Source: Sandarakinorhabdus sp. AAP62
GTDB taxonomy: Bacteria > Pseudomonadota > Alphaproteobacteria > Sphingomonadales > Sphingomonadaceae
Assembly (NCBI RefSeq): GCF_000331225.1
Contig: NZ_ANFY01000004.1
Span: forward strand, 124,001-188,000
Length of the DNA: 64,000 nucleotides
Direction: 5' to 3'
Shown piece after piece: positions 1 to 64,000 of the stretch. Made by a program: the position numbers and the translations under genes. Each line of letters begins with the position of its first letter. The first letter of the stretch is position 1. The notes below the pieces were generated by a model that ran no database searches, had not been told where the DNA came from, and worked only from the letters and a program-made list of their open reading frames with translations.

Positions 1-761
1 GCATAGAGCGTTGTCGTCTTGCCGCTGCCCGTCGGCCCCGTCACCAGCACCAGGCCATTGGCTTCGGCGAGGCCGGCGCGGAAGGCCCGTTCGGCCGCGG
101 CGGGCATGCCGAGCGCGGCCAGATCGATACCGGCATTTTCCTTGTCGAGCAGGCGTAGCACCACGCGCTCACCGCCGCGCGCCGGCAGGGTGGAGACGCG
201 CACATCGAGCCGCTTGCCGCCCAGCGCCAGGTCCATGCGGCCATCCTGCGGCAGGCGCCGTTCGGCGATATCAAGCCGCGCCATCACCTTGATGCGGCTG
301 ACCAGCACCGGCGCCACACCGGGCGGCAGGCGGTGCATTTCCTTCAGCTCGCCATCGGCGCGCATCCGCACCACCAGCGCGCTTTCGAACGGTTCGATGT
401 GGATGTCCGAGGCCTTCAGGCGCGCGGCCTCGGCAATCAGCCCGTTGATCAGCCGGATGGCCGGCGCCTCGTCGTCGCTGGCCAGCAGGTCTTCGGCAGA
501 CGGCAGATCATCGCCAAAACCGGCCAGTTCGTCGGCCTCTCCGGCGTAGGAGGAGCGGGCATAATGATCCTGCAGCAGCCGGTCGAACTCGGCGTCGTCC
601 ACGTGCCTGAGCGCCAGCGGACGGCCGGCGACGCGGCGCACTTCGGCCAGGGCTGCCACGTTGCTGCCGGGCCGGCGCACCACTTCCGCCACGTCGCCCA
701 TCACGGTGACGATCATCCCTTGCGCCTTGGCAAAGGCATAAGAGAGGGCGGGCTGGCTCAT
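1..761 (-). CDS. gspE: Type II secretion ATPase GspE, 3' part beyond window
   Basis: N-terminal 253 residues of the cytoplasmic ATPase that powers the type II secretion pseudopilus. The reading runs leftward from an ATG at 761 and is cut by the window edge just after the Walker A motif GPTGSGKTTT (window bases about 4-46). Before it lie a GspE N-terminal domain and the conserved stretch ASDIHIEPFE, typical of GspE/PilB. The start overlaps the gspD stop by four bases (ATGA), so the two genes are translationally coupled in a gspC-D-E order. Walker B and the tetracysteine zinc motif would lie outside the window and could not be checked. Confidence 0.93.
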   Translation of the reverse strand, partial: MSQPALSYAFAKAQGMIVTVMGDVAEVVRRPGSNVAALAEVRRVAGRPLALRHVDDAEFDRLLQDHYARSSYAGEADELAGFGDDLPSAEDLLASDDEAPAIRLINGLIAEAARLKASDIHIEPFESALVVRMRADGELKEMHRLPPGVAPVLVSRIKVMARLDIAERRLPQDGRMDLALGGKRLDVRVSTLPARGGERVVLRLLDKENAGIDLAALGMPAAAERAFRAGLAEANGLVLVTGPTGSGKTTTLY

Positions 762-2857
762 GGTTTGGGCGGGGCAGGCGGCGCAGCAGCAGGGGGGGCG
801 CCCGGGATCGGCGCCTTCAGATAGTCACGCACCAGCGCATCGATGCTGGTGTCCTGCGTGCCCTCGCGGCGGGCCTGTTCGGCGCGCACATATTGATAGC
901 GATCGCCGGTCATCCGTTCGGCATCCTCGGCATTGCGGATGATGGTCGGGCGGATGAACACCATCAGGTTGGTCTTGGTGCGGTTGCGCGATTTCGAACG
1001 GAACAGATTGCCGAGGAAGGGAATATCGCCCAGCAGCGGCACCTTCTCGATGGCGCGGCGCTCATTCTCGTCAATCAGGCCGCCGAGCGCGAGGATCTGG
1101 CCATCGTCCACCGTCACCGTGGTTGAAATCTCGCGCTTGTTGAGGATCAGGTCGGGCACGTTCTGGGTGATCACGGCATCCGAAATGCTGCTCACTTCCT
1201 GGCGCAGATTGAGCTTGATGGTGCCGCCGGCGTTGATCTGCGGGCGCACATCCAGCGCAATGCCGATGTCCTGCCGCTGCACGGTGCGGAAGGCATTGTC
1301 GAAATTGTTGGAAAGCGCCTGTCCGGTGGCCAGCGGCACGTTCTGGCCCACCAATATGCGCGCCTGGGCGTTGTCGAGCGTCACCACCGACGGGGTGGAG
1401 AGCACGTTCGACGCGGTATCGGCCTTCACGGCATTGACCACGAAACCGAACACCGCATTGCTACCGAGATTGCCGCCAAAGCCGAACTGGCCGCCATTGG
1501 CATTCAGGAGGCTGTTCACCGCTGCACTGCGCAGCGCCACCGTGGTCGCATTGTCCTGCCCATAGCGTTTTTCCGCCGCAATGGCCCCGGCCACCGCCAG
1601 CAGGTTGGGCGCAGCGTTGCTGTAGTTGGTGACGGAAAAGGGGATGTTGCTGTTGCCGGTGCCCGACAGCAGGAACTGCACCCCCAGCCGCTGGGCGGCA
1701 ATGTCGCTGATCTCGACGATCACGGCTTCCACCAGCACCTGTTCGCGGCGCACATCCAGCTGGCGGATCACTTCGCCCAGCCGGCGCTGCACATCGGCCG
1801 GCGCGGCAATCACGATGGCATTGGCGCCTTCATAACGCGCGATCACCGCCTGGCCGCGGCCGATGCTGGCACCGGGCACGAAACCGCTGGTGCCCAGCGA
1901 GCCTCCGCTTGGCGCTGCCTGCAGCGGCGCGCTGGTGGCGGGTTGCTGGCCCTGATTGGCGGCATTGGCGTTGCCGAACGCGCTCTGCACCGGCATCGCC
2001 TGCGGGGCGGACTGGCTGGCAGGGCTGACCGGCTGGCCCACCAGCTGCTGCAACACCGGCACCAGCTTTTCGGCATCGGCATGGTTGAGGAAGAACACCC
2101 GCACATCGCTGCCGGCCGCCGCCGCCTGATCGAGATCGGCGACGGTGCGCGCCAGCTTGGCCAGCGTGGCCGGATCGCCGCGCAGCACCAGTGAATTGCT
2201 GGCATCGACGGGCGCGACCTGCCAACCACGGCCTTCGGCAGAGCCTTGCGCGACCTGGGCGAGGCTGGTGGCAATCTCGCGCGCGCCGGCGTGTTTCAGC
2301 GGGATGATGCGCACGGCGGCCCGGTCCTGATCGATCTGGCGGGCCAGCTGGCGCACACGGGCGACATTATCGGCATAATCGGCGACGATCACCGCATTGC
2401 CGGCGCGATTGGCGGTCACCTGGCCCTCGCGGGAGACGAGCGGGCGCAGCGTTTCGATGGCTGAGGCGGCATCGATGAAATTCAGGTTGAGCACGGTGGT
2501 TTCAAACCGGTCCCGGCCCTGGCCACCCGACGGCTGCGTGGCAGCCCCATCGGCCGGCGCCACGCGGAACGCCCCGCCCGCAGCCGGCGTGACGACGAGG
2601 CCATTGGCGCGCAGGGTGGAGAGGAAGAGCTCGAAATAGCCGGCCTGATCAAGCGGCCGTTCGGAGACGACCGACACCTTCCCCTGCACGCGCGGATCGA
2701 TGATGAAGGTGCGCCCCGTCGCGCGCGACACATCCTGGATGAAGGCGCGCACATCGGCATCGCGCAGATTGACCGTCTGCTGGGCCAGCACCGGGGCCGC
2801 GACCAGCAGAAGTGCAAGCAGCAACGTGGCGGGGGCAGGGGCGAATTTGCGGGTCAT
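758..2857 (-). CDS. gspD: Type II secretion outer-membrane secretin GspD
   Basis: 699 residues, within the normal GspD range. Residues 1-25 form a signal peptide ending in PVLAQ. An N0 domain follows (VNLRDADVRAFIQDVSRATG), then N1-N3 ring-building repeats with Gly/Ala/Gln-rich linkers around residues 280-330, then the C-terminal secretin barrel with the signature VPLLGDIPFLGNLF near residue 620. It forms the outer-membrane pore for folded exoproteins. It overlaps gspC upstream and gspE downstream by four bases each, implying one transcript. The Pro/Ala-rich tail after the barrel would be the place for a pilotin contact, but no such site is recognised. Confidence 0.95.
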   Translation of the reverse strand: MTRKFAPAPATLLLALLLVAAPVLAQQTVNLRDADVRAFIQDVSRATGRTFIIDPRVQGKVSVVSERPLDQAGYFELFLSTLRANGLVVTPAAGGAFRVAPADGAATQPSGGQGRDRFETTVLNLNFIDAASAIETLRPLVSREGQVTANRAGNAVIVADYADNVARVRQLARQIDQDRAAVRIIPLKHAGAREIATSLAQVAQGSAEGRGWQVAPVDASNSLVLRGDPATLAKLARTVADLDQAAAAGSDVRVFFLNHADAEKLVPVLQQLVGQPVSPASQSAPQAMPVQSAFGNANAANQGQQPATSAPLQAAPSGGSLGTSGFVPGASIGRGQAVIARYEGANAIVIAAPADVQRRLGEVIRQLDVRREQVLVEAVIVEISDIAAQRLGVQFLLSGTGNSNIPFSVTNYSNAAPNLLAVAGAIAAEKRYGQDNATTVALRSAAVNSLLNANGGQFGFGGNLGSNAVFGFVVNAVKADTASNVLSTPSVVTLDNAQARILVGQNVPLATGQALSNNFDNAFRTVQRQDIGIALDVRPQINAGGTIKLNLRQEVSSISDAVITQNVPDLILNKREISTTVTVDDGQILALGGLIDENERRAIEKVPLLGDIPFLGNLFRSKSRNRTKTNLMVFIRPTIIRNAEDAERMTGDRYQYVRAEQARREGTQDTSIDALVRDYLKAPIPGAPPAAAPPAPPKP

Positions 2858-3336
2858 TTCTTGTCCTGCCGGGGCGGTGCGGCATCGGCGGCACTGCCCG
2901 ATTGATCGATATAGAGTTGCTCTCGCGCGCCGCCGCGATCCAGCGTCACGGATTCAAATTCCACCGCTGCAAGGCGCACGCCGGGCATGATCTCCTCGCC
3001 CACGCCCACGCTTTTCTGCTGGCCGTCGGGCGTCGCCAGGATCGCCGATCCCCGGCCTGATGCTGCATCAACGCGCGTGCCGAGCAGCACCAGATCGAGC
3101 GCCGAAACCGCGTCGGCCGTTGCCGGGCCAGTCGGGAAGAACGGATCAACCGCCACCACCACCGGCCCCGAAGGCAGCGCCGCCAATGGCATGCCAAGCG
3201 GCCCCGCCGGCGTGATCGCCAGCCAGAAGAGACGCGCCGCGACCATCCCGGCCAGCCCCCAGCCAGCCAGTTCGGCACCGCCCAGCAGGCGGGCCGGCCA
3301 TGGTGGTTTTTCCTCGGTCCGGATCAGCGGCTGCAC
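2854..3336 (-). CDS. gspC: Type II secretion inner-membrane protein GspC, short form
   Basis: 160 residues, shorter than the roughly 270-300 of enterobacterial GspC. One membrane segment lies at about residues 22-44 (AGWGLAGMVAARLFWLAI). The periplasmic HR domain follows, with the GspC-like strand pattern LDLVLLGTRVDA and a GEEIMPGVRL turn. No PDZ or coiled-coil domain follows, which is common in alphaproteobacterial GspC. It links the inner-membrane platform to the N0 domain of GspD, encoded immediately downstream with a four-base overlap. Assignment rests mainly on position and the HR-like segment. Confidence 0.8.
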   Translation of the reverse strand: MQPLIRTEEKPPWPARLLGGAELAGWGLAGMVAARLFWLAITPAGPLGMPLAALPSGPVVVAVDPFFPTGPATADAVSALDLVLLGTRVDAASGRGSAILATPDGQQKSVGVGEEIMPGVRLAAVEFESVTLDRGGAREQLYIDQSGSAADAAPPRQDKK

Positions 3337-3451
3337 CCCTCAAAACGCAATCATCCGCAAGCGTTCGCAGCCTAGCCGGATTCGCTTCATGTGCCAGCCC
3401 CTATCGGCTGCGTGTGACGGTTGGGTTACAGCTGCGTGACAGCGTTTGGGC

Positions 3452-4687
3452 TCACTTGGGCGGCTGCAGCAGATTGTGACGGCGCAGCACGGCCTGCAAC
3501 TGGTCGTGCGGCAGGGCCGAAACCGTCCAGTAATCGGCGCCAGTCATGGTCTTGGCGGCGATCATGGCGTTGATCACGGCTTCTTCCACGCCTTCGATGG
3601 TGGCGGTGAAGAGCGGGTTGATGGCGGCGTTGGGCAGGCGCGCTACCGTGGCCGGTGTGTCGGCGGCTGCGTGCCAGTTGCCATCATCCACGCCCGGATT
3701 GGCGGTGGAAAAGGCGATGAAGATATCGCCCGAACCATCGGCCAGGATCGAGCCCAGCCGGCCCAGGCCCGCCGTGCCGCGCCGGGCCAGCCGCTTCAAC
3801 TGTTCGGCGGTAAGCGGCGCATCGGTGGCGATGACGATGATGATGGAGCCGCGATGCTCTTCGTCGCGATCATCAGCCAGCGCCAGCTTCTTCGGGTCGC
3901 ACACGGGCGCAGTCTTGCCGCGGCGCTGCTGCGGGGTGGGCAGCAGCTTCGTCACGCAAGGCTCCTGCAAGTTCATTTCGCGCGCGACGTTGATGCCGGC
4001 AATGCGCAGTCCCATCGCCGATCCGTAATTGCACTGCACCAGCACGCCGACGGTGTAGCCGCCTTCGGCCGTCATCAGCTTGCGCGATGCCGTGCCGGTG
4101 CCGCCCTTGAAGCCGTTGCACAGCATGCCGGTGCCGCCGCCCACATTGCCTTCCGCCACCGGGCCCGGTTTGGCGCTGTCCATCGCGTCCAGCGTGTCCT
4201 GCACGGTCACATGCTGGCCGGCCATGTCGTGCAGCGTCGCATCGGCGGTTTCAGCGACCAGCGGATACCAGAAGGCGCCCTTGCGGTGATCGGCCAGCCA
4301 TTTGAAGGCAGCGTCGCGCACCACGCCCACGCTGCCGGTGCCGGTGATCAGGATCGGCGTTTCCAGTACGCCGCCTTCCTCCACCCAGTGGGTGCCGGTC
4401 ATGTCGCCATTGCCGTTGCCGGCAAAGAAGCCGGCAAACACGCCGCGATGATCGGCTTTCCCGCGCGGGAAGATGGCGGTGACGCCGGTCCGCACCGGGC
4501 CTTTGCCCCGCTCCCGTGCGCCATCACCCGATATCAACGTCTTGAAGCCGACTTCGATGCCGGGAACATCGGTGATGGCATTCAGCGGGCCCGGCACACC
4601 GTCAAAGGGCACGCCCAGATCGCGGGCGCGCGGGCCGGCGGTTGCACTGCTGGCCAGAATCGCGGCCGCCAGGATCAGATGCTTCAT
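3452..4687 (-). CDS. P1 family (S58, DmpA-type) aminopeptidase, exported
   Basis: 411 residues from the ATG at 4687, chosen because it begins a clear signal peptide (MKHLILAAAILASSATAG); an in-frame extension to 4822 has no such signal. DmpA-family peptidases are Ntn-fold enzymes that self-cleave before a catalytic serine. The family features are visible: GNVGGGTGMLCNGFKGG at about 180-196 and the Gly280-Ser281 junction before IIIVIATDAPL, where autoproteolysis would occur. Substrates in the family are short peptides with N-terminal D- or L-residues, or beta-peptides; the specificity here is unknown. Divergent from the helicase at 4935. Confidence 0.88.
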   Translation of the reverse strand: MKHLILAAAILASSATAGPRARDLGVPFDGVPGPLNAITDVPGIEVGFKTLISGDGARERGKGPVRTGVTAIFPRGKADHRGVFAGFFAGNGNGDMTGTHWVEEGGVLETPILITGTGSVGVVRDAAFKWLADHRKGAFWYPLVAETADATLHDMAGQHVTVQDTLDAMDSAKPGPVAEGNVGGGTGMLCNGFKGGTGTASRKLMTAEGGYTVGVLVQCNYGSAMGLRIAGINVAREMNLQEPCVTKLLPTPQQRRGKTAPVCDPKKLALADDRDEEHRGSIIIVIATDAPLTAEQLKRLARRGTAGLGRLGSILADGSGDIFIAFSTANPGVDDGNWHAAADTPATVARLPNAAINPLFTATIEGVEEAVINAMIAAKTMTGADYWTVSALPHDQLQAVLRRHNLLQPPK

Positions 4688-4934
4688 GGTTTTTCCCCCG
4701 TTGGCAGCAAGGCTAGCCGGAGGCAGCGGCCGGCGCAAATTTGACTTCTGTGCACAATGCGTCCAAAGGGCGCCGACAACTCGATGGGCGCGTGATCGGA
4801 GCACCAAGCTCCAGGGCCCCACCCCCCAAACTTGCTTCCCTTATCACGCGGGTTGCCAGGCAACCCCGGGTCTTTTGGCCCTCCCGGTTGGCATGGTGCC
4901 TTCCGGGCGCATGATATTGTTGGAACAAACTCAC

Positions 4935-6410
4935 ATGAACTTCTCTGATCTCGCGCTTGCCGAGCCGATTGCCCGCGCCATTGCCGACAAGGGCTATGAC
5001 ACGCCGTCGCCGATCCAGCAGGCGGCGATCCCGCCAGCGCTGGCCGGCAACGACGTGCTGGGCCTCGCCCAGACCGGCACCGGCAAGACGGCGGCCTTCG
5101 CGCTGCCGATCCTCAACCGCCTCGCTGCCAACCCCAAGCATCGCCTGAAGCTCTCCACCCGCGTGCTGGTGCTGGCACCCACCCGCGAACTGGCCGCGCA
5201 GATTGCCGCCAGCTTCACCGCCTACGGCCGTTACCTCAAGCTGTCGGTCGCCTGCGTGTTTGGCGGCGTGCCGATCGGCCGCCAGGAACGCGCGCTGTTC
5301 CCGGGTGTGGACGTGCTGGTGGCCACGCCGGGCCGTCTGCTCGATCTGGTGATGAAGGGCGCGTGCGACCTTGGCCATGTCGAGATGCTGGTGCTCGACG
5401 AATGCGATCAGATGCTCGATCTCGGCTTCGTGCATGATCTGAAGCGCATCACCGGCCTGCTGCCCAAGCAGCGCCAGTCGATGCTGTTTTCCGCGACGCT
5501 GCCGCCCGCCATCGAGGAACTGGCCCAGCGTTACCTGAAGAACCCGGTCAAGGTCGCCGTGAAGCCGGCCGCCACCACCGCCGAGCGTGTGGTGCAATCG
5601 GTGATCCATGTTTCCCAGCCGGAAAAGCTGGCGCTGCTGGCGCATCTGCTGGTGGATGAGGACGTGGCCAGCACCATCGTCTTCACCCGCACCAAGCATG
5701 GCGCCGATCGCGTTGTGCGCCAGCTTTCCGCGCACAAGATCGCGGCGGAGGCCATTCACGGCAATCGCAGCCAGGCCCAGCGCACCCGCGCGCTCACCGC
5801 GTTCCGCTCGGGCGAGATCAAGGTGCTGGTGGCGACCGATATCGCGGCCCGCGGCCTCGACATCCCGGCGGTGAGCCACATCTTCAACTATGAACTTCCG
5901 AACGTGCCGGAACAATATGTGCACCGCATCGGCCGCACCGCCCGCGCTGGCCGCGAAGGCCGGGCGATTGCGCTGTGCGCGCCCGACGAGCGCCCGTATC
6001 TGAAGGATATCGAGCGCCTGATCCGCATGCCACTCGACCAGCAGCCGCTGCCGGCCAATTTCCGCGATCTGGTGGGGCTGACGGCCAAGCTGATCAAGTC
6101 CAGCCCGTCGGCCGCCGAACCGCCGCGTGAAGAGCGCAATTTCAACCGCGGCCCCAGTGGCCGTGGCCGTGATCCGCGCGCCGTGGTTCATGCCGATGGC
6201 CGGGGTCCGCGACGCGAAGGCGGCGGTGGCCGTGACGGTGGCCGTGAAGCGGCCCGTGACGGTGCCCGCCGCGAAGGCGGCTTTGGTCGCCCCGAAGGCG
6301 CCCGCCCGCAAGGCCCGCGTCCGCAAGGTGCTCGCCCGCAGGGTCGTCCCGGTGGCGGCTTCGGCGGTCAGCGGGGCAGCGGTCAGCGCCGTTCGCCCGC
6401 CGGTCGCTGA
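4935..6410 (+). CDS. DEAD-box family ATP-dependent RNA helicase (DECD variant)
   Basis: 491 residues of RhlE type. Motifs in order: Q motif (SPIQQAAIP, 25-33), Walker A AQTGTGKT (45-52), PTREL, TPGR, DECD (155-158) in place of DEAD, SAT, ARGLDIP and HRIGRTARAG. The C-terminal tail of about 110 residues is basic, low-complexity Gly/Arg/Pro with repeated RPQG units, as in RNA-binding tails of cold-induced helicases. The start at 4935 gives the normal N-terminus; an alternative in-frame ATG at 4911 adds eight residues. A strong hairpin terminator follows at once. Likely role: RNA remodelling in ribosome assembly or cold adaptation (inference). Confidence 0.94.
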   Translation: MNFSDLALAEPIARAIADKGYDTPSPIQQAAIPPALAGNDVLGLAQTGTGKTAAFALPILNRLAANPKHRLKLSTRVLVLAPTRELAAQIAASFTAYGRYLKLSVACVFGGVPIGRQERALFPGVDVLVATPGRLLDLVMKGACDLGHVEMLVLDECDQMLDLGFVHDLKRITGLLPKQRQSMLFSATLPPAIEELAQRYLKNPVKVAVKPAATTAERVVQSVIHVSQPEKLALLAHLLVDEDVASTIVFTRTKHGADRVVRQLSAHKIAAEAIHGNRSQAQRTRALTAFRSGEIKVLVATDIAARGLDIPAVSHIFNYELPNVPEQYVHRIGRTARAGREGRAIALCAPDERPYLKDIERLIRMPLDQQPLPANFRDLVGLTAKLIKSSPSAAEPPREERNFNRGPSGRGRDPRAVVHADGRGPRREGGGGRDGGREAARDGARREGGFGRPEGARPQGPRPQGARPQGRPGGGFGGQRGSGQRRSPAGR

Positions 6411-6420
6411 TCGACTGACA

Positions 6421-6459
6421 CGAAAAACCCCCGCCAGAGCGATCTGGCGGGGGTTTTCG
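6421..6459. terminator. Bidirectional Rho-independent terminator
   Basis: An 11-bp GC stem (6428-6438 with 6443-6453, loop GCGA) flanked by AAAAA on the left and TTTT on the right. It can therefore end transcripts from both the helicase (plus strand) and the convergent cyclophilin gene (minus strand). Confidence 0.92.
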
Positions 6460-6479
6460 TTTGCGTCAGGCGTTGCGGC

Positions 6480-6929
6480 TCAGGCCACGGTCGCCTTCAC
6501 GATGCTGCCCGGCGTGCGCGGCGGTTCGCCCTTGGGCAGCGCGTCGACATGTTCCATGCCGGAAATCACTTCACCCCACACCGTGTACTGGCGGTCGAGG
6601 AAGCGGGCATCGTCAAAGCAGATGAAGAACTGGCTGTTGGCGCTGTGCGGCGCGCTGGTGCGGGCCATCGAGCAGACGCCGCGCACGTGCGGCACGTCGT
6701 TGAATTCGGCCTTCAGGTCGGGCAGGTCGCTGCCGCCGGTGCCGGTGCCCTTGGGGCAGCCGCCCTGGGCCATGAAGCCGGGGATCACGCGGTGGAACTT
6801 GACGCCGTTGTAGAAACCCTGACGCGCCAGCGTGGTGATGCGTGTCACATGGCCGGGGGCGACATCGGGGCGCAGCTTGATGACGACATCGCCGCCGCTG
6901 TCGAGAGTAAGGGTAAGCGTTTCGGCCAT
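6480..6929 (-). CDS. Cyclophilin-type peptidyl-prolyl cis-trans isomerase
   Basis: 149 residues with no signal peptide, so probably cytoplasmic. Core cyclophilin signatures are present: FHRVIPGFMAQGG near residue 48-60 (catalytic Arg in FHRVI), the SQFFI segment near 99-103 and a VWGEVISGM segment. The enzyme catalyses isomerisation of X-Pro bonds during protein folding. Convergent with the helicase gene and sharing its terminator; upstream it is separated by 34 bases from the thioesterase stop, so it could be the last gene of the thioesterase/P450 transcript or have its own promoter. Confidence 0.95.
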   Translation of the reverse strand: MAETLTLTLDSGGDVVIKLRPDVAPGHVTRITTLARQGFYNGVKFHRVIPGFMAQGGCPKGTGTGGSDLPDLKAEFNDVPHVRGVCSMARTSAPHSANSQFFICFDDARFLDRQYTVWGEVISGMEHVDALPKGEPPRTPGSIVKATVA

Positions 6930-6963
6930 GGTGCGTCTCCGGTTCGGGGGGGAAAGTCACCCC

Positions 6964-7413
6964 CTAGCCGCGAAGCCGCAGCGCCTCAAGCCGTTCCCGC
7001 ATGGCGGGCGGAATCGGGGATGGGGCGGCGCCTGGCTCGCGGTGCACCAGGATGCTGTCGCACAGGGCAATGCAGTGTGGACCGTCCGCGCCGTCCTGAA
7101 AGGCCGCCATCGCCACGGTGAAGCTGCTGCTGCCGATGCGGCTGATGGCGAGGGTGACGGTGACGGGCGCCGGATAATCGCCTTCGGCCAGATAATCGAT
7201 GGCGACATGCGCCACCACGACATGGGATCGTGTCTTGTCCGGCGGCGGCGCCCCCGGCCCAAAGCGCAGGAAACGCACGCGGGTTTCCTCGAACAAACGG
7301 GCAAAGGCCACGTTGTTGAGGTGGCCGTTCACATCCATGTCGCCAAAGCGCGTTTCAAGGCGCAGCCTGTCGGGATAGGCGTCAGGCTGACGCCGCCGTG
7401 GGTCGTCCTTCAC
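6964..7413 (-). CDS. Hotdog-fold acyl-CoA thioesterase (YbgC/4HBT type)
   Basis: 149 residues. The hotdog signature D(M)DVNGHLNNVAFARLFEETR lies near residues 25-45, with the catalytic-type Asp followed by GHLNN. Such enzymes hydrolyse acyl-CoA thioesters. It overlaps the P450 stop by four bases (ATGA), and the P450 overlaps the crotonase in the same way, so the three form one coupled operon acting on an acyl-CoA or a hydroxylated acid. The substrate cannot be read from the sequence. Confidence 0.85.
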   Translation of the reverse strand: MKDDPRRRQPDAYPDRLRLETRFGDMDVNGHLNNVAFARLFEETRVRFLRFGPGAPPPDKTRSHVVVAHVAIDYLAEGDYPAPVTVTLAISRIGSSSFTVAMAAFQDGADGPHCIALCDSILVHREPGAAPSPIPPAMRERLEALRLRG

Positions 7414-8717
7414 CGCAGGCTGTACCGGATCGGCATGGATTTCAGGCCCGACACGAAATTGGCGACCGACAGTTTCGGTTCGCCAGTGAGCGCAATTTCA
7501 TCCAGCCGTGGCAGCAGTTCGGCAAACAGGGCCCGCACTTCCATCCGCGCCAGATGCAGCCCCAGGCATTGGTGGACGCCGTTGCCAAAAGCCGTCTGCG
7601 GATTGTTGGCCCGGTCGACCTTGAAGCTGAAAGGGTCGTCGAACACGGCTTCGTCGCGGTTGCCGGACCAGTAGAACAGCGCCACGCCGTCACCGGCCTT
7701 GATGGTCTTGCCGCCGATCTCGGTATCCTGGGTGCAGGTGCGCATGAAATGCTTCACCGGCGTCACCCAGCGGATCATCTCTTCGACAGCGCCGGGAATC
7801 AGCGACGGGTCTGCCTTCAACTTCGCCATTTCCGCCGGATTTTTCGTCAGCGCCAGCAAGCCGCCCGAGGCGCTGCTGCTGGTGGTGTCGTGGCCGGCGG
7901 TGACCGTGATGGCATAGTAGCTGATGGCTTCCAGCATGCCGATGGGCTCGTCATCCACCATGCCCTGCGCGATCACGGTGGCCAGATCGTCGCGCGGATT
8001 GGCGCGCCGATCCGCCATCACCTCGCCGAAATAGGCGAAGAACTGCTGTACCAGCGCAAAGATATCGACTTGTGGGTCGCCGCTGGCTTCGGGGCCGCCC
8101 AAACCTTGCGTCAGGATGCGGCTACGGGCGACCACGTCAGGATCCTGCGGGCCAAAGATTTCCTGCGTCATCTGCAGCATGCGGCCTTCGTCCGCCTCGG
8201 GCAGGCCCAGGATCATCATGATGACGCGCAGCGGATACCAGAGCGCCACTTCATTCACAAAATCGCAGCTGCCGCCCAGCGACGCCATGTGGTCGACATG
8301 CGCCTTGGCAATGGCGGCGATCTGCGGTTCCAGCTTCTTCAAATTCTGCGGCATGAACCAGGTGTTGGTGATGCGGCGCAATTTCATGTGCAGCGGATCG
8401 TCCAGATCGACCAGCGTGCGGAACAGGTGCGTATCGCCGGTGGTGTTCTTCACCCACTCCTCGGCCTCGATGGGGCTGATATAGGTGCGTTCGCGGTTGA
8501 TGAAGCGATCATTGGCCTTGGAGATGGCCACGATATCGGCATGGCGGGTGATCGACCAGAAGGGGCGGAAGCCCTTGGGCTGGGTCCAGTGCACCGGGTC
8601 TTCCGCGCGCAATTTCGTGTAGGCGTCGTGGATGCTCTCATCGGCATAAGCCGCCGGGTTGACCAGCATGTCGTCGATGGTGTCGCTGTTGAAACCGGGG
8701 AAAGGCATGGCGGTCAT
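7410..8717 (-). CDS. Cytochrome P450
   Basis: 435 residues, soluble bacterial class. Visible P450 landmarks: I-helix oxygen-binding AGHDTTS, K-helix ExxR (EEMIRW), and heme loop FGNGVHQCLGLHLAR with the proximal Cys near residue 371. The N-terminus (DPVHWTQPKGFRPFWSITRHADI) resembles the CYP125/142 and linalool-hydroxylase type of family that oxidises terpenoid or steroid side chains; this specificity is an inference. No ferredoxin or reductase gene is adjacent, so electron partners must be elsewhere. Coupled by ATGA overlaps to the crotonase upstream and thioesterase downstream. Confidence 0.95.
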   Translation of the reverse strand: MTAMPFPGFNSDTIDDMLVNPAAYADESIHDAYTKLRAEDPVHWTQPKGFRPFWSITRHADIVAISKANDRFINRERTYISPIEAEEWVKNTTGDTHLFRTLVDLDDPLHMKLRRITNTWFMPQNLKKLEPQIAAIAKAHVDHMASLGGSCDFVNEVALWYPLRVIMMILGLPEADEGRMLQMTQEIFGPQDPDVVARSRILTQGLGGPEASGDPQVDIFALVQQFFAYFGEVMADRRANPRDDLATVIAQGMVDDEPIGMLEAISYYAITVTAGHDTTSSSASGGLLALTKNPAEMAKLKADPSLIPGAVEEMIRWVTPVKHFMRTCTQDTEIGGKTIKAGDGVALFYWSGNRDEAVFDDPFSFKVDRANNPQTAFGNGVHQCLGLHLARMEVRALFAELLPRLDEIALTGEPKLSVANFVSGLKSMPIRYSLR

Positions 8718-9490
8718 TGCTGGCGTCCTCTCGCTTGCACGGCGCCGCGTGCGGCTTCGACTTCGGCGGCGGAGACCTTGGCATTGGCCGCCGTCGAACG
8801 CTCGGCTTCCAACGCCATCCCGTCGCCGAAGGTCATGGCGTAACCGTCGTTGATCAGTTTCTTGTATCCACGCGCGAAACCGGGGGCGATGCTGGCCATG
8901 TCGTGGGCGAGCTTCACGGCGGCGGCGATCAGTTCATCGGCCGGCACCACCCGGTTGAGCAGGCCCCAGCGCTCGGCCATCGCGGCATCGAGGAAATTGC
9001 CGCTCAATGACAGTTCGCGCGCCCGATAGGGCCCGATCAGTCGGGAGAGTTTCTGGCTGAGCCCCCAGCCCGGCATGATGCCCACCCGCGCATGGGTATC
9101 GGCAAAGCGCGCATTCTCGCTGCCGATCAGCACATCGCAGGCCAGCGCCACTTCAAAGCCGCCGGTGATGGCGACGCCATTGATGGCGCCAATCACTGGC
9201 TTGCCGGTCTGTTCGATGGCCTTCACCGGGTTGTCGTCAGGGCCTTCCGCGTTCGCAGCACCAAGGCCCTGCTGGCCCAATTCCTTCAGGTCCAGCCCGG
9301 CCGTGAAGGCACGGGTGCCGGCACCGGTCAGCACGATGGCGCGCACATCATCGTCGGCTTCCAGCGCGCGGAACACGCGGGCCAATTCACGGCGCAGCGC
9401 CTGGCTCAGCGCATTCATCGCCTGCGGGCGATTGAGCGTGACGATGGCAACCGGGCCATCACGGCTGACCAAGACGACATCTTCGGACAT
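8714..9490 (-). CDS. Enoyl-CoA hydratase/isomerase family (crotonase) protein
   Basis: 258 residues of crotonase fold, first gene of the crotonase-P450-thioesterase operon. The oxyanion-hole region and ITGGFEVALACD, holding the first catalytic-type Glu, are present. The second catalytic Glu of true enoyl-CoA hydratases (usually in a QPE context) is replaced in the DTHARVGIMPGWG segment. The protein may therefore be an isomerase-like, hydrolase-like or altered hydratase member. The operon suggests work on the CoA ester of the P450 substrate or product. Confidence 0.9.
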   Translation of the reverse strand: MSEDVVLVSRDGPVAIVTLNRPQAMNALSQALRRELARVFRALEADDDVRAIVLTGAGTRAFTAGLDLKELGQQGLGAANAEGPDDNPVKAIEQTGKPVIGAINGVAITGGFEVALACDVLIGSENARFADTHARVGIMPGWGLSQKLSRLIGPYRARELSLSGNFLDAAMAERWGLLNRVVPADELIAAAVKLAHDMASIAPGFARGYKKLINDGYAMTFGDGMALEAERSTAANAKVSAAEVEAARGAVQARGRQQ

Positions 9491-9563
9491 GCAGCGTCCT
9501 CCCTTTCCGGCACATTAGTCCAATGCGCGGCCGGGGCCGCCTGCAATTGGCGATAGGGCTGGC

Positions 9564-10100
9564 TTACTTTGCCCGCCGCAGGATGATGTAGAAGGCTCCG
9601 CCGCCGCCGTGGCGTGGGTGGGCGGCGCGCAGGGACGCCACATGGGGCCGCAGATCGGGCCGTTCCAGCCAGTGCATCAGCTCGGCGCGGATGCGCGCCG
9701 GCCGGTCGGGGCGGCCCTTGCCGGTGACGACAAGGATCACGCGGGTGCCATCATTGGCGAGGATGGCAGAGGCCAGCGTGGCATGGGCGTCCACCACCGT
9801 GTGGCCATGCAGATCGATCACCCGATCTGGTGACAGGCGGCCGCGGCTGATCTGCCGATCCCAGCTGCCATCCAGCGGCGCGCCGAGCGGGTGGGGCTTT
9901 GGCGCGGTCTGGGGTTTGGCGGGCGGCGGTGCCTTGGCGGCGGGCCGTGCCGGGGCCGGTTTGGGCGCAGCCTTGGGAGGGGCAGGTGCTGCGGGTGCTG
10001 CAACGGCCGGCAATTCGGGTGCGCGCTTGCCGGGCAGCGGCTTCACGCTGGCCGCCACCCGCGCCCACAAGGCCCGTTCATGGGCGGAAAGGCGCCGCAT
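9564..10100 (-). CDS. Smr-domain protein
   Basis: 178 residues: an Ala/Pro/Lys-rich N-terminal linker (about residues 20-75), then a C-terminal Smr domain with DLHGHTV near 98 and the loop TGKGRPDR near 127. Smr domains are nucleic-acid endonuclease domains (MutS2-type); in stand-alone proteobacterial proteins the exact role is unsettled. The ATG shares one base with the mltA stop (TGATG), indicating translational coupling in a Tim44-like/mltA/smr transcript, a linkage known in sphingomonads. Confidence 0.9.
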   Translation of the reverse strand: MRRLSAHERALWARVAASVKPLPGKRAPELPAVAAPAAPAPPKAAPKPAPARPAAKAPPPAKPQTAPKPHPLGAPLDGSWDRQISRGRLSPDRVIDLHGHTVVDAHATLASAILANDGTRVILVVTGKGRPDRPARIRAELMHWLERPDLRPHVASLRAAHPRHGGGGAFYIILRRAK

Positions 10101-11293
10101 CAGGGCGTCAGCCGTGCAGCGGCGGCGGCCGGGATCAGCAGCACCAATCGTGCCGGCGAGGATTGCGCGCCGGCGATGGCGGCGGCCTCGGCGCCGGGGC
10201 CAAGGAACAGATCGATGCGGTTGGCGCCCTTGATGGCACCGCCAGTATCCTGCGCCACCATCAGGCGCGTGAACGGCGTTGCCGGGCCGGTGAGCATGGT
10301 TTCCACCAGCAGCGGCGCGCCGAGCGGGATGAAGGCCGGATCGGCGGCGACGCTGACGAACGGCGTCACGGCCGCGCCCATCGCGCCGATGGGGCCTTCA
10401 CCCTTCAGTTCCCGGAAAAAGATCTTCGATGGATTGGCATTGAGCACCGCCGGCGCATCGGCCGGGTTGGCGCGCAGCCAGGCGAGGATTTCCTTCATGC
10501 CGGCCTTGCCGCGTTCCAGCCGGCCCTGTTCGATCAGCAGCCGGCCGATGGCGACATAATCGCGGCCGTTCTGGCCATCATAGCCGATACGGATGATGCG
10601 GCCATCGGGCAGGCGAAGCCGGCCACTGCCCTGGATTTCGAGGAAGAAGGCTTCGTAGGGATCGGCAGCCCAGGCCAGTTCCAGTTGCTTGCCGACCAGC
10701 GCCCCCGCCGCAATCTGCTCGCGCGTGGCATAGGGCACCAGCCGCGTGCCCTGCACCCGGCCGCGCACGGTGCGGCCCTTCAGGCTGGCGGCGAAATCGC
10801 CGAGCGGCACATCGATCAGATCGGCCGGGCGACGATACAGCGGCACCTCAAAACCCGGCTGCCGGGTCAGGCTGGCGGCGATTTCCGGTTCGTAATAGCC
10901 GGTGGCAAAGCCCGTGCCGCCAGCCACGGCAATGGCCCGGAACTGGGTTTGGAAAAACGCCTCTTCCTGCCCCAGTGCCACGCTGGCGGCCGCGGCGCAG
11001 GCTGGCTTCCAATCCTCGGGGCGGGTCAGGCCCGAAAGGTCTTCACGGCGGGTGAGACCGGCGCACGACGTGCGGAAGGCGGCCAGGGCGGCAGCGGCTT
11101 CCGGCAGGGCGGGCAGATCGACCAGCGCAACACCTGCATCCGCCGCACGGGTGACAGGCGGGGGCTTTGGCGTTTCAACTGGTGGCGCAACAGCCACAGG
11201 GGGTGGAACCGCAACCGCAGTCGCCGGCCGCTCCGGCTTGCCAGCACAGGCAGCCAGCAGCATCAGGCTGGCCAGCGCAATCCACTGGCGCAT
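10100..11293 (-). CDS. mltA: Membrane-bound lytic murein transglycosylase A
   Basis: 397 residues. The start at 11293 was chosen because it opens a lipoprotein signal (MRQWIALASLMLLAAC, lipobox LAAC); an upstream in-frame extension to 11368 does not. The MltA domain begins near GTGFATGYYEPEI, and the C-terminal 3D domain carries the Asp-rich VAQDTGGAIKGANRIDLF, which holds the catalytic Asp. It cleaves peptidoglycan glycan strands to 1,6-anhydro products at the outer membrane. Eleven bases separate it from the upstream Tim44-like gene. Confidence 0.93.
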   Translation of the reverse strand: MRQWIALASLMLLAACAGKPERPATAVAVPPPVAVAPPVETPKPPPVTRAADAGVALVDLPALPEAAAALAAFRTSCAGLTRREDLSGLTRPEDWKPACAAAASVALGQEEAFFQTQFRAIAVAGGTGFATGYYEPEIAASLTRQPGFEVPLYRRPADLIDVPLGDFAASLKGRTVRGRVQGTRLVPYATREQIAAGALVGKQLELAWAADPYEAFFLEIQGSGRLRLPDGRIIRIGYDGQNGRDYVAIGRLLIEQGRLERGKAGMKEILAWLRANPADAPAVLNANPSKIFFRELKGEGPIGAMGAAVTPFVSVAADPAFIPLGAPLLVETMLTGPATPFTRLMVAQDTGGAIKGANRIDLFLGPGAEAAAIAGAQSSPARLVLLIPAAAAARLTP

Positions 11294-11303
11294 GCAGCGC
11301 TGA

Positions 11304-11981
11304 TCAGGCGTTATTGTCGGGAGCGTCGCCCAGCAGATCGGGCGGCATCTGATCGGAATCGTCTTCATTGTCGGTGGCGATCAGCACCCAGGCCGGATCG
11401 GTGCTGCCGGCCAGCCGGCTGAAGGTCCACAGATCGCGGGTTTCAATCTCGCCATCAGCGGTGGCGATGCGCGCGGCAAACCCCACGGTCACTTCCACCA
11501 TCTGGCCAACCACCGTGGCATCACGCAGGCTGGACGCACCCAGGCTGATCAGCCGGTTGGGCAGGCGGCCACCGCCGCGCGCTTCGATGGCGTTCGACAG
11601 ATTGTGATGCACTTCGTCCGACACCAGGCCGGTCAGGCCCGAAAGATCGCCGGCCCAGAAGGCATCAAGGATCAGGCCATAGGCGCTGCGGGCGCCGGCG
11701 AGGAAACGATCAGGGGCGAAACCGGGATCGGCATCAGCCACCGCTTCCAGCGACGGCAGCAGGCCGCGATCCGTGCCCGGGGGCAGCAGCAACTGGCCGC
11801 GCACGGGGCGTTCCGCTTCGCGGCGCGGCGGCGCGGTCACTTCGGCGCTGGGGCGGAAACTGTCACCGATCGGACGCTCCTGCCCGGTGCGCTTGCCGAG
11901 CACGGAGACGAGGCGCAGGCCGATGAACGCGGCCAGCAACGCCAGCAGCACAATCTCGACCCAACCACTGCCTTCGGACAT
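11304..11981 (-). CDS. Tim44/TimA-like inner-membrane protein
   Basis: 225 residues: an N-terminal membrane helix (VEIVLLALLAAFIGLRLVSVLG, about 8-29), a charged, proline-containing linker, then a Tim44-like domain from about residue 85 (FLAGARSAYGLILDAFWAGDLSGL) to the end. In alphaproteobacteria this family is the presumed relative of the mitochondrial import protein Tim44. It is the first gene of the mltA-smr transcript. The very acidic C-terminus (DNEDDSDQMPPDLLGD) is typical. Function in bacteria is not established. Confidence 0.88.
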   Translation of the reverse strand: MSEGSGWVEIVLLALLAAFIGLRLVSVLGKRTGQERPIGDSFRPSAEVTAPPRREAERPVRGQLLLPPGTDRGLLPSLEAVADADPGFAPDRFLAGARSAYGLILDAFWAGDLSGLTGLVSDEVHHNLSNAIEARGGGRLPNRLISLGASSLRDATVVGQMVEVTVGFAARIATADGEIETRDLWTFSRLAGSTDPAWVLIATDNEDDSDQMPPDLLGDAPDNNA

Positions 11982-12182
11982 TTATTATCCCCAACCACCG
12001 CGCGCGATGGCTTGATGAAAAAACCCGCCATCAAACCGGATGGCCAGCTGCGCAAGGCCAGATGTGACACCGATCATGCCACTGGCACAATGCGGGAATC
12101 ACCTCGGACTTCGCCCAACTTCTCCGCACAATCGGCCTTTATGGCGTCTATTGCAAGGGAATGCGGCAATAACGCCGGCAGT

Positions 12183-12983
12183 TCAGGCCGCGGGATTGGC
12201 GGCCATGGCAGCGGCCAGTTCCTTCACCAGCTTGGCGGCGACCATTGCGGTCATGCCACCCACGTCGCGCGCCGGGTTCAGTTCCACCACGTCGCCGCCG
12301 ATGATCGGCGTGTGGAGATCAAGCAATATGTTGACGATCTGGCGCACGCTGAGGCCGCCCGGTTCCAGGTGCGACACGCCCGGCGCGAAAGCCGGATCGA
12401 GCGCGTCGATGTCGATCGAGACATAAAGCGGCCGGTCGAATCGCGGCCGCCAATCGTCGCGGAAATGCCGCGCCTCGATGATCTCCACGCCAAAGCGTGC
12501 CGCCTGGTCGCGGCAATGGCGATTGAGGGTGCGGATGCCGACCTGCACCAGCCGGCGGGCATGGCCGCCTTCCATGATCCGCGCGAACGGCGAGGCATGG
12601 GAACGGCGATTGCCGTCGAGTTCGTCATAGAGATCGGGGTGGGCATCGAAGTGCAGGATATCGAAGGCGCCGTGGCGAGCCGCCAGGGCTTCGACCACCG
12701 GAAAGCTGATGGCGTGATCGCCGCCCAGCGCAATCAAAGGCCCAGGGCAAGCGGCGATGGCAGCCCGGATGCGGTCATCGTCACCGGCATCTTCGGAAAT
12801 GGCGACGTCGCCGCGATCGACCAGTTCGAAATCCAGTCCGATTTCCGTCCCGCGTTCAGTGGCGCTGTTGCCGTGCGGGCTGGCCAGGGCGGCCCGGATG
12901 GCGGCCGGGGCCAGCGCGGGCCCGCGCAAGAAGCTGCTGTGCTGATCGGTGGGGATGCCGATCAAGGATAGGGTTGTAGACAT
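12183..12983 (-). CDS. Arginase/agmatinase family (ureohydrolase) enzyme
   Basis: 266 residues. The start at 12983 begins MSTTLSLIGIPTDQ, the usual ureohydrolase first strand; a longer reading to 13157 merely runs through the tRNA-Leu gene. The binuclear manganese ligands are in place: GGDHAISFP near residue 88, DAHPDLYDE near 114 and SIDIDALDP near 195. Family members hydrolyse guanidino compounds to urea and an amine. Overall shape and TPIIGGDVVELNP favour agmatinase or a related enzyme over true arginase. Not obviously in an operon. Confidence 0.88.
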   Translation of the reverse strand: MSTTLSLIGIPTDQHSSFLRGPALAPAAIRAALASPHGNSATERGTEIGLDFELVDRGDVAISEDAGDDDRIRAAIAACPGPLIALGGDHAISFPVVEALAARHGAFDILHFDAHPDLYDELDGNRRSHASPFARIMEGGHARRLVQVGIRTLNRHCRDQAARFGVEIIEARHFRDDWRPRFDRPLYVSIDIDALDPAFAPGVSHLEPGGLSVRQIVNILLDLHTPIIGGDVVELNPARDVGGMTAMVAAKLVKELAAAMAANPAA

Positions 12984-13041
12984 GAAACAGCCGCCAGAGC
13001 ACGGGGTTGGGGGTCGGCCGTGCGCTGGCGGCCAGCAAAGA

Positions 13042-13127
13042 TGGTGCGGGCGGCGGGACTCGAACCCGCACTTCCATGGGAAAGCGGATTTTAAGTCCGC
13101 TGCGTCTACCGGTTCCGCCACGCCCGC
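13042..13127 (-). tRNA. tRNA-Leu (UAA anticodon)
   Basis: An 86-base class II tRNA on the minus strand with encoded CCA. Acceptor stem GCGGGCG pairs with CGCCCGC; the anticodon arm reads GCGGA-CTTAAAA-TCCGC, giving anticodon TAA (codon UUA). A long variable arm precedes the T arm GGGTTCGAGTCCC. It lies between the arginase-family gene and ihfB, transcribed with them. Confidence 0.96.
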
Positions 13128-13178
13128 CAATGGTCTCCGCTGGTGCCTGCCCTGCACCGGCGTGGCGTCCGGTGCGGT

Positions 13179-13457
13179 TCAGCCGTTGAGGCGCTCGCGT
13201 AATTCCTTGCCCGGCTTGAAATAGGGCACTTTCTTGGCATCCACCTTGACGGCAGCGCCGGTGCGCGGGTTGCGGCCGGTGCGCGGATCGCGGGCGCGGG
13301 TGGAAAAGGCACCGAAACCGCGCAGCTCAACCCGTCGGCCCTGCGCCAGCGCATCGGTGATCTCGTCAAAGATGGTGGCGACGATGCGCTCGACATCCCT
13401 GATGGTCAGATGCGGATTCTGTTCGGCGACGATGGCAACCAGTTCAGATCTGATCAT
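13179..13457 (-). CDS. ihfB: Integration host factor subunit beta
   Basis: 92 residues of the HU/IHF family. The beta-arm signature [21 protein letters not shown] lies near 47-67, with the intercalating Pro in RNPRTG, and the C-terminus [16 protein letters not shown] is IHF-beta-like. It dimerises with IhfA to bend DNA in recombination, replication and transcription. Downstream of rpsA in the conserved cmk-rpsA-ihfB order; a terminator at about 13640 separates it from rpsA. Confidence 0.95.
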
Positions 13458-13621
13458 CTTGGCCTACCTCGTTTGGCGCCACCCCGGCGCAGTCCCCCCA
13501 AAAACAAAGCAATTCTATTGCATTGGCGGGGATGGTCAAGGAGCGCCTGTCAAAAAAGCGCAACCTGCGTGCCATAATCGTCCGCGCGCCGGCAATTGGG
13601 CCCGCAGGCGGCTCGATTCAA

Positions 13622-13660
13622 CGAAAAACGCCCCGGCAGATGCTCTGCCGGGGCGTGTTT
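13622..13660 (-). terminator. Rho-independent terminator of rpsA
   Basis: A 13-bp stem (13628-13640 with 13644-13656, loop of three). On the minus strand it is followed by TTTTT. It lies 23 bases past the rpsA stop, so ihfB needs its own promoter or readthrough. Confidence 0.92.
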
Positions 13661-13682
13661 CCGTTGATCGCCGAAGCGGCAA

Positions 13683-15413
13683 TCAGCTCTTGTCGGCTTC
13701 CTCGCGGGCCTTGTTGAAGGCCGCACCCAGGATGTTGCCCAGCGTCGCGCCCGAGTCGGACGTGCCATATTGGGCCACGGCTTCCTTTTCTTCGGTGATC
13801 TGCAGCGCCTTGATGCTCAGCATCGGCTTGCGGCCCTTTTCAAAGCCAACCACCATGGCATCGACCTTCTGGCCGGGCTGGAAACGCTCGGCCTTCTGGT
13901 CTTCGCGATCGCGGCTCAGATCGTTGCGCTTGATGTAGCAATCCGGGCCATCTTCGCCGATCTTCACATCCAGACCGCCATCGCGGGCAGCGACCACGGT
14001 CACCGTCACGATGTCGTTCTTCTTCCAGTCGCCGCCGCTGGTGTTGCGGGTGCCGGTGGCCGCGCCGGTGCCGCCCTGTTCATCAAGCTGCTTGATGCCC
14101 AGGCTGATGCGCTCCTTCTCGATGTCCACTTCCAGCACGCGGGCCGAGACGCGCTCGCCCTTGTGGTGGCGCGACAGGGCGCCTTCGCCGGTCATGCCCC
14201 AGGCGATGTCGCTCATGTGCACCATGCCGTCGACGTCGCCATCCAGCCCGATGAACAGGCCGAATTCGGTGGCGTTCTTGACTTCGCCTTCCACGATCGA
14301 ACCGACCGGGTGGGTTTCGGCGAACACTTCCCACGGATTGCGCTGAGCCTGCTTGAGGCCAAGGCTGATGCGGCGCTTTTCCTCGTCCACTTCCAGAACG
14401 ATGACTTCGACTTCCTGGCTGGTCGAAACAATCTTGCCGGGGTGAACATTCTTCTTCACCCAGCTCATTTCCGAAACGTGCACCAGGCCTTCGATGCCGG
14501 CTTCCAGTTCGACAAAGGCGCCATACTCGGTGATGTTGGTGACGCGGCCCTTGTGCTTGGTGTCCACGGCGTACTTGGCGGCAGCGGTGGTCCACGGATC
14601 GGCTTCCAGCTGCTTCATGCCCAGGCTGATGCGCTGGGTGTCGCGGTTGATGCGCACGATCTGCACGCGCAGCACGTCGCCGATGTTCAGCACTTCGCTG
14701 GGGTGGTTGACGCGCTTGTAGCTCATGTCGGTCACGTGCAGCAGGCCGTCGATGCCGCCCAGGTCCACGAACGCACCATAATCGGTGATGTTCTTCACGG
14801 TGCCGTCAACGATCTGGCCTTCGGCCAGGCTGCTGATCAGGCCGGTGCGGGCTTCGGCGCGCGATTCTTCGAGGATCGAGCGGCGCGACACCACGATGTT
14901 GCCGCGCTTGCGGTCCATCTTCAGCACCTGGAAGGGCTGCGGCAGGTTCATCAGCGGGGTGACATCGCGCACCGGGCGGATATCGACCTGGCTGCCGGGC
15001 AGGAAGGCCACGGCGCCGCCGAGATCGACGGTGAAGCCGCCCTTGACGCGGCCGAAGATGACGCCTTCGACGCGCTCGCCAGCGGCGAACTTGGTTTCCA
15101 GCGCATCCCAGCTGGCTTCGCGGCGGGCGCGATCGCGGGACAGCATGGCTTCGCCATTGGCGTTCTCGACGCGGTCCACGAACACTTCGACTTCATCACC
15201 AACCTTCAGGTCGGTCTTGCCATCCAGGCCGGCGAATTCGCGCAGGGGCACACGGCCCTCGCTCTTCAGGCCGACATCGATGACGACAAATTCATTTTCC
15301 AGCGCGGTCACGACACCGCGGACAACACGGCCTTCAAAGCTCTGGTTCTCACCGAGCGAGGCATCAAGCAGAGCCGCAAAATCATCGCGGGTCGGCTGGG
15401 CAGAAGTAGCCAT
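13683..15413 (-). CDS. rpsA: 30S ribosomal protein S1
   Basis: 576 residues, standard length, with a chain of six S1 RNA-binding repeats (for instance GTVKNITDYGAFVDLGG near 200, GRVTNITEYGAFVELEAG near 290 and GEVKNATEFGLFIGLDG near 375). It recruits mRNA leaders to the 30S subunit. About 200 bases downstream of cmk, with a terminator between, in the classical cmk-rpsA order. Confidence 0.97.
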   Translation of the reverse strand: MATSAQPTRDDFAALLDASLGENQSFEGRVVRGVVTALENEFVVIDVGLKSEGRVPLREFAGLDGKTDLKVGDEVEVFVDRVENANGEAMLSRDRARREASWDALETKFAAGERVEGVIFGRVKGGFTVDLGGAVAFLPGSQVDIRPVRDVTPLMNLPQPFQVLKMDRKRGNIVVSRRSILEESRAEARTGLISSLAEGQIVDGTVKNITDYGAFVDLGGIDGLLHVTDMSYKRVNHPSEVLNIGDVLRVQIVRINRDTQRISLGMKQLEADPWTTAAAKYAVDTKHKGRVTNITEYGAFVELEAGIEGLVHVSEMSWVKKNVHPGKIVSTSQEVEVIVLEVDEEKRRISLGLKQAQRNPWEVFAETHPVGSIVEGEVKNATEFGLFIGLDGDVDGMVHMSDIAWGMTGEGALSRHHKGERVSARVLEVDIEKERISLGIKQLDEQGGTGAATGTRNTSGGDWKKNDIVTVTVVAARDGGLDVKIGEDGPDCYIKRNDLSRDREDQKAERFQPGQKVDAMVVGFEKGRKPMLSIKALQITEEKEAVAQYGTSDSGATLGNILGAAFNKAREEADKS

Positions 15414-15561
15414 AGAGTATCAAACACCTTCAATTGGGATCGGCGCGGGCAAGGTTTGGCCGAAAATTCGGCCGGTTCCCACGAAACCCCTCGGCAAGGC
15501 ACCATTGCCCGCCGTTCATCGCCGTCGCGGTGGCACCATGCCAGCCGCTCAAACACACCGG

Positions 15562-15602
15562 GAAAAACGAAAACGCCCGGGCAGGACAGCGCCTGCCGGG
15601 CA
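15562..15602 (-). terminator. Rho-independent terminator of cmk
   Basis: A GC-rich stem of about 10 bp with one bulge (15575-15585 with 15592-15601). On the minus strand it is followed by a T-rich tail. It lies about 12 bases past the cmk stop. Confidence 0.82.
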
Positions 15603-15613
15603 ACCCTCGCCAG

Positions 15614-16267
15614 TTACCGGCCGCCGCGCTGTCTCGCCTTTTCCACAAGGTCGATGGCAGCAGCGACGGCCGCGGCTATACCGAGATCGCTGGTATCAAG
15701 CAAGGCAGCATCGGCAGCCTGCACCAGGGGCGCGGCAGAGCGCCCGGAATCGCGGGCATCGCGCGCATGAATGTCGGCCAGCACATCGGCCAGCGTCTGA
15801 TCGCTGCCCCGCCCGGCCTGTTCGGCATGGCGGCGCTGGGCCCGCACTTCCGGCGCCGCCGTCACGAACAATTTGGCGATGGCATCCGGCGCGATCACCG
15901 TGCCGATATCCCGCCCATCCAGCACCGCGCCACCCGGCTGCTGGGCAAAGCCGCGCTGCACATCGAACAGCGCCGCCCGCACCGCCGGATGGCTGGAGAC
16001 GATCGAGGCATAATCGCTGTTCAGCGCACTCATCAGATCGGGATCATCCAGCAGCGCCGGATCAAGCTGCCGCGCCGCCTGCGCCGCTGCCTCGGCATCA
16101 TAAGGATCATGCCCCGCCAGCCGCACCGCCAGCCCGCAGGCGCGATACAATTTGCCGGTATCCATGAACGGCAGGCCGTAATGCCGGGCCAGCGCCTTGG
16201 CGATGGTGCCCTTGCCGCTGGCCGCAGGGCCGTCGACGGCGATGACGAGGGGTGGGGTGCTGGTCAC
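15614..16267 (-). CDS. cmk: Cytidylate kinase
   Basis: 217 residues. The P-loop [22 protein letters not shown] is at the N-terminus; [14 protein letters not shown] near 120 and the [10 protein letters not shown] lid region are typical Cmk features. It phosphorylates CMP and dCMP to the diphosphates. In many alphaproteobacteria aroA ends just before cmk. Here upstream sequence is a GNAT gene and accessory DNA, and aroA is found at 45.6-46.9 kb in the same orientation. Confidence 0.96.
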
Positions 16268-16304
16268 GCGGTCGGGTTAGCGGCTGGGTCGAAGCGGAGC
16301 AAGG

Positions 16305-16354
16305 GCAAGGAAGAATTGCCTCCGGCGGCAAGGGTCGCAGACCCTTGACCCGTT
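16305..16354 (+). repeat. REP-like palindromic element, copy 1
   Basis: Contains CTCCGGCGGCAAGGGTCGCA followed by GACCCTTGACCC, with a self-complementary centre (AAGGGTC-GCA-GACCCTT). A near-identical copy lies in inverted orientation at 17229-17283 and a more diverged one at 17011-17055. Confidence 0.7.
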
Positions 16355-16470
16355 GGATTTCGGCCCCTCCTTCCCGTAACGTCACTCTGAGCATTTCCCA
16401 GGCCGTGAACTATATTGCTCCCAGGATTCATTCCAAGATGAAAGGCTCCAGCCCAAATGAAGAAGCCACA

Positions 16471-16902
16471 ATGACGATACGCAGCTATAGCCCGGATGAC
16501 ATCGAACCGGTCATGGTGGCATGGCGGAGCGCAAACGCGCTCGCCCATCCGTTCCTGTCCGACACCTATGTTGCGCGATCGGAACTGGAAGTTCGGGACC
16601 TCTATATCCCCAACGCCGAAACCTACGTTTTCGAAGATGGCGGGAAGGTGGTCGGTTTCATCTCGCTTGTTGGCAATGAGATTGGCGGATTGTTCCTGGA
16701 TCCCTCCAGACACGGCAAAGGCATCGGGAAAGCTTTGGTGGATCACGCATTTGCCATCAAGGGTCCACTGAAAGTCGAGGTATTCCGTGATAATCGCGTC
16801 GGACTGCCGTTCTACGAACGCAATGGCTTCGTTCTGGTGGCGCAAGAATTGCATCAACCGACCGGCCAGATCGTCCTAAAACTTGCCATGCCGAATTGCT
16901 GA
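16471..16902 (+). CDS. GNAT-family N-acetyltransferase
   Basis: 143 residues from the ATG at 16471, the first Met giving a normal GNAT N-terminus (MTIRSYSPDDIEPVMVAWRS). The acetyl-CoA loop is DPSRHGKGIGKALVDHA near 88-104, and the C-terminal strand is VFRDNRVGLPFYERNGF. The substrate is unknown. It is isolated and flanked by REP-like repeats on both sides, in the zone between cmk and the island, so it may be a mobile single-gene insertion. Confidence 0.87.
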   Translation: MTIRSYSPDDIEPVMVAWRSANALAHPFLSDTYVARSELEVRDLYIPNAETYVFEDGGKVVGFISLVGNEIGGLFLDPSRHGKGIGKALVDHAFAIKGPLKVEVFRDNRVGLPFYERNGFVLVAQELHQPTGQIVLKLAMPNC

Positions 16903-17010
16903 CGCCTCGGTAGCCTTGGGGGCAGGAACCTCGGAATCACGGGGACAGCGGAGTTTCCGGGACAATATACTCAACCCAACCCTCCCAGCGTCACAGGCCA
17001 CCTCGGAATG

Positions 17011-17055
17011 CGGGTGCAGGGGGCACCCTGCCTGCCGGAGGCTCCCTGCATTTCC
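17011..17055 (-). repeat. REP-like element, diverged copy
   Basis: On the minus strand it reads GCAGGGAGCCTCCGGCAGGC, then AGGGTGCCCCCTGCACCC. The layout matches the better copies (GCCTCCGGC box followed by a palindrome), but the hairpin sequence has drifted. Confidence 0.5.
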
Positions 17056-17228
17056 TTGTTGCAGAGCGCACTTCGAGACGCTGTCCTACAAGGCGCTGGC
17101 AGCGCTATACTCTGCGTCTGGTTGCCCTGGTGCTCTTTCCACGATTGATCTTGTCCAGACGCGCACGCGCATGCGGAAAAATCTGTAACCTTTGTAACCT
17201 GCAGCCGCGGCAAGTCCGCCTGAAAGCG

Positions 17229-17283
17229 AATGGGTCCAGGGTCTGCGACCCTGGCCGCCGGAGGCCTTCTGCTTCTTTGCCTT
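17229..17283 (-). repeat. REP-like palindromic element, copy 2 (inverted)
   Basis: On the minus strand it reads GCCTCCGGCGGCCAGGGTCG followed by CAGACCCTGGACCC, nearly identical to the element at 16305 over about 40 bases but on the other strand. Confidence 0.7.
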
Positions 17284-17541
17284 CTGCCTGTCCTACAGCA
17301 TCGTCGCCGAGTTACATTCGCGGCCATGAGCGACGGCGCTCATCAGCAGCGGACGGGTGAATGCGAAGTCGCAAAAACCGCGAGATACGGAAAAAGTGTC
17401 AAATCCCGCCGCTGCATGCAGCCCTATTTGCGAAGCCCCAGTGGGCGCAATTGACGGGGACAGGGGGCAGACCTACGCTCGGCGCAAAGGGCAAATCGTC
17501 GTGTTGGTGAAGTGCTGGCGCGTTGAAAAATGGGGGGATAC

Positions 17542-18771
17542 ATGGAGCGTCGCACATTTCTGAAGGCAGCCGGCCTTGCAGCGGCCAGCGGTGTGGCGGC
17601 GTCTGCTGCGGCGCAATCGGCGCTGAAATGGCAGCGCACGGCCAGGCCGGCGGATGTGGTGGTGATCGGGGCTGGCGCCTTTGGTGGCTGGACGGCGCTG
17701 CGGCTGCGGGAAATGGGCCACACGGTCACGCTGGTTGATGCCTATGGGCCGGGTAATGCGCGGGCCACGTCGGGCGGGGAAACGCGGCAAATCCGGGTGG
17801 GTTATGGTGATCGCGAAGTCTATTCGCGCTGGGTGTTGCGCGGGATGGAATTGTGGCGGGAGCGGGAGCGGGAGTTCGGGTTGCCGCTGCTTTCGCAGGC
17901 GGGGCGGTTGCAGCTGGCGACCGATCTCAATGCCGGCCTGCGCGGCTCGCGCGATGTGTTCACCCGGCTGAAGGTTGATCATGAACTGATGACGCCCGCC
18001 GACATGCGCCGGCGCTGGCCGCAGATGGAGCCGGGCGAGAACATGGTGGGCCTGTATGAGCCGGGCGCGCTGATCGTGCGCGCCCACCGCGCCTGCCTGG
18101 CCGTGGCGGAAGCGGCGGCGAAGAAGGGCGTGCAGCTGGTGGCGGGCCGTGCCCAGCCCGGGCAGGCCGGTGGCGGCGCCATGGCCAATCTGGCGCTGCA
18201 GGGTGGCGGCGCAGTGAGCGGGGCGAGCTATGTCTTTGCCTGCGGGCCGTGGCTGGGCCGGCTGTTCCCCGATCTGCTGGGCCAGAAACTGCAGACGCCG
18301 CGCCGCGAGGTCTATTTCTTTGGCGCGCCGGCGGGTGATGACCGCTATTCCTGCCCCAACCTGCCGGTGTTTTCCGAAGCCAGCCACTATGGGTTCCCCA
18401 ATGTCGACGGCAAGGGCATCAAGGTCTGCCCGGTGGGCGGTGACACCATCATGGACCCGGACAATGATGAGCGCATGGTCACGCCGTTCCAGGTGCGTCG
18501 TTCCCGCGATTATCTCGCGCGCCGCTTTCCGGGGCTGAAGGACCAGCCGATCGTTGAAACGCGGGTGTGCCAGCTGGAAAACAGCGTGGACGAGCATTTC
18601 ATGATCCAGCGCCATCCGGGGTGGGACAATGTCTGGATCGCCGGCGGTGGTTCCGGCCACGGCTTCAAGCATGGCCCGGTGGTGGGCGAATATATCGCCG
18701 AACGCGTGCTGGGCCGGCCAACTGATCCCGCGCTGGAAGCACTGTTCCGCGTGAAGGACGACAAGTTCTGA
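17542..18771 (+). CDS. Tat-exported FAD-dependent oxidoreductase (DAO/sarcosine-oxidase-like)
   Basis: 409 residues. The ATG at 17542 is preferred to 17530 because a GGGGGG ribosome-binding run sits just before it. The N-terminus is a twin-arginine signal (ERRTFLKAAG plus a hydrophobic Ala-rich stretch), so it is probably exported folded with its cofactor. The Rossmann motif VVIGAGAFGGWTA is near 41-53. The C-terminal ENSVDEHFMIQRHPG and IAGGGSGHGFKHGP are typical of the monomeric sarcosine oxidase/N-methyl amino-acid oxidase branch. A Cys precedes the first of these (RVCQLENSVDE), near where the family can bind FAD covalently. Periplasmic amine or imino-acid oxidation is inferred. Confidence 0.88.
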   Translation: MERRTFLKAAGLAAASGVAASAAAQSALKWQRTARPADVVVIGAGAFGGWTALRLREMGHTVTLVDAYGPGNARATSGGETRQIRVGYGDREVYSRWVLRGMELWREREREFGLPLLSQAGRLQLATDLNAGLRGSRDVFTRLKVDHELMTPADMRRRWPQMEPGENMVGLYEPGALIVRAHRACLAVAEAAAKKGVQLVAGRAQPGQAGGGAMANLALQGGGAVSGASYVFACGPWLGRLFPDLLGQKLQTPRREVYFFGAPAGDDRYSCPNLPVFSEASHYGFPNVDGKGIKVCPVGGDTIMDPDNDERMVTPFQVRRSRDYLARRFPGLKDQPIVETRVCQLENSVDEHFMIQRHPGWDNVWIAGGGSGHGFKHGPVVGEYIAERVLGRPTDPALEALFRVKDDKF

Positions 18772-18804
18772 TCACTGGGCGGTCGCGGCAGCCGCCGCAC
18801 AGCT

Positions 18805-20163
18805 TCAATCAAATGCCACATGCCGGAGTTGGCCGGACAGGGCGCGGACATCAAGCGATGCGCCATCTGGCTCATCGGCATGCGCCATCGGTACCTGAGC
18901 GTGCGTGCAGCGCAGTTCCGCCACCAGCAGCAGATTGCCGTTGGCACAATGGTGCCAGGTGGCGGGATCAACAGCAATGGCCAGTTCGATCATGGCCTCA
19001 TCGCCGCCGACGGCACGGCCCGATGCCAGAATGCGCCCGTCGGTCGCCTCGACAGACCAGTGCACTTGCGAGTGCGCGCCCACGATGGCGGCTGGGAAGC
19101 GGTGCCAGATCTCCAGCAGCGCGCGCCGGTGGTGCGGCTGGGCCACCAGCATCAGCACCGACCGTTGTTCAAGCCATCCGTCCGGGTGGCGGCCAGCAAT
19201 CACCTGCCCGCCGCAATCGAGTGACACCGCATCGGCCTGGCTGGCCGGATCGCGGCCATAACCAAGCTGATCGAGTGCGGGTTGGGTGATGGCATCGATC
19301 AGGGCCTGCTCTTCTGCGGCAAAGCCTGATCGGCTGGTGTCCCGGCCGCGGTATTGAATGGTCTGCGCAAGATCGTGGACGATGCGATCGGAGGCAGCGA
19401 CGCCGATGACCTGCAGCGCCTGGCGGAAGGCGAGGTGCGGGTTGCCGCTGAGATCTTCGTAGCGGCAAAGCCTGGCACCCGCCCGCAGCAGCCGGGCGCA
19501 GGCCAGCGCATGCCGGGCATAATATCCCGCCATTTCGGCAATACTGCCGCTGTATTCGGCGGCAAATAGATCGATCGGATTGGCGAGCCTGGCCTGCATC
19601 GAGCGGATCACCGCAAACGGCCGTCTGACCACAACGAATAAGGGTGCTGCATTGGTGGGTGCTCGCCGCCAGCCGAGTTGATCGAGGGCGAGGGCGTTGG
19701 AAGGCGTCTTTTCGCCGACCAACGGTTTGCCCGAACGCCGGCGCAATTCCCGGGCCAGGATCGCCGAAAGCTGATCAGCACAGTCCAATCCCTTGAAATC
19801 GCGGCCAAGGGTGGCTGCCATCTCATCGGCCAGCAGGTCAAGATCCGCCTCGCCAAAGCGCAACGGGGGTTCGGGGCTGCCCATGTGCAGATTGAATTCC
19901 ACCAATTCGATCAGGTTGACCTGCAGACAACGCCGCAGTTCCGCGCGCACGGCCGGCAGGGCAGCTGCGGAAACCGGGCGTTGTCCGGCCATTTGCAAAG
20001 CAAATTCAATCAGATGTGATTCTGATGCGTGGCAGTAGATATCGGGATGCCGGTTGAATGCATCGGCAAACGCGGTGGTGCCGCCGCGCGGGATGCCGCC
20101 GACGACAAAATCAAGCGTGGCCAAGTCTGTCGCCGGCCAAGAACCTTGCCAGATTGCACCCAT
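18805..20163 (-). CDS. Sulfotransferase-domain protein with C-terminal extension
   Basis: 452 residues. The N-terminal 300 form a PAPS-dependent sulfotransferase: phosphosulfate-binding loop GGIPRGGTTAFADAF near 21-35, a VGEKTPS segment near 150 and the 3'-phosphate-binding VVVRRPFAVIRSMQ near 178. The last 150 residues (from about SLDCGGQVI) are not recognised and look beta-rich. Convergent with the FAD oxidoreductase, with 33 bases between. Its start lies at the left edge of the low-GC island. An acceptor such as a polysaccharide or lipid cannot be named. Confidence 0.82.
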   Translation of the reverse strand: MGAIWQGSWPATDLATLDFVVGGIPRGGTTAFADAFNRHPDIYCHASESHLIEFALQMAGQRPVSAAALPAVRAELRRCLQVNLIELVEFNLHMGSPEPPLRFGEADLDLLADEMAATLGRDFKGLDCADQLSAILARELRRRSGKPLVGEKTPSNALALDQLGWRRAPTNAAPLFVVVRRPFAVIRSMQARLANPIDLFAAEYSGSIAEMAGYYARHALACARLLRAGARLCRYEDLSGNPHLAFRQALQVIGVAASDRIVHDLAQTIQYRGRDTSRSGFAAEEQALIDAITQPALDQLGYGRDPASQADAVSLDCGGQVIAGRHPDGWLEQRSVLMLVAQPHHRRALLEIWHRFPAAIVGAHSQVHWSVEATDGRILASGRAVGGDEAMIELAIAVDPATWHHCANGNLLLVAELRCTHAQVPMAHADEPDGASLDVRALSGQLRHVAFD

Positions 20164-20391
20164 ATGAAAACATAACGCACCAGAGCGCCATTGTCCCTCG
20201 GGAGTAGGTTTTATCCTATATCCTATTGAAAAATAAAAATAAAAAACTTACACAAAACTTTCACGCTTGAAATATTGTTGTTGATTTTCAGCTCCCACGG
20301 CAACAATGTTACACGAAACCTTGCGCAGGTGCGAAGCTGCTACTGACCATAGTGTTCGCACCCCGTAAGGGGCACACAGACGGGGCAGTGT
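20164..20391. other. Left border of the island / integrase upstream region
   Basis: 228 AT-rich bases. They hold a 7-bp tandem repeat (TATCCTA twice, 20212-20225), two copies of TTACAC (20248 and 20309) and a small CCCC-GTAA-GGGG hairpin just before the integrase start. TTACAC recurs at the right border (44226, 44237, and inverted at 44160), so these may be recombinase arm-type sites; this is an inference. Confidence 0.35.
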
Positions 20392-21660
20392 ATGGGCCTG
20401 AAAAAGAAGCAGTTTTCAGAAGATGAAGTCGTCATTTTTGACGAGGCCCTGATCCAGAAGCGTGGCGAATACTGGCACTTCCGCATGTGGCTGGAACGCG
20501 AAAACAAGTACGCCCGTGTCAGCCTGCGCACTCGAAACCGTGACGCAGCCATCGCCAAAGGCAAAGAGTTCTTCCACCAAATCAAGGCCAACCAAACTGC
20601 TGGCAAGACCTACTTCTCTCTGACGGCGCAGCAAGGCGTCGACATGTATCTTGAGCAACGCAAGAAGGATGTGGATGCGGGCCTGATCGTCAAGGGCCGC
20701 TATGGCACGATCCGCATCCACCTCAATCACTGGCTGAACTTCATCGGTGCCAAGACCAAGCTCAAGGAGCTAGAGCGCACCGACTGCGAAAACTATTACC
20801 ACCGTCGGTCAGAAGAGAGCGGCAAGGGCGGCGCCAGCCTGTCCACGATCAAGAATGAGCAGAGCTCGATCAATGCCATGATGGAATGGCTCTACAAGCG
20901 CAACGAAGTCACCATCCGCGAATTCGACTTCAAAAAGCTGCCGCGCATTTACAACGACGAAGAAGCAATTCGTCGCGCCACGTTCACCCGAGATGAGGTC
21001 ACAAATCTACGCAAGGCGCTCTTCAATAAGGCAACCGAGGTGGCAAAAGACCTCTCCAACCGTCGCAACCTCACCCGGTTCATCACAGCATACTATCTTA
21101 TGGTGGCTTCGATCACCGGTTTGCGCACTGGTGAGCAACGGCAGCTAACGTGGGGTGACATACGCTTTGACACCGTGGTCAAGGGTGAAGGTGACGACGA
21201 AGAGGAAATCCCTGTCGTTGCTATCACCGTTCGTGCGGAAACATCCAAGGTCCGCAAGCGGCGTGTTTTCTACGTCCAAGATGACGAGCTGTTCGACAAC
21301 CTGCTCAAGGCCATGAAGCCCCTCATGGGGAAACAGCAGCTTTCAGACTGCCTCATTTTCAGCCGAGACGGCAAAACCATGATCAAGGAGCACGACATCC
21401 TTGAAACCTTCGCATGGGCCTTGGAGAAGGCAGAGGTAGACGATCACAAGAACCGCAATCTCGTTCCCTACAGCTTCCGACACTATTTCATCACCGACCG
21501 CATCAAGTCGGGCCTGAGCTACGGCAATGTAGCCAAAATGTGCGGCACCAGCGTCACGCAGATCGAACGGACCTACTTCCACATCGACACTGAGATCATG
21601 ATCTCGAATGCGCTAGCGGGCTATTTCGTGTCCAAGGAAGGCGTGATCGTCACGACCTGA
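20392..21660 (+). CDS. Tyrosine recombinase / island integrase
   Basis: 422 residues. An N-terminal arm-binding and core-binding region (QQGVDMYLEQRKKDVDAG near 82, SAM-like domain to about 190) is followed by the catalytic domain. Visible catalytic positions are Arg in TGLRTGEQRQL near 243, a YSFRHYFITDR box near 362 in which the usual first His of HxxR is Tyr, and the tyrosine in IERTYFHI near 394. It catalyses site-specific strand exchange, presumably of this island. Placement at the very edge of the low-GC segment fits an integrase next to its attachment site. Confidence 0.9.
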   Translation: MGLKKKQFSEDEVVIFDEALIQKRGEYWHFRMWLERENKYARVSLRTRNRDAAIAKGKEFFHQIKANQTAGKTYFSLTAQQGVDMYLEQRKKDVDAGLIVKGRYGTIRIHLNHWLNFIGAKTKLKELERTDCENYYHRRSEESGKGGASLSTIKNEQSSINAMMEWLYKRNEVTIREFDFKKLPRIYNDEEAIRRATFTRDEVTNLRKALFNKATEVAKDLSNRRNLTRFITAYYLMVASITGLRTGEQRQLTWGDIRFDTVVKGEGDDEEEIPVVAITVRAETSKVRKRRVFYVQDDELFDNLLKAMKPLMGKQQLSDCLIFSRDGKTMIKEHDILETFAWALEKAEVDDHKNRNLVPYSFRHYFITDRIKSGLSYGNVAKMCGTSVTQIERTYFHIDTEIMISNALAGYFVSKEGVIVTT

Positions 21661-21841
21661 CTGCGTGGCAGTTTGAGCCTCTTCATATGGCGTTAAATCT
21701 GCGGTTTGCGGGCCCTATAGGCGTCTTGCGCAGCGTCGGCTGGTGCGAGCAGCGGGCCGAGTATCATGACATCGACAGGGCTGTTGTATCCACAGAAACG
21801 CCGCCGGAGCGCGGGCTCACGACGGCGCTGATTCCCTGAAC

Positions 21842-22666
21842 TTATCGCTTGTAGAGAATGACTACCTCGCCCTTTCGCAGCTCGTCCTCCGACACGTAAG
21901 AGCACTTCGCGAACCGAGTTTCGATTTCCCCACTCATGTATGTGCCAATCACCTCGGCTTTGACCTGATCAACCGTGCCACCGCAGAATTGTGCCAACTT
22001 TTCGCGGAAAATCCTGGGTGATTGTGTGCTGGCTACAGGCCCAGTGAGAGACGCAAGAGAGCCGTCTTCATTGAAGCGGAAGCCGTAACCTTTGATGAAG
22101 GGATCGCCCCAGCCCATATCGTCGAACGGGCTCAGGAAGATGGTGCTGCCCTTGAGTTCGCCTTCGTCGGTCAAGGCATCATAAATTGCCTTCGTCTCTG
22201 TGCCGCGATCAAAGGCTCGAGGCGGAGAAAACAGCTCGAAGTTGTTTGTCGGCTTGGGCAGCCTCCGTCCGTTGAATACGAGATCCGCCAAGGTGATCGT
22301 GGGCTGCACGGGCTCCGATTGCGAGGCACCAGTCGCTGCTGCTGTGGCCCGCTTCGCTTCCTCGTCGGCAAGATGTTTTGTCCAAGACGCCTTGTCTGCA
22401 AAGCCAGCTTTTTCGGCCCTTCGCATTTCTTCGACTGACGCAAAGCCTAGCTCCTGCGCCTTCTTGTTTTGTTGCTGTCCCGAAATTCCAGCGACAATTA
22501 CGAGCGCAACGAAGCCGCCTGCAACGCCGAGCTTGGCTTTCTTGCTGAGGCCGCCAAAGCCGCGCACAAGCCGGGCCACACCCTGAAAAATGCCTACAGT
22601 CGAAAATCGAATAAGCTTGAACCACCAACGTTGTGTGATGGCTGATTTGTTCTCGTCTGACATCAT
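21842..22666 (-). CDS. Hypothetical membrane-anchored protein
   Basis: 274 residues, not recognised. It has a basic N-terminus, one membrane helix (LGVAGGFVALVIVAGISG, about 46-63), then a soluble region. In that region GFASVEEMRRAEKAGFADKASW (about 74-95) looks like an imperfect helix repeat seen in other membrane proteins of unknown function. The C-terminal 150 residues are mixed alpha/beta with two cysteines. Orientation is opposite to the integrase. Single-pass topology with a large C-terminal soluble domain is a prediction. Confidence 0.7.
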   Translation of the reverse strand: MMSDENKSAITQRWWFKLIRFSTVGIFQGVARLVRGFGGLSKKAKLGVAGGFVALVIVAGISGQQQNKKAQELGFASVEEMRRAEKAGFADKASWTKHLADEEAKRATAAATGASQSEPVQPTITLADLVFNGRRLPKPTNNFELFSPPRAFDRGTETKAIYDALTDEGELKGSTIFLSPFDDMGWGDPFIKGYGFRFNEDGSLASLTGPVASTQSPRIFREKLAQFCGGTVDQVKAEVIGTYMSGEIETRFAKCSYVSEDELRKGEVVILYKR

Positions 22667-22720
22667 ACCCCCTGCAATTGCGAGGAGGTTGATGCGATCC
22701 GACTAGCCTCCCCTTAGGTT

Positions 22721-22865
22721 GAGAGGCACCGGCCCAAGCCGGGTGTTAGGAACCCTGCGTAGCCACAAGGCGCTGCCGCTTTTGGGCAGAACCTTGGACA
22801 TATGCGACAGCCACCCGGCCAGAATATCTCTGACCGGCTGCTACTTACTGAGGTTCCTACGCCTC
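22721..22865. ncRNA. Candidate structured RNA (three hairpins closed by a long-range helix)
   Basis: Bases show nested complementarity not explained by a protein. There is a hairpin at 22727-22745, and a long-range 8-bp helix (TAGGAACC 22747-22754 with GGTTCCTA 22852-22859). The helix encloses a two-part hairpin (CAAGG/CCTTG and CTGCC/GGCAG, 22766-22796) and another hairpin (22815-22837). The architecture is reminiscent of phage/plasmid antisense RNAs such as C4, but I cannot assign a family or a strand. Confidence 0.45.
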
Positions 22866-22989
22866 ACAGCCGGGACTGACCGGACTGCCCGCACACAATG
22901 CGGAATTCAGAGCGGCAGGGCAACGGTAAATTATGCCGTATCCGGGCGTTGCTAGTGACGACGACAGAAAATCATAAATATCTGTTGAT

Positions 22990-23175
22990 ATGAGATTTTT
23001 TGAATTCGCCACTATCAAAACCACCAAGCCTATGAACCCAGCACAGGCCCGCATCGCTGCGCTCAAGCGGAACGTCGAAAATGGTCGAGCCGCTTTGAAA
23101 CAAGAGAGGGATATGCAGCGCATGGCTAGGGAACGTGAGGCTCAGCGCAAAGCTCAGCAGCGCCGCACAGGCTGA
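22990..23175 (+). CDS. Small basic helical protein, doubtful
   Basis: 61 residues, or 47 if the ATG at 23032 (MNPAQARIAALKRNVENG) is used. The second half is a charged, Arg/Lys/Gln-rich probable coiled coil. No clear ribosome-binding site precedes either start. It shares direction with the small-gene cluster downstream. No family is recognised. Confidence 0.35.
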   Translation: MRFFEFATIKTTKPMNPAQARIAALKRNVENGRAALKQERDMQRMAREREAQRKAQQRRTG

Positions 23176-23404
23176 CCATTGCAGCTATGCCTGTCTCACG
23201 AATCGACATGCATCACCTGATCCCGAAACTTTGGCCGTAAAACCAGCATTTTCGCACCGATCCTGCATCCCATTGGCAGGCCAATTCATCTTGGGACACT
23301 CAAGAAAATGGCCGTGAAAGGCCTGATTTTCCGCCATTTTCGGTAGGAAGGGCAATTAGGCCGACACTACGCTGCCTTCATCAACAACGATTAAAGGCAC
23401 GGAA

Positions 23405-23797
23405 ATGTCATCGCTTTCCAAGTTCACGTTCAAGACGCTGGCCAAAGCGCCGCCAGTCGATCCCATTCAACGACGCCGCGACAAAATCATGGCTGCCATT
23501 GAGCAGCAGAAGCTGGTGCTTGCAGCAGCCATCAAGGGTGAAACCTTCACCATTCCAGCCAAGGCCGAAGGCAAAGCTTCCAAGGCAGTGCGGCCATGGT
23601 GGATTGCGCAGGATGGTGGCTTCTATGTGCAGTGCCGATACGGCGCCCGGCCCTTGCTGCTCAACGCCACCAACAATGCCGTCTTTGTTAACAAGCTCGA
23701 CGAAGTTGCTGCCGTGCTCACTGCCTTTGCCGCTGCCGCCAAAGCCGGTGAGCTTGATGCTGCAATGGCAGCCGTTGCCGAACGCAAGAAGGGGTAA
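23405..23797 (+). CDS. Conserved small island protein (DUF6641-like)
   Basis: 130 residues. A Lys/Arg-rich N-terminus with DPIQRRRDKIMAAIEQQK, then a central WWIAQDGGFYVQCRYG strand region and a C-terminal helix AGELDAAMAAVAERKK. This layout resembles the DUF6641 proteins common on proteobacterial plasmids and islands; the family name is from memory and tentative. It heads a tight group of four small co-directional genes (to 24457) with overlapping or near-overlapping ends. No function is known. Confidence 0.65.
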   Translation: MSSLSKFTFKTLAKAPPVDPIQRRRDKIMAAIEQQKLVLAAAIKGETFTIPAKAEGKASKAVRPWWIAQDGGFYVQCRYGARPLLLNATNNAVFVNKLDEVAAVLTAFAAAAKAGELDAAMAAVAERKKG

Positions 23798-23802
23798 TGG
23801 CC

Positions 23803-23997
23803 ATGGATCAATACCGAGCATGGGTCCGCGTACAGCCCACAGGAACCGACACGGTGGTCGTCGATGCTTACACAGAAGAGGAGGCAAGGCAGTATTGCGA
23901 AAGCCTCCACGGCGTTGGCTGCATCATCTTTATGGCACGGCGGAAGCCCGAATTCGTGGAAGCAGAACGCAAGCGCCACCGGGAGGCACGGCAATGA
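23803..23997 (+). CDS. Small hypothetical protein
   Basis: 64 residues from the ATG at 23803, chosen because AAGGGG lies eight bases upstream; an ATG at 23797 overlaps the previous stop but is too close to that site. The sequence is a beta-alpha mix (VRVQPTGTDTVVVDAYTEEEARQYCESL) ending in a basic helix. Its stop overlaps the next start (ATGA), indicating coupling. No family recognised. Confidence 0.55.
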   Translation: MDQYRAWVRVQPTGTDTVVVDAYTEEEARQYCESLHGVGCIIFMARRKPEFVEAERKRHREARQ

Positions 23998-24140
23998 AGC
24001 GGTATCGCTTGCTCGTGCGCCTGAGCAACGGAACCACGACCCGCATCATCGTCACAGCCGAAAGCGACTACGCTGCCAAGCTGATCGGTGAGGCCCAATT
24101 TGGGCGCGGGCAGGTTCTTCACTACACGCGGGCCAGCTGA
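23994..24140 (+). CDS. Very small hypothetical protein
   Basis: 48 residues (MKRYRLLVRLSNGTTTRIIV, then TAESDYAAKLIGEAQFGRGQ and a short tail). The alternating strand-helix pattern looks like a compact beta-beta-alpha fold. It overlaps its upstream neighbour by four bases, and its stop shares one base with the DUF3768 start. Tight packing between two open genes supports that it is real. Confidence 0.55.
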   Translation: MKRYRLLVRLSNGTTTRIIVTAESDYAAKLIGEAQFGRGQVLHYTRAS

Positions 24141-24457
24141 TGACAGTGGCCCACATTGCCGAGCTCAACGACGCTGCTCGTACTTCGTTCATTGGCTGCC
24201 GTGTCGTGATCACCAAGGGCATTGCAGCCATGGACGATCTCGATGGCCTTTATGCCAAGGTTCGTGCTTTCAACGAATTCACCGAGCGCAACGATCCCTA
24301 CGGCGAGCACGACTTCGGCAGCATCGAGCATGAAGGCCAGACGGTGTTCTGGAAGTTCGACTATTACGATGTCGATCTGCTCATGCACTCGCCCGACGCC
24401 AGCGATCCAGCTGTCACCTGCCGCGTACTGACAATTATGCTGGCCGAGGAGTATTGA
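24140..24457 (+). CDS. DUF3768 family protein
   Basis: 105 residues matching the DUF3768 pattern: IAELNDAARTSFIGCRVVIT at the start, VRAFNEFTERNDPYGEHDFG in the middle and TVFWKFDYYDVDL after it. The family is frequent on alphaproteobacterial plasmids, integrative elements and islands; its function is unknown. Last gene of the four-gene small cluster. Confidence 0.85.
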   Translation: MTVAHIAELNDAARTSFIGCRVVITKGIAAMDDLDGLYAKVRAFNEFTERNDPYGEHDFGSIEHEGQTVFWKFDYYDVDLLMHSPDASDPAVTCRVLTIMLAEEY

Positions 24458-24736
24458 GCCACTCACGATAATCCCATCTTGATGCCGCATAGCGCACAGA
24501 CGGTGGCGTTAGATAAGATCAGGCGTGGTGCGGTTCTCCGCATGTGCTGAAAATTGCGCAGCAGGTTTTTTGCCAGCGCATATACCTTTCGGTAGCTCGC
24601 GTGGCTTGCAGACCGTAACGTGTTAAAATCGAGCCCTGACCTCATTTTATCGGCCTGATTGGTTTTACCAAACCGAGCCAGAAAATAGGCCGGATTTGCC
24701 GCCAAAGGATAAATATCTGCAAAGGGATATGCAGAT

Positions 24737-25426
24737 ATGAATTGGGGCAAGAAGATCGCCGAAAACTCAATCAAGAAGATCGTCAAAGGTCCATATGACG
24801 TGACCGGTGTGCTGGCCTTCAAGGATGGCGAGCGCATCTGCCCCGAGAAGGCCATGAAGCTGTTCGCTGCATTCTTTCACAAGGCCGACCGCGTGTTTTT
24901 TGGCCGAGCAGCCGACAAAGGCTATGGCATCAATCGGCTCTGCTTTCTGGAATTCGGCAAGAGCCAAAAGTGCATCCACGTGCACTTCGTTGCACAGTCT
25001 ATGATCGATCCTGTAGTATTCTCAGCCATCCTGAACGTGCTGTGGAATACGCTTGATGCTGACACTGCTACACTGAAATCCAACTGGATCACACCCATTC
25101 ACGACAAGCAGGCCATAGCGGAATATGTCACCAAGGAGATGTGGCGCTTTCGAGATGATAGCCTTGTTATAAACTGCGATCACCACAACGATGATCCCAG
25201 AGCTTACACCTCATTCTGCAATGACGCTCAGGCCCAGCGTATCGCAAATCACCTAACCGATGATTTGTTCGAGGCTGCGTTGGATAATGTTCCAGTTCAT
25301 TCGGTTCTGATCCGTCACAAATTTAACGAACGCCAGCGGGCTCAAGCGAACAAAGACCGTGAGCGTGGACAGCGCATGGCAAACTCAATGGCATCACTCA
25401 GGCAATTTCTCTCCCAAAAAACTTAG
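24737..25426 (+). CDS. HUH-endonuclease-like (Rep/relaxase-type) protein
   Basis: 229 residues with no firm family. Two short motifs in the right order suggest an HUH nuclease fold: HVH at 81-83 within a hydrophobic strand (KCIHVHFVAQ, metal-binding motif II) and Tyr130-VT-Lys133 (AIAEYVTKEMW), like the catalytic YxxK of rolling-circle initiators. An AAAGGG ribosome-binding site precedes the ATG by ten bases. The protein lacks the helicase domain of larger Reps. It lies directly before a repeat-bearing non-coding stretch that could be its origin. Role in replication or transfer of the excised island is an inference. Confidence 0.6.
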   Translation: MNWGKKIAENSIKKIVKGPYDVTGVLAFKDGERICPEKAMKLFAAFFHKADRVFFGRAADKGYGINRLCFLEFGKSQKCIHVHFVAQSMIDPVVFSAILNVLWNTLDADTATLKSNWITPIHDKQAIAEYVTKEMWRFRDDSLVINCDHHNDDPRAYTSFCNDAQAQRIANHLTDDLFEAALDNVPVHSVLIRHKFNERQRAQANKDRERGQRMANSMASLRQFLSQKT

Positions 25427-25886
25427 GCACATTCATCAAGGCTTTCTCAGGCACCGCATAGGCATTCTTTAAGGCACATTATCAGGTTCTAACACAGCAA
25501 CGGTCAGGGGTCGAAGTGCTAGGCATACGGCTCTCATAAGGCATCATTATGGCGCATTGTTATGGCTTATATCGTTGGCATTGAAGGTAGGTTGTGGACA
25601 TTTCCACCGCCTATCCTCGTTATACAATAATCAACAACACACTCCCTACATATCAAACACTATGAACCACAACGAACACACATTGAACATCACAACACGC
25701 ATACGCAGAACAAACGATGTGCTCACACTAAACGCTTATTGATCCGCCGTAGGCCACAGTACCTTCACCGCAGCCGATCACCTTTCCCCATTTGATAGCC
25801 ACGCATATCCAGAGCACGATCACATAGAGTTCACGCTTCTCCACGCTCCCTAAGCGTTATCCAGCGTTGTCCATATAAATATCGAT
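25427..25886. other. 460-base non-coding region: short repeats and a G-poor strand; possible origin
   Basis: From 25424 to about 25590 the motif (A/T)GGC(A/G)-CATT-like recurs about seven times with variation (AGGCACATT, AGGCATTC, AGGCACATT, AGGCATAC, AGGCATCATT, TGGCGCATT, TGGCATTG), often preceded by T or A. From about 25625 to 25735 the plus strand is strongly A/C-rich and almost lacks G. The only frame through it (61 codons) has no support. Position after the HUH-like gene makes a replication or nicking origin plausible. Confidence 0.4.
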
Positions 25887-26186
25887 ATGAACACATCACT
25901 GATCGATCACATCTATCTCATATTGCGCAATGCCAAGCTCACAACGACACGACAGGCGTTCAGCCGGGAGTATGTAGGCAAGAACCCGAACTGGTCTGCA
26001 TATCAAGCTCACATGAAGCGCGACTTCTCCATAACGGGTGCGATCAATTGCCTACGCTCGATACGCTTATGCAAAGAGCGTGATGCAACGTTAGACCTTG
26101 TGCAGCTATGTGCATTGCGTGAAGCAGAGGCTTTGCTGCTTGAGCATCTTAATGAACGCTACAGCGTGGCCGACATCTGCGCATAG
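25887..26186 (+). CDS. Small conserved island protein (DUF6626-like)
   Basis: 99 residues, all-helical by appearance. The segment FSREYVGKNPNWSAYQAHMK near 26-45 matches the feel of DUF6626 proteins found on alphaproteobacterial plasmids and islands; this name is tentative. Two Cys-containing helices follow. It stands alone downstream of the putative origin region. Function unknown. Confidence 0.6.
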   Translation: MNTSLIDHIYLILRNAKLTTTRQAFSREYVGKNPNWSAYQAHMKRDFSITGAINCLRSIRLCKERDATLDLVQLCALREAEALLLEHLNERYSVADICA

Positions 26187-26267
26187 ATTTTTCCAGACCG
26201 AAAGGTAAACTATTTGCTCGTACAGGCCGTCACCGGCCTTTAGCCCGATACTCATTGGGAAACCCTA

Positions 26268-27584
26268 GTGATCAACGAACGCAAGTCTTTCGGAGAAATT
26301 CTCTCTGCTACTCCCGAGCTGATGACTAAGGGGCAATGGGCCTGCATCAACATTGAGACGAGAAGTGCGTGGCCATCGAAGGCCCAGGCCTTTAGCTTTG
26401 AAGGCTATGATCTCTGGATCATTCCCATAACCACCGACAACTACCCGGGTATCGCGGTAAGGTTGGTTGCTGGGCTAAATCGTGACCAAGCATTGGCTCT
26501 TCTGCATCGCGCACTTAGCGTGATCGCGTGGTTGGATAACACCGGTGCTATCGTAACGCATATGACGGGGGGAGACTTACCCCGGATGATGGGATTATCG
26601 AAGGGAACAGGGCAAACGATACGGGACCAACTGGACCTTAGCGACCTGCCTCAAATTAGTGATGCACGTGCCAAGGTTGCACTGGCGCTTATGCGTGAAG
26701 GGCGCGGGCTAAACCACCCGGCATATGCGTTCTTGTCGTTCTACAAAGTTCTGGAAACAGCTTTTCCCAAGGGTCGAGCTCGAGGACAATGGATTGCCGA
26801 AAACCTTGATAGGCTCACTGACCATCGCGCTGTCGAAAGTCTCTCCCAGCTGCGAGCCAGCGTGAACGGTGACGTGGGTGCTCATTTGTACGAATCAGGG
26901 CGTCAAGCAATCGCCCATGCGCGGCACGATCCCATAATTAATCCAGACGATCCGCAGGACTCAAAACGTCTGCGTGCCGAACTTCCGATCATGGAGGCGC
27001 TAGCTGTGCTTGCGATTGAGCAGCGCCTCGGCGTCCAAACCAGTCAGACCCGATGGAAAGAGCACCTCTATGAGCTTCGGGGTTGGAAACCCATTATAGG
27101 TGCTGAGCTGCTTGCTCTAATTCTCCAAGGGAGCTGTCCGCCGGACATCAACTTGGACGTCCCAATTCTGAGTGTTCGACTGAGGCGAAGCGAAGGTTTC
27201 CCGCCGCTTGAACGGATGGTCCCCGTCCGAGGCGAAGTGACGCCGGATGGTTTGGCTATGATCTATCAAAGCGGCGATGGGCTGGTAGATTTCCCCTTCC
27301 ATCTGAATTTTCGAGAGGAAAGGCTGCAATTCAACCTTGCGGACATTGTAGTACGCGATGACACAACATTCAGCGCAGCGACAAACGCGGCGCATATAGC
27401 CCGCTTCGTCCGCGACTACCTCGGTAATGGCGAATTACAGCTTTGGGATGCTGATACCAATGAGCTGTTATCGCGCTGCGATGCGTTCATCCCAACGAAC
27501 TGCTTTCTCGATCACGACGCCGCCAATGCCAACATAGCACATTGGGAGGCGTTGGCTGTTGAGCGAACGAGCAGCGAAGTCTGA
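26268..27584 (+). CDS. Hypothetical protein with HEPN-like Rx4H motif (MauJ-like)
   Basis: 438 residues. The middle region (about 135-225) is helical, with HPAYAFLSFYKVLETAF near 150-166 and Arg212-QAIA-His217 (GRQAIAHARHD). The Rx4H spacing is that of HEPN ribonuclease or HEPN-like domains. Proteins with this middle region are sometimes annotated as methylamine-utilisation protein MauJ, but no mau genes are present here. The C-terminal half (about 300-438) is beta-rich. It lies just upstream of the recombinase and the methylase/helicase operon. An RNase or toxin role is an untested inference. Confidence 0.55.
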   Translation: MINERKSFGEILSATPELMTKGQWACINIETRSAWPSKAQAFSFEGYDLWIIPITTDNYPGIAVRLVAGLNRDQALALLHRALSVIAWLDNTGAIVTHMTGGDLPRMMGLSKGTGQTIRDQLDLSDLPQISDARAKVALALMREGRGLNHPAYAFLSFYKVLETAFPKGRARGQWIAENLDRLTDHRAVESLSQLRASVNGDVGAHLYESGRQAIAHARHDPIINPDDPQDSKRLRAELPIMEALAVLAIEQRLGVQTSQTRWKEHLYELRGWKPIIGAELLALILQGSCPPDINLDVPILSVRLRRSEGFPPLERMVPVRGEVTPDGLAMIYQSGDGLVDFPFHLNFREERLQFNLADIVVRDDTTFSAATNAAHIARFVRDYLGNGELQLWDADTNELLSRCDAFIPTNCFLDHDAANANIAHWEALAVERTSSEV

Positions 27585-27725
27585 CAAAGAAATACATAAA
27601 AGTTCACCGACCACCGCTATGTCATTGACTTAGAAAAGAACTTCATCGACCCCCTTTCGGTAGGAACGTCGCCTTGATGAAAATATGCTGAGCACAGCAG
27701 AAAAGTTCATCAAGAGGCGGTTTCA

Positions 27726-28292
27726 ATGGCCAAGGCTAAGGTGCTCACCAAGGACGAGGTGCGTCGTGTGCTGCGCATTGCGGAAACAGGCAGTCACGGC
27801 CAGCGTGATAAGCTGGCACTTGCACTCAGCATCATGGGCGGCATGCGTGTCGGTGAAATTGCCGCACTTACCATTGGCGATGTGCGGGGCTTGGATGGCA
27901 GGGCGGTGGACATCATTCACCTCGCCAAACACCAAACCAAGGGCCATCGTTCACGGCGTGTGTTTGTCGGAGACGAGTTGCGCCGGATTTTGAGCATTTT
28001 CTTGGGACACTCAAAGGAATTGCCCGATACGGCGCCCCTGATCGCCAGCTCCCGAACGGGCAAGCATATGTGCACGGTCACGCTGTCGACGAGGCTCAAA
28101 TCCATTTACCGCGCAGCGGGCATAGACACGAGCAGTCACGCAGGGCGCCGCACATTCGCCACGCGGAAGAACGAGCTGGGCATTGGGATGGCCACGATCC
28201 AGCAGCTCATGGGGCATTCCTCGATCCAGACCACGGCGCTGTACTGTCATGTCTCGGATGAGCAGCTCAGGAACGCGGCCAACGCGGGTTGA
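27726..28292 (+). CDS. Short tyrosine recombinase (catalytic domain only)
   Basis: 188 residues, about half the usual length: the N-terminal SAM-like core-binding domain is absent. The catalytic set is complete: Arg in GMRVGEIAAL near 41, Lys region KGHRSRRVF, HAGRRTFAT (HxxR) near 140, GHSS near 160 and the Tyr in TTALYCHV near 171. It could be a functional small recombinase of island type or the 3' remnant of a larger one, but the start is well placed (GGCGGTTTCAATGG). It lies before the defence-like operon. Confidence 0.85.
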   Translation: MAKAKVLTKDEVRRVLRIAETGSHGQRDKLALALSIMGGMRVGEIAALTIGDVRGLDGRAVDIIHLAKHQTKGHRSRRVFVGDELRRILSIFLGHSKELPDTAPLIASSRTGKHMCTVTLSTRLKSIYRAAGIDTSSHAGRRTFATRKNELGIGMATIQQLMGHSSIQTTALYCHVSDEQLRNAANAG

Positions 28293-28413
28293 CACGCCAT
28301 TTCAGTCAAAAATTTTGCTTGCTCTACAAGGAGGCTGTCCAAACTGAAGCTTGATTGCTAGGCTGCTCGGCTACCCACTTGGCAGGGAGCGTAACGAGCA
28401 GGGGTTTTGGGGC

Positions 28414-31400
28414 ATGGCTGCGCTGGAAGCAGTGAAAAATGGCGCAATCGTCAAAGGCATTGTCCCGAATCAGTCCGTTGAGATCGTTTCCGTTGATTGG
28501 ATTGGCGATCAGGCTCTGAACGTAGTTTACCGCGTGCCGGGCGGCTCGGTAGCCGAGACCACTTTGTACCGAGATGACGAATTCCGGCTGACAGTCGAAG
28601 AAGGCGGGCAGGCGTGGTCCCTTGATGCCGATGGCTCTCTGCTGCGACTTGTGACCGAAGCCAATCGCATCAAGTTGGCTCATTACTTCGACCCGTACCT
28701 TGCCATCCACACTAGCCTCGTTGATCCGCTTCCGCACCAGATCACGGCGGTTTATGGCGAGATGCTGCCGCGACAGCCTTTGCGCTTCCTTCTCGCAGAT
28801 GACCCAGGCGCTGGCAAAACGATCATGGCTGGCCTGCTTATCAAAGAGCTGATTGCTCGCAGCGACCTTGAGCGATGCTTGATCGTAGCGCCGGGTAGCC
28901 TCGTCGAGCAGTGGCAAGATGAGCTCGGACAAAAGTTTGGGTTAGAGTTCGATATCCTCAGCCGGGACATGATCGAAACCTCCCGGTCTGGAAATGCCTT
29001 CAACGACCGTAATCGGCTCATCACTCGTTTGGACGTTCTGGCTCGCAACGAGGAGTTGCAGCAGAAGCTGATCAGCTCAAACGAGTGGGATTTGATCATC
29101 TGCGACGAAGCGCATCGCATGTCGGCGTCCTACTTCGGCGGCGATGTTAAGCTCACGAAGCGTTACCAGCTGGGGCAAAACCTCGGTCGCATTTGCCGCC
29201 ACTTGCTGCTCATGTCGGCAACTCCGCACAATGGGAAGGAAGAGGACTTCCAACTCTTCATGGCGCTGCTCGACGGAGATCGGTTCGAAGGGCGGTTCCG
29301 CGATGGCGTGCATTACGCCGATACTGAAGACATGATGCGGAGGCTGACCAAGGAAGAGCTGCTTAAATTTGACGGCACTCCCCTATTCCCTGAACGCAAA
29401 GCCTACACGGTCAAATACGACCTCTCGCCAGACGAGGCAGCTCTCTACACGGCAGTGACGGAGTACGTCCGCACCGAGATGAACCGTGTCCAACGGTTTG
29501 CAGAATCAGATGGCAAGAAGCGCAACAATGTCGGTTTCGCGCTTCAAATCTTGCAGCGTCGATTGGCATCCTCGCCTGCTGCGATTTACCAATCCCTCAA
29601 GCGCCGTCGCGAGCGTCTGGAGAATGAGATTGCAGAAGCGCGGCTGGCTAAGAAGGGGCTGACTTCGCCTATCGGCAAGGTTGAGGTGAACGACGACATC
29701 GTCGGTAACATCGACGAGTACGGTCAAGACGAGATCGACGCATTCGAGGACACGATCTCGGCGGGCGCGACCTCTGCCCAGACCATTGAGCAGCTGGAAC
29801 TTGAAGTCCAAACGCTTAAGGGCTTGGAGAGCATGGCCCTCAATGTCCTGCACTCCGGGCAAGATACGAAGTGGAGCCAGCTCAACCGCATTCTCGACGA
29901 CGAACTCATGGTCGATCCTGACGGGCATCGCCGCAAGCTCATCATCTTCACCGAGCCAAAGGACACACTCCACTACCTGCTTGAGAAGGTTCGCGCTCGG
30001 CTAGGAAAGCCTGAGGCTGTCGATGTGATCCACGGCGGCGTGACCCGCGAGGAACGCCGCAAGGTCGTCGAACGTTTCATGCAAGACAAGGACATGCTGG
30101 TCCTCATCGCCAACGACGCGGCTGGCGAAGGCGTTAACTTGCAACGTGGCCACCTGATGGTGAACTACGATCTTCCTTGGAACCCTAACAAGATAGAACA
30201 GAGGTTTGGTCGTATCCATCGTATCGGCCAGACCGAGGTTTGCCATCTCTGGAACCTTGTCGCAGCGGATACCCGCGAAGGTGAGGTCTACGCCCGCCTT
30301 CTCGAAAAGCTTGAAGCTGCTCGGGAGGCTCTAGGTGGTCGAGTTTACGACGTATTGGGCGAGCTGTTCGAAGGCATCGCCCTGAAAGACCTACTGTTTG
30401 AAGCGATCCAGTATGGTGAGCAGGAAGAGGTTAAGGCCCGTCTGTTCCAAGCCGTCGATGGTGCAGTTGATCAGGACCACTTGCTTCGGTTACTTGAGCG
30501 CAGAGCACTGACCAATGACACGATGCCGCCGTCGCGAGTGCAAGAGCTGCGGATCGAAATGGAGCGAGCTGAAGCCCAGCGCCTTCAGCCCCACCATATC
30601 CAAAGCTTCTTCGTGGAAGCATTCCAGCACCTCGGCGGTCAGATCAAGCGCCGCGAGGAAGGGCGTTGGGAGATTACCCACGTTCCCGTCAGCATCCGAG
30701 AACGCGACAGGCAGATTGGCACTGAAGCGCCGATCCAAAAGAAATATGAACGCATCTGCTTTGAAAAGTCGCGGATCAATCAGCAGCCCGTAGCAGCCTT
30801 CGTCTGTCCCGGACATCCATTGCTGGAAGCGGTCATAAGCCTCATTCGTGAGCAATACGATCACCTGATGAAGCGCGGCGCAGTGATGGTCGACGACACC
30901 GACCCATCAGAGGAAATTTCGGCGCTGTTCCTGCTTGAGCACAGCGTTCAAGATGGCCGTCCGACGGCAACCGGACATGCCCATATCGTTTCCGAGAAGC
31001 TGCAATTTGCCGACATCAACAAGCAGGGGACGGCATCTAACGCGGGTATCGCGCCGCACCTCAATCTGAGAGCGGCCAAACCAGAGGAAATTGCTCTCGT
31101 CGAAGACCTGCTCAATGAACCTTGGCTGCGCAACGATCTGGAAAAGACGGCAGTGCATTTCGCCACTGTCGAGCTGGCCCAGAAGCATGTTGCGGAGGTC
31201 AAGGCCCGCCGTCTGCCCGAGATCGACAAGGTTCAAACTGAGGTTCAGGCCCGCCTCAAGAAGGAAATCAACTACTGGGATGCGCGAGCATTCGAGCTGA
31301 AACAGGAAGAGCGTGCCGGTAAGAAGGTGCGGCTCAGCTGGCAGAATGCTGAGCGGAGAGCGGAAGAGTTGGCGGAAAGGCTCAAGCGGCGCATGGTACT

Positions 31401-31929
31401 GCTAGAGCAAGAGCGTTTTATCTCGTCTCAGCCGCCACGGATTCGTGGTGGGATGGTCGTTATTCCTGCCGGTCTGCTTGCGGAACGTTTAGCAGAGAAG
31501 GGCAATGACCCGTCTAAGGGCAACATGTTTGCCGAAGACCCGCAAGCTCGAAAGATCATCGAAACCCTTGCGATGAATGCCGTCATGGATGCCGAACGTG
31601 CGCTGGGCAATTCTCCGCTGGATGTGTCTGCGCAGAAGGTCGGCTACGATATCCAGTCACTTGATCCCAAGGCAGGTCACTTGCGTTTCATCGAGGTGAA
31701 AGGTCGCATTGATGGGGCAGACACCGTCATGATCACCCGACAAGAGGTGATCACATCGCTGCACGAGCCGGAAAAGTTCATCCTCGCCATTGTGCAGATC
31801 GATAACGGATTTGCGCGAGAGCCTCGCTATCTCCCGGGCGCTCTCGATACCCGCGAACCACCATTCGATCAGAACGCTATCCAGTTTAACATCAATCGCC
31901 TGCTTGAGCGGGCTAAGGCACCAGCATGA
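28414..31929 (+). CDS. RapA/SNF2-type helicase with C-terminal DUF3883 domain
   Basis: 1171 residues from the ATG at 28414; an in-frame extension to 28351 is possible. N-terminal helicase: Walker A region DDPGAGKTIMAGLLI near 129, DEAH near 229 (ICDEAHRM), SATPH, and the second RecA lobe with NDAAGEGVNLQRG and QRFGRIHRIGQ. The C-terminus (about 1040-1140) is a DUF3883 nuclease-like domain (GYDIQSLD, RFIEVKGRI) of the restriction-endonuclease kind. Such helicases (DrmD/DISARM-like and related) work in phage-defence operons. Its stop overlaps the methylase start by four bases (ATGA). Confidence 0.9.
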   Translation: MAALEAVKNGAIVKGIVPNQSVEIVSVDWIGDQALNVVYRVPGGSVAETTLYRDDEFRLTVEEGGQAWSLDADGSLLRLVTEANRIKLAHYFDPYLAIHTSLVDPLPHQITAVYGEMLPRQPLRFLLADDPGAGKTIMAGLLIKELIARSDLERCLIVAPGSLVEQWQDELGQKFGLEFDILSRDMIETSRSGNAFNDRNRLITRLDVLARNEELQQKLISSNEWDLIICDEAHRMSASYFGGDVKLTKRYQLGQNLGRICRHLLLMSATPHNGKEEDFQLFMALLDGDRFEGRFRDGVHYADTEDMMRRLTKEELLKFDGTPLFPERKAYTVKYDLSPDEAALYTAVTEYVRTEMNRVQRFAESDGKKRNNVGFALQILQRRLASSPAAIYQSLKRRRERLENEIAEARLAKKGLTSPIGKVEVNDDIVGNIDEYGQDEIDAFEDTISAGATSAQTIEQLELEVQTLKGLESMALNVLHSGQDTKWSQLNRILDDELMVDPDGHRRKLIIFTEPKDTLHYLLEKVRARLGKPEAVDVIHGGVTREERRKVVERFMQDKDMLVLIANDAAGEGVNLQRGHLMVNYDLPWNPNKIEQRFGRIHRIGQTEVCHLWNLVAADTREGEVYARLLEKLEAAREALGGRVYDVLGELFEGIALKDLLFEAIQYGEQEEVKARLFQAVDGAVDQDHLLRLLERRALTNDTMPPSRVQELRIEMERAEAQRLQPHHIQSFFVEAFQHLGGQIKRREEGRWEITHVPVSIRERDRQIGTEAPIQKKYERICFEKSRINQQPVAAFVCPGHPLLEAVISLIREQYDHLMKRGAVMVDDTDPSEEISALFLLEHSVQDGRPTATGHAHIVSEKLQFADINKQGTASNAGIAPHLNLRAAKPEEIALVEDLLNEPWLRNDLEKTAVHFATVELAQKHVAEVKARRLPEIDKVQTEVQARLKKEINYWDARAFELKQEERAGKKVRLSWQNAERRAEELAERLKRRMVLLEQERFISSQPPRIRGGMVVIPAGLLAERLAEKGNDPSKGNMFAEDPQARKIIETLAMNAVMDAERALGNSPLDVSAQKVGYDIQSLDPKAGHLRFIEVKGRIDGADTVMITRQEVITSLHEPEKFILAIVQIDNGFAREPRYLPGALDTREPPFDQNAIQFNINRLLERAKAPA

Positions 31930-34724
31930 CCACGACCTATAAAAAGAAGCTCATCGAAGTCGCGATTCCGCTGGAAGCCATCAACGCTGCATCAGCACGT
32001 GAGAAATCCATTCGCCACGGCCATCCTTCGACGCTGCATTTGTGGTGGGCGCGGCGTCCCTTGGCAGCTTGTCGGGCGGTGCTATTTGCGCAGTTGGTGG
32101 ATGACCCTTCTGCCCATCCTGAGCAGTTTCCGACGCATGAAGAACAGGAAGCCGAGCGTAAGCGGCTGTTCAAGATCATTGAGGACCTCGTAGTTTGGGA
32201 AAATTCCACCAACGAGGAGGTTTTGGAACGGGCCCGGGCTGAAATCCGCAAGAGCTGTGGTGGTGAATTGCCACCCGTGTATGACCCGTTTTCTGGGGGC
32301 TGCTCAATTCCACTCGAAGCGCAGCGGCTTGGCCTACCTGCTTATGGTTCTGACCTGAATCCCGTCGCCGTGATGATCGGGAAGGCGATGATCGAGATTC
32401 CGCCCAAGTTTAGAGACATGTCGCCGGTTCATCCTGGTGCGAAGGATAGACAGTTCTATCGTAACACCGAGGGGCTGGCGGAAGACATTAAATTCTATGG
32501 CGAGTGGATGCGTGAAAAAGCTTTTGACCGCATCGGGCATCTGTATCCGCCAGTTGACCTCGCTAGTGAATATGGTGGAGGTAAGGCGACAGTGATCGCT
32601 TGGATTTGGGCAAGGACAGTGCCTAGCCCTGACCCAGCATTCTCCGATGTGCAGGTGCCTATTGCATCCAGCTTTTTGCTCAGTTCAAAAGCTAAAAAAG
32701 AAGCGTGGATTGACCCGATTGTTGACCGACAAGCAAAATCAATTGTTTTCCGCATTCGTCAAGGCGGTACAAAGGCCGAAATTGCGGCGGCGAAGGAGGG
32801 GAATAAGGAAGGTCGCGGAGCCAATTTTCGCTGTTTGATGTCTGGCACTGCTATAACGCCAGATTACGTAAAGCGCATGGGACGAGATGGCCGGATGGGG
32901 CAAACGTTGCTTGCCATCGTAGCCGAGGGCAACCGTGGGCGAGCCTATATGGCACCTACTGCAGATCAGGAGGCAATTGCCTTTTCAGAGAAACCTAATT
33001 GGAAACCCGAAACAAGCCTTCCTGACGACCCTCGTAACTTTTGGACTGTGGATTATGGCTTGAAGACTTTTGGCGATCTTTTCACGGACAGGCAATTAGT
33101 AGCATTGAACACGTTTAGTGAACTGGTTCACGAAGTTCGCACGAAGATTGAAGCTGATGCTTTAGCAGCTGGTCGCTCCACAGATGTTGCACCGCTCCGG
33201 GACGGCGGGAAAGGTGCGAAAGCGTATGCTGAGGCAGTGAGCGTCTACTTAGCTTTTGCAGCAGACAAATGTACTGATTATTGGTCCTCGATATGCAGCT
33301 GGCATAGTTCAGGCGAAAAAATGCGTAACACCTTCGGTCGACAGGCCATTCCTATGACTTGGGATTATGCCGAAGCAAATCCATTTTGTTCGTCCTCTGG
33401 CAACTGGACTGCAATGAAGGATTGGGTCTGGAAGGTTGTTGCTGATTTCAATCCAGCACAAAACGGAACTGAGCGCCAAAGTGACGCTCAAACAGTCGAT
33501 TATCCCCCGGAGGTAGTAATATCTACTGATCCTCCATACTATGACAACATTGGCTACGCCGATCTTTCCGACTTCTTTTTTTGCTGGCTAAAGCCGTCTG
33601 TAAAATCCGTTTATCCAGAAATTTTCGGGAGCATCACAACTCCAAAATCGGAAGAGCTTGTGGCCACTCCATACCGCCACGGAAGCAAAGATTCTGCAGA
33701 AGGTTTCTTTCTTGATGGCATGAGAAAAGCCATAACCAATATGGCACGACATTCATCAGATAAATTTCCAGCTACAATTTATTATGCTTTCAAGCAAAGT
33801 GAGGTTGAGAAAGAGGGTATTAGCTCTACTGGTTGGGCCACATTTCTGCAGGCCGTCGTTGAAGCAGGATATGCAGTTGTAGGCACTTGGCCAATGCGCA
33901 CTGAAATGGCGAACAGGATGATCGCCTCGGGGACGAATGCTCTTGCTAATTCGGTTGTGCTAGTATGCCGGAAAAAGAAAGACACAGCGGAAATCGTCAC
34001 TCGCGCCGAATTTATCCGCGCTTTGAAACGTGAACTTCCGCCAGCTATTGCCGAACTTCAAGCAGTCAACATCGCCCCTGCAGACATGCCCCAATCTGCC
34101 ATTGGCCCCGGGATGGGTGTGTTCTCACGCTATAAGGCCGTTCTCGAATCTGATGACAGACCGATGACCGTGAAAACGGCCTTGCAGCTCATCAACCGAG
34201 AACTCATGGAATACCTTGACGGTGTGCAGGGCGAGTTTGACGCCGATACCCGTTTTGCCATCACGTGGTTTGAGCAGAACGGGTTGAATGCGGGCGATTA
34301 TGGCACAGCCAATAACATCGCCACGGCTCGCGGCATCTCCGTCGAGAGTGTGAAGCACGCAGGTATCATAGAAAGCTCTGCGGGTAAGGTTCGTATTCTG
34401 AATCGTGAGGAGCTGGACCCTGACTGGCATCCCAACGAAGACAAGCACATCACGATCTGGGAATGCCTTCAGTACCTCGTGCAGTACCATGAGAACCAAG
34501 GTCTGTCCGATGCCACAGCGATCCTTCTGCAGCAGATCGGCGATAAGGCCGAGGCGGTGAAAGACCTTGCCTACTGCCTTTACGACATCTGCGCGAACAA
34601 GCGGAAGGATGCCAAGGAAGCTACGGCATACAACGCTTTGATTGCGGATTGGACCGAGCTGAGCCGTCTCGCTGCAACGGTGCATGACACCCGCGGTCGT
34701 ACTCAGCTGCGCTTTGATGTTTGA
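31926..34724 (+). CDS. DUF1156 (COG1743-type) adenine-specific DNA methyltransferase
   Basis: 932 residues. The DUF1156 N-terminus is clear: IPLEAINAASAREKSIRHGH then STLHLWWARRPLAACRA. The SAM-binding motif DPFSGGCSIPLEA is near 119 and the catalytic DPPYYDNIGYAD (N6-adenine type) near 535. The separation of about 400 residues between the motifs is normal for this family. It would modify host DNA, protecting it from the operon's effector. Translationally coupled to the helicase; thirteen bases before the DUF499 gene. Base composition in 32.5-34 kb is more AT-rich than its neighbours, as often seen for target-recognition regions. Confidence 0.92.
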   Translation: MTTTYKKKLIEVAIPLEAINAASAREKSIRHGHPSTLHLWWARRPLAACRAVLFAQLVDDPSAHPEQFPTHEEQEAERKRLFKIIEDLVVWENSTNEEVLERARAEIRKSCGGELPPVYDPFSGGCSIPLEAQRLGLPAYGSDLNPVAVMIGKAMIEIPPKFRDMSPVHPGAKDRQFYRNTEGLAEDIKFYGEWMREKAFDRIGHLYPPVDLASEYGGGKATVIAWIWARTVPSPDPAFSDVQVPIASSFLLSSKAKKEAWIDPIVDRQAKSIVFRIRQGGTKAEIAAAKEGNKEGRGANFRCLMSGTAITPDYVKRMGRDGRMGQTLLAIVAEGNRGRAYMAPTADQEAIAFSEKPNWKPETSLPDDPRNFWTVDYGLKTFGDLFTDRQLVALNTFSELVHEVRTKIEADALAAGRSTDVAPLRDGGKGAKAYAEAVSVYLAFAADKCTDYWSSICSWHSSGEKMRNTFGRQAIPMTWDYAEANPFCSSSGNWTAMKDWVWKVVADFNPAQNGTERQSDAQTVDYPPEVVISTDPPYYDNIGYADLSDFFFCWLKPSVKSVYPEIFGSITTPKSEELVATPYRHGSKDSAEGFFLDGMRKAITNMARHSSDKFPATIYYAFKQSEVEKEGISSTGWATFLQAVVEAGYAVVGTWPMRTEMANRMIASGTNALANSVVLVCRKKKDTAEIVTRAEFIRALKRELPPAIAELQAVNIAPADMPQSAIGPGMGVFSRYKAVLESDDRPMTVKTALQLINRELMEYLDGVQGEFDADTRFAITWFEQNGLNAGDYGTANNIATARGISVESVKHAGIIESSAGKVRILNREELDPDWHPNEDKHITIWECLQYLVQYHENQGLSDATAILLQQIGDKAEAVKDLAYCLYDICANKRKDAKEATAYNALIADWTELSRLAATVHDTRGRTQLRFDV

Positions 34725-34737
34725 GGGATAGGGAAGC

Positions 34738-37700
34738 ATGGCCAAGAGCACCCGCCAGTACGTCTTTGAAGGCATGGAACTGCTGCCGGAGGCGCTGATT
34801 CCTTTCGTTGAGAAGCGCCTAGAGAATTCCATTAAGGGTCATTGGCAGCTTGAGGTCGTCCAGCGCATTCAAGGCCTGCGGCCCAACTCAAGTGGCGCTG
34901 TCGGTTGGGATCAGCAGGGCTTGCTGAAGACCATGATGGTGTTCTGGAAGGAAGCGTTTTCGGCGGTTCTCGGCCATCCTGAGCGGTCCTATGTGTCTGA
35001 ACTTCTTGATGTGCGGAACAAGCTCTCGCACAACGAGACGTTCACTTACGACGATGCCGAGCGTGCACTCGATTCCATGCGTCGCCTCATGGAGGCAATC
35101 AGCGCAGGGGAAACTGCTGATCAACTCAGCAAAATGCGCGACACAATCCTGCGGACCAAGTTTTCCGAGCTTCAGCGCAATGAAGAACGGCGCAAGACCC
35201 AGCGTTATGACATTGCGGTGGATACGGTGGCTGGATTGCTGCCGTGGCGAGAGGTCGTCGAGCCACATCAGGACGTTGCGACAGGCGAATTCCAGCAGGC
35301 TGAGTTTGCCGCTGACCTTGCCAAGGTGCACCACGGCAGTGCGCCGTCTGAGTACCGCGATCCGAAGGAGTTCTTCTCGCGCACCTACCTGACCGAAGGC
35401 CTGAGTAGCCTGCTCGTCGGTGCTGCCAAGCGTTTGTCAGGCGGCGGCGGTGATCCGGTTGTCGAACTGCAAACCAACTTTGGCGGCGGCAAGACCCACT
35501 CGATGTTGGCACTGTATCACATGGCCAGTGGCATCAACGTCGATGACCTGTCCGGCTTGGATCAGCTCCTCCGGAACGAAGGCCTGACCGTTCCGTCCAA
35601 GATCAATCGGGCAGTGCTGGTTGGCACCTCGCGTGGTCCTCAAGACGTGATCCATCTCGAAGGTGGCCGCACGATCAATACCACTTGGGGTGAATTGGCG
35701 TACCAGCTCGGTGGCATCGAAGCCTTCGACATGATTGCCGAGCAGGATGCACGTGGCATCGCTCCGGGCTCTAACCAGCTTGAGGCAATCTTCCGCAAGT
35801 TTTCCCCGTCGCTGATCCTGATCGACGAATGGGTTGCTTACCTGCGCCAGATCTATCGAGTTGAAGGCCTCCCGTCTGGCTCGTTCGATGCAAACCTCAG
35901 CTTCGTGCAGTCGCTGACTGAGGCGGTGAAGGCCAGTCCCGGAACGCTGCTGGTGGCATCGCTTCCCGCCTCTCAGATCGAAGTGGGCGGCGAGGGCGGT
36001 CAAGAGGCCTTGGCTCGCCTCAAACAGACGTTCAGCCGCGTGGAATCTTCGTGGCGTCCAGCTTCGCAGGAAGAGAGCTACGAGATCGTTCGTCGGCGTC
36101 TGTTCAAGGAAGTACCGGGTGACAAGTTCCACCACCGGGACAATACGCTGAAGCAGTTCGCCAAGCTGTACCGCGATAGCTCGGACGATTTCCCGCAAGG
36201 GTGCTCGGACGAAGATTATCGGCGTAAGCTTGAGAAGGCCTACCCCATCCATCCCGAGCTGTTCGACCAGTTGTACATGAGCTGGGGCTCGCTCGAAAAA
36301 TTCCAGAAAACTCGCGGTGTTCTGCGGCTCATGGCACAGGTGATCCACGAGCTATGGATCGGCAACGACCCCTCAGTTATGATCATGCCCGGCAGCGTCG
36401 CGATTAGCTCCGCCCGCGTTGAGCCCGAACTGCTACATTATCTCGACACTAGCTGGCAGGCGATCATCGCGGGCGACGTAGATGGCCAAGCCTCGACGCC
36501 GTACCGGATCGATCAGGCCGCACCGAACCTTGCGAAGTGCTCGGCAACCCGCCGCGTGGCCCGTGCTGTGTTCATGGGAACCGCGCCTACCGCCGGGCAA
36601 GAAAACAAGGGTGTAGACGACAAGCGCATCAACCTTGGCGTGGTGCAGCCGGGTGAAAAGCCTGCCATCTTCAGTGACGCCCTGCGCCGCCTGACTAACC
36701 AGGCTAAGTTCATGCACAGCGACCTTGGCCGGTATTGGTATTCCATGTCGGCCAGTCTCAATCGGATTGCTGCTGACAAGGCAGGTCAGATTGAAGAAGC
36801 TTTGGTCCTCGTTGAGATCGACAAGGCGCTTGCATCCTATATCAATGGCTTGGCTGATCGTGGCGACTTTGATGCGATACAGGTTGCCCCAAACAGCTCA
36901 GCTGATGTGCCGGATGAAGCAGGTGGGGTTCGCGCTGTGGTGCTTGGCGTGGCCCATCCTCATTCGGGTCGTGAGGGGTCCGCCGCACAGACAACCGCCA
37001 AGGATATCCTGACCACGAGAGGCAGCACGCCTCGCGTCTACCGAAATATGCTCGTTTTCCTTGCCGCTGAAGAGCGGCAGTTGGACAATCTCAAGCTTGC
37101 GATGCGCTCTTCTCTGGCGTGGTCGGAGATCGTGCGGGAGTCTGATCGCTACAATCTCATCCCAAGCGATGCTGCTCGCGCCAAGGCTAAGCTTTCGGAA
37201 GCAACTGACACCCTGAAGACCCGTCTCAAAGAGGCGTGGTGCTATCTGATCTATCCGTCGCAGGAGAGCGCCCAAGCGGACATCGAGTGGAACTCTGCCA
37301 AGGTTTCTGCGCAAGATGGATTGCTATCGAGGGCTAGTAAGAAGCTCGCTAGCGATGAAGGCTTAATGCCCGAGTTAGGTCCGTCGCGGCTCGACCGGGA
37401 GCTTCAAAAGTACATCTGGAACGGCAAGCCACACCTTGGGCTGGCCGACCTATGGGAGTACCTCAACCGCTACATTTACCTTCCGAGGGTCAAGAACCGC
37501 GCGGTGCTAACCAAGGCGGTCCAAACGGCGGTTAGTCAGATGGTGCCGGGGCCTTTTGCCTATGCAGAACGGTGGAATGAAACCGCAGGCTCCTATGATG
37601 GCCTTGTCATCTCCAGTGCGCCAAACGCTCAGATCGTAATTGACCGGGAGTCTGTCATCATCAAACCCGATGCAGCAGAGGCTGCTCGGGCGAAAGAGAT

Positions 37701-38040
37701 ACAGGATCGCGGTAATGTTGGTGGTGGTGACGGAACCGGACCGTTGCCGGGTCAGGGGCCGGTAGACACTGGTGGGGGTATAACGCCTCCGCAGCCTGTC
37801 CCGGAAAGCAGTCCGAAACGCTTCACGGGCACAGTGATGATCTCTCCCGAGCGACCGGCACGGGACATTCATCAGATTGTCGAAGCCATCGTCGAGCAAC
37901 TGACCACAATCCAAGGTTGTGATGTATCTCTCAGGCTCGAAATCGATGCTGAGGCGCCAAATGGGTTTGACCGTGCAAAAGTGCGCACTTTGCTGGAAAA
38001 TGCGACAACGCTCGGGTTCATCGACAAAAGCATTCGGTGA
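34738..38040 (+). CDS. DUF499 family AAA+ ATPase
   Basis: 1100 residues. The P-loop is NFGGGKTHSM near 247 (GGGKT form typical of DUF499) and the Walker B LILIDEWVAYL near 360. The N-terminal 120 residues are helical (Swt1/HEPN-like appearance, RNKLSHNETF near 96). A Gly/Pro-rich linker (GGGDGTGPLPGQGP and following, about 995-1025) precedes a C-terminal domain. DUF499 ATPases are regular partners of DUF1156 methylases and SNF2 helicases in prokaryotic defence loci. It probably acts as the NTP-driven sensor or loader of the complex; this role is inferred. Confidence 0.9.
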   Translation: MAKSTRQYVFEGMELLPEALIPFVEKRLENSIKGHWQLEVVQRIQGLRPNSSGAVGWDQQGLLKTMMVFWKEAFSAVLGHPERSYVSELLDVRNKLSHNETFTYDDAERALDSMRRLMEAISAGETADQLSKMRDTILRTKFSELQRNEERRKTQRYDIAVDTVAGLLPWREVVEPHQDVATGEFQQAEFAADLAKVHHGSAPSEYRDPKEFFSRTYLTEGLSSLLVGAAKRLSGGGGDPVVELQTNFGGGKTHSMLALYHMASGINVDDLSGLDQLLRNEGLTVPSKINRAVLVGTSRGPQDVIHLEGGRTINTTWGELAYQLGGIEAFDMIAEQDARGIAPGSNQLEAIFRKFSPSLILIDEWVAYLRQIYRVEGLPSGSFDANLSFVQSLTEAVKASPGTLLVASLPASQIEVGGEGGQEALARLKQTFSRVESSWRPASQEESYEIVRRRLFKEVPGDKFHHRDNTLKQFAKLYRDSSDDFPQGCSDEDYRRKLEKAYPIHPELFDQLYMSWGSLEKFQKTRGVLRLMAQVIHELWIGNDPSVMIMPGSVAISSARVEPELLHYLDTSWQAIIAGDVDGQASTPYRIDQAAPNLAKCSATRRVARAVFMGTAPTAGQENKGVDDKRINLGVVQPGEKPAIFSDALRRLTNQAKFMHSDLGRYWYSMSASLNRIAADKAGQIEEALVLVEIDKALASYINGLADRGDFDAIQVAPNSSADVPDEAGGVRAVVLGVAHPHSGREGSAAQTTAKDILTTRGSTPRVYRNMLVFLAAEERQLDNLKLAMRSSLAWSEIVRESDRYNLIPSDAARAKAKLSEATDTLKTRLKEAWCYLIYPSQESAQADIEWNSAKVSAQDGLLSRASKKLASDEGLMPELGPSRLDRELQKYIWNGKPHLGLADLWEYLNRYIYLPRVKNRAVLTKAVQTAVSQMVPGPFAYAERWNETAGSYDGLVISSAPNAQIVIDRESVIIKPDAAEAARAKEIQDRGNVGGGDGTGPLPGQGPVDTGGGITPPQPVPESSPKRFTGTVMISPERPARDIHQIVEAIVEQLTTIQGCDVSLRLEIDAEAPNGFDRAKVRTLLENATTLGFIDKSIR

Positions 38041-38050
38041 TGTTCGATAG

Positions 38051-39022
38051 ATGAAGGTTTTGCTCGACACCAACGTTTGGCGTTATCTCGCTGATTCTGG
38101 GCGGCAGAGCCTGCTGAATTCAGAAGCCAAGCGAGGCGGTTATAAGATTACCATATGTCCTGCGATCGTAAACGAGACGCTCAGGATCGGAGATGCAGGT
38201 CTAAGAAGAAGGGTAATTGAGCTTCAAACACGGCGTTGCTGGCATCGATTGATGCCAGATTCATATCTCGAGTTAGAAGACATGAAGCGCGAGATACAGA
38301 AGGTCCATCCTGATTGGATGTTGTCTAAGCCTGACAATTCTGGGTTTCGGAAGCTGTCGTACAATTGGTCGCGTGCTACAGGAGGTTGGTGGTCTTACGT
38401 CCGTGAGAACGTCGATATAAGTGCCTCGCGATTAAGGCCAAGAGATGATCTGGTTATCAACCAGGTGCGAGATCAATCTCGACAAATGCGCGATGCCGTC
38501 CTGCAGGCCAAAAAGCCTATGGTTGGCAATTGGCTCTCGAACCTTGAGGGTTCATGGGATGTCAATGGAGCGACCGTGCGGTTCGAAGGCTGGCGGGTAT
38601 ACGCTTACACTATTTGGAAGAACATGTTTTTGAGCGATGTAACGACCCGCCAGTGGATGGGATGCCACATCGATATCGACCGTATGCTTCATGGGAATCC
38701 AAGTGATTTCTTCAACTTCTGGCATCACGAAGCCACTGCAATCGCACTTCCCCGTGAGTGGCTTCGCGCCGCAATTTATGCCATGCAAGCAGATCGGAAG
38801 GTAACCGATGGCAATCCTCTGGACGCGACAATTGGCGTGCACCTCATGGATGTCGATCTGGTCGTTTCAGCCGATAGAAACTTCGTATCGATGATCAAAC
38901 GCTGTCACGAGGAAGCGCCGTTCGTGACAGCTGATGCATTCTTAATCGGGGGTGGTGACGCGGGAATAGATCAGCTGTTTGAACTCTTATCAGAGGGTGC
39001 CAGAGCTAAGGTTTCTCACTGA
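38051..39022 (+). CDS. PIN-domain nuclease-like protein
   Basis: 323 residues, longer than toxin PIN proteins. The N-terminus MKVLLDTNVWRYLAD carries the first PIN Asp (D6), NETLRIGD a conserved-type Glu (E42), and the C-terminal LDATIGVHLMDVDLVVSADRNF the last acidic cluster. About 200 residues between them (Trp-rich, e.g. RATGGWWSYV) form an insert not seen in VapC. Ten bases after the DUF499 stop, so part of the same operon; it is the likely RNA- or DNA-cleaving effector. No antitoxin gene is visible. Confidence 0.75.
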   Translation: MKVLLDTNVWRYLADSGRQSLLNSEAKRGGYKITICPAIVNETLRIGDAGLRRRVIELQTRRCWHRLMPDSYLELEDMKREIQKVHPDWMLSKPDNSGFRKLSYNWSRATGGWWSYVRENVDISASRLRPRDDLVINQVRDQSRQMRDAVLQAKKPMVGNWLSNLEGSWDVNGATVRFEGWRVYAYTIWKNMFLSDVTTRQWMGCHIDIDRMLHGNPSDFFNFWHHEATAIALPREWLRAAIYAMQADRKVTDGNPLDATIGVHLMDVDLVVSADRNFVSMIKRCHEEAPFVTADAFLIGGGDAGIDQLFELLSEGARAKVSH

Positions 39023-39086
39023 AATCCTGATGTACGCCACAGGCAATGCTTAGTCATATGTGGGCTCTTTGAGCCACCCAAGAAAA

Positions 39087-39123
39087 ATGGCATGGTGCCA
39101 AAGGTAACAAAGCACCATGCCAT
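39087..39123 (-). terminator. Perfect 12-bp hairpin, terminator of the DpdA-like gene
   Basis: ATGGCATGGTGC (39087-39098) pairs perfectly with GCACCATGCCAT (39112-39123) across a 13-base loop. On the minus strand the stem is followed by TTTT-C-TT, so it can end the leftward DpdA-like transcript. It also separates that gene from the convergent PIN gene. Confidence 0.75.
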
Positions 39124-39239
39124 CAAAGTGGCCGCACGGAGGCAAAGACCGTGCAGCTAGGTTGTTATGTTATGGTTCAGTAGGCACGGTCCTCGTCACC
39201 GCTGTCGGGCAGCTTGCCATGGCGAGGTTCGCGAAGGGG

Positions 39240-40580
39240 TTAGAACAACTCGTCCCAATAGCGCCCGCTGTCGCCATCATCGAAGTCTTGAGAATGGCGC
39301 AGCCGGTTGAAGGTCGTGTCCTTGTACCGTTCCAGCGTGGCCATCTGACCCGACTTGAAAATCTCGTCGATCACCTCGACCGCAGAACCCTCGGGGCGAC
39401 CATACTGAAACTTGTTGTCGATGGTCGCGATGTCGAAAAAGCGGTTTGCCGTTGCAATCGCCCAGCACAATGCACCGAGGTTGTGGTGTGCCAGCAGGAC
39501 TTCGCTGAGCCGGTCACGGAAGAAGCTGCTCGTCAGCGAGCCGGTGACGCAATAGTCGCCCATGACCATCTTGTTGCCAATCGGGCTCGGCCACGGCCAC
39601 GGCAGCGGACTACCAAGAAACCGCTTGTGCTCGGGAACATCGACAGCGCCCATGACCATCTTTCCCGGCTCGAACGTGGGCAGCGTCATCATCTGATTGA
39701 AGCGCAGGTTCCGCCACGGCGTGCTCGTATCGTACGAGATACGAATGTCGTAACCCGTGCGCTTCTTGAGAGTGCGCTGCAACGCCGTCAGCAGCACAGC
39801 GGTGTCGAGCTCATTCGTCCCCAGCACATGAATGTGGGTCGTGTGTTCCAGTTCACCATCATGCCACATGATGAGCAGGCGGCGACAAAGCTCGTAGAAA
39901 TTGTGCCGCAGGCGGCCCGCAAACGCCCATCCCTCGAACTTGTACTGCTTCACAGTTTTGTACCAGATATCGGCTTCAGCAGGCGTGTTCCCTTGCAGCA
40001 CATTCAGGAAGCGAACCTTTCCCGGCGTGCGATTGCGATGGAAATAGCGAAGGTGCTGCATCGTGGCAGACAGGCATTCGTCGGTCGACTTGAAACGGTA
40101 CTTCGTAGGGTTCTTCACGACAGGGCCTGTCGGAACGTCCAGCGTCATCGAGATGTCGGCATTGGCCTCGATCCAGTCCAGAACCTTCTTGCGGTCACTG
40201 TCATCCTCAATCGGGAACTTATCGCTGGCAATCTGGTAGCCGCCGCTATCCGCGATCACCAAGGTGTTTTCGCGATCACGCTGCGAGATGATGCACGGCT
40301 TCTTCTGCTTCATCGCCTGACCCGCCGAGGTCATGACGTGCGAAATTCGGAACAGCTTGTTGGCAGGATCGAGGAAGTTGAGATCGGCTGCCGTCACTCC
40401 TTTGGGAAGAGCACGGCCCCAGTACGTTGCATTGATGATCCCATCATAGATCATCTGTGCGTGGGAAGGGCTCACAGATGGCACGTAGATGGCCTGATCT
40501 TTGGGCGTGATGTCGTTTTCAATGTGGTTTGCGTACCGGGGGAACGGCCATGCGGCATCGTTATGGATTTCACGGTCCAT
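39240..40580 (-). CDS. TGT-superfamily transglycosylase, DpdA-like (DNA 7-deazaguanine insertion)
   Basis: 446 residues that align by eye along the whole tRNA-guanine transglycosylase core. VIADSGGYQIAS (Asp111) matches the TGT DSGGFQ box; VRFLNVLQGNTP near 189 matches FGIIQG; FEGWAFAGR near 215 matches GYAVGG; HIHVLGTNE near 249 matches LMGVG; ISYDTSTP (Asp284) sits at the catalytic nucleophile; AHHNLGALCWAIATANRFF matches the terminal helix. The CxCxxC zinc ligands of tRNA enzymes are missing. With a non-TGT-like N-terminus this fits the DNA-modifying DpdA branch, which inserts preQ0 into DNA, better than Tgt. GGAG lies eight bases before the ATG. No que genes are adjacent, so precursor would come from the chromosome. 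Confidence 0.8.
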   Translation of the reverse strand: MDREIHNDAAWPFPRYANHIENDITPKDQAIYVPSVSPSHAQMIYDGIINATYWGRALPKGVTAADLNFLDPANKLFRISHVMTSAGQAMKQKKPCIISQRDRENTLVIADSGGYQIASDKFPIEDDSDRKKVLDWIEANADISMTLDVPTGPVVKNPTKYRFKSTDECLSATMQHLRYFHRNRTPGKVRFLNVLQGNTPAEADIWYKTVKQYKFEGWAFAGRLRHNFYELCRRLLIMWHDGELEHTTHIHVLGTNELDTAVLLTALQRTLKKRTGYDIRISYDTSTPWRNLRFNQMMTLPTFEPGKMVMGAVDVPEHKRFLGSPLPWPWPSPIGNKMVMGDYCVTGSLTSSFFRDRLSEVLLAHHNLGALCWAIATANRFFDIATIDNKFQYGRPEGSAVEVIDEIFKSGQMATLERYKDTTFNRLRHSQDFDDGDSGRYWDELF

Positions 40581-40621
40581 TTTAGGTCTCCAGAATTTGG
40601 GTAAATCAAGTTTTCAGGTTA

Positions 40622-40652
40622 TGTTGGGATGCCGTCTGGCAGCATCCCAACA
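40622..40652. repeat. Perfect 11-bp inverted repeat between the two minus-strand genes
   Basis: TGTTGGGATGC (40622-40632) pairs with GCATCCCAACA (40642-40652) over a nine-base loop. There is no T-run on either side, so it is not a canonical terminator. It may be a partial terminator, RNA-processing stem or protein-binding site setting the ratio of the upstream 602-residue protein to the DpdA-like protein. Confidence 0.6.
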
Positions 40653-40666
40653 GGGTCAGTTCACGC

Positions 40667-42475
40667 CTAGATGAGGCAGGAAAGCACGGTCAGGCAACGA
40701 TCCTTGAGCCCGCCCTTTTCATTCACAGTCGGCAGGTAGATTTCGTACTCACCGAACTTGTCCGACCAGCGCACCATCAGCAGGCCGTTGGGGTCAGCCT
40801 TCATGACAAAGCTGTCAGTGTTCTGTTCCGCCAGAAGCTTGAACAGGTCGGCAATGTCGCGGGGCCGAAGTGCCAGCGTGACCATCGGCTGCTCTTCTGC
40901 CTCAAGCGGCACACGATACGACTTATGCTTGGCGTGCTCGAAGCTCAGGCTGAGCCCGTTGTAGGACAGCGTGATGGGCAGGAAGGTCTTGTCCTCGTCC
41001 TTCTTCGCCTTCTGCCAATTTCCGATGTAAGCTTCATAGATGCTCTGCACCGCCGTCTTGCGCAGCTCAGTGGTGAACTTGGCATTGAAGCTTTCGATGC
41101 AGACAGGCTGGTGCTTCTCCTTGGACGCAATGGTCCAGCAGAAGCGAGGCTCCTTTTCGCACTGCTCCACTGCCTTCCCATTGGGCACGATCTGCCAGAT
41201 CAGAGGCGCATCCTCAGTCCCGCCAATCGCCGTCATGCCGAACATGATGCGATCCCCGATGCTGCTGACCTGCTTGGCGAGATCCTTACCCGTCTTGGTG
41301 ACAGTATCGTCTTCGCGGCGCTCCGTGGGCAGCATCAGGAACTGACCGGACGGGAACGTGCCGATGTCGATTTCGGGCTTCGGCCGGGCAATGATCACCG
41401 CCGAGGTATCGGTGTAGCGGGCGGAAACCTGCACGAAGGTGCCACGTTCGTCATCGCGCAGCACGTAAGTGCGAGCCACCTTGAGATGTTCACCAGAGCT
41501 GGTGCCGTCGGCAGTGTAGATGCTCTTCTTACCGTCGCGCACCATCGTGCCGATTTCGCAGACCTTGGCCGCAAACTCAGCAAACGGGTTGAGGCCGCCA
41601 AGCACGTCAGTGTCAACCTTAAGCACCAGCGACTTGGCTTCGTTGTCAGATGCTTCCAGTTCGCCGTAGATTGCGACCTGATCATCGACCTTGCGACCAA
41701 TCAGGAACACATAGCCATCGCGAGCGAACTTGGGTGCGTAGCTCACGTTGGCAACGGGAGCGGCATGAGAGATTGCCTTGGTGATAGCCGAGACCTTCTC
41801 GTTGCGCTTGGCATCCGCTTCGGCGTCGCTGCCCCCCGACTTGGCATCATTATTGTTGGCGCTGTTGCTGCTTTCGGGAGCATTGCCACGGGCAATGTCG
41901 AGCGCAGCCTCAAATCCGCCTGCCTTCTTGAGCAGCGCAACAATTGCGTCTTCGGTCATGCTGTCGAGCTGGTCACGGCGCTGGTCAATGTATTCAAGCA
42001 CCTTTGCATAACGCGAAACATTCGAGGCATCGGAAGCGCGGGCAAACTCGAACACGAACTTGACCACAATCGTGAACGGGCTTGCGCCGTCACGGGCCTC
42101 GGCCTTGACCTTCGCGGCCTTGTCCCAGTCTTCCTTGGAATAGCCGAGATAGTCCTTGAGCTTGGCGAATTCCTCAGCAGAAACGTCCTTGCCGTCGCTC
42201 GCGAGATAGGCAGCAACACGGGCTTCGAGATCGGGAAGGGCGTTATTGAAGCGGTCAACTTCGGCGTTGTAGTCGTCCACCTGCGAGGCAAACCATGCAC
42301 GGGCAAACTCCTCAGCCTGCTCAGAGGCCGCAAAGTACCAGAGCAGGTAGCAGTTTGCGGCAGACTTCATTGCCGCAGACTTATAGTTTTTGTAGGCTTC
42401 CTGAGCCTTGGTGACAAAGGCGCCGAGTTTGGCAGCGTCAATGTTGGTTTCGAGGGTCTCGTTATACGTCAGCAT
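40667..42475 (-). CDS. Unrecognised 602-residue protein with sliding-clamp-like C-terminus
   Basis: The start at 42475 is preferred to 42481 because GGAG lies nine bases from it but only three from the other. The N-terminal 190 residues are helical (AKLGAFVTKAQEAYKNYKSA onward). A Ser/Asn/Asp-rich linker (PESSNSANNNDAKSGGSDAE) is near 198-217. The rest is beta-rich. The last 100 residues, with LALRPRDIADLFKLLAEQNT then FVMKADPNGLLMVR and YEIYLPT, follow the pattern of the last domain of bacterial DNA polymerase beta clamps. First of two leftward genes, upstream of the DpdA-like gene, so probably a functional partner. The clamp resemblance is by eye only. Confidence 0.75.
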   Translation of the reverse strand: MLTYNETLETNIDAAKLGAFVTKAQEAYKNYKSAAMKSAANCYLLWYFAASEQAEEFARAWFASQVDDYNAEVDRFNNALPDLEARVAAYLASDGKDVSAEEFAKLKDYLGYSKEDWDKAAKVKAEARDGASPFTIVVKFVFEFARASDASNVSRYAKVLEYIDQRRDQLDSMTEDAIVALLKKAGGFEAALDIARGNAPESSNSANNNDAKSGGSDAEADAKRNEKVSAITKAISHAAPVANVSYAPKFARDGYVFLIGRKVDDQVAIYGELEASDNEAKSLVLKVDTDVLGGLNPFAEFAAKVCEIGTMVRDGKKSIYTADGTSSGEHLKVARTYVLRDDERGTFVQVSARYTDTSAVIIARPKPEIDIGTFPSGQFLMLPTERREDDTVTKTGKDLAKQVSSIGDRIMFGMTAIGGTEDAPLIWQIVPNGKAVEQCEKEPRFCWTIASKEKHQPVCIESFNAKFTTELRKTAVQSIYEAYIGNWQKAKKDEDKTFLPITLSYNGLSLSFEHAKHKSYRVPLEAEEQPMVTLALRPRDIADLFKLLAEQNTDSFVMKADPNGLLMVRWSDKFGEYEIYLPTVNEKGGLKDRCLTVLSCLI

Positions 42476-42481
42476 TATCAT

Positions 42482-42597
42482 GCACTCCTATGCAATGACG
42501 CACAGCTAAAATTGCTGGACGTCGGCGCAGGGCATGAATTTTCTGAATGGGCCTGTAAGCCTAACGTATCGTCCGGGACAAAGAGTCTTTTGCCTAC
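42482..42597. promoter_or_regulatory. Divergent intergenic region
   Basis: The only gap between the leftward clamp-like/DpdA-like pair and the rightward 318-residue gene, so promoters for both should lie here or slightly inside the coding ends. No clear operator palindrome was seen. Confidence 0.4.
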
Positions 42598-43554
42598 ATG
42601 CGCCAACGAGGCTGGGAGGCTGATTTGATCAGATATGCGAATTATCAGGTGTATTTTCAGCACTGGCCGCCGGAACAGCATGGTGGGCAGGTTGCCGAGC
42701 AGCGTAAGGGGCACAAGGATATCGACCCCAAAGAACCATGGCTCTCAAGTGTTTACTACCATTGGTGGCGATACCTAAGCGCCAGCGAAACCTGCCGGGG
42801 CATTTGCGACACGGCTAGAACCGAAGATGGCCGCCGGAGTGCAAAGGTGCTGAACAGCGCCTACCCGGATTTTGGCAATGTGTTCGAGGGCAATTTCTGG
42901 TCGTGGTGGTGGGATCGGGGCTGGGCGTTGTTCTGTGAGCCGCAATCATACAGTATTCGAAAACTGGATCGAGAAGGAATGAGGCGCTGGTCGTCTGATC
43001 TCAATGCACCTGATCGCTTGATCGTCTCGCTTGCGGTCAATGGTGACCATCAGCGCACAGTCGACGAGATAAAAGCCTTGTTGGATGAGCTACCTCGGGG
43101 CAACCGTTCGGCACGGGGCAAGAAGCTCAGTGCGGCATTGTATCAACCAAGCGGAAAGCCTGATATCCCTGCATTGCAAAGATATTTCAAGGTTTGGGAC
43201 AAGCGCAGGACTGATCCGGGCTTAGAGATTTGCGAGATCACCTACAAATGCGGCATCGAAAAGACTTACATGCCCACGGACGACAACTGGCGAAAACAGG
43301 CACGCAACGACTTTTACCGCCTTTTCAACAAGGCAGATGCCATCATGAAAAATGCAGCCTACGGCGTTTTTCCAGTGACTGAAGAGCTGTCGATGGATGC
43401 CATCGCTAAAATCCGGGGCGATCAGATGGCGTTGTCCCGAGATCGCCGTAGCGAGATCGACGCACGTCTATTTCCGAACCCGTTTGGCCAGCTCCAAGAG
43501 TTTTGGGCTGGGGCGCAAATCGAAAAAGGTTCGATTGCCCAGCTTAAGCCCTGA
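42598..43554 (+). CDS. Hypothetical protein, Trp-rich N-terminal half
   Basis: 318 residues, not recognised. Residues 17-110 are unusually rich in Trp and Tyr (PWLSSVYYHWWRYLSAS, GNFWSWWWDRGWALF), a pattern seen in unnamed proteins of alphaproteobacterial plasmids and islands. The C-terminal half is charged and helical. The ribosome-binding site before the ATG is weak. Divergent from the clamp-like gene and 53 bases ahead of the H-NS-like gene. No function proposed. Confidence 0.7.
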   Translation: MRQRGWEADLIRYANYQVYFQHWPPEQHGGQVAEQRKGHKDIDPKEPWLSSVYYHWWRYLSASETCRGICDTARTEDGRRSAKVLNSAYPDFGNVFEGNFWSWWWDRGWALFCEPQSYSIRKLDREGMRRWSSDLNAPDRLIVSLAVNGDHQRTVDEIKALLDELPRGNRSARGKKLSAALYQPSGKPDIPALQRYFKVWDKRRTDPGLEICEITYKCGIEKTYMPTDDNWRKQARNDFYRLFNKADAIMKNAAYGVFPVTEELSMDAIAKIRGDQMALSRDRRSEIDARLFPNPFGQLQEFWAGAQIEKGSIAQLKP

Positions 43555-43607
43555 CCATAAAATGGGAATGGTCAGGTCCAAATCCATATCACCTTAAGGA
43601 ACTCAAG

Positions 43608-43805
43608 ATGAGCAAACTTGCCGAGCTGTTGGCCAAGAAGGCCGAGCTGGAAAAGCAGATTGAAGCTGCCAAGCAGGCTGAGCAGGCCGATGCCATCAAG
43701 CAGATTGTCGATTTGGCCAAGAGCTATGGGATTTCCTACGCGGAGTTGAAGCCGCACATGACCCGTCGCCGTAAGCGCCGTGTCGTTGCCGACGCAAGCT
43801 CATAA
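43608..43805 (+). CDS. Mini H-NS-like protein, dimerisation coiled coil only
   Basis: 65 residues with a good AAGGA ribosome-binding site. Residues 1-45 form a heptad-patterned coiled coil (LLAKKAELEKQIEAAKQAEQ) followed by IVDLAKSYGISYAELKPH, which resembles the linker-proximal part of H-NS-type proteins. The C-terminal AT-rich-DNA-binding motif is absent; a basic tail (RRRKRR) ends it. It could modulate a chromosomal H-NS/MucR-like silencer by forming mixed oligomers, as truncated H-NS proteins on mobile elements do; this is an inference. Confidence 0.65.
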   Translation: MSKLAELLAKKAELEKQIEAAKQAEQADAIKQIVDLAKSYGISYAELKPHMTRRRKRRVVADASS

Positions 43806-44462
43806 CGGCTCAATAGGCTGGCGCTGTAGCCTGCGATTTTAAGCGTCGTACAGCGACCGCAGCCCACGCCCGCTACTCGTGTAGCGGGCCCACGGCACAA
43901 CCAGCCTGCTCGCCGCTGTAAACGAAGATTTGACGCCAGTCCGGTCCTATGTCCTGGGCTCATATGGGCACACTACATGGTTCTTGAACGAGCCATCCAA
44001 GGCCGCGAAAAAGTTTCACAAAATTCGAAGCGGCTCAAGATCATTGAACTGGCGCACTGCAATAATCCGGCCTATGGTGCGGCCATAAGTCTCTGTGATA
44101 TTGAGATATTTCTAGGTTTTTGAAGCTACTGCAACTGAGTAGTTCGCTGGTTGCACAGCGTGTAAGGTTGCAGGATTGGGCTCTTTAAAAAACACAGACT
44201 TTACAGATACTTAGATTTTTGCATCTTACACACATGTTACACACTGAAATTTATGCCTCATAAGTCATGGATTTATAAGGATAATAAATCCTGCAATTAT
44301 GGAGTGGGGACAATACCAATTTGAACCTTGGACTGGTGTGTGGACGTTTTCCTGCCGGACAGAATCGAACGCCATTGCAGGATCAAGGGGCATAGCGGTT
44401 GCCATGGCCCGGCAGATGCGGCAGAATTGTCATCAGGGTCAGTCACTTCGCACAGGTGGGCG
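43806..44462. other. 657-base gene-free right border of the island
   Basis: No supported gene. It holds a 9-bp hairpin (GCCCGCTAC 43868-43876 with GTAGCGGGC 43881-43889), then an increasingly AT-rich stretch to 44300 with three TTACAC motifs (44226, 44237, inverted at 44160). A perfect 8-bp inverted repeat GGATTTAT/ATAAATCC lies at 44269-44291. GC rises again from about 44310, which I take as the approximate end of the island. Confidence 0.5.
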
Positions 44463-47007
<2,545 letters not shown>

Positions 47008-47033
47008 TCATGATGGGGCTGCACGGAGACGAT

Positions 47034-47354
47034 ATGGTCAAGGCTGAATGGGGCACCAAGCGTGCCTGCCCGAAATGCAACACCCGATTCTATGATCTGG
47101 GCAAGGAAGACCCGGTGACCTGCATTTCCTGCGGCTTTGCCTGGGCGCCGGAACCGATTCTGAAGTCCAAGCAGACGACGCCCTTTGAAGCCTCCAAGCC
47201 GCAGGCCGCCGAAGCCGATGCCGAAGTGGCGGTTGATGAGGATCTGGACATCGAGGACGCCGACGTGGAAGCGGGCGAAGCCGATGCCGATGTTGACCTG
47301 GGCGACGATGACGATCTGGGCGTTGTCTCGGAAGGCACCGACGACGAGAATTGA
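47034..47354 (+). CDS. TIGR02300/FYDLN-type zinc-ribbon protein
   Basis: 106 residues. The start MVKAEWGTKRACPKC at 47034 is the family N-terminus. CPKCNTRFYDLGKEDPVTCISCG gives a CxxC-CxxC zinc ribbon with the FYDL signature; the second half is a long Asp/Glu/Ala tail (DLGDDDDLGVVSEGTDDE). The family is confined largely to alphaproteobacteria and has no known function. Its divergence from aroA is a conserved arrangement. Confidence 0.92.
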   Translation: MVKAEWGTKRACPKCNTRFYDLGKEDPVTCISCGFAWAPEPILKSKQTTPFEASKPQAAEADAEVAVDEDLDIEDADVEAGEADADVDLGDDDDLGVVSEGTDDEN

Positions 47355-47461
47355 GGATATCGGCCGGGCCGGCGAATTTCGGGCTTGCAAGCCCGCGAAA
47401 CATCGCCTAACCGGCCGCTCCCGGCGTTGCTGGCAACAGCAGCGTCCACATTTGGGAATGT

Positions 47462-47537
47462 GGGGCCTTAGCTCAGCTGGGAGAGCGCTACGATGGCATT
47501 GTAGAGGTCAACGGTTCGATCCCGTTAGGCTCCACCA
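47462..47537 (+). tRNA. tRNA-Ala (GGC anticodon)
   Basis: 76 bases with encoded CCA. Acceptor GGGGCCT pairs with AGGCTCC (one G-U); anticodon arm CTACG-ATGGCAT-TGTAG gives anticodon GGC (codon GCC). D arm GCTCAGCTGGGAGAGC and T arm ACGGTTCGATCCCGT are normal. A terminator follows twelve bases later. No recombination scar is visible at its 3' end. Confidence 0.97.
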
Positions 47538-47548
47538 CCCAACCAAAG

Positions 47549-47576
47549 ACCCCGGCCAGCGATGGCCGGGGTTTTT
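47549..47576 (+). terminator. Rho-independent terminator of tRNA-Ala
   Basis: CCCCGGCCA (47550-47558) pairs with TGGCCGGGG (47563-47571) over four bases, followed by TTTTT. Confidence 0.93.
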
Positions 47577-47610
47577 GCTTTTCGGGCGAATCGCTGGCAC
47601 ATCCAGCTTC

Positions 47611-48051
47611 ATGACCCCTCGTTCCGACTATCGCGCGCACCGCCTGATCCCCACCCGATGGATGGACAATGATGCCTATGGCCACGTCAACAACGTGGTC
47701 TACTATAGCTGGTTCGACACGGTGGTGAATGCCTGGCTGATCGAATCGGGCCTGCTGGACATTCACCACGGCAATCCCATCGGCCTGGTGGTGGAAACCG
47801 GCTGCAAATATCACCGATCGGTGGCGTTTCCGGAAACCGTGGAGGCCGGCATCCGCATCGCCAGGCTGGGGAACAGCAGTGTGCGCTGGGAAGTGGGCCT
47901 GTTCACCGCTGGCCACGATGGCCCCGCGGCGGAAGGCCATTTCATCCATGTCTACGTTGATCGGGTGACGCGCCGGCCGACACCGCTGCCAGATGCCTGG
48001 CGCCAGGTCTTGTTGCCGCTGGTGGTTGCGCCCGGCGAGCCCTCGCTTTAA
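47611..48051 (+). CDS. 4HBT-type acyl-CoA thioesterase
   Basis: 146 residues from the ATG at 47611 (MTPRSDYRAHRLIPTRWMDN). The hotdog signature is DNDAYGHVNNVVYYSWFDTV near 20-39, with the catalytic-type Asp in DNDAYGHVNN. It resembles the 4-hydroxybenzoyl-CoA thioesterase/YbgC group. The guaA gene starts nine bases after its stop, so the two may be co-transcribed. The substrate is unknown; this is the second hotdog enzyme in the window. Confidence 0.88.
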   Translation: MTPRSDYRAHRLIPTRWMDNDAYGHVNNVVYYSWFDTVVNAWLIESGLLDIHHGNPIGLVVETGCKYHRSVAFPETVEAGIRIARLGNSSVRWEVGLFTAGHDGPAAEGHFIHVYVDRVTRRPTPLPDAWRQVLLPLVVAPGEPSL

Positions 48052-48060
48052 GCGCTCGCG

Positions 48061-49617
48061 ATGCACACGCCAGACTCATCGATCCTCATCCTCGATTTCG
48101 GCAGCCAGGTGACCCAGCTCATCGCTCGGCGCATTCGTGAAGTGGGCGTTTACTGCGAAATCGTCCCCTTCGCCAAAGGCGGCGAGGCCTACGCCCGGAT
48201 GCAGCCCAAGGGCGTCATCCTTTCGGGCAGCCCTGCCAATATCAGCGACGCCAACGGCCCGCGCATCCCGGACAATGTGCTGGCTGCCGACGTGCCGCTG
48301 CTTGGCATCTGCTATGGCGAGCAGTCGCTCTGCTACCAGTTGGGCGGTGCCGTGGTGGCGTCCGATCATCGTGAATTCGGCCGCGCCGAAATCGACATCG
48401 TCGATGATTGCGCCTTCTTTGCCGGTGTTTGGGCCAAGGGTGACCGGCCGACCGTGTGGATGAGCCATGGTGACCGCATCGAGGCGATTCCCCCCGGCTT
48501 CCGCGCCGTGGCCGTCAGCGCCGGCGCACCGTTCGCGGCCATCGCCAACGATGAAGCCCGGCGTTACGGCGTGCAGTTCCACCCCGAAGTGGTGCACACG
48601 CCCGATGGCGGCGCGCTGCTCAGGAATTTCGTCGTCAATGTCTGCGGCATCACGCCGAACTGGTCGATGGCCGGCTTCCGTGCGGCGAAAATTGCCGAGA
48701 TCCGCGAGCAGGTGGGTGATGGCAAGGTGATCTGCGGCCTGTCGGGCGGCGTCGATTCGGCCGTGGCCGCCGTGCTGATCCACGAAGCCATTGGCGATCA
48801 GCTCACCTGCGTGTTCGTCGATCATGGCCTGATGCGGCTGGGTGAGGCCGAGCAGGTCGTCACCTTGTTCCGCGAACATTATCATATCCCGCTGGTGCAC
48901 GTGGAAGCCGAGGAGTTGTTCCTTTCGGGCCTGGCCGGCGTCACCGATCCGGAAGCCAAGCGCAAGTTCATCGGCAAGACCTTCATCGAGGTGTTCGAAG
49001 CCGAAGCGAAGAAGATCGGCGGCGCCGATTTCCTCGCGCAGGGCACGCTCTATCCCGACGTCATCGAAAGCGTCTCCTTCACCGGCGGACCCAGCGTGAC
49101 GATCAAGAGCCACCATAATGTCGGCGGTCTGCCGGAACGCATGAACATGAAGCTGGTCGAACCGTTGCGCGAACTGTTCAAGGACGAAGTGCGCCGCCTG
49201 GGTGTCGAACTTGGCCTGCCGCCGGCGTTTGTCGGCCGCCACCCGTTCCCCGGCCCGGGTCTTGCCATCCGCATCCCCGGGGAGGTGACGAAAGAGGCCT
49301 GCGACACGCTGCGCAAGGCCGACGCCGTCTATCTCGACGAGATCCGCAAGGCCGGGCTGTATGATGAGATCTGGCAGGCCTTCGCCGTACTGCTGCCGGT
49401 GCGCACGGTGGGCGTGATGGGCGATGGCCGCACCTATGATCGGGTGTGCGGGCTGCGCGCCGTGACCAGCGTCGACGGCATGACTGCTGATGTCTACCCG
49501 TTCGAAGCCGCCTTCCTCACCCGCACCGCCACGCGCATCGTCAACGAGGTGAAGGGCATCAACCGCGTGGTCTATGACTATACGTCGAAACCACCCGGAA
49601 CCATTGAATGGGAATGA
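48061..49617 (+). CDS. guaA: GMP synthase (glutamine-hydrolysing)
   Basis: 518 residues, full length. Class I glutaminase domain: GICYGEQ with the nucleophilic Cys near 83, HPEVVHT His/Glu pair near 178. ATP pyrophosphatase loop [13 protein letters not shown] near 227, and the C-terminal dimerisation domain ending in KPPGTIEWE, the invariant GuaA terminus. It converts XMP to GMP. Confidence 0.97.
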
Positions 49618-49799
49618 TTCTTGCGCATCCCAGGGTCGTCCAACCGGCCTGATACAGGGTGCGCATGTCGGTCCGGCGCGAAGCCGATGCCCGCAATGAA
49701 ACATTCATCCAACCGCATAAAAACCGTCTCGGTTCTTACCTAGCTCCGTCATAAAGCCTCGTTAACGGCCTCCGCAGACTGGTTTGCCGGGGGACTGGA

Positions 49800-51230
49800 A
49801 TGTTGATTCGCGCGGTTGCAGCGCTGGCGCTGCTATGGGCCTTGCCTGTGGCAGCGCATGATGGAGATCATGGCCCGCCGCCGTGGCAAGGTGCCAGCGC
49901 CTGGCCCGATCGTATTGTCGCCACCTTTGATGCCGATCCGTCGCACACGCTGGCGGTGAACTGGCGCACGGCGGCCAACGTCAAGGCCACCCGGGCCGAG
50001 ATCACCCTGGCCACACCCGATGCGCGCATTGATCTCGTCGGCCGCAGCGTGACCGCTCAAACCCAGCGCGTTGATCTGGACGCAGTGATGCTGGGCGGCA
50101 AGTTGATCAATGTGGCGGCCAATGATGCGCTGCCGGCGGTGGCCTATCACAGCGTGCGCTTTGAAGGGCTGACCCCCGATACGCTCTACGCCTACCGGGT
50201 GATGGGCGAGGATGGCCATTGGAGCGAGTGGTTCCAGACCCGCACGGCGCCGAAATCCGGCCGCATCCGCTTCATCTACATGGGCGATGCCCAGAATGGC
50301 GTGCTGTCCTTGTGGTCACGCACCATCCGTGCCGCCTTCCAGGCCGCGCCGGATGCGCGCTTCATGCTGCATGCCGGCGATCTGGTGAACCGCGGCAGCC
50401 GCGATGTGGAATGGGCGGATTGGTTCAGGGCCGGCAGCTTCCTGCATGCCATGATCCCGGCCATCCCTGTGGCCGGGAACCATGAATATGACATGGCCGA
50501 TCCCGACGATGCCGCGCGTCGCCGCATCCTCAGCCATTTGTGGCGCCCGCAGTTCCGCCTGCCGGTGGAAAATGATCTGCCCGCCGTCGTTCACGAAACC
50601 GCTTATGTCGTGCGCTATTCGGCCGATCTGCATGTCTTCGTGCTCGATACCAACCAGCCCGACATGGCCGCGCAGGCGGCCTGGCTGGATGTGCAGCTGA
50701 AGGCGTCAACCGCGCGCTGGAAGGTGGTGACCATGCACCACCCCATTTTCAGTTCGGGCGGCGATCGCGACAACAAGGTGGGCCGCGACATGCTGCTGCC
50801 GATCCTTACTCGCAACAATGTCGATCTGGTGCTGCAGGGCCATGATCACACCTATGCCCGCGGCCTGCTCGATGCCGCGGGCCAGGCACCGCGCCGTGCC
50901 GGTTTCAAGGTGGGCGATACGTTGACCACAATGTTCGTCAACAGCGTGTCGGGCCCCAAGCAATATCAGTTCCGCAAGCAGGGCTGGGACGATTATGCGC
51001 CGACCGGCGTGAAGCTGGAACGCCAGGGTGAGAATGGCCAGTTCTTCCAGGTCATCGAAATCGACGGCAACCGGCTCAGCTACACCGCCTACACCACCGA
51101 TGGCGTGCAGTATGATGCCGCCATCATCGAAAAGCGCGGAACCAGCAAGCGCCTGATCAAGAACGACAATACCGCTCCTCCCACAAGGCGGTTTGGCAAC
51201 ACCTTGCCCTACAAGAGCCCTGATTTCTGA
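49800..51230 (+). CDS. Exported purple-acid-phosphatase-like metallophosphoesterase
   Basis: 476 residues. Signal peptide MLIRAVAALALLWALPVAAHD; the ribosome-binding site GGGGACTGGA precedes the ATG. An N-terminal fibronectin-like domain (about 35-150) is followed by a calcineurin-like domain with metal ligands in YMGDAQNG near 160, HAGDLVNRG near 197, GNHEYD near 228, HHPIFSSGG and QGHDHTYARG near 350. This is the purple acid phosphatase layout; it acts on phosphomonoesters in the periplasm or outside. The downstream TonB receptor and the nearby phosphonate cluster make a phosphorus-acquisition context plausible (inference). Confidence 0.9.
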   Translation: MLIRAVAALALLWALPVAAHDGDHGPPPWQGASAWPDRIVATFDADPSHTLAVNWRTAANVKATRAEITLATPDARIDLVGRSVTAQTQRVDLDAVMLGGKLINVAANDALPAVAYHSVRFEGLTPDTLYAYRVMGEDGHWSEWFQTRTAPKSGRIRFIYMGDAQNGVLSLWSRTIRAAFQAAPDARFMLHAGDLVNRGSRDVEWADWFRAGSFLHAMIPAIPVAGNHEYDMADPDDAARRRILSHLWRPQFRLPVENDLPAVVHETAYVVRYSADLHVFVLDTNQPDMAAQAAWLDVQLKASTARWKVVTMHHPIFSSGGDRDNKVGRDMLLPILTRNNVDLVLQGHDHTYARGLLDAAGQAPRRAGFKVGDTLTTMFVNSVSGPKQYQFRKQGWDDYAPTGVKLERQGENGQFFQVIEIDGNRLSYTAYTTDGVQYDAAIIEKRGTSKRLIKNDNTAPPTRRFGNTLPYKSPDF

Positions 51231-51337
51231 CCGTTCCGCTGCGGGTTCACCAACCGGCGGCCTGCTTCCCCGCCACCATCCACCGCCAATGCGCCGGCGC
51301 CCACCGGCCCTTCCATTGAGTACAACAGGAGACTGAC

Positions 51338-54331
51338 ATGATCCGTTCCCGTGCCATCCTGCTGGCGACAGCCAGCGTCACGCTCGGCCTCACCGCCCCC
51401 GCCCTTGCCCAGTCGGTCGATGCCGCCGCCCCGGTGGCAATGGCCCAGGCCAACACCGCGTCTGGCCAGATCAGCGGCATCGTCAAGAATGCCAACGGCG
51501 ACCTGCTGCCGGGTGCCACCGTGCGCCTGGAAGGCTCCAACATTGTCGAGACCACAGGCCCCGATGGCCGCTTCCTGATCCGCAACGCGCCGGCTGGCGA
51601 AGCCCGCATCCGCGTGCGCTATTTCGGCGTCGACGCCGTCGAGCAGACGGTGACCGTGGTGGCCGGCGAAGCGGTGGACGTGACCGTGCAGATGGGTGCC
51701 GCCCAGAGCGATGAGGCCGGCACCATCACCGTCACCGCCTCCAAGCCGATCGCCGAATCCGAAGCCGCCGCGCTGCAGCAGCAGCGCGCGTCCACTTCGC
51801 TGGTCAGCATCATCGCGGCCGACAGCATCGGCCGCTTCCCCGATCAGAACATCGCCGCCTCGCTGGCCCGCCTGCCCGGTATCGCCGTGCAGCGTGACCA
51901 GGGCCAGGATCGCTTCATCAGCTTGCGTGGCGCCCGCACCAACTGGACCACCGTGTCGTTCGACGGCATCAACGTGATCAGCCCGGCTGGCCGCGAAACC
52001 CGCTTCGACACCATCCCGGCCACCATCGCTTCGCGCGTCGCCGTGCGCAAGGCGGTGACCGCTGATCTGACCGGTGAAGCCGTCGCCGGCCAGGTCGACA
52101 TCCGCACCCGCAGCGCCTTCGATTATCCTGGCCTGAAGTTTGCCGCCGATCTGGGCATGGGCTTTTCGGAACTGGGCGGCGGCCGCCAATACAACTTCGC
52201 CAGCCACATTTCCGAACGCTTCTTCAACGACACGTTCGGCGTCCTCTTGTCGGCGTCGCGCTTTGAAGTGGACATGATCACCGACAATTTCGAAACCGAT
52301 TGGGAACTGGCCCCGGAAGACACGCTGGCCGGCAACACCGATCGTGTGTGGGCGCGCGAAACCGAAAACAAGCTGTATCGCCTGACCCGTTCCAACACCG
52401 CCTTCAGCGGCAAGATCGACTGGCGCCCGGACAACAACAACGAAATCTTCCTGAGCGTTGTTCACACCGAATTCCGCGACGACGAACTGCGCAGCAACTA
52501 TATCTTCGATTTCGACCAGAACGCGGTTTCGACCAGCAGCACGGCACCGCAAGTCACCGCGCGCCGCACCGGCTATGCCGATATCCGCACCGGCAACACG
52601 CCGTTCCAGGGCACGGTGTTCGGCACCGAGATCGACAGCACGCTGAACAGCAACTCGTCGCGCCAGCGCATCTTCACCAACACGCTGGGCGGCAATCACA
52701 CCTTCGGCGACTGGAAGGCCAGCTGGCGCCTGAACTACACCCGCGCGCAGGATGATGCCCGCGGCCCGTTCAGCTCGACCTGGGTCAGTCCGTCGGACCG
52801 CACCCGCCGCCCGAGCGTGGTCTATGATCTGACCGATCCCAACAGCGCCCGGGTGACGCTGTTCAACACGCTGGCCGATGCCAACAACAATTATTCGCTC
52901 GGCACCCGGCGTGACATCATCTCCACGACCGAGCTGGATTATGTCACCATGACCCGCACCCGCCGGCGGGATCAGACCGACGCCTATACCGTGCGGCTGG
53001 ATATCGATCGCAACATCACGCTGTTCGGCCAGGACACCAAGATCCAGTTCGGCGGCCAGTACAACCAGCGCACCAAGGAATCGAACCGCACGGTGATCGA
53101 AGCCCGCGCCGCCGACCTGACCGCGCGCGGCATCGCGCTGCCGCGCCAGGATGCCATCTCCATCACCGATCCGTTGAAGGTCGGCATCCCGCTGGGTTAC
53201 AGCTTCCGCTATTTCAGCAGCGAAGCCGGCAGCGCCCTGCTCGACAGCTTCATCGCCGCTGGCGCCAGCCGTATCCAGCCCAACACCACCGAGAACAACT
53301 TCTATGAAGTGACCGAAGACATTTTCGCCGGTTACCTGATGGGCACGATGTTCTTTGATCGCGGCAACATCGTTGCCGGTGTCCGCGCCGAACGGGTGGA
53401 CAACACCGGCCGGGCCAATGGCTTCATCAACGGTGTGCGCCAGGAACTGAACACCAGCTCGGGCAACACGCTGTTCTTCCCCAGCCTGCACATCAACTAT
53501 GACGCCACCGACGAGATCAAGCTGCGCCTGTCGGTCAACACCGGGGCGGCCCGTCCGGATTACACGCTGCTGCGGCCGAACCTGACGATCAACGACGATC
53601 TGCAGGTGATTTCCGGCGGCAACCCGTTTGCGGTGCCGGAAAAGGCCGTGGGCGTGGATGCCTATCTCGAATGGTACATGGCCAACCGCGGCTTCCTGTC
53701 GGTCGGTGTCTATTACAAGAAGATCCGCGACGTGCTGTTCAACTCGACGACGGTATTCGGCAACACCGACTTCGATGAAACCGGCTTCCAGCGCTCGGCC
53801 TATGCCTTCAACACCACGATCAACGGCGGCAGCGGCGAGATCAAGGGCATCGAAATCGCCTATTCGCAGCCGTTTGCCGGCCTGATGAAGCAGATCGGTG
53901 CGCCGGAGTGGATGCACGGCTTCGGCTTCCAGGGCAACATCACCCTCAACCGCTCAACGGCCACCACGCCGGATGGCCGCCAGGTCGATCTGCCCGATGC
54001 GTCCGATCTCAACTACAACGCGTCGCTCTATTACGAACAGTACGGCCTGTCGGTGCGCGCCAGCTGGCAGTTCCGCAGCGACTATCTGGATGGTCTGGGT
54101 TCGCCGGACGTGGGCGGCGACCCCTTCTGGCAGCAGGTTGGCCGTCTCGACGTATCGGCGCGCTACGCCATCAGCCCGCAGGTGGAATTGTTCCTGGATG
54201 CCACCAACCTGCTCGACGAGCCGGGCCGGCGCTATTCGGGCGTTCGCGCCCGGGTGCTGGAATATGAAAAGTTCGGTGCCCGCTTCATGGGCGGCGTGCG
54301 TATCAACCTGGGCGGCAGCCGTCAGCGCTGA
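51338..54331 (+). CDS. TonB-dependent outer-membrane receptor with carboxypeptidase-like N-terminal domain
   Basis: 997 residues. Signal peptide to about residue 24 (TAPALAQS), then a carboxypeptidase-regulatory-like beta domain (about 43-130, GQISGIVKNANGDLLPGATV), the plug (FPDQNIAASLARLPGIAVQRDQ near 170) and a 22-strand barrel ending in a Phe/Arg-type terminus (GGVRINLGGSRQR). It follows the acid phosphatase after 107 bases and could import its product or bring substrate. TonB receptors of this class usually carry carbohydrate-like or organophosphorus ligands; the ligand is not readable. Confidence 0.93.
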   Translation: MIRSRAILLATASVTLGLTAPALAQSVDAAAPVAMAQANTASGQISGIVKNANGDLLPGATVRLEGSNIVETTGPDGRFLIRNAPAGEARIRVRYFGVDAVEQTVTVVAGEAVDVTVQMGAAQSDEAGTITVTASKPIAESEAAALQQQRASTSLVSIIAADSIGRFPDQNIAASLARLPGIAVQRDQGQDRFISLRGARTNWTTVSFDGINVISPAGRETRFDTIPATIASRVAVRKAVTADLTGEAVAGQVDIRTRSAFDYPGLKFAADLGMGFSELGGGRQYNFASHISERFFNDTFGVLLSASRFEVDMITDNFETDWELAPEDTLAGNTDRVWARETENKLYRLTRSNTAFSGKIDWRPDNNNEIFLSVVHTEFRDDELRSNYIFDFDQNAVSTSSTAPQVTARRTGYADIRTGNTPFQGTVFGTEIDSTLNSNSSRQRIFTNTLGGNHTFGDWKASWRLNYTRAQDDARGPFSSTWVSPSDRTRRPSVVYDLTDPNSARVTLFNTLADANNNYSLGTRRDIISTTELDYVTMTRTRRRDQTDAYTVRLDIDRNITLFGQDTKIQFGGQYNQRTKESNRTVIEARAADLTARGIALPRQDAISITDPLKVGIPLGYSFRYFSSEAGSALLDSFIAAGASRIQPNTTENNFYEVTEDIFAGYLMGTMFFDRGNIVAGVRAERVDNTGRANGFINGVRQELNTSSGNTLFFPSLHINYDATDEIKLRLSVNTGAARPDYTLLRPNLTINDDLQVISGGNPFAVPEKAVGVDAYLEWYMANRGFLSVGVYYKKIRDVLFNSTTVFGNTDFDETGFQRSAYAFNTTINGGSGEIKGIEIAYSQPFAGLMKQIGAPEWMHGFGFQGNITLNRSTATTPDGRQVDLPDASDLNYNASLYYEQYGLSVRASWQFRSDYLDGLGSPDVGGDPFWQQVGRLDVSARYAISPQVELFLDATNLLDEPGRRYSGVRARVLEYEKFGARFMGGVRINLGGSRQR

Positions 54332-54352
54332 TCCGCTGCAGGGCGAAAAAGG

Positions 54353-54385
54353 GGCGGGGTGGCAGCAATGCCGCCCCGCCTTTTT
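54353..54385 (+). terminator. Rho-independent terminator of the TonB-receptor gene
   Basis: GGCGGGGTGGC (54353-54363) pairs with GCCGCCCCGCC (54370-54380, one T-G), followed by TTTTT. Confidence 0.92.
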
Positions 54386-54447
54386 GCTGCTCGTGCCGAT
54401 GGGCGGATGCAGGGCGGGGTTGGCTGGCGCTGTTGGCGCCGCCTGGT

Positions 54448-55149
54448 TCAGCCGTGGCTGGCGAGCGGCGCGGCGGCCATCACCTGAAAGGCCGCATCGC
54501 GCTGCGGCTGGCGGAACAGGCAGAGCTGGGCAAAGGCGTGGGTGCCAGTGGCCGGAGCCAGATAAGTGCCAAGCGCGGCGATGATGTGATGGCGCAGGGC
54601 GTCATCGCGCACCCGGCCGGTCAGCGTCATGTGAAAGCGGAAATCCTCGAAGATCCACGGATAGCCAAAGGCGACCAGGCGCGCATCCTGTTCGGCCGTC
54701 ATCGGGGCCCGCCGCCGCCGCACCAGATCGGCTGCCGACAGCGGTGCGCGATAGGGTTCGAAGGCGTGGACGCAGGCGCTGTGCAGGGCAGTCATCGCCG
54801 GACAGGGCTGCGCCAGGGTAAGGGCGACAAAGCCGCTGAGGCCGGTCACGGCGATCTCGGCGGCAAAGCCGGCCTGGGAGGCGGCAAAGGCTTCGAAAGC
54901 AGCCAAAAGCCCGGCTTCGGTCTGCCCATCGGCGAGTTCAAAGGGGGCCTTCAGCGTGGCGTGAAAGCCATAGTGGCGAGGGTCGGCAATCAGCGCGGTC
55001 TGTGCGTCAGCGTCCAGCGCCAGCCCGTCCAGCACCGGCCGCGCCACCTCGGCGCCGGTCCAGGCATCGCGGCCCAGCCAAGCACTGGCCAGCCCGGTCA
55101 GCGGATGCGCGGGCGGCGGCGCGTAATAGACGGCATAGCGGGCGGTCAT
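54448..55149 (-). CDS. DUF1045 phosphonate-operon protein (2H phosphoesterase fold)
   Basis: 233 residues from the ATG at 55149 (MTARYAVYYAPPPAHPLT). Two H-x-T motifs, HATLKAPF near 69 and HMTLTGRV near 193, are the hallmark of 2H phosphodiesterases. This family is found in C-P lyase operons lacking phnP and may hydrolyse the cyclic phosphate that PhnJ produces; that substitution is an inference. It overlaps the phnM stop by four bases and is the last gene of the leftward phn operon. Confidence 0.88.
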   Translation of the reverse strand: MTARYAVYYAPPPAHPLTGLASAWLGRDAWTGAEVARPVLDGLALDADAQTALIADPRHYGFHATLKAPFELADGQTEAGLLAAFEAFAASQAGFAAEIAVTGLSGFVALTLAQPCPAMTALHSACVHAFEPYRAPLSAADLVRRRRAPMTAEQDARLVAFGYPWIFEDFRFHMTLTGRVRDDALRHHIIAALGTYLAPATGTHAFAQLCLFRQPQRDAAFQVMAAAPLASHG

Positions 55150-56288
55150 GCGACGCGCCGGCCCTTCACCCACACGGAGCGTGGTACCGGCCAGCCGCCC
55201 CCCGCGCGATGCACCTGCACCAGATCGGCGCGCCGGCCCGGCGCGATCAGGCCGCGATCGGTAAGGCCGGCGATGCGCGCCGGGTTGACCGTGACGGTGG
55301 CCAGCGCTTCGCTCAGGCTCCAGCCAAACGGCGCTTCGGTCAACTGGAAGGCGGCGCGCAGCATCGACAGCGGCACATAATCCGATGACAATATATCGAG
55401 CAGGCCGGCAGCGGCACAGTCCCGCGCGCTCAGATTGCCGGAGTGGGAACCGCCGCGCACGAAATTGGGCCCGCCCATCACGTTCAGCAGGCCCAGTTCG
55501 CGCGCGCGCCGGGCTGCGGCCAGCGACACCGGAAACTCGGCGGCAACACAGCCATCGTCGTGGCTTTCCTCGACATGGACTTCATTCTCGTCGTCATGGC
55601 TCATCAACGCGATACCGAATTCGCGGGCATGTGCCACCACCCCGGCGCGATTTTTCGGCGCGGCGGCCTGATCCCGCCAGGCGGTGCGGGTGGCGAGGAT
55701 CGTCGCCATTTCCTCGCCGGAAACGCCGGACCGTTCCAGTTCCTGCCGGAAACGATCCTTGTTGGCGGTCTGGCGCTGGCCCGGCGTGTGATCCATCAGG
55801 CTGAGCAGCTTGAGGCGCGGATTGTCGAGGTGCGGCTCCATCAGCGCCAGCAGTTCGGGGTTGGTGACTTCGCAGCGCAAGTGCAGCAGATGCTCGGCGC
55901 GCAGCAGGCCCTCGTCACCGGCGGCATCCATGGCCGCGATCATCGGGCCGAGCGCGTCCTTGCGGTTCAGCCCGTCCTTGGCACCGTGCAGCGACAGGCT
56001 GTCGAACACGGTGGTGATGCCGGCGGTGATGCATTGGCCATCATGGGCCAGCGCTGCGCCCAGCGCATCCCACAGCGCGCCCGGGCGCGGCTGGTAATGT
56101 TTCTCCAGATTGTCGGTGTGGATATCGACGAGGCCGGCAATCAGCAGATCATCGCCCAGGTCAATCGCATCGGCCTGCGGCGCGGCGGCCGGCGTCACCG
56201 CCGCGATATGCGCGCCATCGATCCGGACATGGCCGCACACCACGGCATCAGGCGTGACAATCTGGCGGGAAAACAGGGTGGTGGTCAT
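55146..56288 (-). CDS. phnM: Alpha-D-ribose 1-methylphosphonate 5-triphosphate diphosphatase PhnM (copy 1)
   Basis: 380 residues from the ATG at 56288 (MTTTLFSRQIVTPDAVVC). Amidohydrolase fold with DIHTDNLEKHY, LMDHTPGQRQ, SHDDENEVHVEESH and SSDYVP, the PhnM metal and substrate signatures. It removes diphosphate from the ribosyl triphosphate intermediate. A second, diverged PhnM lies at 61951. Copy 1 is within the operon between phnL and DUF1045. Confidence 0.93.
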   Translation of the reverse strand: MTTTLFSRQIVTPDAVVCGHVRIDGAHIAAVTPAAAPQADAIDLGDDLLIAGLVDIHTDNLEKHYQPRPGALWDALGAALAHDGQCITAGITTVFDSLSLHGAKDGLNRKDALGPMIAAMDAAGDEGLLRAEHLLHLRCEVTNPELLALMEPHLDNPRLKLLSLMDHTPGQRQTANKDRFRQELERSGVSGEEMATILATRTAWRDQAAAPKNRAGVVAHAREFGIALMSHDDENEVHVEESHDDGCVAAEFPVSLAAARRARELGLLNVMGGPNFVRGGSHSGNLSARDCAAAGLLDILSSDYVPLSMLRAAFQLTEAPFGWSLSEALATVTVNPARIAGLTDRGLIAPGRRADLVQVHRAGGGWPVPRSVWVKGRRVA

Positions 56289-56319
56289 GCCGGGGCTCCA
56301 GGCCGATGGATGGGATTGT

Positions 56320-57021
56320 TCAGGCCGCCGCCTTGAAATCCGAGACGTTGAACAGCCGTGTCGCCACCGCATCGCGCACGTCGAGATCGTGGAAGATGCC
56401 GACCATGGCGGCACCCTTGGCCAGCGCCGCCTTGATCAGATCCACCACGATGGCGCGATTGGCGGCATCGAGGCTGGCGGTCGGCTCATCGAGCAGCAGC
56501 ACCGGATATTCGCGCACGAAGCTGCGGGCGATGTTGACGCGCTGCTGCTCGCCGCCCGAGAAGGTGGCGGGCGGCAGATCCCAATGCGCTTGCGGCAGCC
56601 GCAGGGCATTCAGAATGGTGACGGCCCGATCGAGTGCTTCCTCGGCCGACACGCCATTTTCCAGCAGCGGCTCGATCACCAGATCCAGCGTCGAGATGCG
56701 CGGGATGACGCGCAGGAACTGGCTGACATAGCCCAGCGTGCGGCGGCGGATATCGAGCACTTCGTGGGCAGCGGCCTGGGTGATGTCCACCATCGCGCCA
56801 TTGTGGCGCACATGCACGCCGCCGCCGCTGGGCAGATAATTGCCATAGATGGTGCGCATCAGGGTGGATTTGCCCACCCCGCTTTCACCGGCCAGCACCA
56901 CGCATTCGCCGGGCATCACCTCCAGCGCCAGATGTTCGAATACCGGGATGGCAGTGGCACCCTGGTTGTGCAGGGTGAACAGCTTCGACAGATTGTCGAC
57001 ACGGATGGCGGGGCTGGTCAT
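56320..57021 (-). CDS. phnL: C-P lyase system ABC-type ATPase PhnL
   Basis: 233 residues. Walker A GESGVGKSTLMR near 45, ABC signature FSGGEQQRVNIARSF near 155, Walker B LLLDEPTASLD. PhnL-type wording such as HNQGATAIPVFEHLALEVMP at the start. PhnL is an accessory ABC protein for the PhnGHIJK complex, with no membrane partner. Confidence 0.93.
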   Translation of the reverse strand: MTSPAIRVDNLSKLFTLHNQGATAIPVFEHLALEVMPGECVVLAGESGVGKSTLMRTIYGNYLPSGGGVHVRHNGAMVDITQAAAHEVLDIRRRTLGYVSQFLRVIPRISTLDLVIEPLLENGVSAEEALDRAVTILNALRLPQAHWDLPPATFSGGEQQRVNIARSFVREYPVLLLDEPTASLDAANRAIVVDLIKAALAKGAAMVGIFHDLDVRDAVATRLFNVSDFKAAA

Positions 57022-57045
57022 GGCATCGGATCCTGCAGGCTGGCG

Positions 57046-57858
57046 TCAGATCTGCAGCACGCTGGAAACCAGCAGCTGCGTGTAGGGGTGTTGCGGATCG
57101 TCGAGCACCTGATCGGCCAGACCGGTTTCCACGACGTGGCCGCCCTTCATCACCATCAGCCGATCGGCCATCAGGCGGGCCACCGCCATGTCGTGGGTGA
57201 CGATGATCGCCGCCAGCCCCATGTCGCGCACCAGTTCGCGCAACAGATCGAGCAGGCGGGCCTGCACCGACACATCGAGGCCGCCAGTGGGTTCATCCAT
57301 GAACACCAGCCGCGGATTGTGGATCAGGTTGCGGGCAATCTGGATGCGCTGCTGCATGCCGCCGGAGAAATTGCGCGGCTTGTCGTCCACGCGCGCCAGA
57401 TCCAGCTCGACCCGGCCCAGCCAGTCGGTGGTGGCGCTGCGCATGGCGCCATAATGGCGCTGGCCAAGGTTCATCAGCGGTTCCGCGACATTGGCGCCGC
57501 CCGACACGCGCATGCGCAGGCCATCGCGCGGGTTCTGGTGGACGAAGCCCCAATCCTCGCGCTGCATGCGGCGGCGATCGGGTTCGGACAGGGCGTAGAT
57601 GTCGGTCAGCCCGTGGCGGCGGGCGTTGAAGGCGATGCTTCCGCACGTGGGCGGCAGCTTGCCGGAAATGCAGTTGAGCAATGTGGTCTTGCCTGAACCG
57701 CTTTCGCCAACGATGCCAAGCACTTCGCCGGCCCGCATCTCGAACGAGACATCGAGGCAGCCGGGGAGGTGGCCATACATCTTGGTGAGGCCCGCAACGC
57801 GCAGCAGCGGCACATCAGCAGGCACGGATTCGGCGGTGGAGAGGGCTGTCAGGCTCAC
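57046..57858 (-). CDS. phnK: C-P lyase system ABC-type ATPase PhnK
   Basis: 270 residues. Walker A GESGSGKTTLLN near 52, signature FSGGMQQRIQIARNL near 163, Walker B FMDEPTGGLDVSVQ. PhnK binds the C-P lyase core at PhnJ and couples ATP to catalysis. It overlaps phnJ by four bases (ATGA) and precedes phnL by 24 bases. Confidence 0.95.
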   Translation of the reverse strand: MSLTALSTAESVPADVPLLRVAGLTKMYGHLPGCLDVSFEMRAGEVLGIVGESGSGKTTLLNCISGKLPPTCGSIAFNARRHGLTDIYALSEPDRRRMQREDWGFVHQNPRDGLRMRVSGGANVAEPLMNLGQRHYGAMRSATTDWLGRVELDLARVDDKPRNFSGGMQQRIQIARNLIHNPRLVFMDEPTGGLDVSVQARLLDLLRELVRDMGLAAIIVTHDMAVARLMADRLMVMKGGHVVETGLADQVLDDPQHPYTQLLVSSVLQI

Positions 57859-58787
57859 TGGGCGGGCTCCTCGTCAAGATGGGCGAGGCTGTGGCCGGCC
57901 ATCGGGCCGGCGTGGCCCTGGGCGCGGCGTGTCGCGCAGTGATTGCTGTCGGAACAGACGAACATCCGGTTGTTCTGATCGTCCAGCACCACTTCATCCA
58001 GATAGGAATCGGTGGCGGCGCACAGGGCGCAGCATTGCTCCCAGCTTTGCACTTCAAAGGGATAATCCTCGAAATCCAGGCTGCGCACCCGCGTGTAGGG
58101 CGGCACGGCATAGATGCGCTTCTCGCGGCCGGCGCCGAACAGCAGGATGGCCGGGCACATGTCCATCTTGGGATTGTCGAACTTGGGGATGGGCGACGGG
58201 CTCATGAGATAGCGTTCGTCGATCAGCACCGGATAGCCGGCGCCACCGGCAATGCGCCCGAACGCCGAGATATTCTCATAGAGCGAGACATATTGCAGGC
58301 CATATTCGGCATAGGCGTGCATGGCGCGCGTTTCGGTTTCGCGCGGTTCCAGACCGCGCAGCGGCTCTGGCTGCGGCACCTGGAACACCATCACCTGGCC
58401 ATCTTCCAGCGGGCGCTCCGGAATGCGGTGGCGGCTCTGGATGATGGTGGCGGCACCGGTGTCCTCGGTGGTGGCGACATCGGCAACCGTGGCGAAAAAG
58501 CGCCGGATGGAGACGGCGTTGGTGGTGTCGTCGGCCCCCTGGTCGATGCATTTGTACACATCGTCGGGGCCGATGATGGCGGCGGTCAGCTGGATGCCGC
58601 CGGTGCCCCAGCCATAAGGCACCGGCATCTCGCGGCTGCCGAACGGCACCTGGTAACCGGGCACGGCCAGCGCCTTCAGGATGGCGCGGCGGATCATCCG
58701 CTTGGTCTGCTCATCCAGATAGGCATAGTTGTAATAGCGCTCCTCGCTGTTGGCGGGCGCATTGGGCGTGGTGGGTGGGGCCGTCAT
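57855..58787 (-). CDS. phnJ: Carbon-phosphorus lyase core protein PhnJ (radical SAM)
   Basis: 310 residues from the ATG at 58787. The catalytic cysteine pattern CALC-x21-C-x5-C near 248-279 matches the C-x2-C-x21-C-x5-C of PhnJ exactly. This binds the 4Fe-4S cluster that generates the radical cleaving the C-P bond of ribosyl phosphonates to an alkane and ribose cyclic phosphate. A stretch upstream of the ATG is open but belongs to phnI, which overlaps by four bases. Confidence 0.97.
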   Translation of the reverse strand: MTAPPTTPNAPANSEERYYNYAYLDEQTKRMIRRAILKALAVPGYQVPFGSREMPVPYGWGTGGIQLTAAIIGPDDVYKCIDQGADDTTNAVSIRRFFATVADVATTEDTGAATIIQSRHRIPERPLEDGQVMVFQVPQPEPLRGLEPRETETRAMHAYAEYGLQYVSLYENISAFGRIAGGAGYPVLIDERYLMSPSPIPKFDNPKMDMCPAILLFGAGREKRIYAVPPYTRVRSLDFEDYPFEVQSWEQCCALCAATDSYLDEVVLDDQNNRMFVCSDSNHCATRRAQGHAGPMAGHSLAHLDEEPAQ

Positions 58788-59908
58788 TCTGCGGCTTCCT
58801 TCATGGCATCGGTGGTGGCGGCAGCGGCACGGGCAGCGGCCTGTTCCTTGCGCAGCCGGCGCAGGAACAACAGATCGGCCTGGAAATCGACATAGTGCGG
58901 CAGCTTCAGATGCTGGACAAAGCCCGAGGCCTCCACCGTGTCGCTGTGGTAGAGCACGAACTCGCTGTCCTGGCAGGGGGCGACGACCTCCTCTCCCAGT
59001 TCCGCCGCGCGCAGCGCCCGGTCGACGATCGCCATGCTCATCGCCTTGCGTTCGTTGTGGCCAAAGGTCAGGCCATAGCCGGTGGTATATTGCGGCAGTT
59101 CGCCATCCAGGCTGGCAAAGCCCGACAGCATCAGACACTCGGTCATGGTGACGTCGGCAATCTCGATTTCAAAGCCGAGCTCTTCCGGCACGAAGCCCAC
59201 GCTCACATTGCCCATGCGGATCTCGCCGCACAGCGGGTGGGTGGAGCCCCAGCCGCGCTGGCTGGAATAGGCCAGCGACAACAGGAAGCCTTCATCGCCG
59301 CGCGCCAGCGCCTGCAGCCGCTGATCGCGCGCGGCCGGGAAGGCCATCGGCTCGCGGGTCAGATCGAACGGTTCAGGCGCATCTTCGGCCACCGCCGGGG
59401 TTTCCAGCAGGCCTTCCTGGGCAAACACCGAGGCGATGGTCGGCATGGCCGCCGGCATGGTCTCGTCGGCGACGGGCGCCGCTGCCGGCACGCCGCCTTC
59501 GGCCGCCAGTTTGAAATCCAGCAGGCGGTGCGTGTAATCGAACGTCGGGCCCAGCACCTGGCCGCCCGGAATATCCTTGAACGCCGCCGACACCCGGCGC
59601 TGCACCGCCATGTGCTCGGTTTCCACCGGCACCGATGCGCCAAAGCGCGGCAGGGTGGTGCGATAAGCGCGCAGCAGGAAAATGGCTTCGGGCAGATCGC
59701 CGCGCGCCTGCTTGATGGCCAGCGCCGCCAGCTCGGGATCGTGGCACGAGCCTTCGGCCATCACCCGGTCCACCGCCAGTTGCATCTGCTCGCGGATCTG
59801 CGCCACCGACAATTCGGGCACAGCAGGATTGCCGCGGCGGGTTTCGGCCAGCCAGGCATGGGCATTGGTGATGGCGCGTTCGCCGCCTTTGACTGCAACA
59901 TAGGCCAT
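58784..59908 (-). CDS. phnI: C-P lyase core protein PhnI
   Basis: 374 residues from the ATG at 59908, giving the family N-terminus MAYVAVKGGERAITNAHAWL; an upstream in-frame start would overlap phnH. With PhnG, H and L it forms the nucleosidase step that attaches phosphonate to ATP ribose, releasing adenine. CQDSEFVLYHSDTVEASGFVQHLKLPHYVDF near the C-terminus is characteristic. Four-base gap from phnH. Confidence 0.95.
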   Translation of the reverse strand: MAYVAVKGGERAITNAHAWLAETRRGNPAVPELSVAQIREQMQLAVDRVMAEGSCHDPELAALAIKQARGDLPEAIFLLRAYRTTLPRFGASVPVETEHMAVQRRVSAAFKDIPGGQVLGPTFDYTHRLLDFKLAAEGGVPAAAPVADETMPAAMPTIASVFAQEGLLETPAVAEDAPEPFDLTREPMAFPAARDQRLQALARGDEGFLLSLAYSSQRGWGSTHPLCGEIRMGNVSVGFVPEELGFEIEIADVTMTECLMLSGFASLDGELPQYTTGYGLTFGHNERKAMSMAIVDRALRAAELGEEVVAPCQDSEFVLYHSDTVEASGFVQHLKLPHYVDFQADLLFLRRLRKEQAAARAAAATTDAMKEAAE

Positions 59909-59912
59909 GGTT

Positions 59913-60533
59913 TCAGGCTCCCGTGGTGATGATGCGGGTGGTGCGCGGGATGGAAACCAGCTGATCACCCGCGCACAGCTTCAGATCGATGCCATATTGA
60001 AAATGCGCCACCAGTTCGGCGCGTTCGGCCCAGAAGCCCGGCGACAGGCCCTGCGGCGCAATGCGGGTCACATCGGCAATGCCGGGCCCGCGCAGTTCCA
60101 GCGTCGGGCCGCCGGCCAGCGCCGGCAGCATGATGATCAGCGTCGCGGCCTGATCGGGGTAACGGGCATCGCCCTGGTTGAATTCGGCCAGCGCCGGCAT
60201 GTCGCTGCCAGCGTCGATGATAGCAAAGTTGGCGTCCACTTGTGCCGTTACCAGCGGGCAGCTGCAATGGAAGCGCAACCAGGTTTCAGCCGCACTGCCG
60301 TGCAGGCCCGGGTCCAGCCACAGCGGCGTATCCTGATCGACCAGCGTGAGCGCGGCGGCGCCGGCTGCCCGGTTGAGACCGGCCGGCGGCGTGGGCGCAG
60401 CGGCCAGATCGGCCACGAGGCCGGGCCGGGCCGTGGCGTTCATGATGGCGCGAAAGGCCGCCTGGCTTTCGCGCGTCGGGTCGGCAAATCCGGGCAGCAG
60501 CTGCGACAGATCGAGGGCAGTTTGCGTGGCCAT
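59913..60533 (-). CDS. phnH: C-P lyase subunit PhnH
   Basis: 206 residues. Conserved opening LLPGFADPTRESQAAFRAIM and ATARPGLVADL are PhnH features, as is the ending RITRTT-like IPRTTRII. Structural component of the PhnGHIJ core; PLP-transferase-like fold without the cofactor lysine. Four bases after phnG. Confidence 0.93.
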   Translation of the reverse strand: MATQTALDLSQLLPGFADPTRESQAAFRAIMNATARPGLVADLAAAPTPPAGLNRAAGAAALTLVDQDTPLWLDPGLHGSAAETWLRFHCSCPLVTAQVDANFAIIDAGSDMPALAEFNQGDARYPDQAATLIIMLPALAGGPTLELRGPGIADVTRIAPQGLSPGFWAERAELVAHFQYGIDLKLCAGDQLVSIPRTTRIITTGA

Positions 60534-60537
60534 GGGT

Positions 60538-61026
60538 TCAAGCCTTCCGATCGCGGACCATGGTGAAGAATTCGACCTGCGTGGCCTTGGCCTTGCGGTT
60601 GACCGCTTCGGTCTGCGCGCGCGCGGCGGTCTGCAGCGGCGCGATCACCAGGCGCTCGGCGCGGTCGCGATGCGCTGGCGACTGCATCATCGCATCAATC
60701 ACGGCCGCTGCATGGGCATGGCGCTTGTCCCGGCCCGACACATAGCCGATGCCGGTTTCACCGCTAGCCAGTCGCACCGCACAGCGCGTCACGGTCATTT
60801 CGCCCAGATTGAAGGCATCGCCAGAGCCGCCAGTGCGACCGCGCACCATCACCATCCCAACCTCCGGCGGGCGCAGCGTGACCGCGTCAGGCGCGTCCAG
60901 CGCTTCCCACAACGGCAGCAGCGTGGCTGGCGACGCCTTGGCCAGAGCCGAAAGCCAGATTTGGCGCGCCGTTGATTCGACAAATTTTTCCGAGTGATGG
61001 TCGGCAGATGTTGACAAATTCGACAT
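60538..61026 (-). CDS. phnG: C-P lyase subunit PhnG
   Basis: 162 residues. Family segments RQIWLSALAKASPATLLPLW, RPPEVGMVMVRGRTGGSGDAFNLGEMTVTRCAVRL (positions about 50-85) and YVSGRDKRHAHAAAVIDAMM near 98. First gene of the leftward operon G-H-I-J-K-L-M-DUF1045. The codon start coincides with a short palindrome (ACAAAT-n5-ATTTGT, 61014-61030). Confidence 0.93.
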   Translation of the reverse strand: MSNLSTSADHHSEKFVESTARQIWLSALAKASPATLLPLWEALDAPDAVTLRPPEVGMVMVRGRTGGSGDAFNLGEMTVTRCAVRLASGETGIGYVSGRDKRHAHAAAVIDAMMQSPAHRDRAERLVIAPLQTAARAQTEAVNRKAKATQVEFFTMVRDRKA

Positions 61027-61145
61027 TTGTTGTCCCCATTACTTGCCTGTTGCTAGAACAATGCTAATGTATCGACAACTGATAAATTGCTTCAGTAATA
61101 TGACAGAACAAAAACTTGTTGTCATAAAACTTCAGGATAAGTGTA
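61027..61145. promoter_or_regulatory. Divergent phnG / phnF control region
   Basis: AT-rich 119 bases between the two divergent phn transcripts. TTGTTGTC occurs at 61027 and again at 61116, with the reversed half GACAAC at 61074 and GACAAAT at 61013. These are candidate sites for the PhnF-type repressor encoded at 61146; promoter boxes could not be assigned with confidence. Confidence 0.45.
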
Positions 61146-61910
61146 ATGCAGTCGACTGATCGCATCACACCGGCGCGAATGGTCCCGGCGGGGCGGCTCT
61201 GGTTCAATATTGCCAAAAGTATCGAGGCCGATATTGCCGATCGGCGGCTGGCTGTTGGCGACAAGCTGCCGACCGAACAACAATTGTGCGTGCAATATGA
61301 TACCAATCGCCACACGGTGCGGCGCGCGCTGGCCTGGCTGCAGGCGCGGGGACTGGTGGAATCAACGCAAGGCCGCGGCAGTTTCGTGCGCAAGCCGTCG
61401 ATCATCTATCAGATCGGCCGGCGGACACGATTTTCCGATCTGTTGCAGCAGCAGGCCGCCCAGCCCACCACCAGGACACTGACTCTGGAACTGCGGCCGG
61501 CAACGCCGGCCATTGCCAGCGCCCTGGCCATCAGGTCGGGTGCTCCGACCATTTTCATCGAACGCATCGGCTTTGCCAATGATCAGCCACTGTCGATTGC
61601 CTGCCACTGGTTTGCCTCGGATCGGCTGCCGGGTTTCCGCCAGCACTATAACCGCTCGCGATCGATCACCCAGGCCTTGGCCGATTGCGGGGTCGCCGAT
61701 TACACACGGCTGCGCACCCGCATTTCGGCGCGGCTGCCGACCGCGGCCGAAGCCCAATTGCTGTCGCTGCCCCGGCATGTCCCGCTTGTCGTCACACGAT
61801 CGTGGAACGTCGATGGCGACGGCAAGCCGCTGGAATATGGCGAGGCCCGCATGGCGGCCGACCGCATCGAAATCGTCATCAACAGCGAGTCAGCGCCGAT
61901 CCAGGCCTGA
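61146..61910 (+). CDS. phnF: GntR/UTRA-family regulator, PhnF type
   Basis: 254 residues. N-terminal GntR winged helix (LPTEQQLCVQYDTNRHTVRR near 40-59, then QGRGSFV) and a C-terminal UTRA ligand domain (FIERIGFANDQPLSIACHWF near 138). Divergent from the phn operon, as phnF often is. It probably represses both directions in phosphate sufficiency or responds to a phosphonate metabolite. Confidence 0.9.
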   Translation: MQSTDRITPARMVPAGRLWFNIAKSIEADIADRRLAVGDKLPTEQQLCVQYDTNRHTVRRALAWLQARGLVESTQGRGSFVRKPSIIYQIGRRTRFSDLLQQQAAQPTTRTLTLELRPATPAIASALAIRSGAPTIFIERIGFANDQPLSIACHWFASDRLPGFRQHYNRSRSITQALADCGVADYTRLRTRISARLPTAAEAQLLSLPRHVPLVVTRSWNVDGDGKPLEYGEARMAADRIEIVINSESAPIQA

Positions 61911-61950
61911 TTGCTGCCCCACCCCGCCATCACACGACCATGGAGCCGCA

Positions 61951-63084
61951 ATGACTGTCACCCTGTCCAACGCCCGTATCGTCACGCCAGAAGGCGTGGT
62001 GGCCGGCTCCCTTGCCATGGCCGATGGCCTGATCACCGCCATCGACAGCGGTGCCAGCAGCGCTGGCCTTGATTGCGAAGGCGACTGGCTGATCCCCGGG
62101 ATCATCGACATTCACACCGACAATCTGGAACGGCACTTCTTCCCGCGCCCCAACATCGATTGGGACCCGGTATCGGCGGCGATCGTGCACGATGGCCTGT
62201 GCATTTCGGTGGGCGTCACAACGGTTTACGATTCCATGTCGGTGGGTTCGTTCGGCCTTGCGGCCGCACGCACGCCCGACAATCTGCATCGATTGACGGC
62301 TGGTCTGCACACCGCGGTGGCCGGCGGCATGCTGAAGGCCGATCACAGGATCCACTGGCGCTGCGAAGCGCCGTCCGATGTGCTGGCCGATTGGCTGCCG
62401 CCCTTGGCCGAACTGCCGCTCACCGGCCTGTTCTCGCTGATGGATCACACGCCGGGCCAGCGCCAGTATCGCAACGCCACGCGCTTTTTCACCAATTGGC
62501 GCAAGGAAGGCCTGAGCGAGGCTGATATCGAAGCCCGCATGGCCGAACGCGCCGAACGGGTGGCGCGCAACGATGCCCGCAACCGGCGCTTCGTGGCCGG
62601 CATTGCCCACGGCATGGGCCTGCCGCTGGCCAGCCATGACGATGAAACGGTGGCCCATATCGATGATGCCGCCAGCCATGGCGTCACCATCGCCGAATTC
62701 CCGGTAACCGCCGAAGCTGCCGAAGCCGCCCGTGCACATGGCATGTGCGTGATCATGGGTGGGCCCAATCTGATCCGCGGCGGTTCCTACTCCGGCAATG
62801 TGCCGGCCAGCGAACTGATCGAATCCGGCATGCACATCGGCTTTGCGTCCGACTATGTGCCGCGCAGCCTGGTGGAATGCGCCTTTGCGCTGGCCAATGG
62901 CCGCTGGGGCCTGCCGATCGAGCGTGCCGTCGATACCGTCACCGGCGCGCCGGCTCGGGCGATGCGGCTGGATGATCGCGGTGCATTGCTGCCCGGCCGG
63001 CGCGGCGATGTGGTGCGGGTGCGCCAGCAGCAAGGCCAGGTGATGGTACGCGGCGTGTGGGTCGAGGGGCAGCGGGTCGGGTGA
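61951..63084 (+). CDS. phnM: PhnM paralogue (copy 2)
   Basis: 377 residues from the ATG at 61951 (MTVTLSNARIVTPEGVV). The same amidohydrolase landmarks as copy 1 are present: DIHTDNLERHFFPRP, LMDHTPGQRQYR, SHDDETVAHIDDA, SDYVPRSL. The two copies differ substantially in the linking sequence, so this is an old paralogue or separately acquired gene and not a recent duplicate. It follows phnF by 40 bases and ends with a GTGA overlap into the next gene. Confidence 0.92.
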   Translation: MTVTLSNARIVTPEGVVAGSLAMADGLITAIDSGASSAGLDCEGDWLIPGIIDIHTDNLERHFFPRPNIDWDPVSAAIVHDGLCISVGVTTVYDSMSVGSFGLAAARTPDNLHRLTAGLHTAVAGGMLKADHRIHWRCEAPSDVLADWLPPLAELPLTGLFSLMDHTPGQRQYRNATRFFTNWRKEGLSEADIEARMAERAERVARNDARNRRFVAGIAHGMGLPLASHDDETVAHIDDAASHGVTIAEFPVTAEAAEAARAHGMCVIMGGPNLIRGGSYSGNVPASELIESGMHIGFASDYVPRSLVECAFALANGRWGLPIERAVDTVTGAPARAMRLDDRGALLPGRRGDVVRVRQQQGQVMVRGVWVEGQRVG

Positions 63085-63809
63085 TCCGCATCGTCACTCT
63101 CAACATCTGGAAAGACGAAGGCGACTGGCCGGCACGCATGGCGGCCATTGCGGCGGGTCTGGCCGCACTGCAGCCGGATGTCGTCTGCCTGCAGGAAGTC
63201 TATGTTGGCGGCGGGCGCGATGCCGGCCAGTGGCTGGCGGCGGCCACCGGCCTCGCCTGCACACAGCTCGCTGCCCGGCACAAGCTGCGCGGCGGCGTCG
63301 CCTCCAGTTCCGGCGTGGCCATTCTCAGCCGCACCGCACCGATCGGCACCATGGCCATCGGCCTGCCGACCACATTGGCCGATGGTGGGCGCAAGGCGCT
63401 GGTGGCCGACTTCACCACCGTGGCGGGCCCGCTGCGGGTGGCCAGCCTGCATCTCAGCCACGTGCGCACCCCGGACGCCAGCGCCTTGCGTGCGGCACAA
63501 TTGTCGGCGCTGGTGGCCGCGGCCGATTGCGCGGGGCCGCTGGTCCTGGCCGGCGATTTCAACGCGCGCTGGGACGCGCCGGAACTCGCGCTGCTGTCAG
63601 CGCCGGGTTGGGTCTCGTCGGCGACCATGCTGGCCGGCCAGAGCAGCCTGATCGGCCAGCCTGACGCACTGATCGATCATGTCGTGCTGCGCGCCGGCAC
63701 CGCCGCGCTGGCATTGAACGAAGCCCGAATCGTGCTCGACCATCCCGATGCTGCCGGTGTGCTGCCCAGCGATCATGCCGGCATTCTGGCCGTGTTGGCC
63801 GCCATTTAG
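63081..63809 (+). CDS. Endonuclease/exonuclease/phosphatase (EEP) family protein
   Basis: 242 residues from a GTG at 63081 that overlaps the phnM stop (GTGA); the protein then starts with the family strand IRIVTLNIWKDEGD. Metal and catalytic residues: Glu in CLQEVYVG near 43, LAGDFNARWDAP near 156, DALIDHVV near 196 and SDHAGILA near the end. EEP enzymes hydrolyse phosphodiesters in DNA, lipids or small molecules. Being coupled to phnM and phnF, it may handle a phosphate-ester intermediate of phosphonate breakdown or a phosphodiester nutrient; this is an inference. Confidence 0.87.
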   Translation: MIRIVTLNIWKDEGDWPARMAAIAAGLAALQPDVVCLQEVYVGGGRDAGQWLAAATGLACTQLAARHKLRGGVASSSGVAILSRTAPIGTMAIGLPTTLADGGRKALVADFTTVAGPLRVASLHLSHVRTPDASALRAAQLSALVAAADCAGPLVLAGDFNARWDAPELALLSAPGWVSSATMLAGQSSLIGQPDALIDHVVLRAGTAALALNEARIVLDHPDAAGVLPSDHAGILAVLAAI

Positions 63810-63878
63810 CCCGACAAATCGCCGGCCTGTCCGGCCTGCCGTCACGCGACTGACACGCGCACGCCATAGCGAAGCCCA

Positions 63879-64000
63879 ATGGCCGATCTGCATCCCGAAC
63901 ACGCACGCCGCCCGTCCGACTGGCGCGAAAGCGTGGCGTTCTGCGCGCATTACTGGGCCCAGAAGCCGCGCCCGCTCGGGCTCGTCATCGCGCTGACGCT
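63879..64000 (+). CDS. Start of an unidentified gene, cut by window edge
   Basis: An ATG at 63879 opens MADLHPEHARRPSDWRESVA, then CAHYWAQKPRPLGLVIALT, at which point the window ends. The pattern of a charged start and a membrane helix beginning at GLVIAL would suit an ABC transporter permease/ATPase fusion, but 40 residues are too few to decide. Confidence 0.5.
   Translation, partial: MADLHPEHARRPSDWRESVAFCAHYWAQKPRPLGLVIALT

What the first reader, a model, noticed from the sequence alone, without database searches (positions are those of the whole stretch)
39240..40580. DpdA-like transglycosylase: possible 7-deazaguanine DNA modification on an island
Seen: colinear match to the TGT core (DSGGYQ with Asp111, LQG, FAGR, VLGTNE, SYDTS with Asp284) and absence of the CxCxxC zinc motif. 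Known: the TGT paralogue DpdA inserts preQ0 in DNA in the dpd defence clusters and in some phages. Inference: this island enzyme modifies DNA, not tRNA. None of the other dpd genes, nor queC/D/E/F, are adjacent, so it would be an uncommon minimal arrangement using host preQ0.
Basis: partly seen in the sequence, partly recalled or inferred. Interest (0 to 1): 0.82.

Follow-up and report, generated by a model that had tools for sequence, protein, structure and literature searches.

The report
Island DNA-modifying enzyme with sliding-clamp-like partner
A 24-kb mobile island that also carries an antiphage system encodes an uncharacterised relative of the enzymes that swap guanine in DNA for a 7-deazaguanine base, and it is paired with a protein that looks like a DNA sliding clamp, a pairing also seen in many large phages.

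Summary
The 446-aa gene at 39240-40580 (-) encodes a TGT-fold protein. Foldseek of a confident model hits TGT (7e-8) and the DNA preQ0 insertase DpdA (6e-5) best. All catalytic positions are invariant or nearly so in 58 relatives, the zinc motif is absent, and dN/dS is about 0.1. It matches no Pfam, PADLOC or PHROGs model and is not canonical DpdA. Its nearest characterised relative is DpdA2 of Vibrio phage nt-1 (profile E 2.7e-10). It belongs to a large unannotated family, found on at least 587 viral contigs; in phages it often lies near FolE or QueE. The bacterial members are rare and form mostly one clade on mobile islands, with a small recombinase and often restriction or defence cargo (here Hma).

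New here: the enzyme is linked to a sliding-clamp-like protein. In most bacterial loci a 530-630 aa partner sits directly next to it; in the window this is ORF604. Its low-confidence model hits only PCNA/beta clamps among the top matches. Phage relatives have a 245-aa clamp-like gene upstream in 73 of 80 loci, and one bacterial locus has an RFC-type clamp loader there. Best reading: a clamp-tethered DNA transglycosylase using host preQ0. Chemistry and clamp coupling are untested.

The parts
39240..40580 (-). DpdA2-like transglycosylase, 446 aa, TGT fold, D111/D148/Q196/D284 conserved, no zinc motif
40667..42481 (-). ORF604, conserved partner gene directly upstream of the transglycosylase on the same strand (86 nt gap); helical N-terminal region and a sliding-clamp-like (PCNA/beta-clamp) C-terminal region
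   Evidence: homologues adjacent in other loci; Foldseek hits PCNA/clamps on a low-confidence model; phage clamp-like profile ranks partners 1,2,3,5,6 of 198 proteins; purifying selection
42598..43554 (+). ORF318, unknown; homologue beside the partner gene in N. arvoryzae (31% identity)
27726..28292 (+). minimal tyrosine recombinase, 188 aa; same family near dpdA-like genes in Azospirillum, N. arvoryzae, G099 and G417
28351..31929 (+). HmaA helicase (cargo: Hma / DUF499-centred BREX-related defence system)
   Evidence: PADLOC HmaA 1602 bits
31926..34724 (+). HmaB DNA adenine methyltransferase (DUF1156)
   Evidence: PADLOC HmaB 1258 bits; Pfam
34738..38040 (+). HmaC ATPase (DUF499) with N-terminal Swt1-like HEPN domain
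   Evidence: PADLOC HmaC; Pfam
20392..21660 (+). full-length tyrosine integrase, 422 aa, at the left edge of the island
   Evidence: Pfam PF00589
20185..44394 (.). genomic island: lower G+C (about 0.50-0.59 against 0.62-0.69 in the flanks), absent in three congeners; in G1021 window 20184 and 44395 lie about 97 bp apart

Best explanation
The gene encodes a DNA guanine transglycosylase of a DpdA2-related family. It probably uses D284 as nucleophile and D111 as general acid/base to exchange guanine in DNA for a 7-deazaguanine (most likely host-made preQ0). It works with its neighbour ORF604, a sliding-clamp-like protein that holds it on DNA or couples it to replication, so that the mobile island's DNA, or host DNA during or after replication, becomes modified and is protected from restriction, including systems carried by rival elements. 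Shown by computation: fold, conserved active site, loss of the tRNA-TGT zinc motif, purifying selection, mobile-island context, linkage to clamp-like genes in phages and bacterial elements. Inferred: DNA as substrate, preQ0 as base, tethering by the clamp, and the protective purpose.
For: Model of the enzyme: best PDB matches are TGT 2ash (7e-8), 4gg9 (1.3e-7) and DpdA 7ui4 (6.2e-5). Profile match to DpdA2 of nt-1, E 2.7e-10, with all motifs in register; nt-1 DNA contains dPreQ0 (PMC6884629). Catalytic positions invariant, 0/58 zinc motifs. Phage relatives: FolE within 6 kb in at least 36 of 80 loci and QueE in at least 8; QueF/YhhQ/FolE in Vibrio phage 2.275; QueE in PA5oct. Host QueC and a separate Tgt. 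Clamp link: ORF604 model hits PCNA and phage clamps in two libraries; ~245-aa gene upstream in 73/80 phage loci, one member matching PHROG 'DNA polymerase processivity factor' at 6.7e-5; partner of G655 aligns with that phage family over 165 columns, E 6.8e-4; ranking control; RFC/gp44-like clamp loader directly upstream of the enzyme gene in G099, RFC5 2.3e-18; 9g dpdA also lies beside a clamp gene.
Against: No biochemical data for this family. The ORF604 model has mean pLDDT of only 42, so the clamp fold is suggestive rather than shown; no clamp resemblance was found by sequence for the partners of G205 and Azospirillum, and none to host DnaN. No preQ0-pathway gene is on the island, so dependence on host preQ0 is assumed. 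Foldseek TM-scores to TGT are moderate (0.42-0.50). In phages the clamp-like gene also sits next to the DNA polymerase, so the association with the enzyme may in part be mere placement in a replication gene block.
Confidence: 0.6

Rival explanations
1. A DNA transglycosylase as above, but acting alone; ORF604 is a neighbour with another role in the island's replication or maintenance, and the clamp resemblance is fortuitous or unrelated to modification.
For: ORF604 model confidence is low. In the window the two genes are separated by 86 nt with a hairpin-like inverted repeat. Partners in G205 and Azospirillum are in opposite orientation to the enzyme gene and show no detectable clamp similarity. 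9g DpdA modifies DNA on its own in E. coli (PMC6884629).
Against: A partner of similar size adjoins the enzyme gene in nearly every bacterial locus, with overlapping genes in three. The clamp signal recurs in three diverged partner lineages and in phages, plus a clamp loader in G099.
Confidence: 0.22
2. An RNA-modifying transglycosylase that exchanges a base in tRNA or another RNA.
For: TGT itself is the best structural match, and RNA is the ancestral substrate of the superfamily.
Against: No zinc motif. Host already has a canonical Tgt. Closest characterised relative is DpdA2, whose phage has dPreQ0 in DNA (PMC6884629). Phage relatives lie among DNA polymerase and clamp-like genes.
Confidence: 0.08
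3. An offensive or sensing factor of the defence island: a glycosylase or transglycosylase that edits or damages invading phage DNA, perhaps as an accessory of the Hma system beside it.
For: Island carries Hma; related islands carry restriction genes.
Against: No Hma genes were recognised beside the enzyme/partner pair in the other loci examined (only selected large ORFs were scanned). Hma is described as a self-contained three-gene system (PMC8565338, PMC12839542). The enzyme lies on the opposite strand from Hma. Phages carry the same family, which argues for self-modification.
Confidence: 0.08

Closest known systems
DpdA2 of Vibrio phage nt-1 (YP_008125322; PMC6884629)
   Same: Profile-level homology over the catalytic core with DSGG, FDE/LD.P, QG, LG and SYDSST motifs in register; no zinc motif; present in large phages with preQ0 genes
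   Different: No confident pairwise match: a single-sequence comparison gave only a weak 50-column hit. The window family has different flanks, bacterial mobile members and clamp-like neighbours; nt-1 DpdA2 sits between FolE and QueC
DpdA of dpd clusters (PDB 7ui4) and 9g-type phage DpdA
   Same: TGT fold; transglycosylation of DNA is the likely shared chemistry; 9g dpdA also lies beside a clamp gene
   Different: No PADLOC DpdA hit; 9g profile E 0.21; no dpdB-K genes in the window
Bacterial tRNA-guanine transglycosylase (Tgt; PDB 2ash, 4gg9)
   Same: Fold and catalytic aspartates
   Different: No CxCxxC zinc site; host has its own Tgt; about 13-16% identity in the structural alignment
PCNA / DnaN / gp45 sliding clamps
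   Same: ORF604 C-terminal region is predicted as repeated beta-alpha-beta-beta-beta units; Foldseek hits are clamps in two libraries; clamp-like C-terminal ending
   Different: Extra N-terminal helical region of about 230 aa; no significant sequence match to DnaN or to any Pfam clamp model
Hma / Type-1 DUF499 BREX-related system
   Same: HmaA, HmaB and HmaC all present at 28351-38040
   Different: The transglycosylase is not part of the described system

Membership tests
TGT/DpdA transglycosylase superfamily | TGT-type TIM-barrel fold | tested here: met
   Model pLDDT 85.6; best PDB matches TGT and DpdA
TGT/DpdA transglycosylase superfamily | two catalytic aspartates and the base-recognition Asp/Gln in register | tested here: met
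   D111, D148, D284 58/58; Q196 52/58; aligned with E. coli Tgt motifs
tRNA-guanine transglycosylase (Tgt) | CxCxxC zinc-binding motif | tested here: not met
   0 of 58
DpdA of bacterial dpd systems | match to DpdA models | tested here: not met
   No PADLOC hit at E<=0.1
DpdA of bacterial dpd systems | neighbouring dpdB-dpdK genes | tested here: not met
   The helicase matches HmaA far better than DpdE; no other Dpd match shown among the ten genes scanned
9g-type phage DpdA | sequence-profile similarity | tested here: not met
   hhalign E 0.21
DpdA2 | profile similarity to nt-1 DpdA2 | tested here: met
   hhalign E 2.7e-10, probability 97
DpdA2 | direct (BLAST-level) similarity to nt-1 DpdA2 | tested here: not met
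   nt-1 not among tblastn hits of the window protein or of the Vibrio 2.275 member
DpdA2 / DpdA | 7-deazaguanine in DNA dependent on the enzyme | not testable with these tools
   Needs LC-MS/MS
Sliding clamp (ORF604) | clamp fold | tested here: inconclusive
   Top Foldseek hits in two libraries are clamps, but model pLDDT is 42
Sliding clamp (ORF604) | sequence match to a clamp family | tested here: inconclusive
   Weak C-terminal match to the phage clamp-like family (E 0.01-0.02; G655 partner 6.8e-4), none to DnaN
Hma defence system | HmaA, HmaB and HmaC genes in order | tested here: met
   PADLOC

The most novel reading that the evidence does not exclude
A clamp-tethered DNA base-exchange module: a DpdA2-like transglycosylase with its own sliding-clamp-like partner (in one locus also an RFC-type clamp loader), shared by large phages and by bacterial defence-carrying islands, that writes 7-deazaguanine onto DNA processively or at the replication fork.
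Probability: 0.35. Interest if true: 0.82.

Novelty: new variant of a known kind. Interest (0 to 1): 0.64.

Why it matters
7-Deazaguanine DNA modification is described for dpd defence clusters and for some phages. If right, this adds a large, mostly unannotated family (at least 587 viral contigs) and shows the same chemistry carried by bacterial mobile islands that also hold restriction and defence genes. The link to clamp-like genes gives a testable answer to how such enzymes reach long stretches of duplex DNA: by riding a clamp or the replisome. It would also mean that DNA modification in many large phages is being missed.

Tried and rejected
Single-sequence searches against Pfam, PADLOC, PHROGs and PDB gave nothing usable; only profiles and structure resolved the family. 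The small recombinase was first read as one family; Pfam showed two kinds, minimal tyrosine recombinases and serine resolvases. Weak profile hits of ORF604 near NAD-glutamate dehydrogenase genes lay beside chromosomal GDH with at most a marginal PAS-domain match and were set aside. A second weak PF02768 hit in G1027 has no transglycosylase or partner nearby. No flanking att-type direct repeat was found for the island; the boundary comes from the empty site instead. ORF604 has no relative in the viral collection or on plasmids by direct search. Membership in the Hma system was considered and rejected.

Full report
OBSERVATION. The ORF at 39240-40580 (-), 446 aa, is real and is under purifying selection: against the 98%-identical copy in Novosphingobium arvoryzae dN/dS is 0.011/0.105, and 30 of 41 changes are at third codon positions. 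Single-sequence searches are nearly blank: no Pfam, PADLOC or PHROGs match and only a marginal archaeosine-TGT match.

WHAT THE ENZYME IS. tblastn found relatives in large phages of Pseudomonas (PA5oct and kin), Vibrio (2.275.O) and Sinorhizobium (Phosso) and on an Azospirillum plasmid. In a 58-sequence alignment D111, S112, G113, G114, Q116, D148, P150, H251 and D284 are invariant, Q196 is Q in 52 of 58, and no member has CxCxxC. AF2 gave a confident model (pLDDT 85.6, pTM 0.86). Its best PDB matches are TGT 2ash (7e-8), TGT 4gg9 (1.3e-7) and the DNA preQ0 insertase DpdA 7ui4 (6.2e-5); the next is a generic TIM barrel at 1e-3. Profile-profile comparison ranks DpdA2 of phage nt-1 first (2.7e-10), then Tgt (3.7e-4); 9g DpdA is not matched (0.21). 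So this is a TGT-superfamily enzyme of a family nearest DpdA2. Hutinet et al. (PMC6884629) report dPreQ0 in nt-1 DNA, and that 9g DpdA alone puts preQ0 into E. coli plasmid DNA using host precursor.

SUBSTRATE. Phage relatives have FolE within 6 kb in at least 36 of 80 loci and QueE in at least 8. Vibrio phage 2.275 has QueF, a YhhQ-like transporter, a queuosine-biosynthesis protein and FolE just downstream, and PA5oct has QueE. The window's host has QueC and its own canonical Tgt elsewhere, so preQ0 should be available and the tRNA job is already filled. DNA as substrate is an inference.

THE ISLAND. The window holds a 24-kb lower-G+C island, about 20185-44394. In congener G1021 the two flanks lie about 97 bp apart; in G135 and G248 the right flank joins window 18775 or 18771. 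The island begins with a full integrase (20392-21660) and carries HmaA, HmaB and HmaC (28351-38040), a defence system also described as DUF499-centred BREX-related. Related loci in other genera carry a type ISP enzyme (G183), an MmeI-like enzyme (G099) or a ResIII/Eco57I pair (N. arvoryzae). A small recombinase lies near the gene in most loci: a minimal tyrosine recombinase (window, Azospirillum, N. arvoryzae contig 12, G099, G417) or a serine resolvase (N. arvoryzae contig 1, G196, G183, G205, G655, G631). N. arvoryzae has several copies, some broken or truncated. Bacterial carriers are rare: 6 of 298 genomes in the order, 4 of 398 in the phylum sample, 2 of 385 in the class sample, the window's genome counted in each. 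Nine of ten bacterial members form one clade (support 0.94); G205 groups weakly with phage Phosso.

THE PARTNER. Directly next to the enzyme gene in nearly every bacterial locus is a 530-630 aa protein (ORF604 in the window), usually upstream on the same strand and overlapping it in three loci. The AF2 model of ORF604 is poor (pLDDT 42), but its last 120 residues form beta-alpha-beta-beta-beta repeats. Foldseek against PDB gives 186 matches below 1e-3, and all 50 listed are PCNA or beta clamps. Against viral predictions the named matches are likewise mostly clamps. In phages a ~245-aa gene lies upstream of the enzyme gene in 73 of 80 loci, often with a 0-5 nt gap. All 30 members scanned are phrog_12062, and the Vibrio 2.275 member also matches 'DNA polymerase processivity factor' at 6.7e-5. 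A profile of this phage family aligns with the G655 partner over 165 columns (E 6.8e-4) and with ORF604 over the clamp-like C-terminal end (about 0.01-0.02). As a control, among 198 proteins from all these loci it ranks five partners 1st, 2nd, 3rd, 5th and 6th. In G099 the gene directly upstream of the enzyme gene is an RFC/gp44-type clamp loader (RFC5 2.3e-18). In phage 9g, dpdA also adjoins the clamp gene. The clamp reading of ORF604 is therefore well motivated but not proven.

MECHANISM. Shown: fold, active site, selection, context. Inferred: base exchange in DNA with host preQ0, tethering by the clamp-like partner, and protection of the island or host from restriction.

VERDICT. New variant of a known kind: DpdA-type chemistry is known; the family, its place on mobile islands and its link to clamp-like genes were not found in the papers searched, which cover only open-licence literature.

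Noticed in passing
L025:8897-9598 (-) (genome G099): RFC/gp44-type clamp-loader ATPase directly upstream of the transglycosylase gene; closer to eukaryotic/archaeal RFC and T4 gp44 than to bacterial DnaX.
   Followed up: partly
L017:9599-10660 and 58 of 80 IMG/VR loci: A ~350-aa protein with weak glycosyltransferase similarity recurs near the phage transglycosylase gene; could point to further decoration of the base.
   Followed up: no
L021 (N. arvoryzae contig 12) 1-10200: Two successive units with transglycosylase gene or remnant at one end and the 188-aa tyrosine recombinase at the other, with different genes between, as if cargo is swapped between the two.
   Followed up: partly
window 40600-40660 (-): Inverted repeat GTTGGGATGC...GCATCCCAAC between ORF604 and the transglycosylase gene, without a T-run; possible attenuator or processing site.
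   Followed up: no
window 38051-39022 (+): 323-aa protein with no family match; its start (MKVLLDTNVW...) recalls PIN-domain nucleases.
   Followed up: no
window 24737-25426 (+): 229-aa protein, 96% identical in N. arvoryzae, with a sub-threshold Rep ORF2/G2P match; may be an island replication protein.
   Followed up: no
L024, L026, L027 serine resolvase: The resolvase is 94-97% identical between genera whose transglycosylases are only about 52% identical, which suggests mosaic exchange.
   Followed up: no
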